Assembly: GCA_015179125.1 (NCBI GenBank)
Contig: WHVA01000244.1
Location: 94,331 to 158,330, forward strand
From: Gautieria morchelliformis
Taxonomy: Eukaryota; Basidiomycota; Agaricomycetes; Gomphales; Gomphaceae
Length of the DNA stretch: 64,000 nucleotides
Direction: 5' to 3'
Shown: one piece after another, positions 1 to 64,000 of the stretch
How the letters are laid out: the number at the start of each line of letters is the position of its first letter
Numbering within the stretch: position 1 is the stretch's first letter
The notes under the pieces: model-generated
What the model was told of the DNA's origin: nothing
What the model saw: the letters and a program-made list of their open reading frames with translations, nothing else
Databases searched by the model: none
Program-made: the position numbers and the translations under genes

Positions 1-431
1 GTTACAAGTAGTTTTTCGACCCATCTGCTCAATATCTTGAACACCAGTAGTTACCACCAATATAGTATAAATAGCTACTACAAATGTATGAACGAGATCA
101 TCCAGAATCAATTATTTTATCCCCTGAAATCACTGTAGTCTTGTTTGATAGCTACAGAGCCCAAATCTTGATAGTTTACTCCAGATCTTCGCTGAGGGTT
201 CATTATCACTGTTTACTCTACACTACCTCAAAAGCGAACACTTTTGACTTGGTTGTTTCTTAGATCGACATCATTTCTTTGTCGACACGGTCATGTGATC
301 TCCAATCATCAGTGCCCGATGCGCCTCAAGGGGCTTAGTCAGCACACAGGCAAAGGACGAACATAGTGGTTTCACCCGCTGAGCAATAGACTTTATTTGT
401 TAAAGGCATCAACTGACATCCTAATCCAAAA
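1..431 (+). mobile_element. Solo-LTR-like element, family L1, copy 1 (cut by window edge)
   Basis: This is the right-hand part of a repeat also found nearly complete at 42538-43601 (+) and 57061-58130 (-). The shared sequence ends after TAATCCAAAA at 431 in this copy, which is where all three copies diverge. It lies inside a Plavaka transposase gene on the other strand; bases 432-436 (tcctt) would be the target duplication, but the left end is outside the window. The palindrome that is CACGTG in the other copies is CATGTG here (289-300), a CpG decay. Confidence 0.8.
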
Positions 432-1158
432 TCCTTGACATCACCATGCACTGTGATAGATTCACAGAGAAACTCAGGTCCACCAGGGGGCAGTGTGTCA
501 ACCTTGGCGAGTAGCATTCGCTGGTTGGTGAATGACGTCTGCGTGCGTGTGGTCATCTAGAGCGAGAGATGAGTTCATGGATGTGCTGCGAGGAATAAAC
601 AAGTCAAACTCACTATCAGCAGTTTGAGCAGTTTGTCCATGTTGGTGAAACTCATTCACTGGTCATGAGTGTCTGCGCGAGCCCCCATTCCTCCTGATCT
701 GCAAATGGCTCATAAAGCGACCGCCCCAGGTTGCACCGAGTCTCATGAAGGAGGTCAAAGCGAGTGGTCCTGTGTGCATGGGCCTCACCTGCAGGTCCAG
801 GAAATACCTCCACATGTGTGAGGGATCCTGGAGCAGGTGGCCGGTTTGTAGGGACCGTTGAGGAAGAATGCCCCGCTTGGCTTCGGGTGTTCGAGGCCAA
901 ACCATCGTCCATGCTTGTATCCGGGGGAGGATCCAGCTGGTCGAACTCTACATCCATGGCCTCACTCTGCCAGCCTGCAGATGGCTTGTCATCGCGTGGA
1001 TTGGTTTCCGGATCAAATGGGTCGTACACCCGCACTTGGCGTCGGGCTAGTGCCACCTGATGGGCGCTCTTGCATGGTGCGCGATGGGCCAGGTGCAGGT
1101 GCACACCTTGCCAAGTAGGGAGAACCTTGAAGCAGTATGGACATGAGATTAGAGGCAT
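432..1158 (-). pseudogene. Plavaka-type DNA transposase, N-terminal part, broken
   Basis: Read on the minus strand from an ATG at 1158, the protein opens with a C2H2-like motif (SCPYC then a His pair, HLHLAH), runs through an acidic linker, and reaches the family block EVFPGPAGEAHAHRTTRFD and EPFADQEEWGLAQTLMTS. The Plavaka family has the same order: zinc finger, FPGAG, PYxPFxDxxEWELA. At about 661 one base is missing; restoring a G would continue MTSGMSFTNMDKLLKL. An intron (about 612 to 559, GTGAGT..CTCTAG) follows, then KVDTLPPGGPEFLCESIT, the expected next block. The gene then stops at 431, where an LTR-like element has inserted. The catalytic part lies outside the window. It is a dead copy of a cut-and-paste element. 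Confidence 0.8.
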
Positions 1159-1383
1159 GCAAAGCTGTGGTAGCACATGCGCAAGACCATGTTTCCTTTC
1201 CCACGGGGCTTGTTTGGTCATGCAGGCCGAGGGCCTCGGGTATGTGACCTTTTGCAACGTTGTTGTTGTTTACCAACACAACCATATCTTAAGAAGGAAT
1301 CGGGTATGGTTCTTGATACGCGATTCCTTCTTTCCCCATGCTCATTGACCCACAATGCCTCGCCAATCAATCCGCATGCAACC

Positions 1384-3620
1384 ATGTCAGGTAAGCAGTT
1401 TACATCTACTACTCATGTCTTGTTGATTTCCTGCCACCCGTGCCCCATTTGCACAGCCAGTCAACAGGCCCATGGTTGTCCAGTCCAACATGGGAAACAC
1501 TCCATCCCATCCACTCACTGGCGACCTTGAAGGGCCTCCTGAGTCGAGAGGCAAACGCGCCGACCGCCATATCTCCCAGAAAGGGCAAGACATGCGTAAG
1601 TAATTTCCCCTATCACGTCGTCCATTACCATGCCCTCACCCATCCATCAGGGGAGCAATTAGAGGCTGCCAGGCTCCGCCGAGAGAAGCTTGCCAACACA
1701 CAGCAGTGCAAGGAGTGGATCCCCTCCCAGTCATTACCTGCGTCCAAGAGGAAGGTCATGATGGAGGACTCGGACCCTGACACTGTTTCACCTCCTCACA
1801 CATGCAAAAGATGTCCGCCTCTACGTGTCCCCGATGATGAAGAGGCCATGGATGTCAATATCGATGACCACAGTGTGGAACCACCTTGTGTGTTCGATGA
1901 TGACCTCAGCATCCAGGCCGACAACGCCTCGGAGACATCTAATGTTGAATCCGAGGGCGCACCTGAGTCCTTAACTGAATCAGAGGACGACGAGCTCATG
2001 CTCGTCCCTCCTACTCGTATTTCTTCTCCCCTCATGTTACATAAAATCTGACTCCAGCGGTCCCAGTATCTACCAAAGCCCCTTCAGGATGAAGCAATGT
2101 GCAGTTCTCGTCGGTCACCATGACCCTCCGACACAATCGAAGGTGCATAAGGGGAAGCCTGCCCCTCAGTGCAAGTCGGCCCCGGTGCCACCACTTCGCT
2201 CTATCACAAACACCCGATTGCATGACCCTCACAATCGCCAATCGCTGGAACAAAGCTCCTCCACTGGTATACCCAGTTCCCCCTCTGTTCTGGCAGCCAA
2301 CTGTCAGCCCCTTTGTCCATTGTTCACCTTGATATCATGCTGCTCACTCCTACCCACAGGGACCCATGGGAACGCAACAGGAGAAAGGCACGTGAGGGAC
2401 CACGGGAACGCGACGGGAGAAAGGCACGCGAGGGACCACGGGAACACGACGGGAGAGAGGCATGTGAGGGACAGGCACACACCAAGTTCGCGCGTGGTGA
2501 ACACTCAACAGAACACACCACCATCCGAGCCAGAAGTCCCCCCTGAACAGGTACCTCCGGTCATTCACCAAACCAGTACCCCAATTCCAGGACGCCGTTC
2601 CAAAGTCAAACTCACTGATTTTGACACTGAGTACCACGCCACAATCAACCTCCCATGCCACTTTTACCGCGTCATCCTATGCACAGAGCACCCTTTCCCA
2701 CTTGACCATGAACAAGAAGGGTATGTTCGCGAGGCCTGGTCTCTCGCATGCAAGGAGCACCAGGTAGAACTTGGCGCAGACAGTGTGGCATTTAATCTCG
2801 TGAGTACATGAACAACCACGCCATCAGTCCTGATTACCCTCATGCATGTAGATCAAGCAATGGGGCAGTCAAGTACGTGGTGAGGTCAAGCGTAACGTGC
2901 GCCCAGTCGCCACCTTGCACTACCGCTTCAGCTCCAGCCCGGATAGTGCACACCGGACCCAGATGGCTACCCTAGCCCAGACACTCACCCACAAGCATAC
3001 CTTGGTATACCGGGTATGTTGACATGTTAGTCTTGTATCCTCACTAACCCTTGAACAGGATCATGAGGCCCGGAAAGGCCTTTTTGAGAACCCCTGCCTC
3101 ATCCACATTTTGCAAACCCAATGGTTCGCAGACCCTCACGACGAAGGCGTGGCCTTCCATTTATATTTCAATCCCGTTCCTCTGCCAACCATGGCTCTTG
3201 TGTTCACGGCCGTGCGTCCCTTCTGATCCCTGAATTATGAACCACTGTGCTCACTCAGCGTCCAGATTGAGAACTGCATCGATGAATGGAAGGATGGGCA
3301 GTTGAAGGCCGTGGATTTCACAGAAAAGGCATACCGTGACAAGTACCTAGCCCATCTCGCCAACCTCAAGAGATGGAGGGAACACACGCAAGGCAAGAAT
3401 CTTCTCGCGCGCATGCAACAACGCTTGCATGACGAGGCGCGGTGAGTGTTCGCTCCAGATGTCATCTGTACCCTGTTGTTCAAGTAGATTCTAGCACCCA
3501 TTCAGGGGCTGGCGTGCTTCAGGAGGAAGGACAGCTTCTCAGCTATCAAATGACGATTTCGACGAGGCCGCGCGGGAGGCAGCAGCGGACTCGGAAGAGG
3601 AGCGAGAGGCGAATGCGTAA
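1384..3620 (+). CDS. DUF6532 domain protein, multi-exon
   Basis: I assemble exons 1384-1390, 1461-1595, 1651 to about 2020, about 2050-2799, 2852-3013, 3059-3211, 3266-3441 and 3506-3620, all with GT..AG introns of about 45-70 bp; the junction near 2020-2060 is not resolved. The N-terminal half is low-complexity and acidic (DEEAMDVNIDD, then Ser/Glu-rich). The C-terminal half is the DUF6532 domain: NPCLIHILQTQWF, then FNPVPLPTMALVFTAIENC with DEWKDG, then DFTEKAYRDKYLAHLANL and a final RLHDEAR followed by an acidic tail. The function of the family is unknown; it is much expanded in Agaricomycetes. No certain stop or frameshift is seen apart from the unresolved junction, so it may be a live host gene, though it sits between transposon debris. 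A donor-like GTAAGT overlaps the last codon, so a further 3' exon is possible. Confidence 0.65.
2353..2472 (+). repeat. In-frame 36-bp tandem repeat, about three copies
   Basis: Three near-identical 36-bp units encode the 12-residue motif HGNATGERHVRD inside the linker of the DUF6532 gene. The unit is a multiple of three, so copy-number change would not break the frame. Confidence 0.75.
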
Positions 3621-4129
3621 GTGGCACACATTGCCCCGGCTTAGACTGAGGCGGCGGTGCCCAAAGAGAGAACCAGACACATGTATGACTGATCCCCTAT
3701 ACTATACTACATGCCAATGATATGCAAATCCCATTCCGTGCTGTGTCTGCTATGAATTCGCTGCGAACCCGGGTTTCGAAAAGCGCGGGCTACCTCACCT
3801 CCCCCTGTGTATATAGGGTCTGTATCGCTATTGTGCGCTATGAGTCCCTCAACCGATAGCGCTCCACCGCGCGTAGGGGAGAATACGTAGCGCTATGGTG
3901 CGCTATGGCGGGCTATAAACAGTACGGCGAGGCTATGCGGGAGTACATATACATGGGTAGGCGTTCGTTCTATGTGTGCTATTTCGTCTATGAAATCCTA
4001 TCTATACATTGCATTTTTTCCTGATGAAAAACGGCAAGAGTAGAAAAGTTGTGAGGATATATACTTCTTGGTCCGTGTCTCCAAGTCGACGACATCGTCG
4101 TTGCGCAGATGTGAAGTTCAAGCTGACAA
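3621..4129. other. Non-coding stretch with repeated GCGCTATG motifs
   Basis: No gene is visible. Between about 3828 and 3925 the motif GCGCTATG and its inverse TAGCGC recur (TAGCGCTATGG, GTGCGCTATGG, GATAGCGCTCC), so the stretch can fold. It could be a worn MITE end, but no target duplication was found. Confidence 0.35.
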
Positions 4130-4844
4130 ATGTTGAAACAAAGTTCATCCTTCATCACGCGCAAGGATGAGAACGCAGTGGAAGATGGATCCCGAACACG
4201 CCTGCCCTCCGGTGCGCCCTCGACATCGACCTCACGCGCCTACTTCTCCAGCGTCGCTCTCGGGATCCTCAGCATCGCTCTCACATCGCTCACGCCCGCA
4301 GGCAGCGTGCCCCGTGTGCTCGGGCGTGAGCTGACCATCGAGGACTGTCCGGAGGTGCTGCTTCTCGGCGCGATCGGCGTGGAGGGCCGGCGGTGCGTGA
4401 AGGAAGACGACCAGGATGCGATGCTGATTGTAGGGGAGGGGCAGCGTGCCGCAACCACGGATGGAGCGCTTGTATAAATAAGATGCTGGGGTATGACCAG
4501 CGCGAGCGCGCGCGCAGCGGCGGTGCGTGCCGGGGCAAACGACGCGGAGGAGGGGCGCAGGAGCGTTGAATGCCGCGTGTTGCATTTCGCGAATAGAGTG
4601 AATAGGCTCGCGCTGACGATGTCGGGATTGGCTGCGTTCCAGGCGTATGCAAAGGGTTTTGAGGTCCTCCGCACATTAATAGGCTTTTTCTTTGGCGGGC
4701 CTTTCTGGCGTCAGCGATCCTGAGATCCCAAACAATTCGCAAACAAATGAAACGACGTGGTGGGTCAGTGGCCCGCTTCGCTTCGTGTAGCGATAAATCA
4801 CGTGATGGCAGTGACGGAAAAGACCAGGAACGTGGGAGTGGCAC
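4130..4844. other. GC-rich island with overlapping open frames, unresolved
   Basis: Composition changes sharply to GC-rich between about 4130 and 4720. Both strands stay open: a plus-strand frame of 115 codons (4130-4477) and minus-strand frames of 117-184 codons. The minus frame ending at 4240 contains an Arg/Ala/Ser-rich stretch (ASFAPARTAAARALAL) that resembles a mitochondrial presequence, while the plus frame has a hydrophobic segment (FSSVALGILSIALTSL). I cannot recognise a family in either. High GC by itself opens frames, so this may be only a fragment of a host gene. Confidence 0.25.
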
Positions 4845-4902
4845 ACTGATATACGTAATCTATTTATTCTTCTAAATTCTATGTTTCTGCTACCAATAGA
4901 TA

Positions 4903-4945
4903 TTAGCTCAACTGAATGGTGCCTAATATTTTCAATTCAGTTGAG
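4903..4945. repeat. 12-bp perfect inverted repeat
   Basis: GCTCAACTGAAT and ATTCAGTTGAGC face each other across an AT-rich loop of about 16 bp, shortly before a TATATAAA box. It may be a foldback or MITE terminus. Nothing else is visible between 4845 and 5300. Confidence 0.5.
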
Positions 4946-5314
4946 CCAATATATAAAGGTACAAAAGGACTATTGAGATACTCCCATCCTGGACCGACGC
5001 CTTGGAAATCGATACTGCAAATGATCCTCGGGTGGCACTAATTGTGACTTCGTAGTTCTGAATCATAGTGACTTAAGTCTGTGCCTTGTCTCGAGGACAC
5101 GGGGCTAAGTAATCGCAGGAGACTCCTCAAAATTGTCTCGATGACATCTCAGCTGCAGCATCACCCCTTGATCGTAACATCTTCTTGGATCGAAGCTTGG
5201 GCAGCCTGAGACATCATATATTGGAGTCCGTCAGCGAATGGGACTATATTTTTCCTTTCTAAGCTTTACGCCAACACCATTACCATTACAGTAAGCTCAA
5301 CCTGAGATAAATGC

Positions 5315-6230
5315 TTGACGATGGAATTCAGCTTGGCGACACTGGTTTCTGCAGGTGTGCGAGTCCCAAGCGGGGTATCTTTCAATGATGCAACTAATTA
5401 CCATCTACCCCAGGACGGATTGTCAGCGCTTCCTCGTTTGCCTCCCTTGCCTTTCTTTTGTATGACCATGGTGAAATTCTTGCGCCTAGTCCTAAGCAAG
5501 CTGACGGCTAACTATGATAAAGTTCTTACCTTTGACACCGAGGTACGTCAGTCACGACAAGTAGACAGTCATCGAACTCTTACGCAGTTATACGCAGATA
5601 CGACTTGTATGGAATTATCCAGGACATACATTTGGAAAAGGGCTATTCCTATTTGTAGAACTTTCCACTTTCTCAGCTGGGCCAGGATGAGGTTGACGGC
5701 GCCTTTCATAGAACCGTTATTTTGGACCGTTTGCCCTTATCCTGAATATCTCAGGTGAAGTCGCGCGTAGCACATACGTGGGTGAACGGCACAGAAAAGA
5801 AAATCAAACTTCAGAACCTATTTCACTCACCGGACATTGGGGGTCGCTTCATATCGATTCTCAAAATAGGAGAGAAAGGAATCTCTGTCAACTTTGAGGG
5901 TTCAAAAGCGATCCTCAGCAGAAATGGGGTACAGTACGCAGAAGGGCAGCTTACCGGGTAGCACTACTGGCTCACACTAAGCTGTGCATCACCTTCTATC
6001 ACTCAGCGCAGACACATATCCCCATCGTCACACTTCATGCTTGCCTCGGTCACCTCTCCTGGTCATCCCCCAAGCGGATCAATGACCAGATCGACCCAAC
6101 ATCGTGACGTGCACTATCGACGTGTGTGAAGGTTGCCTGTTAGGGAAGTCCACACGGAGAAAGTTTAAACCCTCAACGCACCGTCGCACTCAACCTTTCG
6201 AACTTGAAGGGTTCCAAAACAATCGCAGGA
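5315..6230 (+). pseudogene. Copia-type retrotransposon relic (protease to GAG-pre-integrase region)
   Basis: Broken plus-strand frames follow the order of a copia polyprotein. Around 5520 VLTFDTEV sits where the protease DSGA motif belongs. At 5755-5961 KLQNLFHSPDIGGRFISI and VNFEGSKAILSRNG match the segment before the integrase. At about 6040-6220 LGHLSWSSPKRI is followed by CEGCLLGKSTRRKF, the zinc-binding and LGK block of GAG-pre-integrase. Stops and frameshifts separate the blocks, and the integrase core, reverse transcriptase and RNase H are absent. No LTR is recognised next to it. It is an old 3'-truncated fragment. Bases 6231-6470 hold no recognisable gene. Confidence 0.65.
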
Positions 6231-6499
6231 TCGCAAAGACGGCTAAGGGTGTCTCAGCGATTTGCACGCAATGCTGTACATTTTCTAAAGATCATTGTTT
6301 AAACCTGGGGGACTGTCTGAGTCAAGCTAGTCAATCACAGTACGACCCACGACCCGTATCCCATAACTTGTCACTTGAGGAGTCAGTCGTTGGAGTTGAG
6401 CCACAACATCGTCCACAGGAAACTCAATCACAGTGGTGGCTATACATAACTTCAAGCCGATTCCACAGATAGCCCAGATGGCACCACTACTCTGAAACT

Positions 6500-7222
6500 C
6501 CCTATTCCCGTGAAGTCCGAGACTCTCTGGGTAGTTTCTGAAACATAGATACGTTCGCGCATGTTGAGCAGAAGTCGACTACCCAATGAGCATGGGAGGG
6601 CAACCGACCACCTGTAAATGAGGTGCTGGTATACGTAGCCAGTACTATGACGAATCCTGACACACACCAGATAGCAACCTGTATGTAAATTTGTGAGGCG
6701 AGGGCCCAGACCAGACAATTTATGGGAAAAATGGCAAACGCGCTGCAGACCTGTTTCAAGCAGCCTCATATATGTCAAGGCGATCTAGTACTTACGTTAA
6801 ATAATAGCGTCCACTGGCCTATATTAGTCTCTCTAACCACACGAATGGAGGGTCGGAACACACCTATCTCGTATAATCAGGCGTAGCAGCGAGGAATCGC
6901 AGTTGTTTTTGTACTCCGTCCAAGCCTTGTACAGCATCAAAAAACACAGAATACTTTCACAGATTAGTGGCGGGATCCAGGTAAGGAAGTATAGTGGTGG
7001 TGGCTGGGGACCAACGTAGCAACCCGGCGATAACCTCGAAGGCCCCGGAATACCTGGAGGGTCAGTCAGGAAAAAACTGCCGTAGAAAGGCCATAATTGT
7101 CGTTGCAATATACATCGCGGCATGCTCGTACCTGGAATAGCAATAGCGCCAACAATTTCGGCGACATACATCATGCCAAACAATACTACCAATTTCCTAT
7201 TGCGCTCATAAACAGCGTATAT
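6500..7222 (-). pseudogene. DUF6533-type membrane protein, 3' half, antisense to the Helitron
   Basis: Minus-strand exons begin after a CAG acceptor at 7223 with IYAVYERNRKLVVLFGM, a membrane segment. An intron (7131-7054) leads to a Cys-containing loop and a second membrane segment (PPLYFLTWIPPLICESILCF), then LMLYKAWTEY and LLRLIIRD, where an intron starts at 6863. Further exons hold AIFPINCLVWALA and a final PCSLGSRLLLNMRER. This order is that of DUF6533 multi-pass membrane proteins of Agaricomycetes, whose function is unknown. The 5' exons are missing: upstream on this strand lies only Helitron coding sequence. One exon choice (6818-6796) meets a TAA, so it is probably dead. A relative lies at 34850-35580. 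Confidence 0.65.
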
Positions 7223-7226
7223 CTGT

Positions 7227-10200
7227 GTGGGGTGCATCGTTGTAAGAGAATGGCCAATAAACTTTGACCAAGATTTGCTTCGGGAGGGTCATGGTCCATA
7301 TGTCCTCAAGCTGCAGGGCGAACTGTATCATATTCATGGCTCTCTCATCCCTAACCCTGGGAGGCGGATACAGTATGCCCAACTTTATATATATGATCCA
7401 GCATTGGCTTTGGCACAGAGGAACACGCATAACCCAGGTCTGTCTCCAACTATCATGGGAGACTTGCAGGAAATGCTCCTCTTATGCAATCCTCATGTTC
7501 CCATATATAGACAAGCGGCTGAGAGGCTCAGAGCTCAGGGACAGAATGGTGAGATCCGTGCTAGGCTCACATACAGGGAACACAGGGATCCTAGGAGGTA
7601 TAATATCCCTACTGCGGATGAGATTGCGGTGGTTCTTCCTGGAGATGGCATCAACCCTGAACCTAGGGATGTTATTGTCCAGCTCAAAGGTGGACGCTTT
7701 CGAAGGGTATCGGATATGAATCCAAACTATGCCTCTCTTCACTATGTCTTGCTCTTTCCCAGGGGAGAGTTGGGGTGGCAACCTGGTATTCGCTATCGCC
7801 AATTACCAGACGGGCGTGAGCGAAGTGGGCATGTCACCCAAATTCAGTTCCATTCCTATCGTCTCTTCCAGAGAACAGAAGAACCTACAACACTCCTGCA
7901 CGCTGGCAAATTATTCCAGCAGTACATTGTAGACTCTTGGGCCGCTGCAGAGCAAAGCAGGCTGTGGTGGATCAGGACAAATCAACACACTCTCCGTGCT
8001 GAGATGTATAACCAGATGATGGATGCCTTTCATCGCAATGACAATGACAGAGATCCAAACAACTTGGGCATAAGATCCATTCTGCCAGCCACATTTCAGG
8101 GGGGGACACGGGACATGCAGGAAAACCTGCAGAACTCTCTGGCCATTTCAAGGAAGTATGGTGTGGCAGATCTCTTTATTACCATGACTGCCAATCCCAA
8201 CTGGCAGGAGGTATTGGATGCATTGTTGCCCGGACAAACTCCTCAGGACAGGCCTGACCTGGTGTCGCGGGTGTTCCAGCTCAAAAAGAAATACCTCATT
8301 GACTTGATCGTCAAGGAAAAGATTTTTGGGGAAACCGTCGCTCGCGTGCACACCATTGAATTCCAGAAAAGGGGACTCCCACACATGCATATTCTTATCT
8401 GGTTTGAAAGAGATTCCAAGATCAGACATGCACATGAGGTGGATTCAATGATTTCAGCAGAGTTCCCTGATCCAGAGACTCATCCTGTCCTCTACCGGTT
8501 GGTCTGTGAGCTGATGACACATGGTCCCTGTGGACACATGAAACCAAACGCACCCTGCATGGAAAATGGCAAGTGCAAGAAAAACTTCCCAAAGCCATTC
8601 TGTGAGGAAACCAGTCTGAATGAGGATGGATATCCAAAATATCGTCGTCGCAATGATGGAAGGCTGCACAATGTCAGAGGTGACATGCTGGACAACAGAT
8701 GGGTTGTGCCATACTCTGCTCTGCTCTTGCTCAAATTCTGGTGTCACATCAACCCTGAGCTCACCATCAATGTGAGGTGTATCAAGTATATCCACAAGTA
8801 TCTCTACAAGGGCCATGATCGGACCACCATGGAGTTTGGTCGCACCCAGGATGAAATTAAGCAGTACCTGGACGCTCGCTATGTCAGTGCTCATGAGGCC
8901 TGTTGGAGGTTGCTGGAGCGGGAAATCCACACCCAGGTGCCTGCAGTCATGGCACTGCCAGTCCATGAAAAGGACCACCACACGATCATCTTTGATCCCA
9001 ATGAGGATGTGGACAACATCCTCATTAGGGCTGAGGTGAAAAAGACACCGCTCATGGCTTACTTTGAGGCCAATGATATCTACCCTGAAGCACGTGATCT
9101 GCTCTATGTGGAGTTTCCTGAGCATTTTACCTGGCAAGCACAGGAAAAGGTATGGACACCACGCCAAAGAAGCTTTAGCATCGGTCGCCTTCACTTTGCA
9201 AACCCTAAATCAGGAGAGAGATTTTTTGTGCGCACTCTCCTCACAGTGGTCAAGGGGGCTAGATCCTTTGAGGAGCTTAGGTCGGTGGATGGCATACAAT
9301 ATGCTACTTACAAGGAGGCCTGTCGTGCAAGGGGACTTCTGGATGATGATCAGGAGTTGAGGTTGTGTCTCCAGGAAGCCAGTGGCATGAAAACAGGTGC
9401 TCAGCTCAGCCATCTCTTTGCCACCATCCTTGGCCATTGCAATCCATCGGGCCCCGGCAGATTATGGGATGCCTTCAGGGAGCACATATGTGATGATCTC
9501 AGACATCAGCTCCAAATCAGACATGGTATGCAGGATCCACAGGACGATCAGGTTTATGATTTTGGCCTCTTTCTCTTGGAAAAAATCCTCCAGCAGGGTG
9601 GAATGTCCTTGAGCAGCTTTGATGATATGCCTCGGGTGGCAGGCGAGTGGGAGGCCCTCATTGGAAACAGGTTCATAGCTGAGCAGAGGGACTATGACCG
9701 TGTTGAAGAGAGGAACATAGCTGATGAGGAGGTTCCCAGGCTGAATGAGGGGCAAAGGTCCACGCATGATCAGATATTACGGTCGGCACTGACCAGAGAT
9801 GCTCATGGGAAACCTGACGGACAAATGTTTTTTGTCACTGGCTCAGGTGGCGCCGGGAAATCATTCACATGGAACACTCTAATCCACTCCTGTAGAGCGG
9901 AGAGCCTCATTGTGATTGCAGTAGCCTCATCTGCAATGGCTGCACTTATCCTCACTAAGGGTACAACCTCTCATAGCATGCTTGGAATTCCCATTCCTGT
10001 CCATGAGCGCTCTTTCTCCTCCATCAAAAAGAACTCTGACAAGGCTGACATGCTGAGACAGGCCAGTCTCCTCATCTGGGATGAGGCTGCAATGCAGCAT
10101 CGCCATGCCATAGAGGCCATTGACAGGACACTGAGGGATTTCCTTGACCAGCCTGACAGACCCTTTGGTGGCATCACAGTCGCCTTTGGAGGTGACTTTC

Positions 10201-11132
10201 AGCAGACTCTCCCAATTGTCCCTAAAGGCTCCAAGGAGGATATTGTGGGAGCTACCCTTCAGAAGTCATATCTGTGGCCAAAGATCAATGTCCTCCATCT
10301 GACAGAGAACATGCGGGTGAGAAATGACCCTGACAGAGCCAGGTTTGCAGAATGGCTGCAGAATGTGGGCCAGGGAAAGGATCTCCCACTAGATCATACG
10401 TTCTCACTCCCTCCTCACATGGTTTGTGGCCCTGGAATTGAAGATCTGATCCAGGAAATATACCCTGGCATTGGCAATCATGTCCCTGCCCAGGACAATT
10501 ACTTTTTGGAGCGTGCCATCCTCTGTGCCAGAAACACTGAGGTCAATGAGATCAATTCCATGGTGTTTAGGGAGTTTCCAGGTGATGCTCAGGTCTTGCA
10601 CTGCGCAAATTCCATTGAAGAATCCGACGATGCAGATCGGTATCCTGTGGAGTATCTGAATTCCATAGAGATGGGCTCTCTTCCTCCTGCTCGCTTGGAA
10701 GTCAAGCCTGGAGTGCCTCTGATGCTGTTACGCAATTTGGATCAGAAGCAAGGACTATGCAATAAGACAAGATTGCGGTTGGTGAGGATAAGCATTAGAG
10801 TGTTGGAGGTCAGGATCATCTCAGGTCCATGTGCAGGCAATATTGCTTTCATCCCCAGGATCATCATTAAGCCATCAGAGGGAGAGTTGCCATTTGTGCT
10901 GCAAAGGAGGCAGTTTCCAGTGCGTTTGGCATTTGCAATGACTATCAACAAGTCTCAGGGACAGTCTTTGGGAACGGTTGGGCTGGACCTAAGATATCCA
11001 GTGTTTGGACATGGTCAGTTGTATGTTGGTGTATCAAGAGGGACCAATTGGAACAGAGTGAAGGTCTTGCTTGAGGAGGGTTTGGACACAACCAACATTG
11101 TATATAAAGATGTATTACTTAGAGCTCCTTGA
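7227..11132 (+). CDS. Helitron replicase-helicase (HUH Rep plus PIF1-like helicase)
   Basis: An uninterrupted frame of 1301 codons. Helitron_like_N region: GPYVLKLQGELYH and YAQLYIYDPALAL (residues about 25-60), SLHYVLLFPRGELGW (about 170). Rep nuclease: QKRGLPHMHILIW carries the HUH pair (about 385), and KYIHKYLYKGHD with the YVSAHEACWR tyrosine block follows (about 520-560), for nicking and joining single strands in rolling-circle transposition. Helicase (SF1B, PIF1 type): Walker A TGSGGAGKS (about 873), LLIWDEAAM, GGDFQQTLPI, TENMRV, and the C-terminal NKSQGQSLGTVGLDL with YVGVSRGTN. All motifs look intact. Relatives usually have about 100-300 more N-terminal residues; homology here begins about 20 codons in, against the antisense DUF6533 gene, so the 5' end is truncated or rearranged and the stated ATG may not be native. 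It is the only coding-competent transposase of the window. Confidence 0.93.
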   Translation: MGCIVVREWPINFDQDLLREGHGPYVLKLQGELYHIHGSLIPNPGRRIQYAQLYIYDPALALAQRNTHNPGLSPTIMGDLQEMLLLCNPHVPIYRQAAERLRAQGQNGEIRARLTYREHRDPRRYNIPTADEIAVVLPGDGINPEPRDVIVQLKGGRFRRVSDMNPNYASLHYVLLFPRGELGWQPGIRYRQLPDGRERSGHVTQIQFHSYRLFQRTEEPTTLLHAGKLFQQYIVDSWAAAEQSRLWWIRTNQHTLRAEMYNQMMDAFHRNDNDRDPNNLGIRSILPATFQGGTRDMQENLQNSLAISRKYGVADLFITMTANPNWQEVLDALLPGQTPQDRPDLVSRVFQLKKKYLIDLIVKEKIFGETVARVHTIEFQKRGLPHMHILIWFERDSKIRHAHEVDSMISAEFPDPETHPVLYRLVCELMTHGPCGHMKPNAPCMENGKCKKNFPKPFCEETSLNEDGYPKYRRRNDGRLHNVRGDMLDNRWVVPYSALLLLKFWCHINPELTINVRCIKYIHKYLYKGHDRTTMEFGRTQDEIKQYLDARYVSAHEACWRLLEREIHTQVPAVMALPVHEKDHHTIIFDPNEDVDNILIRAEVKKTPLMAYFEANDIYPEARDLLYVEFPEHFTWQAQEKVWTPRQRSFSIGRLHFANPKSGERFFVRTLLTVVKGARSFEELRSVDGIQYATYKEACRARGLLDDDQELRLCLQEASGMKTGAQLSHLFATILGHCNPSGPGRLWDAFREHICDDLRHQLQIRHGMQDPQDDQVYDFGLFLLEKILQQGGMSLSSFDDMPRVAGEWEALIGNRFIAEQRDYDRVEERNIADEEVPRLNEGQRSTHDQILRSALTRDAHGKPDGQMFFVTGSGGAGKSFTWNTLIHSCRAESLIVIAVASSAMAALILTKGTTSHSMLGIPIPVHERSFSSIKKNSDKADMLRQASLLIWDEAAMQHRHAIEAIDRTLRDFLDQPDRPFGGITVAFGGDFQQTLPIVPKGSKEDIVGATLQKSYLWPKINVLHLTENMRVRNDPDRARFAEWLQNVGQGKDLPLDHTFSLPPHMVCGPGIEDLIQEIYPGIGNHVPAQDNYFLERAILCARNTEVNEINSMVFREFPGDAQVLHCANSIEESDDADRYPVEYLNSIEMGSLPPARLEVKPGVPLMLLRNLDQKQGLCNKTRLRLVRISIRVLEVRIISGPCAGNIAFIPRIIIKPSEGELPFVLQRRQFPVRLAFAMTINKSQGQSLGTVGLDLRYPVFGHGQLYVGVSRGTNWNRVKVLLEEGLDTTNIVYKDVLLRAP

Positions 11133-11315
11133 TTTTTAATATCCACTTCTCTTGATATGGTTTATGTGTTTGACTTCATTTTACTTGATGCAAATTGATT
11201 ACTTTGGTTTTCCCCAATGTACTTGACCTTACTGATATGTTAGACTTACTGATGCATTTGACCCTACCGAGGCGCTTGACCTACACCCCCGCGCGAAGCG
11301 CGGGTACCCACCTAG
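11133..11315 (+). mobile_element. Helitron 3' terminus (hairpin and CTAG)
   Basis: The tail contains repeated TTGACCTTACTGAT-type units and then a 17-nt hairpin at 11288-11304 (CCCGCGC-GAA-GCGCGGG), seven bases of TACCCAC and the terminal CTAG at 11312-11315 followed by T. This is the canonical Helitron 3' end (hairpin about 10 nt before CTRR, host T after). The last 100 bp or so recur at five other places in the window. Confidence 0.92.
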
Positions 11316-11379
11316 TTACACTATGTGAAAGCGGCTCGGTGGGAGGTTGTGGGCGCCGCTGACAAATAATATTACATAA

Positions 11380-11520
11380 AAATTAGGTCAGCGGCGAGCG
11401 GCGCAGCCGCGAGCAATGAACGCTGCGCAGCAGCGTCCGCGGTCACGTGACCCGTTCGCGCGTGGTCCGTGCACGACACGCGCGCGCGGTATATAAAGGC
11501 AGTTCGGTAGGGTGGAACGC
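11380..11520 (+). promoter_or_regulatory. GC-rich promoter-like cassette of U1
   Basis: The block has a repeated GCGGCGCAGCCGCGAGC motif, the perfect palindrome GGTCACGTGACC (11441-11452), the conserved GTGGTCCGTGCACGAC and a TATATAAA box at 11490. A long pyrimidine-rich CTGT/CTCT tract follows. The same order recurs at about 14820-15000, 19810-19975 and 21470-21590. Confidence 0.6.
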
Positions 11521-11929
11521 CAGGAATCTGCCCGACCGGCAATTCCTCTCTCTACTGTCTGCTCTGTCTGCTGTGTGCTCACTGCTTTGTCTGCTCTCTG
11601 CTGTGTCTGTGCTGTCTGCTGTCTGCTGTGCTCTCTGGTGTCTCCTCTTTAGCTGGCTGGCTGTGTATTGCTTTGGTTGGCTGGCAGTCTATTGCTTTGT
11701 TTGGCTGGCTATCTATTGGCTTGGCTGGCTTTCTGTTGGTAGGTAATATCTCTTTTTTAATGCATTCCCATGTATTTTATTTTATTTGTGTTTGTAATTT
11801 TATTCATTCCATTTGGTTTTTGATCATATTGTATTGTCACATGTGCTTTATATTTTTGTGGATGTTTTCGAAAATAGATTTAAATAAAATCCCAAGACTG
11901 TGCTGAAAAAAAGTATTTTTATATATATA

Positions 11930-12450
11930 TTTTTCAGGTTTTTTTTGAAAATTGACATTGATAAGTTTACTCTAAAATTAATGACAATAGGTTCTACTTT
12001 TAAATGTGGTTTGTTTTGTTGTTTTATTTACTGTAAAGCTGCCAGGCACTCCTTCTCTGGCTATACTGGTGGCTGGCGTACTATGGCTTTGCCTGGGCTC
12101 TGGGTTTCTCTGTCAGTCTCTGGGCTTCTCTACGCATTAATAACAGCTTCTGCTTCAATGTACTGTACTTTTTTGGCATTTTTTCACAAATAGATGTCAA
12201 TAAATTATCCTGACTTTGTGAAAATTGACAACAGCTCCATACAGTGCATTTTTTGACATTTTTTGAAAAATAGATAATCTTGACTCTGCTAAAATTAATA
12301 ACAGCTTCAGCTTACATGTACTGGACATTTTCTTGACATTTTTTCGAAAAATAGATAATCCTGACTTTGCTAAAATTAATGACAGCAGCTGCTTAAATAT
12401 GGTTTCCTTGACTATTTTATTTATGTCTGTATATGTCACAAAATAGATAT
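11930..12450 (+). repeat. AT-rich 80-90 bp tandem repeats
   Basis: Several divergent units share the core TTTTTTGACATTTTTTCGAA, then AATAGAT, TATCCTGACTTTGCTAAAATTAAT and CAGCTGCTTAAATGT. The same repeats fill about 15380-15930, 16500-16960, 20110-20600 and 21800-22200, always between the promoter cassette and the minisatellite. Confidence 0.75.
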
Positions 12451-12529
12451 TGATACATGTCCCTGAGTTTGCTAAAAGTTAATAAGTAGTATCAGCCTCT
12501 GCTTGCTTCACTTTGAGGCCCTTGGGGAT

Positions 12530-13865
12530 ATGCTACACATGCCATTGGGACATGCTATGCATGCTATACTTGAGGCGCATGCTACACACACTATGCATGG
12601 GGACACGCATGTTATGCGTGGGGACACACACACTATGCTTGGGGACACACATTCTATGAGTGGAGACACTCATGTTATGCATGGAGACACAAATGTGATG
12701 CGTGGGGACACGCACGCTATGCATGGGGACACGCACACTATGCATGGAGACATGCATGTTATGCGTGGGGACACGCACACTATGCTTGGGGACATGCACG
12801 CTATGCTTGGGGACACGCACGCTATGCTTGGGTACACGCACGCTATGCTTGGGGACACGCACGCTATGCTTGGGTACACGCACGCTATGCTTGGGGACAT
12901 GCACGCTATGCTTGGGACACGCATTCTATGTGTGGAGACACTCATGTTATGCATGGAGACACGAATGTTATACGTGGGGACATGCTCGCTATGCTTGGGG
13001 ACATGCACGCTATGCGTGGAGACATGCATGTTATGCGTGGAGACATGCATGTTATGCGTGGGGACATGCACGCTATGCTTGGGGACACACACGCTATGCT
13101 TAGGGACACGCATTCTATGTGTGGAGACACGAATGTTATGCGTGGGGACATGCACGCTATGCTTGGGGACATGCACGCTATGCATGGAGACACGCATGTT
13201 ATGCGTGGAGACATGCATGTTATGCGTGGGGACATGCATGCTATGCTTGGGGACACCCATGTTATGCATGGAGACACGCATGTTATACGTGGGGACAAGC
13301 ATGCTATGCATGGGGACACACACGCTATGCTTGGGGACACCCATGTTATGCGTGGAGACATGCATGTTATGCATGGGGACAAGCATGCTATGCATGGGGA
13401 CACACATGCTATGCATGGGTGCACCCTATGCATGGGGATGTGCACACTATATGTGGGGACACACTATGCTTGGGGGACACGGTACAAGCAAGGGACACAC
13501 TACAGGGGAAAACATTACAAACAAGGGACATTCTACACATGCTATACTTGGGGGACACACTACAAACAAAGGACATGCTATGCACACTACACTTGGGGAC
13601 ATGTTATGCATTGGGGACACACTTTGCACACTATACTTGAGGGAGATGCTACGCATGTGGGACACGCCATGCACACTGTACTAGGGGACATGCTACATGT
13701 AGAGACACACTATGCATGGAGGACATGCTACGCACACTATACTTGGGGACATGTTATGTGTGGGGTCATGTTACAAACCAGGGACACAATAAGCATGCTA
13801 TATTCAAGGCTATGCATGGAGGACATGCTATGCACACTATACTTGGGCACATGCAGACATGTGTA
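12530..13865 (+). repeat. 21-bp minisatellite (about 45 units, then looser units)
   Basis: Unit GGGGACACGCACGCTATGCTT with variants in which CG alternates with TG (ACACGCACGC or ACATGCATGC). Up to about 13430 the period is 21 bp; after that the units become irregular (GGGGACACACTA, TATACTTGGGG). Because 21 is a multiple of three and the unit has no stop in most frames, it opens long Met/His/Gly or Cys/Leu/Gly frames on both strands. I do not regard these as genes. Confidence 0.9.
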
Positions 13866-13868
13866 GAG

Positions 13869-13998
13869 ACATTACCTATCTTGATGTGTTACTTATAGCT
13901 ACTTTCAATTGCAATGAGATGTGTTTTACTTATCCCAAGTTTGATTTACCTAATGCATTTGACCTACACCTCCATGTGAAGCATGGGTATCCACCTAG
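13869..13998 (+). mobile_element. Worn internal Helitron 3' tail in U1
   Basis: CATTACCTATCTTGATGTG, then TTGACTTAT/TTGACC units and a decayed hairpin (CATGTGAAGCATGGG) precede CCACCTAG. All hairpin CpGs of the good copies read TG or CA here. The 3' neighbour is AGG plus LTR fragment, not T. Confidence 0.7.
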
Positions 13999-14000
13999 AG

Positions 14001-14538
14001 GTAAGGGTTCAAGAATCGAGTTAAGTTGGATATCAGAAATCGAGTTGGAAGGCAGAGGTCAGAGAGACAGAGGCCTTGCAAGTACTCGCTGTGCTAAGAA
14101 CAGGAAACAGCGCAAAGGGAGTCACATATCAAAGTCAATTATCTGATTGCAGAACAGAGGCATACATGACTGGGTTTTATACAAAGTGCTGAGACAACAT
14201 GTCAGAAGGTAGAGGTAAGCAATTCTGGTGCGAGCAAAAGTAACCAGGATGATTGGAGTAAGTAACTAATATGGAACAAGAGGAACTACAAGGGGGTGCT
14301 GGGTAGAACTAAGAACAATATGCATGTAGGTCTAATTGATAGTGGAACAAATGGAACTCCTGATGCTCCAGACTTGCTGCTAAGGGTTAAGTAGGGAAGG
14401 CTGGTGAATAGAGTCAAAAGGGGAAGTATGTGAATAGTAAAGAACAAGGGGATCAAAAGGTCAAAGTGTGGACATTGCGGAATAGAGCCAGAGGAGGCAT
14501 GGAGGTACCAGAGTTGGTCAAGCAGCATGATCATAACA
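14001..14538 (+). mobile_element. LTR fragment, family E (5' truncated)
   Basis: From GTAAGGGTTCAAG to CATAACA the sequence matches the right part of the 690-bp family-E LTR at 31521-32214. It is nearly the same as 18994-19552, and both begin at the same point right after a worn Helitron CTAG, so the two were copied together. Confidence 0.7.
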
Positions 14539-15984
14539 TTACCTACCTTGATGTGTTACTTAGAGCTACTTTCAATCAATAAGATGTGTTTTACTTATCT
14601 GAAAGAAATTTTCTTATTCGAATGTGTTTGACTTATCCCAAGTTTGATTCACCCAATGTGTTTGACCTTGCTGATGCGTTTGACCTTACTGAGGCGTTTG
14701 ACTTGCACCCCTGCGCGAAGCGCGGGTATCCACCTAGTTCCTATAGGTGAAAGTAGCACGGTGGGAGGTTGTGGGCGCGCTTACAAATAATATTACGTAA
14801 AGCTTATGTCAGCGGCCAGCGGCGCAGCCGCGAGCACCAACGCTGCGCAGCGGTCACGTGACCGGCAGACCGGCGTGAACCTGGAGCGCGAGCGGCGCAG
14901 CCGCGAGCATGAACGCTGAGCAGCGGTCACGTGACCCGTTCGCGAACAGCGTACGAGCATGGTCCGTGCACGACGCGCGCGCGGTATAAAGGCCGCACGG
15001 TAAGGAGGGAACACTAGGAACCTGCCCAACCGGCGATTCCTCTTTCTGCTGTGTGCTCTGTCTGCTGTCCCCTCTGTGTGCTGGCTGCTCTGTGTGCTGT
15101 CTGCTCTGTGTGCTGTCTCCTCCTGTAGCTGGCTGGCTGTCTATTGCTTTGGCTGGCTGGCTATCTATTGGCTTGGCTGGCTTTCTATTGCTAGGTAATA
15201 TCTTTTTTAATGCATTGCCATGTATTTTATTTTATTTGTGTTGGTAATTTTATTAGTTCCTTTTTTTCTCATCATATAGTATTGTCACATTTGCATTATA
15301 TTTTGTGATCTTTTCAAAAATAGATTTAAATAACATCCAAAGACTGCAGAAAAAAATGTATTTTAATATCAATATTTTTCAGGTTTTTTTCGAAAATTGA
15401 CATCAATAAGTTTCCTCTAAAATCAATGACAATAGATTCTGCTTTTAAATGTGGTTTGTTTTATTGTTTTATTTACTGTAAAGCTGCTTACCAGGCACTC
15501 CTCTCTGGCTATACTGGTGGCTGGCTTACTATGGGCTCTGGGTTTCTCTGTCAGTCTCTGGGCTTCTCTGGCTTTGGCTGGGCATTAATAACAGCTTCTG
15601 GTTCAATGTACTGTACTTTTTTGACATTTTTTCGCAGATAGATGTCAATAAATTATCCTGACTTTATGAAAATTGACAACAGCTCCAGCTTAAATGTACA
15701 GTGCATTTTTTTGACATTTTTCGAAAAATAGATAATCTTGACTCTGCTAAAAATTAATAACAACTTCAGCTTAAATGTACTGGACATTGGTTTTGACATT
15801 TTTCAAAAAATAGATAATCCTGACTTTGCTAAAATTAATGACAGCAGCTGCTTAAATATGGCTTCCTTTACTATTTGTCTGTATATGTCACAAAATAGAT
15901 ATTGATACATGTCCCTGAGTTTGAGAAAAGTAAATGATAAGTAACAGCCTCTGCTTGCTTCACTTTGAAGCCCTTGGGGATATG

Positions 15985-16350
15985 CTACACATGCCATTGG
16001 GACATGCTATGCATGGGGACAGGCATGTTATGCATGGAGACACATATGTTATGCGTGGAGACATGCATGTTATGCATGGGGACACGCATGGTATGTGTGG
16101 AGACATGCATGTTATGCATGGGGACAAGCATGTTATGAGTGGAGACATGCATGTTATGCATGGGGACAAGCATGCTATGCGTGGGGACACGCATGCTATG
16201 CTTGGAGACATGCATGTTATGCATGGGGACATGTATGCTATGCGTGGGGACACGCATGCTATGCTTGGAGACACACATGTTATGCATGGGGACACATATG
16301 CTATGCATGGGGACATGCATGCATGTGGGGACACACTATTCTTGGGGACA
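15985..16350 (+). repeat. Minisatellite block 2 (21-bp type)
   Basis: About 17 units of GGGGACATGCATGTTATGCAT type, the same family as at 12530 but richer in TG. Flanked by the same ATGCCATTGGGACATGCTATGCATG lead-in that precedes block 1. Confidence 0.85.
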
Positions 16351-17029
16351 GACAGGTATCCCACTGAAATGTATTTTAATTTTTTTATTTGGAATTTTAT
16401 TATTTTTCACTTTATAATTTTGTGAAATTTTTTGAAAATAGATTTAAATAATCCCAAGGCTTTGCTGAAAGAAATGTATTTTAATATAGATATTTTTCAG
16501 GCTTTTTTCGAAAATAGACATCAATAAGTTCCCTCTAAAATTAATGAGATTCTGCTTTTAAATGTGGTTTGTTTTATTGTTTTATTTACTGTAAAGCCAC
16601 TTACCAGCCACTCCTCTCTGGCTATACTGGTGGCTGGCTTACTATGGCTTTGGCTGGGCTCTGGGTTTCTCTGTCAGTCTCAGGGCTTCTCTGGCTTTGG
16701 CTGGGCATTAATAACAGCCTCTGCTTCAATGTACTGTACTTTTTTGACATTTATTCGCAGATAGATGTCAATAAATTATCCTGACTTTGTGAAAATTGTC
16801 AGCTTAAATGTACAGTGCATTTTTTTGACATTTTTCAAAAATAGATAATCTTGACTCTGCTAAAATTAATAACAACTTCAGCTTAAATGTACTGGACATT
16901 TATTTTGACATTTTTTGAAAAATAGATATTGATACATGTCCCTGAGTTTGCGAAAAGTTAATGATAAGTAACAGCCCCTGCTCGCTTCACTTTGAAGCCC
17001 TTGGGGATATGCTACACATGCCATTGGGA

Positions 17030-17690
17030 CATGCTATGCATGCTATACTTGAGGGGCATGCTACACACACTAACATGCATGCTATGCATGGGGATGTGCA
17101 CACTATATGTGGGGACACACTATGCTTGGGGGACACAGTACAAACATGGGACACACTACAGGGGAAAACACTACAAACAAGGGACATTCTACACATGCTA
17201 TACTTGGGGGACACGCTACAAACAAAGGACATGCTATGCACACTATACTTGGGGGACATGTTATGCATTGGGGACACACTTTGCACACTATACTTGAGGG
17301 AGATGCTACACACACTACATGTAGGGACATGCTACACATGTGGACACACTATGCATGGGGGACACACATGCTATAGTTTAGGGACACACTATGTTTGGGC
17401 ACATGCTACAAACCAGGGACATGCTACACACAAAATACTTGAGGGACATGTTATGCATGTGGGACATGCCATGCACACTGTACTGCATGTGGGGACACAC
17501 TACATATGGAGACATGCTACATGTGGAGACACACTACGCACACTATGCTTGGGGACACACTACGTGTGGGGACATGCCACATGTGAGGACATGCTCCATG
17601 TGAGGATGCAATACGTGTGAGGACAGATAAAGTGTGATGACACACTACAGGCAAGGACACACTACATGTGAGGTAGGGGATATGAGACAT
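17030..17690 (+). repeat. Minisatellite block 3 (irregular units)
   Basis: Units of GGGGACACACTAC, CATGCTATACTTGGG and similar, matching the irregular half of block 1 (13430-13860). The order of variants is shared with block 1, so the two are copies rather than independent arrays. Confidence 0.8.
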
Positions 17691-17715
17691 GGGAGAAATG
17701 TGGAGAGTCATTACC

Positions 17716-18205
17716 TGTTATGTATCAGGTTTGGATCTAAAGGGACTGCAGCTTCAACTTATATGTTGCACCCCCAACTATCATCCTAAGTATTTTTGAG
17801 ATCTGAGATTGGAAGTTGGAAGAGGTTGAGTATTGTAACTGAAGTAGTAAGGGTTCAAGAATTGAGTTAAGTTGGATATCAGAAATCAAGTTGGAAGGCA
17901 GAGGTCAGAGAGACAGAGGCCTTGCAAGTACTTGCTGTGGTAAGAACAAGAAACAGTGCAAAGGGAGTCACATATCAAAGTCAATTATGTGATTGCAGAA
18001 CAGAGGCACACATGACTGGGTTTTATACAAAGAGCTGAGACAACATGTCAGAAGGTAGAGGTAAGCAATTCCAGTGCAAGCAAAAGTAACTAGGATAAAT
18101 GGAGTAAGTAACTAATACGGAACAAGAGGAACTACAAGGGGGTGCCGGGTAGAACTAAGAACAATCAATAGGCAAAAGAACAAGGGGAATGTGGGTCTAA
18201 TTGAT
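17716..18205 (+). mobile_element. LTR fragment, family E (3' truncated)
   Basis: Starts TGTTATGTATCAGG and follows the family-E LTR until it is cut by another copy at 18206. Part of its middle matches 14001-14300. Confidence 0.65.
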
Positions 18206-18861
18206 TGTTACATATTGGAATTCCCAGAGGTCGGAACTGGAAAGGACAACGGCTTCAACTTATGTGTTGCGCCCCTGATGAACTAGGCAGAAGTCGGGAA
18301 CAGAGTACTGAGAGTCAAGGTTCGAGGGCCGGAGAACAAAGGTCGGAAGAGGCGGAGGACAGAGGGTCGAGAGCGGAAGGAGACAAGACTAGCAAAACTC
18401 GCTGTGCTAAGAACAGGAGACAGTGCCAAGGGAATCACATATCGAAGTTGATTATCTGATTGCAGGAATGGAGACATACATGAGGGGGTTTTATACAAAG
18501 AGCTGAAGCAACAGGTAATGGTATGGTACTAAGCAAATTCTGGAGAGTGCAGGAATCGGATAGACATACGGGGCAAGTAACTAATGTGGAACAATGGGAT
18601 GACAACGGGGGTGCAGGGTAGGGTAAGTACAATGGGAAAGAACAAGGCAAGTATGTACAATAGGCCTCGGAAGAAACGGAATTACGGAAATGGTATCTTG
18701 CTGTGTTCAGTGTTGAGTACGGGGGCCGGTATCTGGAGGTGGCCAGGGGTACTGAAATCACAAGGGTCGAGGTAGAGGGTTGCAGATGGTGCGGATGTTG
18801 TGGAATAGAGTTGGAGGAGGTGTGGAGGTACTGGAGTTGGTCAACCAGTATGGTCATAACA
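18206..18861 (+). mobile_element. Family E LTR, nearly complete
   Basis: Runs from TGTTACATATTGG to GGTCATAACA, about 656 bp, with TGTTA..TAACA ends, the expected TG..CA. Aligns with 31521-32214 throughout. Confidence 0.7.
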
Positions 18862-18991
18862 TTACCTACCTTGGAATGTGTTTGACTTATCCCAAGTTTG
18901 ATTCACCCAATGCGTTTGACCTTGCTGATGCATTTGACCTTACCGAGGTGTTTGACCTATACCCCTGTGTGAAGCATGGGTATCCACCTAG
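18862..18991 (+). mobile_element. Worn internal Helitron 3' tail in U2
   Basis: TTACCTACCTTGGAATGTGTTTGAC, TTGACC units and hairpin remnant CTGTGTGAAGCATGGG, then CCACCTAG at 18988-18991. It parallels 13869-13998, including the junction to the E fragment that follows. Confidence 0.7.
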
Positions 18992-18993
18992 AG

Positions 18994-19552
18994 GTAAGGG
19001 TTCAAGAATTGAGTTAAGTTGGATATCAGAAATCGAGTTGGAAGGCAGAGGTCAGAGAGACAGAGGCCTTGCAAGTACTCGCTGTGCTAAGAACAGGAAA
19101 CAGCGCAAAGGGAGTCACACATCAAAGTCAATTATCTGATTGCAGAACAGAGGCACACATGACTGGGTTTTATACAAAGAGCTGAGACAACATGTCAGAA
19201 GGTAGAGGTAAGCAATTCCAGTGCAAGCAAACGTAACTAGGATAAATGGAGTAAGTAACTAATACGGAACAAGAGGAACTACAAGGGGGTGCCGGATAGA
19301 ACTAAGAACAATCAATAGGCAAAAGAACAAGGGGAATGTGGGTCTAATTGATAGTGGAACAAATGGATCTCCTGATGCTCCGGACTTGCTATGCTAAGGG
19401 TCAAGTAGGGAAGGCCGGTGAATAGAGTCAAAAGGGGAAGTATGTGAATGGTAAAGAACAAGGGGATCAAAAGGTCAAAGTGTGGACGTTGCGGAATTTA
19501 GCCAGAGGAGGCATGGAGGTACCAGAGTTGGTCAAGCAGCATGGTCATAACA
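18994..19552 (+). mobile_element. LTR fragment, family E (5' truncated, second copy)
   Basis: Near-duplicate of 14001-14538 with the same truncated start (GTAAGGGTTCAAGAA) and end (CATAACA). Confidence 0.7.
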
Positions 19553-20614
19553 TTACCTACCTTGATGTGTTACCTAGAGCTACTTTCAATCAATAAGATG
19601 TGTTTTACTTATCTGAAAGAAATTATCTTATCCGAATGTGTTTGACTTATCCCAAGTTTGATTTACCCAAGGCATTTGACCTTGCTGATGCGTTTGACCT
19701 TACCGAGGCGTTTGACTTGCACCCCCGCGCGAAGCGCGGGTATCCACCTAGTCTAAGAGTGAAACGGGGGCAGTGGGTTGTGGGCGCCGCTGACTAATAA
19801 TGTTACGTAAAAATTAGGTCAGCGGCGCAGCCGCGAGCCCTAGGTCCAGGCCCAGGCCAGACCATTGACGCTGCGCAGCAGCGTCCCAGGTCACGTGACT
19901 GGTTCGCGTTCATCGCGACCATACGCGAGGGTGGTCCGTGCACGACCCTTCGCTCAGTATAAAGAGAGCGATGCTGCAGCACCGCACTCCCCACTGGTGT
20001 CTTCCTGTGTTCTGGCTGTACTGCTGGGCTTACTATTGCTTTGGCTGGGCTCTGGGTGTCTTTGTGTGTGTCTCTGGGTGTCTCTGGGCTTCTCTGGCTG
20101 TGAATTGACACCAGCTTCTGCTTCAATGTCCTGTATATTTTTTTGATATTTTTTCGCAAATACATATTAATAAGCCTAACTTATTAATAGCCAACTTAAT
20201 TATCCTGTACATTTTTTTGATATTTTTTCGCAAATAGACATCAATAAATCTAACTTGCTAACCTTAATCACTGCCAACTTAAATATCCTGTACATTTTTT
20301 TGATATTTTTTCGCAAGTAGATATCAATAACTTATTCTGACTTGGCTAAAGTTAATAACAACTTCTGTTTTAATGTAGTGTGTTTTCTTTTTATCTTTTT
20401 TTGAAAAATAAATATAGATATCAATGAATTATCCTGACTTTGCTAAACTTAGTACCAGCTTCAGCTTAAATGTAGTGTACATTTTTTTGACATTTTTTTA
20501 AAAGGTAGATATCAATAAATTATCCTGACTTTGCTAAAATTAATGACAACAGCTGCTTAAATGTGGTTTCTTTTTCTATTGTATATATGTCACAAAATAG
20601 ATACTGATACATGT

Positions 20615-20930
20615 CCCTGATATGTGTGAGGACACGTTACGTTTGGGGACATGCTACCTGTGAGGACACGTTACGTGTGGGGACATGCTACCTGTGAGGA
20701 CACATTACGTGTGGGGACACACTGCCTGTGAGGACACGCTACCTGTGAGGACACTCTACCTGTGAGGACACGCTACCTGTGAGGACACGCTACCTGTGGG
20801 GACATGCTACCTGTGAAGACACGTTACGTATGGGGACACGCTACCTGTGAGGACATGCTACCTGTGGGGACATGCTACCTGTGAAGACACGTTACGTATG
20901 GGGACACGCTACGTGTGAGGCCATGCTATC
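20615..20930 (+). repeat. Minisatellite of U3, 19-20 bp type
   Basis: Units alternate GTGAGGACACGCTACCT and GTGGGGACATGCTACCT or TTACGT. A related array lies at about 22220-22595 in U4. It is a distinct subfamily from the 21-bp arrays of U1 and U2. Confidence 0.8.
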
Positions 20931-20936
20931 CAACTG

Positions 20937-21250
20937 CACTTTGGGTCTTCCCCCGTTTCTGATTTTGGTATTGTTTCTGGTTCTGTGAGAGTGTCACCGG
21001 AGGATCAGCTGGCATATTGATATAACCACATTGTCAACATTCAGGATCCCCAAGATCACTATTGGATCTATTTCACAATGCACAAGCTTTGAAACCTGTG
21101 GATTATGACAATAGGCGCAATCTTATAATCTCTGATGATTCAGTCAAGACCATTACCACTTTCATGTCTAGAGTCGCTGGGAAGGCCATCCCAGAGGTCA
21201 AGAGGGAGGTCTGCATGTTTGGCTGTTCCAGGGGGCATACATGATTCATG
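20937..21250 (+). other. Unique cargo segment of U3, possible captured gene fragment
   Basis: Shared with 22597-22920 in U4 at high identity and otherwise unique in the window. In U4 a frame reads VSGSVRVSPEDQLAYRYNHI and continues to WIYFTMHKL before a stop; in U3 the Arg codon CGA of that frame is TGA. I do not recognise the protein. Confidence 0.5.
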
Positions 21251-21399
21251 ATAATATATGAACAGGGATATAATTTGCATGATGCTTTTTATTTGCCACA
21301 ATGCACTTGACCTTACTGATGGGTTTGACCTTACTGATGGGTTTGACCTTACTGATGGGTTTGACCTACACCCCCGCGCTTCGCCGGGTACCCACCTAG

Positions 21400-23035
21400 T
21401 CTAAGAGTGAAACGGGGGCAGTGGGTTGTGGGCGCTGCTGACCAATGCTTGGTCATCAGTTTGTCAGTGGAGCGCGCGAGGAACGCAGCCGCGAGTTACA
21501 AATGCTGCGCAACAGCATTCCAGGTCACGTGACCGGTTCGCGACCATATGCGAGTGGTCCGTGCACGACCCTTCGCTTGGTATAAAGAGAGCGATGGTGC
21601 AGAACCGCACTCCCCACTGGTGTCCTCCTGTGTTCTGGCTGTGGTGGGCTTACTACTGCTTTTGCTTTGGCTGGGGTCTTGGTGTCTTTCTGGGTGTCTC
21701 TGGGTGTCTTTCTGTGTGTCCCTGGGTGTCTTTCTGTGTGCCTCTGGGTGTCTTTCTGTGTGTCTCTGGGCTTCTTTGGCTGTGAATTGACACCAGCTTC
21801 TGCTTCAATGTCCTGTATATTTTTGATATTTTTTCGCAAATTGCTATTAATAAACCTAAGTTGCTAACCTTAATAATAGCCAATTTAAATATCCTGTATA
21901 TTTTTTTTTTGATATTTTTTCGCAAATAGCAATCAATAAATCTAACTTCCTAACCTTAATAACAGCCAATTTAAATGTCCTGTACATTTTTTTGATATTT
22001 TTTCGCAAATAGATATCAATAACTTATTCTGACTTTGCTAAAGTTAATAACAACTTCTGTTTTAATGTAGAGTGTTTTTTTTTTATCTTTTTTCAAAAAA
22101 TAAATATAGATATCAATGAATTATCCTGACTTTGCTAAAATTAATGACAACAGCTGCTTAAATGTGGTTTCTTTTCCTAATTTATATATGTCACAAAATA
22201 GATACTGATACATGTCCCTGATATGTGTGAGGACACGCTACCTGTGAGGACACATTACGTGTGGGGACACCTTTTGTGTGAGGACACGCTACCTGTGGGG
22301 ACACGTTACATGTGAGGACACTTTATGTGTGGGACACGTTACGTGTGGGGACACGCTACCTGTGAGGACATGTTACGTTTGGGGACACGCTACCTGTGAG
22401 GACACGTTACATGTGGGGACACCTTTTGTGTGAGGACATGCTACCTGTGGGGACACGTTACATGTGAGGACACGTTATGTGTGGGACATGTTACGTGTGG
22501 GGACATGCTATGTGTGGGGCCAAGCTACCTGTGAGGACATGTTACATGTGAGGACACATTACGTATGGGGACACACTACCTGTGAGGACACGTTACATTT
22601 TGGGTCTTCCCCCATTTCTGATTTTGGTATTGTTTCTGGTTCTGTGAGAGTGTCACCGGAGGATCAGCTGGCATATCGATATAACCACATTGTCAAAATT
22701 CATGATCCCCACGGTCACTATTGGATCTATTTCACAATGCACAAGCTTTGAAACCTGTGGATTATGACAATGGGCGCAATCTTATAATCTCTGTGATTCA
22801 GTCAAGACCATTACCACTTTCATGTCTAGAGTTGCTGGGAGGGCCATCCCAGAGGTCGAGAGAGAGCTCTGCATGTTTGGCTGTTCCGGGTGCATACATG
22901 ATTCATGATACTATATGAACAGGGATATATTTTGCATCATCCTATTTACCCCAATGCACTTGACCTTACTGATGCATTTGACCTTACTGAGGTGTTTGAC
23001 CTGCACCCCCGCGTGAAGCGCGGGTACCCACCTAG
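21400..23035 (+). mobile_element. Tandem Helitron unit U4 (non-autonomous)
   Basis: Starts TCTAAGAGTGAAACGGGGG after the U3 CTAG and ends at CTAG 23032-23035, 1636 bp. Same order as U3: cassette with perfect GGTCACGTGACC (21523-21534) and TATAAA (21581), tract of TCTGGGTGTCTTTCTG repeats, AT-rich repeats, minisatellite (22220-22595), cargo segment (22597-22920), tail and hairpin CCCGCGTGAAGCGCGGG. It is a sister copy of U3. Confidence 0.85.
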
Positions 23036-26000
23036 TCTTTCATAAGATGAAAGCCGCGAGCTTTGTGGTTCCACGGTCTTCAAAATGTTTGACGCCCTTT
23101 AGAGTTCCGTAGGTTGACCTTTCGTGCACATTTGTAGTGAGCGCGGCTGGGATCCCCGACTCTCTCCGAAGGAGAGGGAGGGCTGTATGAACGCAAATAA
23201 CCGTGCTTGCGGTTTTGCGGAGGAAATTGTATTAATTCTATTGGATGAGTCTTCCTATTGGTCTTTCGTCCCTGGTGGTGTCTTGTCTTAAGCATCCGTC
23301 CCTCTTTCCGTATCCTTCCGTCTTTGTCGTGCCTTGGCTTACTCAGATTGACGCTGACCACCCCTGTTTTCTGCTACACGCCGTCCTTGCGCGGCTGCGC
23401 TGCTACTTTACGAGGGCTTTTAGCTGTTTGTTTATTCCCTGCGTAGTATCAGCCTCTCCTTGCAGACGGACGGCATTCAATTTTGGGCCTTTCAGCCTGT
23501 GCTCCTCATGTGCAGGCATCCATTGAGGTGAATGGGTGAGGAATGCAACGATTTTATGCGTTGCCGGGTACGGGATCATATTAGGTTTATTGGTTGAGTC
23601 GTTTCCTTGCTATGTCAGGCTTGGCGGGTGACACACCCCTTAGGGGATCTATTCCACCCTCAGTCTTTTGCAGCGATAGGGAGGGTGTTATATATAACGA
23701 CGGGCTGGACGATGTGGGAAAAAACACCGCCCCCCTCCCTGTCCTCTCCCATCTCACTGCTTGAATACGTTATCCCGCTTCCCTCCCTCTGCTCCCCCAT
23801 CTTGCTGCTGGAACACGTTCATCTTGTCTCCCTGTCGCGAATGTCTTTTCCACCGCATGTGAGTTGTGCATCGTAACTTCATTTGACAGATCAGTGTCTG
23901 ATAGTATCTATCTATTTCGATTAATGTAATGGAATTATCAATATCAATTGATTTAAAGTTGATAAATAATTTGGATATTGAACGTTGTTGTGATGGTAAT
24001 CCATCGTGGATGATTTTCAATAACGAACATCGCATTCTGTCTTTGAGATCCGCACTTAAAAAGGAATTACTTGCTTCTTTGCGTAAAGTTCGTCCTCGTA
24101 CACGGTATGAGCGGTGTTCTACGGAGCACCTGGTGCTTATTCTGGTCGGTTTCTGTTATGATCACTGTCAATATTTCGGGAATTGTTCTAATGGAGAGTT
24201 ACTTTCGCACCTTCGCTCGCTTGAAGTGAAATGCGATGTCGGGTCACGTCGATCTTATTTGTTAGCCAGCGTTTTTGAATGTACATATGGCACACAAATG
24301 TTTTCGCTATTGCGTCAGCCTCCCACACACATACAGCAGAACGCTGCCGTGGATCCAGTTAAGTTGCCGTATAATGAATTGTTTTCAGAAACATTTTCCT
24401 TTTCTTGTCAAGTGTTAAATACATGTAAAATTAAATCATGTCTTCAAGGTTTGCATGTCTGTAGAAGGCCGGCTATTGGTCGAGACTTTGCGTCATTGGC
24501 TAACGGCCTTATATCGGTCTTTCGGAATCGATGTCGTGCTCTTCAAGAGTACGACCATTCTTCTTTAGTACAGGTGTTCATGTGTTATGAACCTTTTCAG
24601 ACAAAGTTTGCGTTGCAATGAAAAGAGCTCATCCTTTCTATTCTACGTCACGAAGATGGCATTGATGTTACACGCGTTATGACACAGAGCAGTCGCACTT
24701 CGCGTCACGGAATCGTTCAAAAAGAGCAGCGTGCGAGTATTCGTGAAGATATGGATGAGAAGGTTTTTGAAGAAAGGTTAGCCGTTGTAGGTCGTTGGCC
24801 ACAGACGATTTCTGCAACGGTCGTTCAAAATTGCATGAGAACATATAAAAATGAGACTTGTTATGTACTGCCATCGTCTTGTGCTTGCTGTGCCCGTGCT
24901 CGCACAGGGCTGCACATTCATTCAATAACCGTGCATCCTTATGAGCAATTACCTCACAACTTGGCTATCCTTCGTTTCTTGGATCCATTCTTGGCAGAGT
25001 ATTTTAATCATACAGATCATGTTGGCGTGTCTTATTGTACACCTGTACTGAATGGGTTGCTGCTTTGGAAGGAAGCAGTTGTATTTTGCGATGAAGATCA
25101 ATGTACAGTCATTAATTTGTGTGCAGATTGTTACAATGCTCTAGGACGAGGAAAAATGCCGCGGTTTGCATTGGCAGACAACTTTTATCGTGGTCGGTTG
25201 CCAGTAGATCTTCAAGACTTGACTTGGATTGAAGAGATGTGCTGTGCTGTTTACCAAACCACCGCTCATGTTACTCGTTTGTATGAATCTAGCGATGATA
25301 AAGATCCATTTCTCTATCATGGAAATACGTGTGCACATGAGATGAATATTATTTCTACCGCTCAATCATTGCCTCGTACTGTCGCTGATATAAATGGTGT
25401 CCTCTCAATTGTTTTCGTTGGGCGTCGCAAATTTAATCCTCAAAAACTTGGCATGTTTTTTCGGGTCCGAAAACAAAAACTTTGCACTTTTTTGTTATTT
25501 TTGAAGGAGAATAACAAACTGTATTCTGATATCCCATTGTCACTTGCTGCATTGGATGAATATCCTGATAATGATACTTTGTCGGGTATTGAAGATAGAG
25601 TTGTGTATGATCGTGTCAGTCATTCAGATGAAGTGTTTGAGGAAGAAACCGCGGGCTTTACTTGTCATCCTGCAGCTGATCGTTCAAATGAAAACTCTCA
25701 GATGGATTTCATGCTTGAAGCAATGGGTTTATCAGATCCTGAGAATTCTCGTATGCCTGCACGCTCATTTGCAGCATCGGCATTGCGTAACTTGATTCCA
25801 CGGGATACAACTGTGCCGGACCTTGTCATCGCCCATGGAGATGCTATAAATGAATATAATAATCCTGCATTGCTACCGGGAATGTTTCCTACTTTGTATC
25901 CACTTGGTACAGGTGGTTTTGAAGATGAAGGACGTGTTACGCCTGTTGGGTTTCGGCCTCAGGCTGAATATTATCTTGATCTTGATGACCGTTGCTTTTG

Positions 26001-28670
26001 ATATCATAAATTTTTTAAGTTTGTGGTGTTGAATATATATCAAAGGCGCTTAAGTCACTTGCACACATCTTTTACGGTGCGGCGTGAGGACTTTGGAGAA
26101 ATTGCAAAGAAGTTTAGTAATCTAACATCCCATCAACTAGAAAGATTAGCTACTCATTTAGAACATGAAAAGAGTTTACAAAGTTTATCTGCAGAAGATC
26201 GGGTTGGTTTGGATCTGTTATGTCGTGTAAATATGATTTCCGCCCATATTCCTGGTTCTCAAAGTTCAAAACTGTATGCGCATAATTGTATCCGCAGCTA
26301 TTTTGGACTGTTTGGGATGCCTCTTATTTATCTAACCCTAAATCCTTGTGCAGCTCATAGCCCTATGTTTCAGTTAATGTATGGAGACATCAATGTCGAT
26401 TTGACAGCTCAGTATCCTGCTTTGGTTTCTATAGGAGAGTGAGCACTTAGATTAGCCAAAGACCCAGTGGCTGCATCAGATTTCTTCACATTTTCTATCC
26501 AGTGTATATTTGAACATTTATTTGGTTGGGATTATAAAACCAATAGTAGTTGTAACACTGGTGGTATTCTTGGTCATTTGCAAGCATGGTCTGGAACAGT
26601 AGAATTGACAGAACGTGCAAATTTTCATGGACACTTTCTAATTTGGGTGTTGGGTGGTCTTAACCCGTGTGAAATACATCACCGACTTAGAATAGATTCT
26701 GATTTTGAACAACGTTTCTTTGCATATTTTGAATCTATTAGTTGCCATGATTTGCCTAATGTAGATTATGAGCCCCGTTCTAATTACGAGCCTCGTGTTG
26801 AACGACCACGTTTACTTCCTACTGTGGATGCATCAGAATTTGAATGGCAAGACTGGAATGAATATTTCCTTTATGAAATAAAAGCGTGTGGTGAATCATT
26901 GCAAAGACATACTCATCGCAAGGTATGTTATAAGTATGGTAAGAGTAATACTTGTCGTTTTTTGTTCCCACATGAGATTATAGACCATTCGTTTTTTGAT
27001 AAAGAGACAAACTCTGTTTTCCTTATGTGTCGGGATGCAACTGTTAACTTTTTTAATCCATATATCCTTGTAATGAGCCGTCACAATCACGATATCAAGT
27101 GTATATTATCAGGCCATGCTGCAAAAGCTGCCATGTTTTATATTACAGATTACATCACTAAAGCAGACCTTAAAACCTATGAGATGTTATCCTTAATGTC
27201 TACCGCAGTATCTTCTATTGACAACCAAATTTCATCCAACAATGTAGAACATGCAAAGCTTCTATTACATCGTTGTCTTTCCCAATACACACGTCAACAA
27301 CAAATCCATGGACAACAGGCTGTAAGATATTTATGAGGATTAGATGATACTAGGATGTCGCATAAAACCATTGCGATGTCGTCAGGACTGTTACTGATGC
27401 ATGTCCATCAGTTTTATGGAGACAGGAAATGTAACTCATTGTTGTCGGACATAACTGAGGAACATTGTGAAAATCCTACTATTCGGCTTAGTGTGGATTA
27501 TAAAGGTTGTTTAGTTGACAATAATCAGGTGTTTGATTACTGGTTCCGTGACGATGATTTGGGCGGGTTGAATTTTTATGACTTTGTTCGCTGCGTACGA
27601 GTTCAGAAATTAAAAAACATTGATGAAAACCATGGTGCCAGTTATCGACGGTTTTCCTTGAAATATCCCCATTGCCTTTCACAGACACATGAGTTGGTTT
27701 TACATACAGATCCTGAAAAGTATGAGTTAGCATCAAACTTACAAGTGCCTAGAATTGTTGGCTGTTCAGTTCCTCGTAAAAGTAATGATCGTCAATATGC
27801 GTTGTTTATGGTAGCACACTTCAAACCTTTCAGCCCAACTATTCCTCTTATTTTAGAAAATGAGTCTTTTGAAGATGTCTATGAGTCTTATGCATTTTCT
27901 GCATTTAGTTTACGTGTAATGTGTAATTGGGAGGCTATGTATGAATGTGAGGATGAACGGGATGCTGAACGTATACGTAAACGTAATCAGTTGTTTAAGA
28001 AACCTAATGAAATGAGTGTTGCATTAGCAACTTCAGATGAAGATGTGGATGTTGATTTGCATTTGAACCCCTCCCTTTCGAAAGTAACAGATTCCAATGT
28101 TACAAAAGTACTTGGCTTGTTGCAATCATCTAATTGGTTCATAACTGATGGTGAATATTCACATCTTGCATCAGAAGATAATATCCCACTTCTGCCCGTT
28201 TTATCACCTGCTCTCATTAAAAGATGGAAGACAGATATTAAACAACAAGAAGCATTGATTATGCAAAATCGTCATAACATGTTGGATGTTGATAACCAGC
28301 AAGCCTCATCCATTGTAAGTACAACACTCACACATGAAGAAATTAAATATGTATGTGTTGCATCATCACGTCAACCTCGCTCAACAGTACCTGGTTTTGA
28401 CAATAACAATCCTCCTAGATCAACCGTTGACTTGTGTTTACAGATCTGTGAGAAATTTACGTTGAATGTTAAGCAGCGGATTGCATTTGTTATCGCAGCT
28501 GATTCATGGTTGCGGTTACGCTCTTTTCATGAACAGTCTCTATTTCTATCATCAGACAGTGCTCTTGAACGACCTACACCGCTTCGTATGTTTTTAACAG
28601 GTCCTGGAGGAACAGGGAAAACACATGTCATTCATGCATTAAATGACCTAATGTCTTCTTATGGACGTCC
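23036..28670 (+). mobile_element. Tandem Helitron unit U5, second Helitron family, 3' truncated
   Basis: Begins TCTTTCATAAGATGAAAG directly after the U4 CTAG; the 5' end can form a CTTTCAT/ATGAAAG hairpin. The 5' region shares nothing else obvious with U1-U4. After about 900 bp of leader with a TATATATAA box near 23690 it carries the broken helicase gene below. No CTAG terminus is found at its right; it runs into the ankyrin gene near 28.67 kb. Confidence 0.6.
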
Positions 28671-28677
28671 ATTTTGA
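23929..28677 (+). pseudogene. Helitron helicase with DUF6570 region, broken by in-frame TGA codons
   Basis: One reading frame continues over 4.7 kb, interrupted only by TGA at 24619, 25999, 26440 and 27334. In at least three places Arg is expected in relatives (CF*YHKFF, GE*ALRLA, YL*GLDD), so CGA to TGA is the simplest cause. Domains in order: AT-rich N-terminal part; DUF6570-type block with LCADCYNALGRGKMPRFALA (about 25110-25250); Helitron_like_N with RRLSHLHTSF (26045); Rep HUH block ERANFHGHFLIWV (about 26610) and the tyrosine region ITDYITKADLKTYEM (about 27150); PIF1 helicase start with Walker A GPGGTGKTHVI (about 28600). The helicase stops right after Walker A; motifs II-VI are missing. 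It belongs to a different Helitron family from the gene at 7227. The element cannot move by itself. Confidence 0.88.
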
Positions 28678-30839
28678 ACACCTTCGGACAAGGACAACCG
28701 GGATTTCATGTTATTATTTTATGTAATGAAAAGATTGCACATGTATGCATTGTGAATCCATGCCTGGCGTACCTGCTGCAATTTGATCAGGATGATCGTG
28801 TAAACTCGAATACGGCCCAGTCCTATCCACTATCTCACTATGCTGCAGAGAACTGGACATATCATGCTAGGTCAGCTCAGGCTGGGGACTGGGATGATCT
28901 ACATGGCCTGATCATGATGCTCTTGGAGCCCATGAGTGCTGTCTACATCATATGGATGTGGCTTTACTATGAGATGGGTGGACGGGAAAGGACTAGGATG
29001 CATCCTCTTTACTTCGCGGCGGAGACTGGGTTGAAACGAGCATGCCAAGATCTGTTGCAGAAAGGATCAGATGTGAATGCACCCGGAGGATTCTATGGCA
29101 CGACACTGCAGGTGGCTGCATTACGGGGTCATGATACAATTGTCCGGTTACTCCTCGAGAAGGGTGCAGATGTGAATGCACATGGAGTGGGTGGTAGGAG
29201 TGCATTGCAGGCGGCGGCATCAGTGGGTCATGATATGATTATTTGGCTACTCCTAGAGAAGGGTGGGGATGTGAATGCACAGGGTGGGAGTGTGCTAAAG
29301 GCAGCAGCATCAGGCGGTCATGATACATCTGTCCAGTTGCTCATAGAGAATGGTGCAGATGTGAATGCACAGGGGGGAGAGGGTGGGAGTGCACTGATTG
29401 CAGCAGCATCAGGGGGTCATGATACGACTGTCCTGTTACTCCTAGAGAAAGGTGTGGATGTGAATGCGCAGGAAGAAGAGGGTGGGAGTGCGTTGATTGC
29501 AGCGGCATCAGGGGGTCATGATACGATTGTTCAGCTACTCCTAGAGAAGGGCGCAGATGCAAATGCACAGGGAGGATACTATGGGAGTGCGCTGCAGGCA
29601 GTGGCATCAGTGGGTCATGATACAATTGTTCGGCTACTCCTGAAGAATGGTGCAGATGTGAATGTGCAGGGAGGAGAAGGTGGGAGTGCACTAGTTGCAG
29701 CAGCATGCAGGGGTCATGATACAACTGTCCTGTTACTCCTAGAGATGGGTGCAGACATAAATGCACAGGGAGGATACTATGGGAGTGCGCTGCAGGTGGT
29801 GGCATCAGTGGGTCATGATAGGAATGTTCGGCTACTCCTAGAGAATGGTGCGGATGTGAATGCACAGGGAGAAGAGGGTGGTAGTCCACTGAATGCAGCA
29901 GCATCCAGGGGTCATCATACAACTGTCCTGTTACTCCTAGAGAAGGGCGCGGAGGTGAATGCTCAGGGAGGACATTATGGGAGTGCACTGCAGGCAGCAG
30001 CCTGCGGGGGTCATGATATTATTGTTCAGCTACTCCTAGAGAATGGCACAGATGTGAATGCACAGGGAGCAGAGGGTGGTAATGCACTGAATGCAGCAGC
30101 ATCCAGGGGTCATCATACAACTGTCCTGTTACTCCTAGAGAAGGGTGCAGAGGTGAATGCTCATAGAGGATGCTATAGGAATGCACTGCAGGCAGCAGCA
30201 TCAGGGGGTCATGATAGGATTGTTCAGCTACTCCTAGAGAAGGGTGGGGATGTCAATGCACAGGGAGGAGAGGGTGGGAGTGCACTGATTATGGTGGTAT
30301 CCAAAGGTTATGATGCGACTGTCCGGTTACTCCTAGAGAAGGGCACAGATGTGAATGCTCAGGGAGGGCACTATGGGAGTGCGCTGCCAGCAGCAGCATC
30401 AGGGGGTCATAATACAATTGTTTGGCTACTCCTAGAAAATGGTGCAGATGTGAATGCTCAGGGAGGATGCTATATGAGTGCACTGCAGGCAGCAGCATCG
30501 GGAAATCATGATATGATTGTTTGGCTACTCTTAGAGAATGGTGCGGATGTGAATGTGCAGGGAGGACACTATGGGAGTGCACTGCATGCGGCGGCCTCAG
30601 GGGGTCATGATACAATTGTTCAGGTACTTCTAGAGAATGGTGCGGACCTGAATGTGCAGACAGGAGAGAGTGGGAGTGCACCGAGTGTGGCAGCATCCAG
30701 GGGTCATTATACAACAGTCCTGTTACTCCTAGAGCGGGGCGCGGAGGTGAATGCTCAGGGAGGATGCTATGGGAGTGCACTGCAGGCAGCAGCATTAGGG
30801 GGTCATGATACCATTGTGTCAAGATTGGTTTTTGGGCGT
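28678..30839 (+). CDS. Ankyrin-repeat protein, C-terminal part of a NACHT-ANK type gene
   Basis: An open frame of about 720 codons. The first part (CLAYLLQFDQDD, then SYPLSHYAAENWTYHA) matches the winged-helix end and linker of fungal NACHT-ankyrin (NLR-like) proteins; the NACHT domain itself is missing, replaced by the Helitron helicase. About 18 ankyrin repeats of 33 residues follow (type GHDTIVQLLLENGADVNAQGG). Two variants alternate: one with SALQAAASGGHD and one with SALNAAASRGHHTTVLLL, giving a 66-residue higher-order unit. The frame has no stop despite its dead neighbour. It is cut at 30817 by an LTR, which supplies the last residues (SRLVFGR). It has no obvious start or promoter of its own, so it is probably a gene fragment, perhaps carried by U5. 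Confidence 0.75.
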
Positions 30840-31520
30840 TAATATCGTGTATTAGTGAACACAGCGAATGCCCGAATAACTTGTGTGAATAAGTATGCCG
30901 TTCGGCAAATAGGTGAACCAACAAATGTTCACAAGATAAGAGGGTTGCCCGAACAGGACTCACCCTATCTACAGTCATAGCGAAATAGCCCGTGGCACTT
31001 GACGATGTAATGTGCAAGGTGTCACAGAAGGGCTATCTAAGTAGCGACAATCCCTTCGTCGGTGAAGGTGCTCCTTCGGAGCCCTTTGCCGGCAGCACAG
31101 AAAATAGTTCGAAGGCTAAGGTAACGAAGATGAAGTATGAGAACTCACCAGTGATACCTAAGTCCTCTTCTGGTCAAAGATAGAAATCTCCAGGCGAAGG
31201 CTCAAGACGATGATCACGGCGAGGTCAAGTGTGCACAAGATGGACGACGTATGATAATTGAACTGGGGAATATACATGCGAACGCAAACTACTTATATCA
31301 AATGCTCGTAAGGTATCAGCGAATAGGAAAGAGGCCATCATGAGTCAGAGTTGGATAGGGGTGCGCAGTCATGATACTAGGTAGATGGAATAAACATACA
31401 ATAGAGTGAGGGAAGAGTGCGAACATGAAACGACGGAGAGTAAAGGTGGCGAAGGCATTTATGTACGAAACCATGTCTTGGGACCCGCATACATGCTACC
31501 CTGCACGGACTCTTCGTCTA
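30817..31520 (+). mobile_element. LTR family L2, 3' truncated copy
   Basis: Starts TGTCAAGATTGGTTTTTGGG, the same as 39326 and 54874, and follows them for about 700 bp until the family-E LTR begins at 31521. The right end (CGTCATGACA) is not found beyond it. Confidence 0.8.
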
Positions 31521-32214
31521 TGTTACGTATCGAGATTTCTGCTATGTCGGAACTGGAAAGGACAGCGGCTTCAACTTGTAGGTTGCGCCCCCAATGAACT
31601 ATCGTCCTAGGTATTTTGAAGATGAGTCGGAAGTCGGAAAGTACTGAACCAAAGTTTTGGTCGGAACTTCAGTCGGAACTGAGGCGGAAGGCGGAAGACG
31701 GAAGGCAGAGAGAGACTGAGATCTTGCTAGACTCGCTGTGCTAAGAACAGGAGATAGAGCAAAGGAAATCAAGTATCGAAGGCGATTATCTGATTGCAGA
31801 TTAACAGACATACATGAGAGGGTTTTATACAAAACGCAGAAACAACAAGTAAGGGTATGATACTAAGCAAGTTCCGGAGAGTGCGGGAATTGGATAGACA
31901 TTGGGGTAAGTAACTAATATGGAACAATGGTTGACAAGGGGGGTGCAGGGTAGGGTAAGTACAATGGCAAAGAACAAGGCGGGTAAGTACAATAGGCATC
32001 GGAAGAAACAGAACTACGGAAATGGTATCTTGCTGTGCTCAGGGTCGAGTACAGGGGCCGGTATCTGGAGGTGGCCAGGGGTGCTGAAAGAACAAGGGAG
32101 GAGGGTTGCGGATGTTGCAGATGTTGCAGATGTTGCGGATGTCGAAATAGAGTCGGAGGTGGCGCGGAGGATATGCAGAGGTGGCGGAGATGATTGATCG
32201 GAACAGTCGTAACA
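31521..32214 (+). mobile_element. Family E LTR, complete
   Basis: From TGTTACGTATCGAG to GTCGTAACA, 694 bp, with TGTTAC..GTAACA inverted ends. The flanking five bases differ (gtcta and gtatc), so no target duplication supports it; it may join two broken flanks. Confidence 0.75.
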
Positions 32215-32336
32215 GTATCTCCCTTTCAAGGTCGAGCCCTGCGAGACCACAGATCGGGTCACGTGACCTGTGAACAAAACGCGTCGGAGTTCAAAAGAAA
32301 GGCGGGAGAGAACATCGCGTCGATTTCTGATCCATC

Positions 32337-32787
32337 ATGAGCTCTCTTCCTGATTTCTCGAAAATGACCAGCGCTCAGATGAAAGAGCACTTTGCTAGTG
32401 TTCTGCCGAGAAGGAGCTCGCGGAAAAGCACGAGGCTGAGGAGGCGGCTCAAAAAGAGAAGGAACGACTGGAGGAGGTGCGCAGGGAGGAAGAGTGCAGG
32501 GACCAGGAGGAACGCGATCGGCTGGAACGCGAGTGCGAGCTTGAGCGCATCGAGCGCGAACGCGAGGAGAGGGAGGCCGAAGAAGCTGCGGAGAAACTTG
32601 CGGAGGAGCAAGCCGCTGCGGAAATGGCCACCGCGGAGAAGGTGGAGGAAAATCGCGAGTCGCAGAAAGTAAGTGTTTCTTGTTTTTGACGGTATGGGGT
32701 TGACCATCGGAACAGGAAAAGGCTGCGGACGCGGACCAGGAGTCCGAGCGGAGTGGGCCTCCGAAGGAGATAAGAGCCGATACTAGG
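32337..32787 (+). pseudogene. Coiled-coil protein fragment (Glu/Arg-rich)
   Basis: The ATG at 32337 starts SSLPDFSKMTSAQMKEHFASVL. The frame then shifts into a long charged helix (RREEECRDQEERDRLEREC, EREREEREAEEAAEKLAEEQ) until an intron GTAAGT at about 32669; a short exon follows (EKAADADQESERSGPP). It is preceded by the palindrome GGTCACGTGACC (32257-32268). It looks like the N-terminal half of the Cys-rich coiled-coil type protein found antisense in the gypsy element at 46.7-48.1 kb, but this is a resemblance only. A frameshift near 32400 and the missing 3' part make it a pseudogene. Confidence 0.45.
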
Positions 32788-32931
32788 ACAATCCTCAGTC
32801 TATAAATCTACCAACGATAGATACATGGGGCTTGCTTGTGTAGTGGGTATCCTCAGAGATCAAGCTGAGGAAACGCCACCACACTGGCTACAGTCTTATA
32901 GCGCTGGCAAGGCTTACATAATAGGGGAGAT

Positions 32932-33105
32932 GGAAACTTGTAGAAGGTTGTAGAACCTCATGGAAGGTTACGGAAGGTGACGGAAGCTGATGGAAGGTGA
33001 TGGAAACTGACGGAAGGTGACAGAAACTGACGGAAGGTTACGGAAACTGACAGAAGGTGACGGAAACTCATGGAAGGAAACAGAAACTTGTGGAAGGAAA
33101 CGCGT
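32932..33105 (+). repeat. Short tandem repeat GGAAGGTGACGGAAACTGAC
   Basis: About eight loose units of 20-22 bp, each made of two half units (CGGAAGGTTA and CGGAAACTGA). It abuts the copia fragment on the right. Confidence 0.7.
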
Positions 33106-33109
33106 GAAC

Positions 33110-33591
33110 CCTGACAATCAGCCAGGTCATTCTGAATATGGAGTGATGCTGACCATGGAGGAAACCCCGACAACGGTCAGTCAACCTCTGGATTCCTCAC
33201 AAACATCAGGACCGGAGCCATCACCTGGGCCAGTAAATTGCAGAATATAGTCACCTTGTCCACAACCGAGGCCAAATTCATTGCATCAGTCCTAGCAGGG
33301 ACCGAGATCATCTGGTTGCGGAGTCTATTAGACAAGCTCAACACAAAAGTCGAAGGACTGTCTCACCTGTTCATTGACAATCAATCTGCTCTCTCTGTTA
33401 CCAAAAATCCTGAACATCATGGACGCATGAAGCAGCTGGATATCCGGTACTTCCAGCTGTGAGAGAAAGTTGCTCATAAAGTCATTCAGATCGGCTACAC
33501 ACCCACGAATAACATGCCAGCGGATCTACTGACCAAAGTGCTGCCTCACGAGTCAGTAGAATGGCATAGACTTGCCATGGGGCTCTTCTGA
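33110..33591 (+). pseudogene. Copia polyprotein, RNase H C-terminal end
   Basis: The frames read STSGFLTNIRTGAITWASK and LQNIVTLSTTEAKFIAS, then IDNQSALSVTKNPEHHGRMK with LDIRYF, then YTPTNNMPADLLTKVLP and a stop after MGLF. These are the conserved last blocks of copia RNase H (TTEAEY, DNQSA, HxRxKHID, TxxMxADxLTK). One frameshift near 33240 and one TGA at about 33462 break it. The protease, integrase and reverse transcriptase are absent. The LTR directly after it (33614) is the expected 3' neighbour. Confidence 0.85.
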
Positions 33592-33613
33592 AGTTGACTG
33601 CCTCAGGGGTGTG

Positions 33614-34374
33614 TGTTACTCGTGCAAGATCACATGATGCAATCACCCAATATAGTAGTCTGAGTTCGAAGGGAAACCCTATCAGTTTTCCCTTTGAACT
33701 TGTAGTAAAAGCTCTTTAATAGATTGGACTGGGGGTATTAGAAGGAATCTCGATGGTGATTCCGGTAATCCTGCGGATGGTGCGGACGCTCAGAAAGTAA
33801 CTTGGTGGGGCTATACTACGTATTGTAGTGTACAAATGTCTCAGTACCCTATGCCACTTATGCTAGAGCGGCAGTGAATGCTACAGTGGATTTAGATTGA
33901 GGAGGACGCGGAATTGGATGGAGATAGCTGTCTAATTGTTCAACATACAAAGGTAGCTACTTTATACTACTCAGAGCATCGCTATCTAGTAAGTATTGAG
34001 ATTGGTGTGGAGCACGAAGGATTGTGTACATGTGAGTGAATGATAGAATGGACGGGGATGGATCTCCGGGGTTATGCCCGGGGTGGAGTCGAGTCATGGG
34101 AACATCTCGTACCTAAACATACAGGTATATAATATGGATCGGATGGGGCATACGGAGATGGAGTGGGAAGATGAAGCCAGGTCATGGGGTGAGTGTCAGT
34201 TAAGAGTGGGGAGCGTGAGGAGTCGAACAATGCGCATATACGCGCTCGGGTCAGTTCTGTGCGGCCGGCGCGCCTCGGATCCCACAACAGAACTCAGGTA
34301 CGTAGCGCTAGATACTCACTGAGCAGACAGTAATCTCATCAGTTTTCCCTTCGAACTCAGTACTGCGCGTAACA
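33614..34374 (+). mobile_element. Copia 3' LTR (about 760 bp)
   Basis: Starts TGTTACTCGTGCAAG 22 bp after the RNase H stop, following a purine-rich stretch (CCTCAGGGGTG), and ends CGCGTAACA, so it has TG..CA ends with TGTTAC..GTAACA inverted termini. Near the left end GAAGGGAAA and TTTCCCTTTGAA pair; a similar AGTTTTCCCTTCGAACT recurs near the right end. Confidence 0.65.
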
Positions 34375-34379
34375 AGTCT

Positions 34380-34845
34380 TGGTCGCGCAAAAGAGCGCCG
34401 GCATCAGTAACCAATCCTGCTTACTAGTACTCACCCAATCTGTCGCGAACGAGTAAGCATAGACCTGCGGCGTAGAAAACATTTTATTTGACCAGAACAA
34501 GCGCTCTGGCTGGATCAGACAAGAAAGGGAAAATACTTACAGATACTAATAGATACCTGGTGTCAGAATATACATTACTTTTTCAGGCGACTTATCGCAA
34601 GGTGACCGACTAGTATATATATGCATGAACACCTGCTAGTATAACAACCAACACTGCGCGAAAACAAAGCGATAGACCAAGTCGTCGAGCTGAGCGCATA
34701 GATCCGGGCTCTTTTCCGGAACACAACCGTTGCAAGGTACGTACGGTCAATATGGTATCGACTGCGGCACCACCTATGGCATCACCGGCCAATGCATTCT
34801 CTCACAGCGACCACAGGCGGCATATCATCCTTGGAATGACTCTGC
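34380..34845. other. No gene recognised
   Basis: Short open frames only. The 34610-34845 stretch may be 3' exon or UTR of the minus-strand membrane-protein gene next to it. Confidence 0.3.
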
Positions 34846-34849
34846 ACGC

Positions 34850-35580
34850 GCATGTCTGACAACTGATAGCTTGCGTTCTGATGACTTTGAAGTAAGATTG
34901 TGTGCTGTCCACTGGCAGAACCGTAGTGGTTCAACATGTTGAGAAGCAGACGGCAGCCCATAGTGCAAGGTATTGCAAATTCCCATCTTGAAAATAATGT
35001 CACTACCATCTCTTCTGATCAAAAAGGAGAAGTGACATACCCAATGGCTATTAGTATAAGACCACGAGGAGCCAGGTAAATTCGTCAGATGCACAGCCAA
35101 GATACTGCGAAGCACACGTCACTATTTTGCCGGAGCAAAAAGACACTAATATTGACCAAAAAAAGTAGAGTATACTAGCTCAATGTCAGAGGGCTAGACG
35201 AAAATGTGTAGAAAGACAAAAGGCTGAGCTGACCTGTCTTGAACGAGGCGCTTAAGTTGGGATGAACCAATTTCGTTCCTGTATCTGTCCCACTGTTTGT
35301 AGATCATGAAAAGGCATAGGACGACTGCATTTGCAAGGGAAGGAACGAAACAAGCCGCTAAATTTCTCGACGCCGAAGGACCGGCGCAGCCAGTCAAGTT
35401 GTCAACGGAAGGTAATCCCACGCCTGTCGGACGATTAGAAATGGTCAGGCAGAATGTTGCTGTAGGGGTCCTCACCAGGCGATATGTAGAACCCAAAAAG
35501 GACCATAGTGACGGCAGTTGTAATCAATAGGAAACCAACCATGCCATATAGAAGTTGTTTGTTGCGATTATACACAGCAT
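34850..35580 (-). CDS. DUF6533-like membrane protein (possibly decayed)
   Basis: Minus-strand exons: VYAVYNRNKQLLYGMVGFLL and a membrane segment (35580 downward), an intron GTGAGG..GACAG, then GLPSVDNLTGCAGPS with the membrane segment FVPSLANAVVLCLFMIY, KQWDRYRN and LKRLVQDS, an intron, and finally WEFAIPCTMGCRLLLNMLNHYG (about 34900). The order matches the gene at 6500-7222. The exon before the last does not give one clean frame, and the 5' exons between 35600 and 36100 were not found with certainty, so it may be a pseudogene. Function is unknown; members are multi-pass proteins of Agaricomycetes. Confidence 0.55.
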
Positions 35581-35599
35581 AGACCTATGAAACAATTAC

Positions 35600-36715
35600 G
35601 TCCCAGTGTCTGAATGTATGCAATAGAGAATAGAGAACATACACGGGCCAGCAGAATGACTGGATTGCTCAAGGTTAGTGCATATTTACAGTAAAATAAC
35701 ATGTATGAACTTGTCTGTACTCACTGTCTACACTGACAATCGCAATTAAAACGCTGTTACTTGTGTCAGTCCGAGTCCATACAATGTATCAAGGATGGAC
35801 ATACGACACAGATTCCAACCAAAAAAAGGCACTGCAGCTGGAGTAATATTCTAAGGCGGTGTTATAATACTGACGTTTTCTGCACTTACAACTGTGAACG
35901 GAGGAATTGATGAGCATCACACATTTATCACGCTAATCTTACACCCATACCTTATTCGGCAAGGATGCATGAAAGGTCACTTCATCCCGACGTTGTCTGT
36001 TAACTTCATATAGAGAATCGAAGACACAGACGCACCTGTGACTTCAATGATAAGCGAGGAAAGCCCGAAATAACGAGTCTATCGGCATTGGGAGTTTTAT
36101 GGCCGTATACTTCAAAAAAATCACAGGCGGTACAGACTCACCCATAGAAACAGTAGCTTTCCCAGTGTCCGTGGGCCCCTCCAAATATTCAGGACCTGAA
36201 GTTTGTCTAAGAAGTCATATGGCAACTTGCGAAGGCCAAACTAACCTCAGCATCGAAGGTTATAGCTGTCTGGTATTAGTGAATGGTTTCGAAAATCAAA
36301 AATTCCCCTCACCATGGTCATACAAGAGGACCACCAACGATGCGAGCGCTGAGTACTCTGTAAGGGTTATGTCTGCTTTAAGAACGCATTAATTAGATCA
36401 TCCATCGCTTGTGTATTAGCACTGGCCTAATTTTGCCGTTGTAACAAATGATTGAGGAACGACAGACATTCTACACACAAGAATGAGGTAGGTGGGACTG
36501 TGACTGTTAATTATTATACCTGGACTTGACCTCCTTGATATTATTGGTATGCAGTCGTTATCCATCACTTCCGATACCGACTCAACATGAAATTCAATCG
36601 TTCTATAAGTAATGCGCGCGTGAGCTTTGAGCCGGTGAATAGAGAACCTTTCAATTAAAGGGTCGATCTCGAATGAGGCGCGACAGCCGATTCCTGACAG
36701 CGAACCAGGGCTGCC
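35600..36715. other. No gene recognised
   Basis: A plus frame of 97 codons (36099-36392) and weak minus frames are open but match nothing I know. 5' exons of the neighbouring membrane-protein gene could lie here. Confidence 0.3.
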
Positions 36716-36716
36716 G

Positions 36717-36958
36717 CGTTAAGGCTTGGATCTGTATAAGATATCCAGGTATCAGTTAAGTTATCTCAAGTGGCTATATTCCCGGCACTGACCACAGTGA
36801 CTCTTCTATTGGTGTGATATTCTGGACCCTCGTGCCACGTTAAGGCTTGGATCTGTATAAGATATCCAGGTATCAGTTAAGTTATCTCAAGTGGCTATAT
36901 TCCCGGCACTGACCACAGTGACTCTTCTATTGGTATGATATTCTGGACCCTCGTGCCA
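36717..36958 (+). repeat. 121-bp perfect-looking tandem duplication
   Basis: CGTTAAGGCTTGGATCTG to CCTCGTGCCA occurs twice in a row (36717-36837 and 36838-36958) with only about one internal difference (GGTGTG or GGTATG). It must be recent. Confidence 0.92.
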
Positions 36959-37129
36959 CGACTCTCTTGGAAAACATTGGACGGTGATTGCCTTGATTGA
37001 ACAAAGAGAGAGATACTTACATCGAAAATGGTATACAATGCCCGATACAGTAGGAAGCGAGTGGGGTTACCGGTGGAGGCGGCGCTCCGGATAGCCGTCA
37101 GACGCCGGCTGTTGGAATCATGTACAGCC

Positions 37130-37215
37130 AGTTGTAGATTACATGCACAACCTGCTGTCAAGTACAATTACCTGTTGTAAATTACATCTACAACCTGCTG
37201 TAAATTACACGTGTG
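37130..37215 (+). repeat. Short repeat AACCTGCTGTAAATTACA
   Basis: Three loose copies of TACAACCTGCTGTAAATTACA spaced about 30 bp apart. Between 36960 and 37130 I see only a minus frame without a known family. Confidence 0.6.
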
Positions 37216-37249
37216 TTCAAATCAGACGCCTATTCCTGCGCCTCCACAT

Positions 37250-37815
37250 GCGGTTCACCTGAACCGTCCCCTAGCATCCTCAGTACGGTGCCAGTGCACC
37301 GTAGCCCGCCGCATGTCCGTACAGTGCACATGCACCGTATGCCGCCCTCTTCCTGCGGTGCACCTGCACCCTAGGCCGCCCCTCCGTCCGGTGCACATGC
37401 ACCGTACCCGGCCTGTCAGTACGGTGCACGTGCACCATAGCTCGCATCTCAGTACGGTGCACCTGCACCATAGGCCGCCCTCGGTACGGTACGCCTGCAC
37501 CATATCCCCCCTCTCAGTACGGTGCATGTGCACCATACGACGCCCCTCAGTACGCTGCACCGGCGCTGTAGGCCGCCTGGTGGTACGGCGCACGTGCACT
37601 ATCCGCCGCCCCTCAGTACGGTGTACGTGCATTGTATCCGCCCTCTGCCTACGGTGCACCTGCACCGTATCCCGCCACTCCCTACGGTGCATGTGCACCA
37701 TAGGCAGCCCCTCGGTACGGTGCACCTGCCCCGTAAGCCGCCTGTAGGCATGGTGCCTATGCACCATATGCGGCCCCTCAGTACGGTTCACCTGCACCAC
37801 ACTGCGCCTCAACAC
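37250..37815 (+). repeat. Palindromic minisatellite, 33-36 bp units (about 16)
   Basis: Each unit carries GTACGGTGCACCTGCACCATA, in which GGTGCA and TGCACC are inverted, so every unit can fold. Read on the plus strand one frame gives repeats of QYGAPAPYAAP, interrupted by TAG where CATAGG or CGTAGG occurs; toward the right end it reads PYAAPQYGSPAP and then PQYGHEGQSQ. It may be the remnant of a Gly/Pro/Tyr-rich protein gene. Confidence 0.7.
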
Positions 37816-38995
37816 GATGCACCTCCATCATACCTCAGTATGGGCACGAAGGGCAAAGCCAAAGGGAAGGCGAAGGATAAGGGGTCGACTGTGGGTACAT
37901 CGTCGATCTCCTCAAAGGGTATTCTTGGTAAGCTCCTTCTACTTTCCTCATGATTGTCTTTGGCTGATTTCCAGATACCTTCAAAGGCACTCGAACGTCC
38001 ATGCTGGTCCCCAGGAAAGGGTGGAAGACCTGGTGGAGAGGTCGGAGGATCTGATGAGGAATGTGTCAGTGAAATTGAACAAATTAAATGGAGCTATTTT
38101 AGAACTAGAGGGAGTCCAGGCAACGATTAGGAAACTAATGAAGTAGAATGGTCTTTTTAGAATAATTTTGAACATAGAAGCATTTCTTGGGGTTCTACAA
38201 GATCCTAAGCTTTTTGGTTTCTTTGGATACCTGGTGTGAAATTCAGCGGGTCTGCTAGCCGAGTTAGTCACATTTGAAGAGGGTTATCCAGACAAAGCCT
38301 GGGGGGCATGCTCATCTCCCTTCCGCTCTACTCCAGCCTCTTTCGGCGAATATGACTATCCAGGATTTTCTTGATTTCATATTCGTCTGGGGAGTCAATT
38401 TTGATTCGGGGTGAAGGCAGCTAGGGGGGGAGCGAAGAGGACCGAAGGGATCGCCTGGTCTCTCAAATAGAAGTTGTGAGGATTTGCCAATTGCGAAAGC
38501 ACCATTCCCCCCTTTAAGGCACATGTCACCCTGATGGGTCAATGCATCAGGCTTCATGCCGAGTTGCCCATTTCAGTAGGGGTACTGTAGATGAATATTG
38601 ACAGGTGTTCGGGTCATCGCACCTGGCGTTGGGAGTGGTTTTCAGTTTTTCAGAAAATCTATACATGGTGTACATGGGTGAGGATGGTTCGGAATGGGGT
38701 CAGGTGCTGTTTTTGAGCTAATAGTTTCATTTTCTATTATGCGTTCCTCTTCGGCTAAAAAAGGGGTGTCTGGGGGTTGTCTGGTGGTGTCTGGGTGTGT
38801 GTGGAGCATTCCCCAGGTGTGTCTATGTATGTAACTATGGGAGGTATGAGAGGTAAAAGCAGTTTGCGCCCTTTTTTCCTTTTGGTGGTGGTGGTCGGAG
38901 TGTAAAAAGTTTTCTCCATCACCAATATTCCAATCAGTTCAACCTGTACCCCAGCGCCGAGTTATCAGTGCTGGCTGAGGGTGTGTCAGTGAAGT
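37816..38995. other. No gene recognised, G/T-rich in part
   Basis: A basic frame after the minisatellite (37817-38146) ends in ERVEDLVERSEDL and a coiled-coil-like stretch, but I do not recognise it. 38760-38830 is a TGTCTGGGGGT-rich tract. The 5' LTR of the gypsy element should lie here and was not found. Confidence 0.3.
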
Positions 38996-38999
38996 TCCC

Positions 39000-41438
39000 A
39001 AGGAACCAAGCGCTGAGCCCCTAGAACCCAGTGATCCTGGTGATGGTGGTGGAGGTGGCAATGATTCCAATTCCAAGCATAATTCCGATCCCTTCAGTAG
39101 CAGGCCTGAGACCTAATCCCAACCCGAATGCAGTGGCAAACGGTGAGGAACAGGTTGGGCGACTACTCACAGCTTTGGAAAGGCTCACCGATAATAGACT
39201 TGGTGGTGGAGACCGAAATTACTCCAAGGCAAAACTCGGGGAACCCATCCAGTTTGATGGCTCGGACCCGAAGAAGCTCCAAGGATTCCTCCTCCAGTGC
39301 ATGTTGAATTTCCATGCCAAACCCCTGTCAAGATTGGTTTTTAGGCGTTAATATTGTGTATTTAGTGAACACAACGAATGCCCGAATAACTTGTGCGAAT
39401 AAGTATGCCGTTCGGCGAATAAGTGAACTGATGAATGTTCACGAAACAAAGGGGTTGCCCGAACGGGGCTCGCCCTGTCTACAGTCGTAGCGAAACAGCT
39501 CGCAGTACTTGACGACGCAACGTGCAAGATATTGCGGAAGGGCTGTCTAAGTTTCGACGGTCCCTTGGCTGGCGAAGGTGCCCCTTAGGAGCCCTTCGCC
39601 AACAGCACAGAAAGTAGTTCGAAGGCTAAGGTAACGAAGATGAAGTATGAGAACTCACCAGTGATGCCTAAGTCCTTGGCTGGTCGAAGATAGAAATCTT
39701 CAAGGAGAGGCTCAAGACGACGATCACAGCGAGGGCAAGTTTGCACAAGATGGACGACGTATGATAATTGAACTGGGGAATATACATGCGAATGTAAACT
39801 ACTTATATCGAATGCTCGTACGGTATCATCGAATAGGAAAGAGGCCGTCACGAGTCAGGGTTAGATAGGGGTGCGCAGTCATGATACTAAGGAGATGGAA
39901 TAAACATACAATAGAGTGAGGGAGGGGTGCGAATATGAAACGACGGAGAGTAAAGGTGGCAAAGGTACTTATGTATGAAACCATGTCTTGGGGCCTGCAT
40001 ACATGTCACCCTGCATGGACCCTTCGTTCACTGGGTTGATCCCACACGACCTTCTGAGGGAAAGCTCCGCGAACATACTTTGGCCATACGAAAACCCAAA
40101 GGGGTTGGATTTAAGATGATGATGGGGTTCGTGATGAATCATCACGCCGGGTAAATGGTACCGATCGTATTTGATGGCGTGCCTTGTTGGCGAAACGTGC
40201 GAGCAGCGAATAGCGGTTCGGCGAATGCGGCAAAGGGTGAACGGAGAGAACATAGAGGAGGCGTGGCCGGAGGGAGGGGCGAAGCCAAGCGAACACGGAG
40301 GAGGAGTAGCGAATGAGGGAATGGGGGTAACAAGGTGCAGGAAATACATAGGTCATGGCAATCCGATTGTCAGAACACCATCGAAGAGGGCCGAGCAGAG
40401 GAGGTGGTAGGCCCAACAATGACTGCTAGGTTAGTCCGAAGACGTCGATCGCTTGTTGACGGCATAACTATGGTCATTGTCGCGAACAGCGAGAATTGGT
40501 TGCCGAACATGACAATGGCGATCGGAACGACCACGGAGATGGGGTGACAAATGGTAAGACAGAGCACCTGAATATGAGAAATAGACGCGTCATGACAACC
40601 CCAAGCCTTCCGAGATGGTTCTACCAAAGTGAACTACATCTTGTCCTTCCTCAAGGGAACAGCTCTTGATTACTTCGAGTCCTACCTTGCAGATGACCCT
40701 GCTGATGAACCCGCATGGGCTTCGGATTATATGGCATTCACAAAAGAGCTCTATCTGAATTTCAGCCCTTACAGTCAGGTTGCCGATGCCGAAATTGAGC
40801 TCAAAAATCTGGTCATGAAGGACAACCACAAGGCAACTCGGTTTTTTGTCGAATTCTACAGGCTTGCATCTGTCCTGCAGTACAATGATTTGGCTTTGCA
40901 CCGCCGAACTTATTTAGCCATGCTGAAGCAAATCAAAGATGAGATGGTGCATTTAAACAAACCCCAAACCCTTGATGACCTCCAAGACCTTGTTCAGAAA
41001 ATCAACCAGAGGTATTGGGAACATTGCGGTGAACTCTCTCATGAGACACATTCTGCTCCCAAACCCAAGGCCAAGAATGACAGGTTGGCCAACCAAAACC
41101 GAGGTTCCCAGAACAATGACCGATGTCAAGGTCAAGGTTCAGGCCATTCTAATGCTAATGCCAGGAATAACCAAGGCAAAGGCAAAGATAAGCCGAAAGA
41201 GAATAATCAGTCCAAAGGTCAGAAAAAACCCGAACCGGAAATACTCAGCAAGGATGGCAAACTCACGCCCATGGAACATGAAAGCTGCATGGATAACAAC
41301 CTCTGCTTAGTATGTGCACAGAGTGGCCACCGTGTGAAAGAATGTCCGAAAGCCACATTGGCCCACGAAGCAATGGCTTCCAATGGGAAGACCTCTGACG
41401 ACAAAGCCAATACCTCGGCTTCAGGCGCAAAAAAATAG
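39000..41438 (+). pseudogene. Gypsy gag, split by an LTR
   Basis: The first part (to 39325) has the Pro/Asn-rich start and LGEPIQFDGSDPKKLQGFLL, the start of the retrotransposon gag domain. After the inserted LTR it resumes at 40603: VNYILSFLKGTALDYFES, then FTKELYLNFSPYSQVADAE and LKNLVMKDNHKATRFFVEF. The Lys/Asn/Gln-rich tail ends in a CCHC zinc knuckle, CLVCAQSGHRVKEC (about 41305-41346), which binds RNA. Removing the LTR and one target copy would rejoin the halves, so gag was whole when L2 landed. The downstream half (from 40629) has no stop for 270 codons. Confidence 0.88.
39326..40597 (+). mobile_element. Solo LTR, family L2, with 5-bp target duplication
   Basis: TGTCAAGATTGG to CGCGTCATGACA, 1272 bp, TG..CA with TGTCA..TGACA inverted ends. 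The flanks are ACCCC at 39321-39325 and ACCCC at 40598-40602, a perfect target duplication. Inserted in gypsy gag. Confidence 0.95.
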
Positions 41439-41540
41439 TCAGTGGCCCTCCGGCCTCCACGCATACCGAGGGTCACGTTGACTCAGCTTGCGCATTAGGG
41501 GAGGTAAGAATCAATACTTCTGCTCTCTGTTCTCCAAATT

Positions 41541-42342
41541 CTCTTGTAGTTAGTTTGTCCTTGTCCCTTATCCCAAACCAAAATTTTAAAGCTCTAGTAG
41601 ATTCCTGTTCTACTCATTGTTTTATCAAGTCAGTTTTTGTAAGTAGAATGTTCTCAAAACCTGATCCGTAGACCCAATCCTGCTCCGCTTTTTTGATGGT
41701 AGTACAAATTCAGTAATTACTGAAGCTATAGAGCTACCTATCCATTTCACCGATGGTCACACCCATTCTGTAGACTTTTATGTCACCCCCTTGATTCATC
41801 TGTTTTGGTAGTTCTCGGACACAACTGGCTCCCCACTACAATCTGTTGATTGACTGGGTATTGGGCAGTATTACGTTCCAAACTACCCTCCCAGGCAGTC
41901 CTGTGGAACCTCTGCCGGCTGTGGCTTGCGCCTCTATGGCCAAGACCAAGCCAAGACCGAGCCAGGTGGCTCTCCTGAATGTGGCAGTGTTTTACCATGC
42001 TTGCAAACTAGATGGTTCCCAATGTTTCCAGCTAAATCCGGTGCAACCTGAATATGAGGTTTCGGCCTGTTCAGCCTCTGTGCAATCTGTGATCTGGTGG
42101 ATGTCAAGGATGTCCCGACAGAGTACCATGACTTCGTGGATGTCTTTAGCAAGCCCAAAGGCGACACCTTGGCTCCCCACCGACCCTATGATCTCAAGAT
42201 CATGCTCGAGGATGGTGCTACTCCTCAACCTCCATTGCATTTGCTCTCTACCTTGGAGCTTGCCATGCTCTGAGCTTTCATTGATGAGCACCTAAATTTG
42301 GGTTACATTCAGCCCACTTGGTCCTCCCACCGAGCCCTGATT
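41541..42342 (+). pseudogene. Gypsy protease and start of reverse transcriptase
   Basis: ALVDSCSTHCFIKS at 41591 is the aspartic protease site, with Cys where Gly of DSG is expected. PIHFTDGHTHSV and LIDWVLGSITFQTTLP follow. At 42110-42340 come VPTEYHDFVDVFSKPKGDTLAPHRPYDLK (in part) and FIDEHLNLGYIQPTWSSHRA, the conserved lead-in to reverse transcriptase. Several stops and frame changes occur. Coding similarity ends at about 42342 and resumes at 43775. Confidence 0.8.
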
Positions 42343-43770
42343 GTCAGGGGACACCCTGTGTTCCAGTTCCCACACACTTCCGACTCCGCTTCCATCTCCG
42401 ACTCTGCTTTCGGAAATGATTCCGCTCCTGGGAGAACTTCCACCAGTTCTGTTCACTTAGCCAATTCCACTCCACTTTCCAACTTCCCCTCTCAAAACAG
42501 TGTCATAAGTCAAGCGACTCACATAGTAGGTGACATCTGTTATGATAAATGCAACTATTACATTTCAAATCACTTATATATAAAAGAAACTAATAAAGAA
42601 AGAAAAAAGAGAAAAAGATCAAAAAGAAACAGAAATGACATTTATGATAGATGTCGGCGGAGACGACGATCACACGAATTTATGACATGCTATATTACTC
42701 ATAGATCGGGTAATGTACAGGAGTTTGAGCATCGATCACGTGCGGTCGATCAGGGACGGCGCGCCTATCGAGTGATGGCATCGGCCATGACGTCGACAGG
42801 CGCCAAGCCATAGGCACTGAGGGGTGCGGGCACCAAACGCCGCAGAGAACAATAGACTGCGCAGGAGTATAGGGTGCTGTGGAGCGACCTGAGAATGTCA
42901 CCTGCAGTATACATACTCAATCAGCTGCCCCACAGAAAGGGCACAGAGACAGCGGCCCCATCTCCAAGCCCAGCATATATGCTGGGCAGGGTAGATTTAG
43001 CTCCATTTTTCTATTTGAACTCCATGACACGTCTGACTGACTACTATCTTAACATCATGTGGACAGGGGCTTTGTATACTAGGTACAGATCTCTATTCCA
43101 AAGCCCAGACAATCCTAACATCATCCCCATCACCCCATGACTTTATGACTATAAATTAGTCACCCCTTAGTTACAAGTAGTTTTTCGACCCATCCATCCA
43201 ATATCTTGAACACTAGTAGTTACTATCAACATAGTATAAATAGCTAGTACAAATGTATGAACGAAATTATCCAGAATCAATTATTCTGCCTCCTGAAATT
43301 ACTGTAGTCTTGTTTGATAGCTACAGAGCTCAGATCTTGATAGTTTATTCCAAATCTTCGTCGAGGGTCTACTAATACTGTTTACTCTATACTACCTTAA
43401 AAGTGAACGTTTTTGATTTGGTTATCCCTTGGATCGACACCGTTCTTCTGTCGACACGGTCACGTGACCCTCATTCATCAGTGCTGGACGCGCCTCGAAA
43501 GGCTTAGTCAGCACACAGGAGAGGGGCGAACATAGTGGTTCCAGTCACTAAGCAATAGATTCTATTCGTTGAAAGGCACTAATTAACACCTTAATCCAAA
43601 AACATCAAGGGTTGATCAAGGGTCAGGGAAGTCAGGGGGATGCAGGGTTGATGGTGAGTGCCAAGTGTTTTCCCTGGCTGTGGAGCATAGTATAATATGG
43701 GCTCACTGACATTGGGGGTCCTTACCCCTTGTCAATTGTGTGGTAGTGTGATCTCCACAGCCAACTAGGG
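42343..43770 (+). mobile_element. Insert in gypsy reverse transcriptase, containing an L1 LTR
   Basis: About 195 bp (42343-42537) and 165 bp (43607-43770) of unidentified sequence flank the L1 LTR. The left part is rich in TCCGACTCCGCTTCC. The two flanks do not belong to gypsy coding sequence, so they are an earlier insert into which L1 jumped, or rearranged debris. Confidence 0.5.
42538..43601 (+). mobile_element. Solo-LTR-like element, family L1, complete, with 5-bp target duplication
   Basis: From TGTTATGATAAATGC to TTAATCCAAAA, 1064 bp. It is flanked by ACATC at 42533-42537 and 43602-43606. The element has TATAAATA boxes, the palindrome GGTCACGTGACC (43458-43469) and no protein gene. The right terminus AAAA is unusual; the same edge is fixed by the copy at 57061. 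Confidence 0.92.
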
Positions 43771-46485
43771 TTGCCCTTATGCCGATCCTCTCTGTCAAAA
43801 AGAAGAGTGGTAAACTTCGGCTCTGTGTGGATTTCTGAGCACTCAATAAGATTACGAAGAAGGACCACTATCCACTCCGATTGATTACCAACTTGTTGGA
43901 TGCACCCCGAAAGGCTCAGATTTATACCAAAATCAACCTTCAGTATGCATTCTGCCTCGTCCGAGTCACCAAAGGTGATGAGTGGAAAACAGCTTTCCAG
44001 ACCCAGTATGGTTCTTTCGAATGGCTAGTCATGCCATTCAGCTTAACCAATGGTCCCGCGGTTTTTCAACATTTCATGAATGACGTCTTTGGAGAAATGC
44101 TTGATGTATGCGTCGTTGTGTATCTTGATGACATACTCATCTACTCCGACAACCCAGTCAAAGACAGGGAACATGTCCATGAAGTATTGCGGCATCTTCG
44201 GAAACACAGTCTCTATGCCAAACCCGATAAATGCGAATGGCACCATGATTCTGTGGAATTCCTCAGGTATATGCTCTCTACCAATGGCTTTACCATGTCT
44301 GAAGACAAAGTCCAGACCACCCGCAATTGGCCCAAGCCTTGGAAGGTAAAGGATATTCAGCCCTTCCTCAGCTTCACCAACTATCGCCACTTCATTTATA
44401 ACTATTCTGACATCACGGTTCACCTTACCCAGCTTACTCATAAAGGCACCCCATGGGTATTTACCGAAGAATGCCAAAAGTCTTTCAATTACCTCAAAGA
44501 AGCTTTCACTTTGGCCCCGATTCTGTTGCATTGCGTTCCCAACCGGCCTATGGTTGTGGAAACCGACACCTTGGACTATGCCCTCAGTGCAATCCTGTCC
44601 TTGTTCAATGATGAAGGCATCCTGCACCTGGTCACTTTCCACTCCCGAACATTTTCCAGTGCTGAACTTAATTACAATGTCCATGATAAAGAGCTACTGG
44701 CAATTTTTGAAGCATTCCAACGTTGGAGACACTAGTTGGAGGGCTCCAGCTCCCCTATTGATGTTGTCACTGATCACAAAAACTTGGAGTATTTTGCCAC
44801 CACAAAGTTGCTAACCTGAAGACAAGCCCGCTGGTCCGAGTTCCTCTCATAGTTTAACCCCATTATTCGGTTCTGTCCCAGAAAGCTCGGTACAAAACAC
44901 GATGCTCTAACTAGATGATGGGACATCTATCTTAAAGAGGGAGGTAATGACTATGGCTCAGTCAACCTGCAGAACTTCCAACCGATTTTCACTAATCAAC
45001 AATTGTCAGAATCCCTCCAGGCAACTTATTTGCTTGCACCCATTCTCCGAGCAAGCACTGTGATGGACTCTGAGAAGCTTGATGCCGACATCTTAGCCAA
45101 CCTGACATCCCGTCCCATAGCCGCTCGGCATCTCGGTGATAGTTCCGACGCAAGATGGACGCAAACTGAGGATGGCTTCCTCCGCCTCAACGGCCACATA
45201 TTGTTCCCAATGCCAACGATCTCTGGCTCAGAGTACTCCAGTACAAACATGACCATGTACTCTCCGGACACTTCAGCCAAAACAAAACCCTAGCATCATC
45301 CAATGGGAATCTACATGGCCCGCACTTTGGTCTTTTGTCATTGACTTCTGCAAGTCATGCACCACTTGCTTGCGTTCGAAGTCACAGCATCATTGGCCTT
45401 ACGGCTCCCTGCAGCAACTTCCGATACCCGAGCAACCTTGGAACTCCATCTCCATGGATTTCATTGAGCAGTTGCTGGCATCCTTGAGATTCACTGCAAT
45501 CCTTGTAGTAGTTTGCCCCTTAACCAAGCAGAGCATATTCATTCCAACTTATGACATGGTCACCTCCGCAGACCTCACCTGCCTGTTTGTCTTGCATGTA
45601 TTTTCGAAGCACGGTGTCCCTAGCCATGTGACATGGGACCAAGGGTCAGAATTCATCTCACACTTTTTCCACTCCCTTGGTAAGGCTCTCGATATGAAAC
45701 TGCATTACACCTTGGGATATCATCCCGAAGGTGACAGTCAAACCAAACGCATAAACCAAACTCTGGAATGTATCTTCGTGTGTATTACAACTATCAACAA
45801 CAATTGGTCTGAGTTGCTACCACTCACCGAGTTTGCATATAACAATGCCCCAAGTGCAACTACCAGCATATCGCCCTTCTTTGCCAACAAGGGATACAAC
45901 CCGAACCTTATGGTTCACCCTGAACGGGACCTTGCATCCTCCTGAGCCAAAGACTTCACAGTTGACCTTGACCAGTTACATGCTACCCTGAAGGAGCAAA
46001 TTAAACTCACTCAAACTCAGTACCAGGTCTCGGCTGACACACATCGCGCTCCCACTCCCAAGTTCATGATAGGATCCTCTGCTTTTGTAAAAGTGCAGTT
46101 CTTCCGGACAACCCAGCCCTAGAAGAAGCTGGCTGAGAAGTACCTCGGTCCCTTTGAGATTATTGGCCAGGATGGATCCCAAGCTTACATTCTACGCTTC
46201 CCAGATAGCCTTCGGGCAGTCCACCTGGTCTTCCACATCTCCATGCTCAAACCCGCAATCGCAAACACCATTCCGACTTGGGTTCAGTCTCCACTGCCTC
46301 CAGTTGAAACTGACGGCAAGACAGAGTACGAGCTGAGATCCTTGATTCCAAGATTGACTGTCAATGTAGACCCTGTAACATCCTGTACCTCATCCGTTGG
46401 GCTGGTTATGAAGGAACCGATGAAGAGATGTCATGGGTCCTTGCGACCAAGCTCGGCCATGTGGCCAAGATCATGACTGACTTCC
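43771..46485 (+). pseudogene. Gypsy reverse transcriptase, RNase H, integrase and chromodomain
   Basis: Reverse transcriptase: KKKSGKLRLCVDF, then a TGA where Arg is expected, ALNKITKKDHYPL, TKINLQYAFCLVRV, QYGSFEWLVMPF and the catalytic VVVYLDDILIYSDN (about 44118). RNase H: PMVVETDTLDYALSAIL and TVFHSRTFSSAELNYNVHDKELLA (in part), ending at a TAG at 44733. Integrase (45190-45950): the HHCC region, SISMDFIEQL, WDQGSEFISHFF and YHPEGDSQTKRINQTLE supply the DDE positions; AFVKVQFFRT and KKLAEKYLGPFEI follow. A chromodomain (LIRWAGYEGTDEEMSW, about 46390) ends it, which in other chromoviruses binds methylated histone H3. At least six stops or frameshifts make it inactive. Confidence 0.9.
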
Positions 46486-46699
46486 ACTCAGCCTACCCTG
46501 CCAAGCCTGGACCATGGGTTCCTTCAACCCAAGCTTTGGCGCCCCCATTTCCTTTCACCCACTTTATGGTCACTTTCTTAGTTTAGACACATACACTCTT
46601 TGCTATGTTTTACCTTGGTCATTTTGCCGAATAGCTACGCTTGTACTTCTTGGCCCTTTCTCTCGGCATCTGTTTCCCTTGTCTCCCTGTTCATTCACT

Positions 46700-48112
46700 T
46701 CCATTCCCGATCCCATTCCTGAAACAAAAAACCCAAGAAAAAAGATTCACATTAGATAAAAAAACCTGAAACATTAGTAGTATTAGGTTATCCTCCATAG
46801 TAGCATCCCCATCTGCATCTTTTTCCCTGTCATCCCATTCATTCCCTGAATCCTCACCCGAACTCCCATCCCTCTTCTTAACTGCATGCTCGTTCCCATT
46901 TTCCAACCCAAGTCTGTCCCCATTCTTTCCTCTGTCTCTTTTTCTTTTCCCTTGTCCCCGCTTCCCAAACCCAAACCCCAACCCAAACCTGAACCGGAAC
47001 CGGAACCTTTTCCTACCAACTCGAAACCCCCCCAACCAGAATCCAAACCCGACCACAAGGCACCTTTCTCCACTGTTGTGGTCCACAAGCCAATGCACTT
47101 GTTCATCCAGGAATTTTGCCACTCAATCCGCTGTGCAAAGTCCAAGATGGCCTGGAGCAGGTGGTTGCTCCGCTCCAACTGCTGATTTTTCTGGGACAAC
47201 AAGTCCTTCAGCATTGTCGAGACTTATTTGCCCCCGGTTTCGGTCCCCTCAGCCCCAACCCCGAACTGCACCTATGTCAACCAACGGTATAACTCCCGAC
47301 GGCTTGATCCGTGCTGCCTTTGCCTTTTTCAGCTCCAGTCCTTCGGCCCCTTCCTCAGCCTTTCGTTTCTGCTTCCTGTCCAGGAAGCTGCAGCAAACCT
47401 TTTGGTCCACGCAGTCCCAGAACGCCGTTTTCTTCCCACGCAGACATTTTGTGTTGCAACACCTGCAAGCATTGCATGGCTCGCGCTACAACAGAAAAGC
47501 ATAAGTTGAAACCCAAGCCAAACCGACCCGAGTACTTACCTCTTCATCCGACTCCTCCTCATCCGACTCCTCGGTTGTTTTCCTTTTCTTCAGTCCAGAG
47601 GACCTTGGTTTCTGCTTAGCTGAACTTCTTCTGAGAGCGTGCTTGGATGTGAGAATCCAAGCCTGTTCTGTTGCCGAATCCATGATGACAGGCTCAGGCG
47701 AAGGGATGTGGATGTCCTGATCCACTGTCTCTTGCCGAACCTCTTTGTCCTCCAAAATCTCCATTAGCCATTTATGCTCACACTCGGCTATTCTGTCCCA
47801 CTCCTTGCAGTGCTCCTCAGCTTTCGCTTCCCGCGCTTTTCGTGCATCTTCAGCTTTCCGTGCCTCCTTGGCTTTCTTCGCAGCTTCAGCCTGTACTTCC
47901 CCTTCTTCCCATTCTTTCCAAGCTTCCTTGGCTTTCTGCTCATCCTCCCGCCGCTTCTTCTCCAGGGCTTCCTTGCACTCCTGTGCAAGTCACCATTTCT
48001 CCATCAGAGCTTTTCAGCACTCTTTGGCCTCATGCTCAGCTTGCACAAGCTCTGCATCAAGCTCATCAATTTCATCGATGGGAACTTCATGCACGTCTGA
48101 CATGGACATGAT
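46700..48112 (-). pseudogene. Antisense coiled-coil and Cys-rich gene inside the gypsy element
   Basis: On the minus strand an ATG at 48109-48112 opens MSMSDVHEVPIDEIDELDAE and a long charged coiled coil (EAAKKAKEARKAEDARKARE). Two in-frame TGA codons occur, both where Arg fits (KEC*KAL, EKW*LAQ). After SDEEESDEE an intron (47537 to about 47500, GTAAGTACTC) leads to a Cys cluster, PCNACRCCNTKCLRGKKTAF and WDCVDQKVCCSF, then KQKRKAEEGAEGLELKKAKAAR, and later a Leu-rich stretch (DLLSQKNQQLERSNHLLQAI). The Cys spacing suggests a small zinc-binding domain, but the family is unknown to me. It has its own introns and sits between chromodomain and 3' LTR, opposite to pol, so it is cargo or an accessory gene of this gypsy lineage. 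Confidence 0.6.
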
Positions 48113-48229
48113 TCACAAAGCTCTGATGATGATGGGAGAAGGCAAGAAGCAGAATGTGAAACAAAGCTTACATAACCTTACTGACCCAGCGATCTCCGGG
48201 ATCTCGCTTATGGCCTCATGGGTTTGGCC

Positions 48230-48241
48230 ATAAGGGGGAGG
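48230..48241 (+). other. Polypurine tract
   Basis: TAAGGGGGAGG lies three bases before the TGTTACGATCC start of the 3' LTR. It would prime plus-strand DNA synthesis in reverse transcription. Confidence 0.75.
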
Positions 48242-48244
48242 TAC

Positions 48245-48646
48245 TGTTACGATCCATTCCCGAGTCCGGTCCCAAAGCCTCGGCTTCCCTTGAGTTCTCT
48301 TTGTACCTTTCCATCACCCTGATTTCCCTTCCTAGATAGATCCCCGTATATTCAACGCTCTGTTCCCCCTGTCTGTTGTTGCGATCATTGATCCCATTGA
48401 CCCTGCATACTACTTTACTTTATAAACCCCCCAGCCATGTATCATAGTTCCTCAGTTCAGCTATCAACTTAGCTTCTCATACACTAAAACCTTCTGCTTG
48501 ATATCGTTCCGATCCTGAGCTCATAGCCGAGCCTGGTCCCAAAATTAGGGCGGAACACTAAGTGGGCGCAACCCACGAGGTTGAAGCCAAGCCCTCTGTT
48601 CTGAAATCCTGGTTTGGCTCTGGTAGAGCCGAACTACAGTATGACA
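48245..48646 (+). mobile_element. Gypsy 3' LTR (about 400 bp)
   Basis: Starts TGTTACGATCCATTCCCG. It contains a TATAAA box (48421) and probably ends at GAACTACAGTATGACA, an imperfect inverse of the start. The right edge is inferred, since no second LTR of this family is present for comparison. Confidence 0.65.
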
Positions 48647-48649
48647 CAT

Positions 48650-49730
48650 AGTCTTAACACTGGCCTTATCTACACCCAGCACATGCACACACACCCAGGC
48701 ATCCCCTCCACTGGTAAAGACACTAGAAACATTATGAATTCATGTCCATGGGAGGGGGAGGGCTGTGGGAGATATGAAGCCTGGTAGGGAAAGGTGTTAG
48801 TGTTGTGTGAGGGGGGGTGAAACAAGGATATTCAATGGAGTAGGGGTAAAATGTGTGGTCTCGAGAGATACTGTAAGACAGTGGATGGTTTCAGAGGAAT
48901 AGACAGGACGACATATACATACCATGCAACATGACATCAGGGTATGTCCACATCCATGTCCGTGTCTGTGTCATGCTGCTCATGGTAGCTATGGAGGTGA
49001 GCATGTTTGTAGTTTGATGGGGTACAAGTGGCATACAACGAAACCTCTCTTCACTCAGAATTATCAGTATCTGGTCAATAACTATTGCCACAAGTTTGAT
49101 GAATACATTACAACCACAGTCAAATTCAAAGTGTCACAGCACATATATATATATACATGGTTTTTTGACAATATGGGTGGCCAGAGTGAGTATACAGGCA
49201 GACCTTAAGATAGACTGAGTATGATGGTTAATTTACTATACTCCACATGTGAATGAAGTGGAAACCAGCATGAGCTCGGTTGAAGCCCGACCCCAAAGTC
49301 CGCACATGAGTCCAGTGCAGGTTGGAGCTCAGACCAGGCATCTCACACTGCGGCTCATACAGGGCCTCAGTCAGTTCTCAACCTGCGCTTGGGCTGAGTG
49401 TACACCCAGCTCGCGTGCTCAGGGGGGCACATGGAATCCATTCCGTGTTCTGGTACAGTGAGGCAATCCTTGCACATGGATTGGAAGGTGTCATGGAACA
49501 CTTTTTGCTTGAAAAAAGGTGATTTTCCCTGCTGGTCTTCCTTGGAGGAATTGAATCCCACCTTTTATGAGGCATATTATGTTAGAGCCCTATGAAAGAT
49601 TGAAAGAGGAAGCGGTGGGGGGAAGATGAAGTGATTTGCAAAGAGCTAGAATACCCCGATACCAGATGTTATCCCTGGCATCTCTGTTACACATCAAGAG
49701 ATAGGGGAAGCAGAGCCTCGAGGTGCAGAC
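48650..49730. other. No gene recognised
   Basis: Several short frames (for example 49249-49461 plus and 48891-49091 minus) match nothing known. About 80 bp around 48920-48985 is similar to the reverse complement of 54715-54800, so an old repeat is present. 49640-49732 read on the minus strand may continue the copia gag of 53.5-54.3 kb (HLEALL). Confidence 0.3.
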
Positions 49731-49732
49731 TG

Positions 49733-51938
49733 TCATGACGCGTTTATCTCTCATACTCAGAAGCTCAGTTTCCCTATTTTCTCACCCCACCTTCGTGTTC
49801 GTTCCGATCACCATTGTTATGTTCGGCAACCAACTCTCGCTGTTCGCGCCAACTACCATAGCCGCGCTGCCAAATGCAGGATCAACGTCCTGGGGCTGAC
49901 TCGGCAGTCATCACTGGGCCTACCACCTCCTCTGCTCGACCCTCTTCCAATGGTGTTCGAATAGTTGGGTTGCCATGACCTGTGCATTTCCTGCACCTTG
50001 ATACCCCCATTTTCCCTTTCGCTACTCCTCCTCAGTGTTCGCTCAGTTTCGCCCTCCACCTCGACCTCTCCTCCCCTATGTCACCTCTTTTCGCCCTTCC
50101 TTGCATTTCACTGAACGGATATTCGCTGCTCGCATCATTCGCCAGCAGGCACACCATCAAAAACACGATCGATACCATTCACCTGGCATGTTGGTTCATC
50201 ATTAACCCCATTGTCTTCTTAATCCAACCCCATTGGGTGTTCGTATGGTCAAAGCATGTTCGCAGAACATCCCCTCCATAGGCCATGCGGAATCAACCCA
50301 GTAGACCAAGAGTCCGTGCAGGGTAGCATGTATGCGGGTCCCAAGACATGGTTTTGTCCATAAATGCCTTCGCCACCTTTACTCTCCGTCGTTTCATGTT
50401 CTCCCTTGTCATGATTCGTTTATTCTGCGAATCATCCCTCAGCACAAGGCGAATGACTTCCCGAACCAGCGAACGACTTCCTGAACCAGCGAATATCTTG
50501 CCAAAATATTCATCGGCATACTGCTTTCGCTTTCACTATTCGCATCATTCCTGCCAGCACGCCAGACCCACATGCTCAGGATGCATTCGGATAGTGTCAG
50601 TTGCAGCCTCCATGCAGGTTGGACTCAATGGGACTCGCACCATTGCAGCGCAGGACGAATTAGCTTCACTGAAGCTTTCACTACACAGTTGTCATGACAC
50701 ATTCATTTCTTGTATCAAGCTATCCCTGTTTCCCCCTTCACCACTTTTCCATGTTTGCTCGGCTTCGCTCCATTCGCTCCATGCCCCATTCACTATTCGC
50801 CACATTCGCCAACTGGCCATTCGCTACTTGCATCATTTGCCAGTAGCCATGCCATCGAACACGATCGACATCCTTTACCTGGATTGTTGGTTCATCACTG
50901 GTCCTATCATGAATTGCAAGGACGTACAGGCTGTCATGACTCATTTATTTCTTGTACCCAGCTATCCCTGTTGTCCCTTTCACCACTCTTCCATGTTCGC
51001 GTGTCTTCGCTCCATTCACTCCTCCCTCCATTCGCTAGTCGCCACATTCGCCATATGACCATTCGCTACTCGCATCATTCGCCAGCATGCACGCCATCAA
51101 AACACAATCGACATCCTTTACCCGGGTTGATGGTTCATCACTGGTCCCATCATCTTCTCAACTCAACCCCCTTTGGGTGTTCCTATGTCCAGAATGCATT
51201 CGCGGGGCATCCTACCCGTAGGTCATGTGGGACCAACCCAGCAGATGAAGAGTCCGTGCAGGGTGGTATATATGCAGGTCCCAAGGTGTGCTTTCGTACA
51301 TAGGGGCCTTCGCCCTCTTTCCTCTCCATTGTTTCATGTTCGCACCCCTCTTCCATTCTATTGTATGTCTATTTCATCTATTATGTATCCTGACCGCACA
51401 CCCCTATCCAACCCTGACTCCAGACGGCCTCGTTCCTATTCGCTAGCACCATATGAGCATTCGGTATAAGTAGTCTACATTCGCATGTATATTCTCCAGT
51501 TTAATTATCATACGTCCATCTTGTGCAAACTTGACCTCGCTGTGATCATCGTCTTGAGCCTTCCCCTGTAGATTTCTATCTTCGACCAGAAGAGGACTTA
51601 GGCATCACTGGTGAGTTCTCATACTTCATCTTTGTTACCTTAGCCTTCGAGTTATTTTCTGTGCTGTCAGAAAAGGGCTCTGAAGGAGCACCTTTGCCGG
51701 CGAAGGGATTGTCGCTACTTAGACAACCCTTCCGTGACACCTTGCACGTTACATCGTCAAGCCTCACGGGCTATTTCGCTATGACTGTAGATCAGGGCGA
51801 ATTCCTTTAGATTAACCCTCTTACCTTTTAACCCTTACCTCTTCGGTACTGTTCGCTGGATGATTCGCTAGGTCGCACACGCTATTCGGGCATTCGCCAC
51901 TAACATGCGATATTAACGCCCAAAATCCCATCTCGACA
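49733..51938 (-). mobile_element. LTR family L2, minus copy with internal duplications
   Basis: Reads on the minus strand from TGTCGAGATGGG (51938) to CGCGTCATGACA (49733). The L2 right-end motif TGTCATGA plus about 250 bp occurs again at 50408, 50693 and 50935, so three extra partial right ends are embedded. At 2206 bp it is much longer than an intact L2. Confidence 0.7.
50408..50934 (-). repeat. Inverted repeat arm, left (about 530 bp)
   Basis: Its reverse complement forms 52937-53463 with few differences, including the ends TGTCATGATTCGTTTATTC and AATAAACGAATCATGACA. The arms lie 2 kb apart. Confidence 0.85.
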
Positions 51939-52934
51939 TCCCTCTTCTCACATTCTATTGTATGTTTATTTCATCTATGTTGTATCATGGCTGCGCACCC
52001 CTATCCAACCCCGACTTGTGACGGCCTCTTTCCTATTCGCTGATACCTTACGAGCATTCGATATAAGTAGTTTACATTCGCATGTATATTCCCCAGTTAA
52101 ATTATCATATGTCGTCCATCTTGTGCAAACTTGATCTCACTGTGATCATCGTCTTGAGCCTCTCCTTGAAGATTTCTATCTTCAACCAGCCAAGGACTTA
52201 GGCATCACTGGTGAGTTCTCATACTTCATCTTCGTTACCTTAGCCTTCGAACTATTTTGTGTGCTGTTGGCGAAGGGCTCTGAAGGAGCACCTTCGCCAG
52301 CGAAGGGACCGTCGAAACTTAGACAGCCCTTCCGCAATATCTTGCACGTTACATCGTCAAGTGCTGCAAGCTGTCTCGCTACGCCTGTAGACAGGGCGAG
52401 CCCCATTCGGGCAACCCCTTTACTTCATGAACATTCATCGGTTCACTTATTCGCCGAACGGCATACTTATTCGCACAAGTTATTCGTGTTATTTCGTTAT
52501 TTCATTGTTTCGCCAAATGGGAAGGACCAGGAGGAGTCTGCGCATTAACTCGAGCGCAGGAGATGTAGGGAAAAGAACTTGAGACTGATAGTGAGAACAC
52601 TGTTAACTCACTCAACTGGACTCAACAATGTGAGTGAATGGGCTGAAACCAATGATTTGTTGTAGCTAAAGTCCTAGCTACTTATACAGTGGTGAACAGG
52701 GGTAAAACCCTATGGAACATTGGATTAGGAGTGCATACATCACCAATGATGTCAATGATGATGCCATGTGCCCCTAGGTGGATAATCCATTGATGATAAT
52801 GTATGCCCCTAGGAGGATAATCCATTGATGATAATGTATGCCCCTAGGCAACGTCCTCCTAGAATCCAATAACAATTCGGGCATTCGTTGTGTTCACTAA
52901 TCCACGATATTAACGCCTAAAAACCAATCTTGAC
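51939..52934 (-). mobile_element. LTR family L2, second minus copy, 3' part missing, with insert
   Basis: Begins (minus strand) at TGTCAAGATTGG ending at 52934 and runs to 51939, where the next copy starts. An unrelated segment of about 360 bp lies at 52510-52868. Confidence 0.75.
52510..52868. other. Insert with 36-bp repeats
   Basis: Unrelated to L2. It includes GTTAACTCACTCAACTGGACTC and, at 52760-52860, three units of GATAATCCATTGATGATAATGTATGCCCCTAGG-type sequence. Could be a small copia LTR or MITE; no target duplication was found. Confidence 0.45.
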
Positions 52935-52936
52935 AA

Positions 52937-53463
52937 CAGCCTGCACCTCCTTGCAATTCATGATAGGACCAGTGATGAACCAACAATCCGGGTAAAGGAT
53001 GTCGATCGTGTTCGATGGCATGGCTACTGCCAAATGATGCAGGTAGCAAATGGCCAGTTGGCAAATGTGGCGAATAGTGAATGGGGCAAGGAGTGAATGG
53101 AGCGAAGCGGAGTGAACATGGAAAGGTGGTGAAAGGGAAAACAGGGATAGCTTGATACAAGAAATGAATGTGTCATGACAACTGTGTAGTGAAAACTTCA
53201 GCGAAGCTAATTCGTCCTGCGCTGCAGTGGTGTGAGTCCCATTGAGTCCAACCTGCATGGAGGCTGCAACTGACACTATCTGAATGCATCCTGAGCATGT
53301 GGGTCTGGCGTGCTGGCAGGAATGATGCGAATAGCAAATGCGAAAGCAGTATGGCGATGAATATTTTGGGAAGATATTTGCTGGTTCAGGAAGTCGTTCA
53401 CTGGTTCGGGAGGTCATTCGCCTTATGCTGTGAAATGATTCGCAGAATAAACGAATCATGACA
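52937..53463 (+). repeat. Inverted repeat arm, right (about 530 bp)
   Basis: Plus-strand partner of 50408-50934. Its outer end (ATCATGACA, 53463) abuts the copia gag frame exactly, so the arm is the edge of the inserted element. Confidence 0.85.
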
Positions 53464-54307
53464 GTGCGGACGTTTGATTCGTGCTCACATTTCAGCTCGT
53501 ACATGCGTTGTCGCATGTAAACTTTGACTGTGAGTGCCCTTGTCTCATGCTTTGCACATACGGCCTCCCAGACCTCCTTTGCCGTAGCTAGGTTGCGGAC
53601 TTTGATGAGGATGCTATCGGGGATAGTGGTAAATATTTGTGCCATTATCGCTGTCTCACGCTGATTGTAGTCATCCCAGCGTTTCTCGAGTTCCTCTAGG
53701 TCCTCTTCCTCCTTGTCTGTGAGTATTGTTGGGTGCATTTATGCTCCTGCACCAAAATCAAGCATAATATGTTCAATTTATTGTGTGGTGTTTCCAATTG
53801 TTTCTCACATTGTTCTTGTACCATGCATCCATTTCTCTGCTTATTTTCGAAATTTTCTAGTCACTCCCTATCTCTCCATTCCATTCTGTTATTTCTATTT
53901 CACAGGCGGCTGCACCCAGCGGAGTTTGAAATGACTTCGACGCGCGAGCTCTTGGGCGCTAAAGGGCCGGGTGCACGTATGTGCCTTCTGAGACAGGATT
54001 GTACTCCTCTCTCAGTGACAATAAATTCACTGAGAGAGTGTATTTGATTCTAGCTTTCTAAGAACTCTACCCAACCTTCCCTGCCATAGCCCTAGTTGCT
54101 AACAAGTATGTGGCGGTCAGGGTACGTTGGGATCATGCGAGGGATCTGAGCAGTCCCTTTGAGGTGACGTTTTGCACCACAGGTCGCCGCCAGCGTAGCT
54201 AACGTCTGGCTTTTCCAGGTGAGCCTGTTCGTGCCGTCCCTGGCCAGCTTCGGGATGACGAACGACTTGGAGGTGGGGGTAGACGTTGTGGGCTCTGCGG
54301 GGCCCAT
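53464..54307 (-). pseudogene. Copia gag (UBN2/DUF4219 type), split
   Basis: The minus frame at 54300-54100 reads SFVIPKLARDGTNRLTWKSQ and GAKRHLKGTAQIP, the N-terminal copia gag block. After about 340 bp of unrelated sequence it continues at 53738: EELEKRWDDYNQRETAIMAQ, TIPDSILIKVRNL, ATAKEVWEAVCAKHETRALT and MYELKCEHESNVRT. The frame stops at 53463, where the L2-type element begins, and a possible continuation (HLEALL) lies 3.7 kb away at 49732. The blocks match the UBN2 domain of copia Gag, which assembles the virus-like particle in the cytoplasm. No zinc knuckle or pol part follows. Confidence 0.8.
54007..54038. repeat. Hairpin, 12-bp perfect stem
   Basis: CTCTCTCAGTGA and TCACTGAGAGAG with an 8-nt loop. 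The core CTCAGTGA is shared with the two hairpins below. Confidence 0.85.
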
Positions 54308-54332
54308 AACCTGTAGCGGTTATGCGCAGTAT

Positions 54333-54409
54333 CTATTAGGAATGAAGTCTCAGTGAACGGTCAGTTCACTGAGTATGTATAACTACTCTTCCTATTAGGA
54401 ATGAAGTCT
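54333..54409. repeat. Hairpin between 18-bp direct repeats
   Basis: CTCAGTGAAC-GGTCA-GTTCACTGAG (54349-54373) overlaps the end of CTATTAGGAATGAAGTCT, which is repeated exactly at 54392-54409. Confidence 0.85.
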
Positions 54410-54460
54410 ACAACATAGTAAGTATATCATTATGATGCGTAATGGGACGGTTGCACATAC

Positions 54461-54485
54461 CTCAGTGAACGGTCAGTTCACTGAG
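54461..54485. repeat. Hairpin, second copy
   Basis: The same 25-nt sequence as 54349-54373, identical to the base. Confidence 0.9.
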
Positions 54486-54499
54486 GGATTAGCGACTGT

Positions 54500-54873
54500 G
54501 GAGCGAGTAGATATAGGGCCTCGGTCAAGCTTGACCAAGGCCAGTAATACTATATTACTAGATGCTGATAAACCATTCTACTTGACCCTGCGTTCAACGC
54601 TTACCGACCCTGACTCCAACACCGGATGCTGATAATCCTGAGCGAAGTAAGGCTTCATCTAGCGCAGCGACATCAGGAACTCACCAAACAAAGACAAACA
54701 TGCACACCGACTAGGCAGTTATGAGCAGCATTACACAGACACGGACCGGGACACAGACAAACCCTGACGTCGTCATCACCGTTGCATGGTATGCACATGT
54801 CATCCCTCCACTCCCTCATCTTTCATGGCATTACTCCCCATTTTACCTGTCTACTCCAAACATCAGTTCACCT
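54500..54873. other. No gene recognised
   Basis: Short frames only. Part of it (54715-54800) is an old repeat also seen inverted near 48920. Confidence 0.3.
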
Positions 54874-56157
54874 TGTCAAGATTGGTTTTTAGGTGTTAAT
54901 ATCGTGTATTAGTGAACACAGCGAATGCCCGAATAACTTGTGCGAATAAGTATGCCATTCGGTGAATAGATGAACCAATGAATGTTTACAAGGTAAGAGG
55001 GTTGCCCGAACGGGGCTCACCCTATCTACAGTCGTAGCGAAATAGCCCGTGGCACTTGACAATGTAACGTGCAAAGTCTCACGGAAGGGCTGTCTAAGTC
55101 TCGACAATCCCTTCACTGGCGAAGGTGCTCCTTCGGAGCCCTTCGCCAACAGCACAGAAAATAGTTCGAAGGCTAAGGTAATGAATATAAAGTATGAGAA
55201 CTCACCAGTGATGCCCAAGTCCTTTGCTAGTCGAAGATGGGAATCTCCAAGAGAAGGCATAAGACAATGACCACAGCGAGGTCAAATTTGCACAAGATGA
55301 ACGACGTATGATAATTGAACTGGGGAATATACATGCGAATGTAAACTACTTATATCGAATGCTCATAAGGTATCAGCGAATAGGAAAGAGGCCGTCACGA
55401 GTCAGTGTTGGATAGGGGTGCGCAGTCATGATACAACATAGATGAAATAAACATACAATAGAATGAGAGAAGAGGGAGAACATGAAACGATGGAGGGTGA
55501 AGGTGGCGAAGACACCTGTGTACGAAATCATGTCCTAGGGCCCGCATATACACTGCCCTGCACGGGTTCTTCATCTACTGGGTTGATCCCACACGACCCA
55601 CGGGTAGGACGTCCCACGAATGCACCCTGCTCATATGAACACCAAAAGGGGGTTGGATCGAGAAGCTGATGGAGTTACTGACGAGCCATCATGCCGGATA
55701 GGGATGTCGATCGTGATTTGATGGTGTGCCTGCTGGCAAATAATGCGAGCAGCGAATGGTTGTTCAGCGAAATGCAAGGAATGGTGAACAGAGGTGACAT
55801 AGAGGAGGAGAGGTCGAGGTGGAGGGCGAAGCTGAGCGAACACTGGGGAGGAGTAGCGAAAGGGGAAATGGGGATAACAAGGTGCAGGAAATACACAGGT
55901 CATGACAATCCAATTACCAGAACACCATCGGAAGAGGGTCGAGCAGACGAGGTGGTAGACCCAGTGCCGGCTGCTAAGTCAGTCCAAAGACGTCGATCGT
56001 GCGTTTGACGGCCTGGCGATGGTAATTGGCGTGAACAGCGAGAATCGGTTGCCAAACATGACAATGGCGATTAGAACAAACACGAAGGTGGAGTGAAAAA
56101 ATAGGAGAACTGAGCATCTGAGTATGGGAAATTATGGGAAATCAACGCGTCATGACA
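54874..56157 (+). mobile_element. Solo LTR, family L2, with 5-bp target duplication
   Basis: TGTCAAGATTGG to CGCGTCATGACA, 1284 bp. Flanked by CACCT at 54869-54873 and CACCT at 56158-56162. Confidence 0.95.
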
Positions 56158-56162
56158 CACCT

Positions 56163-56845
56163 CCCCTCACATGACACTAACAGCCTCCCCTCCCAGGCTC
56201 CCCACCACCCACCATCCCCTCCAGCGCACGGACATGACCTTCTCATGATGTTTCCAGCGTATCTGCCAGACACCTGAAAAAAAATTTGTATTCTGGTTGC
56301 TTCTTCCACATGCTGGCATTTCCCCACATATTTAGCAAAAACTTGAGGCTTCGCTCCCCATGGATGATGGCTGACCATCTTTACCCGAGATGCCTCGAGG
56401 CATCAATATATATAATGGTGCTTCCCAATTTCATGTCTGTTCATTCTCGACTCATCCCGTCTCTAAGGTGTACATAAGAGGCATCCTTGCACTTGACATT
56501 TCTCCACCCCACTCTTTTACCCGCCTCTTCCCCTTCCCTCTCCCCGTCATCCTCATCTTGGCCGTCTGCCTTGCTATCTTTGCTTATTCTCTACTCTCCC
56601 CTGTACTGTTATTCTTTCTGCCACTGCCACCCAGGTTTCCACCGACACTGTACCACTATTGTTCAATTACTGCTTCAAGTCGTCTTCATAAACCTTCTGT
56701 GCAACAGGCGTCCCCCGTCCTCCTTGTGCTAGTCTCCGTAGGTCTTAGCTACCAAGGACAACCTACTCTCCACTGACTTATCATTCCTCAATTAGCGAGG
56801 CTCCTCCAGCTTGCCGTCCCCTCCCTTGCCGACATCTGAGTTTAG
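56163..56845 (+). promoter_or_regulatory. Probable 5' region of the bHLH gene
   Basis: Pyrimidine-rich (TCCCCTTCCCTCTCCCC, 56525-56545), with a TATATATAA box near 56408 and no convincing gene. It precedes the ATG at 56846. Open frames here follow from C/T richness. Confidence 0.4.
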
Positions 56846-59085
56846 ATGGACTCCTCTCCTAAAGTGTCGGACTTCGCTGTTGATTCATCACCTCCGTTTT
56901 CATTCGATTTATAGAGGGATTCATCTGAAATATTCGCTGGCTACAAGCGCAGTGTCTTCCAAGGTATGGCATAGTATTCATTAACCAAGCCGTTCTAACT
57001 ATCAAATATTTGAGGGTTCCTCAGACCTAGTGTATCCCCAGTGGCACCCATCGCAGGGAATTTTAGATTAAGATGTCAATTAGTGCCTTTTAAAAAGTGA
57101 AATCTATTGTTCAGTGATAGAAACCACTGTGTTCGCCTCTCTTCTATGTGCTGACTAAGCCCTTCGAGGCGCGTCCAGCACTGAGGAATGAGGGTCACGT
57201 GACCGTGTCGACAGAAAAGTGGTGTCGATCCAAGGGATAGTCAAATCAAAGCGTTCGCTTTTAAGGTAGTATAGAGTAAACAGTGATAGTAGACTCTCAA
57301 CGAAGATTTGGAATAAACTATCAAGATCTGAGCTCTGTAGCTATCAAACAAGACTACAGTAATTTCAGGAGGCAGAATAATCGATTCTGGATAATTTCGT
57401 TCATACATTTGTACTAGCTATTTATACTATATTGATAGTAACTAGTAGTGTTCAAGATATTGGATGGATGGGTCGAAAAACTACTTTGTAACTAAGGGGT
57501 GACTAATTTATAGTCATAAAGTCATGGGGTGATGGGGATGGTGTTTAGGATTGTCTGGGCCTTGGAATAGAGATCTGTACCTAGTATACAAAGCCCCTGT
57601 CCACATGATGTTAAGATAGTAATCAGTCAGACGTGTCATGGGATTCAAATAGAAAATGGATCTGAGTTTACCCTGCCCAGCATATATGCTGGGCTTGGAG
57701 ATGGGGCCGCTGTTTCTGTGCCCTTCTTGTGGGGCAGCTGATTGAGAATGTATACTGCAGGTGACTTTCTCAGGTCACTCCACAGCGCCCTGTACCCCTG
57801 CACAGTCTATTATTCTCTGCGGCGTTTGGTGCCCGCACCCCTTGGTGCCTATGGCCTGGCGCCTGTCGACGTCATGGCTGATGCCATCACTCGATAGGCG
57901 TGCCGTCCCTGATCGACCGCACGTGGTCGACGCTTGAACTCCTGTATATCACCCGATCTATGAGTAATATAGCATGACATAAATTTCATGTGATCGTCGT
58001 CTGCACCGACGTCTATCATGAATATAATTTCTGTTTCTTTTGATTTTTATTTTTATTTTCTTTTCTTTGTTTATTAGTTTCTTTTTATATATAAATGATT
58101 TGAAGTGAAATAATTGCGTTTGTCACAACAGGGAACAGGTACCTCCGGCTCCACAGGGATGCCTGTCGAAGCCCCTAATATCGGAATCCCGCCGACTTTG
58201 ACCTATGGAAATTTTTGGCCTGAAAGCATGTACCAGCATGCCCTGACTAGTAGTATTAATAGTGACAGCACGGATGGTGGCGGTGGGAAGAGGAGGTCAG
58301 CACGACCAGCGGCACGCAAAAGTGCCACAGCCACCCGTCACCAGGTCAGAGACCAGGATGCTGGTCTAAGTGACGAGGAAGAAGGGGAGGGGAATGACTA
58401 GTGAGTGACTTCCATTATGTTTCAGCTACGAGGTTTGCAGAATGTGCAAGGCGGTGTTCCATACTTTTTGCACGGACAGCGTCTTATGACATAATGTGCT
58501 GACTAATGAGATGCTCTAGTGCCACTCAGCGACATTTGGAAGAAACACGACTTAAACGAATGGAGTCGGAACAAAGATGAAGCGACGAGCTTAGAAATGG
58601 GTATGCGCGGCTCAAAAGTGCCCTGCCAATCAGCAATCAGGAGAGCAGTAAAATCAGCTGCTCAATCATGGTATGCGTATCAGTACCTACACCTCCGTGT
58701 CTATCTCTTTTCTGATTGTTGCACAGCTATTACTTACATACGCCAGCTCGAAATGGGTCAGAACAATTTGCAGACTCAGCTGCAAATACTGAAAGAAAGC
58801 TTGACCATCAGAGAGGGTGCGGTGTCAGGTTCACATGTTGATGATAGGATACTAACTGCTAAACTCAGCATAAACGAAGGGTTGATACGGACGATCACAG
58901 ATCCAACTAGGATCTCACCCGCCAGTCTCATTAATGCTTCGAACTCGGCTTCCGTCCTCTCACACATCGTCCCCGGACTCAATCTGCACAAAATAAAAAC
59001 AAGGCAGCATAGCTTATCTCCTTATATAACAACACGCCCATACAGCACTACGGCCTTGTCAGTGGGGGCTCGGGGGGGAGCTTGA
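56846..59085 (+). pseudogene. bHLH transcription factor, pseudogene split by an LTR
   Basis: Exon 1 (56846-56963) starts MDSSPKVSDFAVDSS and has a TAG where CAG is likely. Exon 2 (57025-57060, then 58136-58400) is interrupted by the L1 element; taking out the LTR and one GGGAA copy keeps the frame (HPSQG then TGTSGSTG). It ends in an acidic DEEEGEGND. Exon 3 (58520-58670) is the basic region and helix 1: TQRHLEETRLKRMESEQR, a TGA at 58578 in place of Arg, then DELRNGYARLKSALPISNQ. A missing base near 58656 shifts the frame. Exon 4 (58727 on) gives helix 2, ITYIRQLEMGQNNLQTQL. Intact relatives read RRRDELRxGYARLKxALP and bind E-boxes (CACGTG type). It is dead through the LTR, two stops and one deletion. 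Confidence 0.82.
57061..58130 (-). mobile_element. Solo-LTR-like element, family L1, complete, with 5-bp target duplication
   Basis: Reverse orientation, 1070 bp, from TGTTGTGACAAACGC (58130) to TAATCTAAAA (57061). Flanked by GGGAA at 57056-57060 and 58131-58135. The palindrome GGTCACGTGACC is at 57193-57204. Confidence 0.95.
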
Positions 59086-59620
59086 AGTATTGGGATTTGG
59101 AGCCATTGCTAAGAAGTGTGCAGAGAGGGGTATTAAGGCAGTCATATGAAGTGGGTGAGGATGTGGGTTCAGCCACAGAGAAGAGTGGGCAGAATGAAGG
59201 TGCGTGTGTGTGTATGGTTGAGTTTACAGGCCATATGGTGAGTGGCCACCTGTGTTTCCTTTTGCTTCCTTTGCTTGCTGTTGGGCTTGTAAATCTTCAC
59301 TCTTTGCAAACCATGATACTAATTAGTGTGGATGTAGGGTGCCGTGAACTCCATTGATGTGTCACCTGACAACCAATGGGTTGTATCTGCCTCGGATGAC
59401 CGGAGCATGCGGTTCTGGGACCTGCACACAGGGGAAGAACAGCTCATACTGCATGGACATAGGGGTGGTGGTACGTCCCAGCATGTTTGTATCATGTTTG
59501 TGTATGACTCATTTCTCATTGCCCGACATGTGAATGTATGCACCAACCTGTAGTTATTTCTGTCGACCTGAACCAGACGGGGCGGATGCTCACAACTTTT
59601 TATTACCTGTAGCTTCACCC
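59081..59620 (+). pseudogene. Tup1-like WD40 fragment
   Basis: Exons 59081-59237, 59338-59470 and 59554 to about 59600, with GT..AG introns in matching phase. They read LKYWDLEPLLRSVQ, then CVCMVEFTGHM, GAVNSIDVSPDNQWVVSASD with DRSMRFWDLHTGEEQLILHGH, and VISVDLNQTGRMLTTF. These are the last WD40 blades of fungal Tup1 (general corepressor; ends SVISVDL..G..LATGSGD..ARIW). The final blade is cut at about 59600 by unrelated AT-rich sequence, and the N-terminal tetramer domain and first blades are absent. It touches the bHLH pseudogene frame directly. No stop lies in the visible exons. Confidence 0.65.
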
Positions 59621-60127
59621 ATTTTATTCTCAAATTATAGAAAAGAAGAGGACGAAAGTACATGCCAATCTTGTTGTTGGGATATAAATAAATTTTCTTT
59701 TGTCCCTCCCTGAGCGGGGCTCCGCCGACGAGAACGCCTCTTCTTATTTTTACGCCTCTTCTTATTTTTCTACCCACTTTTAATATACACTATATCATTA
59801 TAACTATTCATATATATTACAAATATCTAGACAACTACTATTACTCCATATGGTAGTCTAATACTCTCTCATTATAACTAGTCATACTAATACTCCTACT
59901 CATATCTGTTACAAGTATCTCTCCAAGTATCTGTTACTCTATCTTGTAGTCTAATACTCTCTCATATGTATATATATCTTTGAGATCTTTAAATATATAC
60001 AGAATCATCTAATAACATCTATTATTCTCCTTACAAATACTACTATATATTCCTATACGTTGTTATTAATACTCTTATAGTATATCTATCTATCTTCTAT
60101 TAAGCATACGACACCATTTCATTTGCA
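59620..60127. other. AT-rich stretch
   Basis: Repeated ATACTCTCTCAT, TATATCTTT and CCTCTTCTTATTTTTACG motifs, no gene. It interrupts the Tup1-like fragment on its left. Confidence 0.6.
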
Positions 60128-60460
60128 TTGCTTTGCCAGTGTTTTACCGTGTTTTCCACCCATGTGATTGGCTTGTAGCCCTTTCATTGGCTATCGTGTC
60201 AGACAAGCGTTACTCAGCATTCGTGTGATTGGGTGTCGCAGGGGTTTGCATATGTTTTGCTATGTTTTGATGGCATTGGATTGCTTTGCCAGTGGTTTTA
60301 CCGTGTTTTCCACCCATGTGACATGTGAGACTTTGCATTGTTGGCCTTTCATTGGCTATCGTGTCAGACAAGTGTTACTCAGCATTTGTCTGATTGGGTG
60401 TAGCAGGGGTTTGCATATGTTTTCATCTGTTTTGGTGGCATGTGATGTTGTCTGTCTAAT
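60128..60460 (+). repeat. 163-bp tandem duplication
   Basis: TTGCTTTGCCAGTG, TTTTACCGTGTTTTCCACCC, CCTTTCATTGGCTATCGTG and GGGTTTGCATATG occur in the same order twice, at 60128 and 60291, with small differences. Confidence 0.85.
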
Positions 60461-60508
60461 GTTATTGGCCATTGGCTCTTCCTGTGCTTTGCGTGTGTGA
60501 CTGTTTGC

Positions 60509-61260
60509 TTACCGAGGTAGTCCCTCTGCGTGCATGGGCTCAACGTGCACGGGCTCATTACCATCATCAATCAGCAGTCGGTGACATGTGCTATAAGCAT
60601 GCCAGAGGTCGATTTTGGTGTAGATCTTTGCTCTGCGGGGAGTGTTGAGGAGGTCGGAAATGCGCGGAAGCGGATATTTATCCTTCTTCATGAGGTTAAG
60701 TCCGCGGAAATTGCAGAGGCGGAGAGATCCATCCTTCTTCTTGATGAAAATGACCGGAGCATCGTGCGGAGACAGCAAAGGGCGGATGAAGCCCATGTTG
60801 AGATGTTCATCGATGAACTCACAGAGAGTCTGGAGTTCACTTTGCGAAAGGGAGTAGATCGGTCCAAGGGGCAGAGATGCTCCTTCTTCCCAAATCTATG
60901 TTCAAATCATAAGGTCGATGTTCAGCAGGCTTAATCGGCTTTGGCCATGTTGAGCACATCGGGGAAGTTGTGGTATTCTTCCATAACTAAGCTCATATCG
61001 ACCGGAGTGGAAGTGAGGCAGAAGAAGCTTTGACTGAAGCCCAATCGGAGGGGTGAAGCTGAAAGACCAGTCGAATCTTCCTGCCGTTGCAATATGCGGA
61101 AAGTGGTGGCGGAAACAAGCGCAATTTGAGGAGCTTCAAGTGGCAGAGGGGATGGAGTTGCTAATGAGGGACCGGAGTGTGGAACTGAATCCACTAGCGG
61201 AGTTGCAGAAGAGGCTTGAGCCATCTTTGTGGGCAATGTCGGAATAGATGGAAGGTGATC
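60509..61260 (-). pseudogene. Gypsy relic (protease-RT junction), second lineage
   Basis: Minus strand: APQIALVSATTFRILQRQED, then VMEEYHNFPDVLNMAKAD before a stop, a frame-shifted YDLNIDL, and from 60796 MGFIRPLLSPHDAPVIFIKKKDGSLRLCNFRGLNL, KKDKYPLPRISDLLNTPRRA and KIYTKIDLWHAY, the first reverse-transcriptase blocks. The catalytic YxDD part is not present. It differs from the 39-48 kb element, so it is another gypsy lineage. Confidence 0.75.
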
Positions 61261-61689
61261 CGGGGTACTGTAGGGGAACGGCTGTTCAACCAGCCAAGGA
61301 AGGCTGCTCAAACCAGCCCTAGTCTTTTCTTTTTGTCTTGACAACATGTAAAAACATATTTGAAGAATTAACAGTATCTGTATGCTGTTAATATGACTGG
61401 GGAAAGGCTTTTCAAACATTCCTCTAGTTATCTTATATTTTTCCTTATTTTTCCAAAGTCTCCATGGCTCAAACTACCTTTTGTCTGTCATTACAGAGTT
61501 GTGGATCCTCTAGCACCCACAACTCTGTTCCGGGCGCTCTATTTCAAACTCCGCCGGGCACCTCGGCGGTGGCCGCATTTTCGGACTTATGGTCACCCAA
61601 GCACCCACAAGTCCGGCAGGAATGGCTCTCTCAGTATTTCCAGCTGAGTCCCAAACAGTTGCTATATGCAGCCATAGCAACTGTGCAGC

Positions 61690-62090
61690 CTAGAAGCATT
61701 CGAGCTGCGACCTCCACCGCATCCTGAAAGATCCATTGCGCTCTGGACAAGGTTTGACAAGTACGGTCGACGTGAAGACCTGGAGGAGGCGATTTGATTG
61801 CATCGAGAAGCGCTCGAGCTGCCACCTGGCAATCCTCCTCCTCAAAACATCGCTGTTGTGCCTCGGAACAGTTTGATGAGTACGGTCGACAGGAAGACCT
61901 GGAGGAGGCGATTTCAATGCACCGAGAAGCACTCCAGCTGCTCCCTGCACTGCATCCTGTCCGATCCACCTCCCTCAACGACTTCGCACTTGCACTCTGG
62001 ACATGGTTTAAGAAACTACGGTCGCCAGGAAGACCTGGAGGAGGCGATTTCATTGCATCCACACGCGCGACCTGCACCGCATCCTGGCCG
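61690..62090 (+). pseudogene. TPR-repeat fragment of CHAT-domain type protein
   Basis: About three tandem units of roughly 125 bp encode, in shifting frames, YGRQEDLEEAISMHREAL, LHREALELPP and similar. These are the consensus TPR of Agaricomycete CHAT-type proteins (GRxEDLEEAIxLHREALEL). Frameshifts divide the units, there is one in-frame TGA, and no CHAT peptidase domain follows. A preceding frame (61464-61727) with ALFQTPPGTSAVAAFSDLW is unidentified. Confidence 0.7.
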
Positions 62091-62149
62091 TTCGACCGCT
62101 GCGATGTCGGCTAATCGGACTGAAGGGTTCTCGGCAAATATGTCTCATC

Positions 62150-63100
62150 AAATTTGATGAGTAATCTTATGTTGTTGGTGGGATATTATACGGTGATGTC
62201 AAAAGTACCAGATGAGGTGATGGTACTGCTGACAGTCGTTGGAGTTGGTGACAAATCCGTCTGGCTGGGTCAAGCCCATGCAGCTATCGTGAAGGGACGT
62301 AGAAAGAAGAAAGCCTCATTCAGAAAACACGGTAAGCCTATACAGTTACAAATGAAACTAAGACTACAAATTCCGGCCTATACTATACATTTTGAATGCC
62401 CTCTCCTTCTTTCCTACCTTGCTTCTTCGTCAATTCATTGTCGTCGCCTACCCTTCGAAGATTTGCAAAAGGTGCATCCTCACACACGCAATGTGATTTG
62501 ACACATGTATCATCGCCTCCCGGCAATGGTAATGTGACGACGTCGTACTCCAAACTTCTAGAACGTCAAAAGAGGAATCGTCCGATCGGCGGACAAAGTT
62601 TGTAGATGGTACGGTTGGTGAGGAGTTGGCATAACATCAACCATCATCGCGTTGACTTCCCCCAGCAGAGGAGGTCTAACCAGGATCGGATTCTTATCAT
62701 TTTCTCTAAGGTGAGATCGTGACACATACCCGCGAGCTTCTCCTCGTATTTGACTAGATTTGGAAGATCGACTAGGCATCGATACGGTGGTGCATGAAGT
62801 TTATTGTTCGGACTTTTGGTGATGGGCCTCAGTTTATTGCTTTTCGGCTCACAGCCAAGAACGTCACCAACAACTTTTGAGGTTTGTCATTTCTGTCTCA
62901 CAATGTGTCATTCTGTAGACGTCCGTTACAGTGACTAAATCTGAATCACTAATACTTTTCCTTAACGGTTGGCGTCTTGACAGCATCTTTTTTTGTAATG
63001 AGTGGTGTTATTCATTTACGATCTGTCATCAGCGTTTACGTACTAGTGCGTTGTAATCAAGTTGTTTGTTAAATCGTTTGCTCTAAGTGCACAATAAGAA
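62150..63100. other. No gene recognised
   Basis: A plus frame of 115 codons (62154-62501) and weaker frames on both strands have no family I know. The last 40 bases before 63115 are promoter-like. Confidence 0.3.
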
Positions 63101-63104
63101 GGCG

Positions 63105-63159
63105 CCGACGTGTATAAGTAGCTGTTTGCAGTCCATCTCCCACTCACTGGATCTTACTT
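63105..63159 (+). promoter_or_regulatory. Core promoter of the gene at 63160
   Basis: TATAAGTAG at about 63113 lies 47 bp before the ATG, with a CT-rich stretch (CCATCTCCCACTC) between. Confidence 0.5.
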
Positions 63160-64000
63160 ATGTCCACTGTCACATTGACAGGCAACATCTGCATTCGAGG
63201 CGGCCGTCTTCAGACTATCTCTCCGACGTATTATTGGTTTTATGAAAGCGTGCTCCCAATTACAAATGACTCTAATGTCCCTCTCCAGCTTCGTGTTTAT
63301 AGTCCTCCGGGCGATTCTCTCTTGCAAGATGACACCATTGTACGAGTTTTCGGCCGCATTTTCGCACCACCATCTTCAAAGATTTTAATGGATGTGACGT
63401 CCATTGTCCCTTATCCTGGCGACCCAGCCAGCGACAACTATGAAGAAAACATTCCCAATGGCACAAGTGTTGCCATTTGGGGTGTGGGGGCTGTAGTGAA
63501 TAATGCGGAATATGGTGCAGATTCCAAGACAAGGCTGTTTGACTTAGCAGTGTCAGACTATGTTTGAGATGGAATGAAATCATTTATGTTGGGGTATGTT
63601 GTTAAGTAGCATTTCCAAATACAAAGTCCTGATTGGTTGTTTTTTAGATGCATTTATGGTGGAAATTCTGTTCGATGGAACAGAACGCCCACTCCTAACG
63701 CCAACACTGCCATATATTTTTATGGATTGCTCAAGGACGTCAATGACCAGGGCAACCTTGCAATTGTAGTGGACAATGTTGCGTGAATCTTTGAGCAGGC
63801 ACTTTGAATGCTGCTGCCACTGGCCATCTGGGCTCTCACAGAGGACCTAAGGATGGCCGCCGCTCTAGGAGATTCGCAGCTCCTGTTGTTGAAGATGATG
63901 ACCAGGAAGTGCCCATCAATCCGCCGCGAAGATCAGCATCTCCTCCCAGGAAGATTCCATCCAATGAAACTATCTCCTCTGTGGATCATGACTCTTTGTC
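63160..64000 (+). CDS. Unidentified Agaricomycete protein, 5' part, runs off the window
   Basis: Exon 1 (63160-63593) begins MSTVTLTGNICIRGGRLQTI and is rich in beta-type blocks (VRVFGRIFAPPSSKILMDV). At 63565 a TGA stands in a position where CGA is likely, because the frame then continues DGMKSFML and splices cleanly (intron 63594-63647, GTATGT..TTTTAG) into CIYGGNSVRWNRTPTPN and IYFYGLLKDVN. After about 63785 the frame shifts to NAAATGHLGSHRGPK and a basic Ser/Arg/Pro tail (PPRRSASPPRK). The strand-rich pattern suggests a beta-barrel such as an OB fold; this is a guess. Because of the TGA it may be dead. Confidence 0.45.

Follow-up and report, generated by a model that had tools for sequence, protein, structure and literature searches.

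Spacerless head-to-tail Helitrons in Gautieria morchelliformis, a probable pile of separate insertions

The window analysed in this study, a stretch of 64,000 nucleotides from the genome of Gautieria morchelliformis, raises the question of how Helitrons come to stand head to tail with no DNA between them. For spacerless arrays, the choice between read-through and serial insertion has been argued, in the published accounts considered here, from limited cases in bats, maize and plant centromeres.

Organization of the array

The five spacerless junctions reported in the initial annotation were confirmed by direct reading of the window. In all of them, the T of the next Helitron 5' start comes directly after CTAG, the fifth start being that of a probable Helitron. 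The features are listed below, where a slash between sequences or units marks a junction.

7263..11315, + strand, U0, autonomous-type Helitron without its 5' part (Pfam, structure match, C25 copy)
7212-11132, + strand, RepHel open frame of U0, 1306 aa
11288..11315, + strand, 3' terminator of U0, hairpin CCCGCGCGAAGCGCGGG then TACCCACCTAG (read directly)
11315..11316, + strand, junction U0/U1, CTAG/TTACACTATG
11316..14737, + strand, U1, non-autonomous Helitron (21-bp minisatellite, internal second 3' end at 13998)
14737..14738, + strand, junction U1/U2, CTAG/TTCCTATAGG
14738..19751, + strand, U2, non-autonomous Helitron (internal second 3' end at 18991)
19751..19752, + strand, junction U2/U3, CTAG/TCTAAGAGTGAAAC
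19752..21399, + strand, U3, non-autonomous Helitron, 1648 bp (17-bp minisatellite, variant hairpin)
21399..21400, + strand, junction U3/U4, CTAG/TCTAAGAGTGAAAC
21400..23035, + strand, U4, non-autonomous Helitron, 1636 bp
23035..23036, + strand, junction U4/U5, CTAG/TCTTTCATAAG
23036..28690, + strand, U5, probable second, broken Helitron family (right limit by eye)

The identity of the units as Helitrons and their head-to-tail arrangement without spacer are supported. The protein of U0 is a canonical RepHel, with a Rep/HUH domain and a PIF1 helicase: it matched the Pfam families Helitron_like_N (PF14214, 3.3e-58) and PIF1 (PF05970, 1.2e-65) and the Helraiser structure 7lcc (E 7e-253), and contains the motifs GLPHMHILIW (HUH, as HMH), KYIHKYLYKG (the KYxxKY tyrosines) and GKS. 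On C25, a 6664-bp copy with a 1729-aa open frame matches window positions 7263-11316 through its positions 2612-6665 (98.15% identity over 4054 bp), and the final base of the match is the T after CTAG. The missing 5' part of U0 had been overlooked in the initial annotation. The hairpin CCCGCGCGAAGCGCGGG is subterminal, standing 11 bases before the 3' end of U0, and is replaced in U3 by the variant CCCGCGCTTCGCCGGG. The 3' CTAG is present in U0 to U4, while the 5' end is TC in U3, U4 and U5 but TT in U1 and U2. The best of 40 scored relatives of U1 (97%) was located on C841. U5, whose 5' start was examined in this single copy, contains DUF6570 and Helitron_like_N pieces, each in its own frame, and its 3' end was not found.

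Helitron ends across the genome

The genome search for CTAG-TC junctions that had been proposed revealed hundreds of joins. There were 417 exact TC-type starts (TCTAAGAGTKAAACG), preceded by CTAG in 307 cases, by A in 99 and by neither in 11. The exact TT-type starts (TTMCWMTAKRTGAAAG), to which U1 and U2 belong, were tallied for CTAG and A only, giving 277 and 164, respectively (441 starts). The 5' ends were therefore bimodal with respect to what precedes them, and the exact CTAG joins of the two start types amounted to 584; the join of the U2/U3 type (ACCTAGTCTAAGAGTGAAAC) was found at 85 exact places. Given that CTAG begins at only 0.2% of window positions and yet stands before most TC-type starts, the junctions are not due to chance. 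It must be noted that the word CTAGTCT by itself was not enriched in the window (6 observed vs 6.0 in shuffles); the junction signal resides in the full Helitron ends, not in this short word.

The terminator pattern GAAGCGCGGGTAYCCACCTAGT had 870 exact matches in the genome, which rest on the right half of the hairpin CCCGCGCGAAGCGCGGG, against 0 for the reversed control. In 24 of the first 30 of these places in contig order, a Helitron 5' start could be recognised directly after the terminator; in five it could not (two of them, L021 and L022, being near-identical contigs), and one was uncertain (L032). In addition, T came directly after 66 of 67 distinct CTAG ends in the fetched loci, an array-rich sample in which a recognisable Helitron start was present at the same exact base in 56 of 63 distinct 3'-end contexts. 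These 56 contexts mostly join unlike sequences.

Likeness of neighbouring units

Adjacent units of a rolling-circle concatemer should be copies of one element, and this is not what was observed. For 28 units forming 22 adjacent pairs, the similarity of neighbours averaged 29.6, vs a permutation mean of 34.2 (sd 5.5; P=0.79), and the adjacent unit was the best match in only one of the 28. The near-equal lengths of U3 and U4, which had been taken as a sign of concatemers, were confirmed, but the interpretation was not: the two units are 88% alike over the alignable 71%, whereas the 5' part of U3 is 96.4% identical to a unit on C140, its closest fetched relative, and 84.4% to the 5' part of U4. 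The latter showed 91.5% identity to C841 (L093).

A conserved left element was compared between loci L001-L005, L007, L023, L024, L032 and L034. It was 96.4-99.5% identical over about 1.4 kb and the identity dropped at CTAG/T, its right neighbours being 83-93% identical, of another kind or unalignable. With respect to the U0/U1 locus of the window, L002-L005 and L007 displayed 97.5-99.5% identity to the left of the junction and 86-92% to the right of it. Since neighbours are mostly unlike, U3 has its closest fetched relative on C140 and not in U4, and one left unit meets many different right units, a concatemer is not supported and the arrays appear to have been built by separate jumps.

Target site and growth of the arrays

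Among the 110 TC-type starts that do not follow CTAG, A was the preceding base in 99. This rule is not absolute, since 11 starts lack the A; the two of these inspected, L115 (after G) and L116 (after T), were both within other DNA. Forty A-preceded ends were taken at even steps (20 of the 99, plus 20 of the first 100 listed of the 164 TT-type ones) and located by eye, 32 in non-Helitron DNA and eight in or at another Helitron. BLAST against known units agreed for seven of these eight, the eighth consisting of tips only. The proposed search for empty sites was productive for the left flank and yielded none with both flanks: L070 and L072, copies of the repeat flanking the C204 array, read CTCTTGTACA/TTACAATA where this array begins A/TCTAAGAG. 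The sequence covered for this array ended short of its right boundary. The motif was not found in a third repeat copy, L071, on the one strand searched. Finally, an exact head-to-head pair (GGAATTCC) sharing an AT was located at C269:119318/119319, the single such pair among 129 listed A-preceded ends compared, vs 584 CTAG joins.

Given the junctions themselves, the strong preference for a preceding A away from Helitron ends, the mixture of families, the independence of neighbours, the empty left site and the head-to-head pair, we consider it probable that the Helitrons of the array were inserted separately, the favoured site being the A/T at the 5' boundary of an older copy. Canonical insertion between the A before the older copy and its first T, which leaves no spacer, is the likeliest route. 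Members of several related families would insert between A and T, presumably mobilised by the HUH/PIF1 RepHel of U0-type elements, with preference for the A/T made of the base before a resident Helitron and the first T of the resident. The terminal CTAG of the newcomer would then abut the T of the older copy, and the A would now precede the newcomer, leaving the site ready for the next event, so that arrays would grow at their 5' (left) side and the left unit would be the younger one. The head-to-head pair requires an A/T at the 5' boundary of the resident, and the scarcity of such pairs implies that this route needs strand-specific targeting; an ordinary double-stranded A/T target would predict head-to-head to be as common as head-to-tail, and the counts run against it. 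Nicking of the resident 5' end by RepHel may be what makes it a target on one strand.

Regarding the age of the units, CGCGGGGGG-type heads, which are those of U0-type elements, were preceded by A in 29/86 cases vs 70/331 for the others (Fisher P=0.02). This head is also found on shorter, non-autonomous units and is not specific to young elements; the age order that it suggests is weak and was not used as proof. The closest relative of U1 (97%) does not make it clearly older than the compared U0 copy (98%). Alleles differing by the presence of one unit were not found: C42 and C43 were rejected, being collinear at 97.4%, as was C841 as an allele without U2, given that U1 is followed on C841 by a unit with only some 89% identity to U3 or U4.

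Short 5' tips were found in strings, among them TTCCTA/TTCCTA/TTACACTA/.../TCTAAGAG in L092, TTCCTA/TTCCTA/TTCCTATAGG in L127 and CTAG/TTACACTA/TCTAAGAG in L036. A tentative explanation is that Helitrons land, in a strand-specific manner, at the resident 5' terminus, which RepHel nicks as if starting transposition and joins to the strand of another Helitron; the same nicking would give abortive events, in which no more than a 5' tip of 3-8 bases with a final A is added. Each tip would leave a fresh A/T and the landing site would be self-renewing. The simpler view of the tips as remnants of insertions inside the resident 5' end fails for at least part of them, because the fetched loci with 63 distinct 3'-end contexts gave no match to the corresponding right halves (CTAG/TAGGTGAAAG plus three exact patterns like it), and because the tips TCTA, TTA and TCTAAGA would not end at the A/T of known starts.

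Serial insertion could instead have taken place at the 3' boundary, an alternative raised in the initial annotation, although we regard this as unlikely. RepHel would target CTAG/T, which is the same as the joined-end junction of a Helitron circle, and newcomers would be placed behind a resident copy or at any of the internal junctions. This route predicts the identical junction without head-to-head products. Maize lines carry the left element alone, both elements or neither, of which insertion at G/T is one reading (Du et al., 2008; PMC2267711), and Helraiser circles are reported to have exact CTAG/TC junctions and to be active donors. However, with A before the 5' T in 99 of the 110 TC-type cases outside Helitron ends, G/T would be an exception used almost only at Helitron ends, and the head-to-head pair at a shared AT is left unexplained.

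Rolling-circle read-through past the terminator, with insertion of a concatemer of one element, was also put forward in the initial annotation and is highly improbable. The joins are spacerless and in the same orientation, U3 and U4 are similar, the double 3' ends at 13998 and 18991 suggest that end bypass may occur in this Helitron family, and tandem arrays in plants and bats have been so read in the literature. Nevertheless, adjacent units resemble each other no more than random units do, and read-through is already disfavoured as a general cause by the comparisons described above. No more credible is one larger composite element or a segmental duplication of the array. The U0-tail/U1 join does occur again on C841, with about 95.5% across the junction, but elsewhere identity goes from 96-99.5% to 83-93% or none at CTAG/T, and the unit that comes after U1 is U2 in the window and a TCTAAGAG unit on C841; these varied neighbours exclude such an origin as a general cause, and with it a junction internal to a single larger element. 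Several contigs start inside Helitron units, as an assembly artefact joining scattered Helitron reads might produce, but this is the least plausible origin, given the meeting of mostly unlike sequences at the same exact base in 56 of 63 contexts, whereas misjoins would be expected inside long repeats. A link to telomeres was rejected for the ends searched, which covered 14 of 20 regions and comprised the initial 1000 bases of each of 14 contigs, ten of these contigs having terminators near that end: TTAGGG and CCCTAA, the only words sought, gave one stray TTAGGG in L060 and none elsewhere.

Relation to known Helitrons

The elements resemble canonical Helitrons of the Helraiser/Helibat type in their RepHel with HUH (HMH), KYxxKY and PIF1, in the CTAG with a subterminal hairpin and in what appears to be insertion after A and before T. 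They differ in that many units start with TT (TTACACTAT, TTCCTATAGG) instead of TC and most of the counted 5' ends adjoin another Helitron. Helentrons, or Helitron2 elements, are defined by a hairpin that lies away from the terminus, by terminal inverted repeats and by a T/T target. Membership was rejected on the hairpin and the target: the former is subterminal here, and it is mostly A that precedes the start.

A CTAG/TC junction of two unlike Helitrons, explained by consecutive insertion, appears in Du et al. (2008; PMC2267711) as one case, whereas 584 exact joins with two 5' types are reported here. Tandem Helitrons of bats and plant centromeres (Pritham and Feschotte, 2007; Xiong et al., 2016) have similar head-to-tail joins and are reportedly read as rolling-circle tandem repeats, while the neighbours in our arrays are unlike. 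FoHeli of Fusarium oxysporum and a three-copy tandem of Metarhizium are further fungal Helitrons placed beside or in the 5' end of another, with multiple 5' termini; they are single cases described as Helitron2-variant-like (PMC5148889), unlike those studied here. Head-to-tail Helitrons and both insertion routes are already in print (PMC2267711); what is unusual in this genome is the scale, the mixed families and the short 5'-tip scars.

The exact joins, which mostly pair unlike units where closely examined, tell against concatemers, and the remaining choice, 5' A/T or 3' G/T, is testable by comparison of strains. If Helitrons aim at their own kind, long arrays would be built and host genes may be spared.

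Structure of the array

From its gene content, the source genome seems to be eukaryotic and probably fungal. Direct reading of the window (C276:94331-158330, in a genome of 122 Mb and 1113 contigs) confirmed the five head-to-tail Helitron junctions without spacer reported in the initial annotation, and the successive units, U0 to U5, were delimited as follows.

Helitron units and minisatellites (window positions)
Ends at 11315: U0, 5' part missing
11316-14737: U1
14738-19751: U2
19752-21399: U3
21400-23035: U4
From 23036: U5, with DUF6570 and a Helitron_like_N piece
12591-13419, 16003-16321, 20625-20928, 22225-22596: minisatellites (17-bp, 21-bp) of the non-autonomous units

The open frame of U0 encodes a 1306-aa RepHel protein (Rep plus PIF1 helicase) with Helitron_like_N and PIF1 domains and with HUH, two-tyrosine and Walker motifs; its residues 25-1285 matched the Helraiser structure 7lcc (E 7e-253). 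A U0-type copy on contig C25 was 6664 bp in length, with an A|TCTAAGAGTGAAACG start, a CTAG end and a 1729-aa open frame. Window 7263-11316 showed 98.15% identity to positions 2612-6665 of this copy, the final base being the T after CTAG. Since the match begins only at 2612, the initial 2.6 kb of the element are missing from U0, and the window does not contain the true left boundary of the array. No open frame comparable to that of U0 was present in U1-U4; their minisatellites have repeat units of 17 or 21 bp. The U3 terminator (21370-21399) has the hairpin GCGCTTCGC, one base shorter than the GCGAAGCGC of other units. U5 looks like a broken member of a second Helitron family. It is directly followed by a long repeat frame (28647-30842; 99-bp tandem repeat, 17 copies), labeled ankyrin-like from its translation read by eye, and the translated frames at 40596-45945 resemble a broken gag-pol retrotransposon.

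Genome-wide abundance and flanks of the junctions

The terminator GAAGCGCGGGTAYCCACCTAGT gave 870 matches in the genome and its control 0. CTAG-to-start junctions like those of the window recurred: the TC-type start TCTAAGAGTKAAACG was preceded by CTAG in 307 cases and by A in 99, and given that 318 starts had a non-A base in front, 11 had neither. For TTMCWMTAKRTGAAAG, counted with CTAG or A in front only, the numbers were 277 and 164. Both types together amounted to 584 spacerless joins versus 263 A-preceded starts, as exact patterns that miss decayed copies and other families. Among the first 30 terminators listed, 24 were directly followed by a recognizable Helitron start, and T followed CTAG at 66 of 67 distinct ends in the fetched loci.

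Outside Helitron ends, the base before the TC-type start was A in 99 of 110 cases; two of the 11 exceptions were read (L115, after G; L116, after T), both in other DNA. Even-step sampling gave 40 A-preceded starts for inspection by eye, 20 from the 99 and 20 from the 164 (its first 100 as listed); 32 of them were judged to lie in other DNA and eight in or against a Helitron. BLAST of the flanks versus 31 units recovered seven of these eight, missing the tip-only L127, and a single 23-base match in the L107 flank was counted as chance.

The left end of the C204 array interrupts a high-copy repeat, for which 40 copies, counting that of the query itself, scored 98-100%. Two uninterrupted copies of the repeat read CTCTTGTACA|TTACAATATAAAAGG and the array locus CTCTTGTACA|TCTAAGAG; on this left side, the site corresponds to the canonical Helitron target. 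The Helitron starts of L067 (C204) and L102 (C231) fall at positions 5 bp apart, immediately ahead of TATAAAAGG, within a high-copy repeat that looks to be common to both loci, perhaps marking a hot spot.

Origin of the arrays

Serial self-targeted insertion, by either a 5' A|T or a 3' G|T route, is supported. In the first, a newcomer would enter directly behind the host A, in front of the T that opens an older copy, and the product, A-[new..CTAG][T..old], would be spacerless, in the same orientation and with A|T restored on its left. This route is favored because A is the rule elsewhere and because a head-to-head pair at C269:119318/119319 requires use of the 5' boundary. In that pair (L075, C269:119180-119460), two TTCCTATAGG starts share exactly one AT (GGAATTCC). 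It was the only one among 129 ends compared, which counts against this route, since any 5'-boundary targeting must then prefer one strand; such a preference would follow if RepHel nicks the transposon strand of the resident as at the start of transposition.

The alternative is entry between CTAG and T behind the older copy, which would yield an identical sequence but demands a G|T target, against the A found in 99/110 starts elsewhere. Du et al. 2008 (PMC2267711) gave both routes for a single maize pair. Of the repeated insertion at the T after CTAG initially proposed, serial insertion is supported, with the 5' A|T site tentatively favored over the 3' one. In L073 (C20) and L074 (C354), arranged alike, a minus-strand start lies 38 or 41 bp ahead of a plus-strand CTAG|TTCC join, which looks like an element inserted within the last 40 bp of another.

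Rolling-circle read-through, the other origin proposed, was unsupported. We tiled six arrays picked non-randomly, by length (window, C25, C80, C140, C204, and C269), into 28 complete units and 22 neighbor pairs. Mean neighbor similarity (coverage times identity) was 29.6 versus 34.2 in random placements (sd 5.5; P = 0.79), and a neighbor was the best match for just 1 of 28 units, which gives no support to a concatemer of one element. That U3 and U4 are nearly equal in length had been taken as a concatemer sign. The 5' part of U3 was, however, 96.4% identical to a C140 unit, while U4 and U3 shared 84.4% over the 5' part of U4 (for U4 as a whole, 88% over the 71% that could be aligned); the highest scores of this 5' part were with units of C204 and C269 (88%), and with C841 it reached 91.5%. 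As the 5' parts of both units are closer to units elsewhere, the lengths are no evidence for a concatemer.

That the junction is internal to one larger element is rejected as the general case, since near-identical left ends adjoin differing right neighbors at CTAG. Over their final 1.3-1.4 kb, U0-type elements were 96.4-99.5% identical (L001-L005, L007, L023, L024, L032, and L034; L014 and L003 are one locus), and their CTAG was followed by TTACACTAT units (83-93%), a TCAAAAAG unit or a TCTAAGAG unit; beyond that of L032 nothing was alignable. It must be noted that the first eight loci were found with the U0|U1 junction as query, a choice biased toward TTACACTAT neighbors, and L023, L024, L032, and L034 by terminator pattern alone. 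A second element (L009, L013, L020, L028, and L037; 96.5-98.1% in the nine listed of ten pairs) likewise abutted four different starts and, at one locus, other DNA. As a counter-case, the U0-tail|U1 of C841 and that of the window were collinear through the junction (~95.5%); the next unit on C841 differs.

Short 5' tips and double 3' ends

Short 5' tips, every one A-terminated (TTCCTA, TTACACTA, TCTA, TTA, and TCTAAGA), precede several starts (L036, L078, L082, L087, L092, L110, L123, and L127), including 4 of the 40 in the even-step sample (L110, L123, L127, and L078). L092 (C757:10640-10850) holds a run of them (TTCCTA, TTACACTA, TCTA ...) before a TCTAAGAG start. They may reflect abortive insertion of 5' tips; none of the reciprocal right halves was seen among the fetched loci scanned for them, with 63 distinct 3'-end contexts.

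Additionally, some units have two 3' ends (window 13873-14737 and 18866-19751; L041, L042, L066, L093, L096, and L097): an inner CTAG, then AGGTAAGG, a common extra sequence and a second full 3' end. The extra sequence, ~540 bp in the window and 84-99% identical between loci, is in pieces in L041 and L042. A single old end-bypass event, amplified afterwards, fits these units.

Relation to known Helitrons

Within the parts of the literature available to us (PMC2267711, PMC4778049, PMC5148889, PMC5876387), tandem or head-to-tail Helitrons are on record in bats, maize, rice, Drosophila and plant centromeres, with single cases in ascomycete fungi. In these sources, with subscription literature thinly covered, we found no published genome where most counted 5' ends of one family adjoin another Helitron. 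The 17-bp and 21-bp minisatellites of the non-autonomous units could be seeds of satellite DNA.
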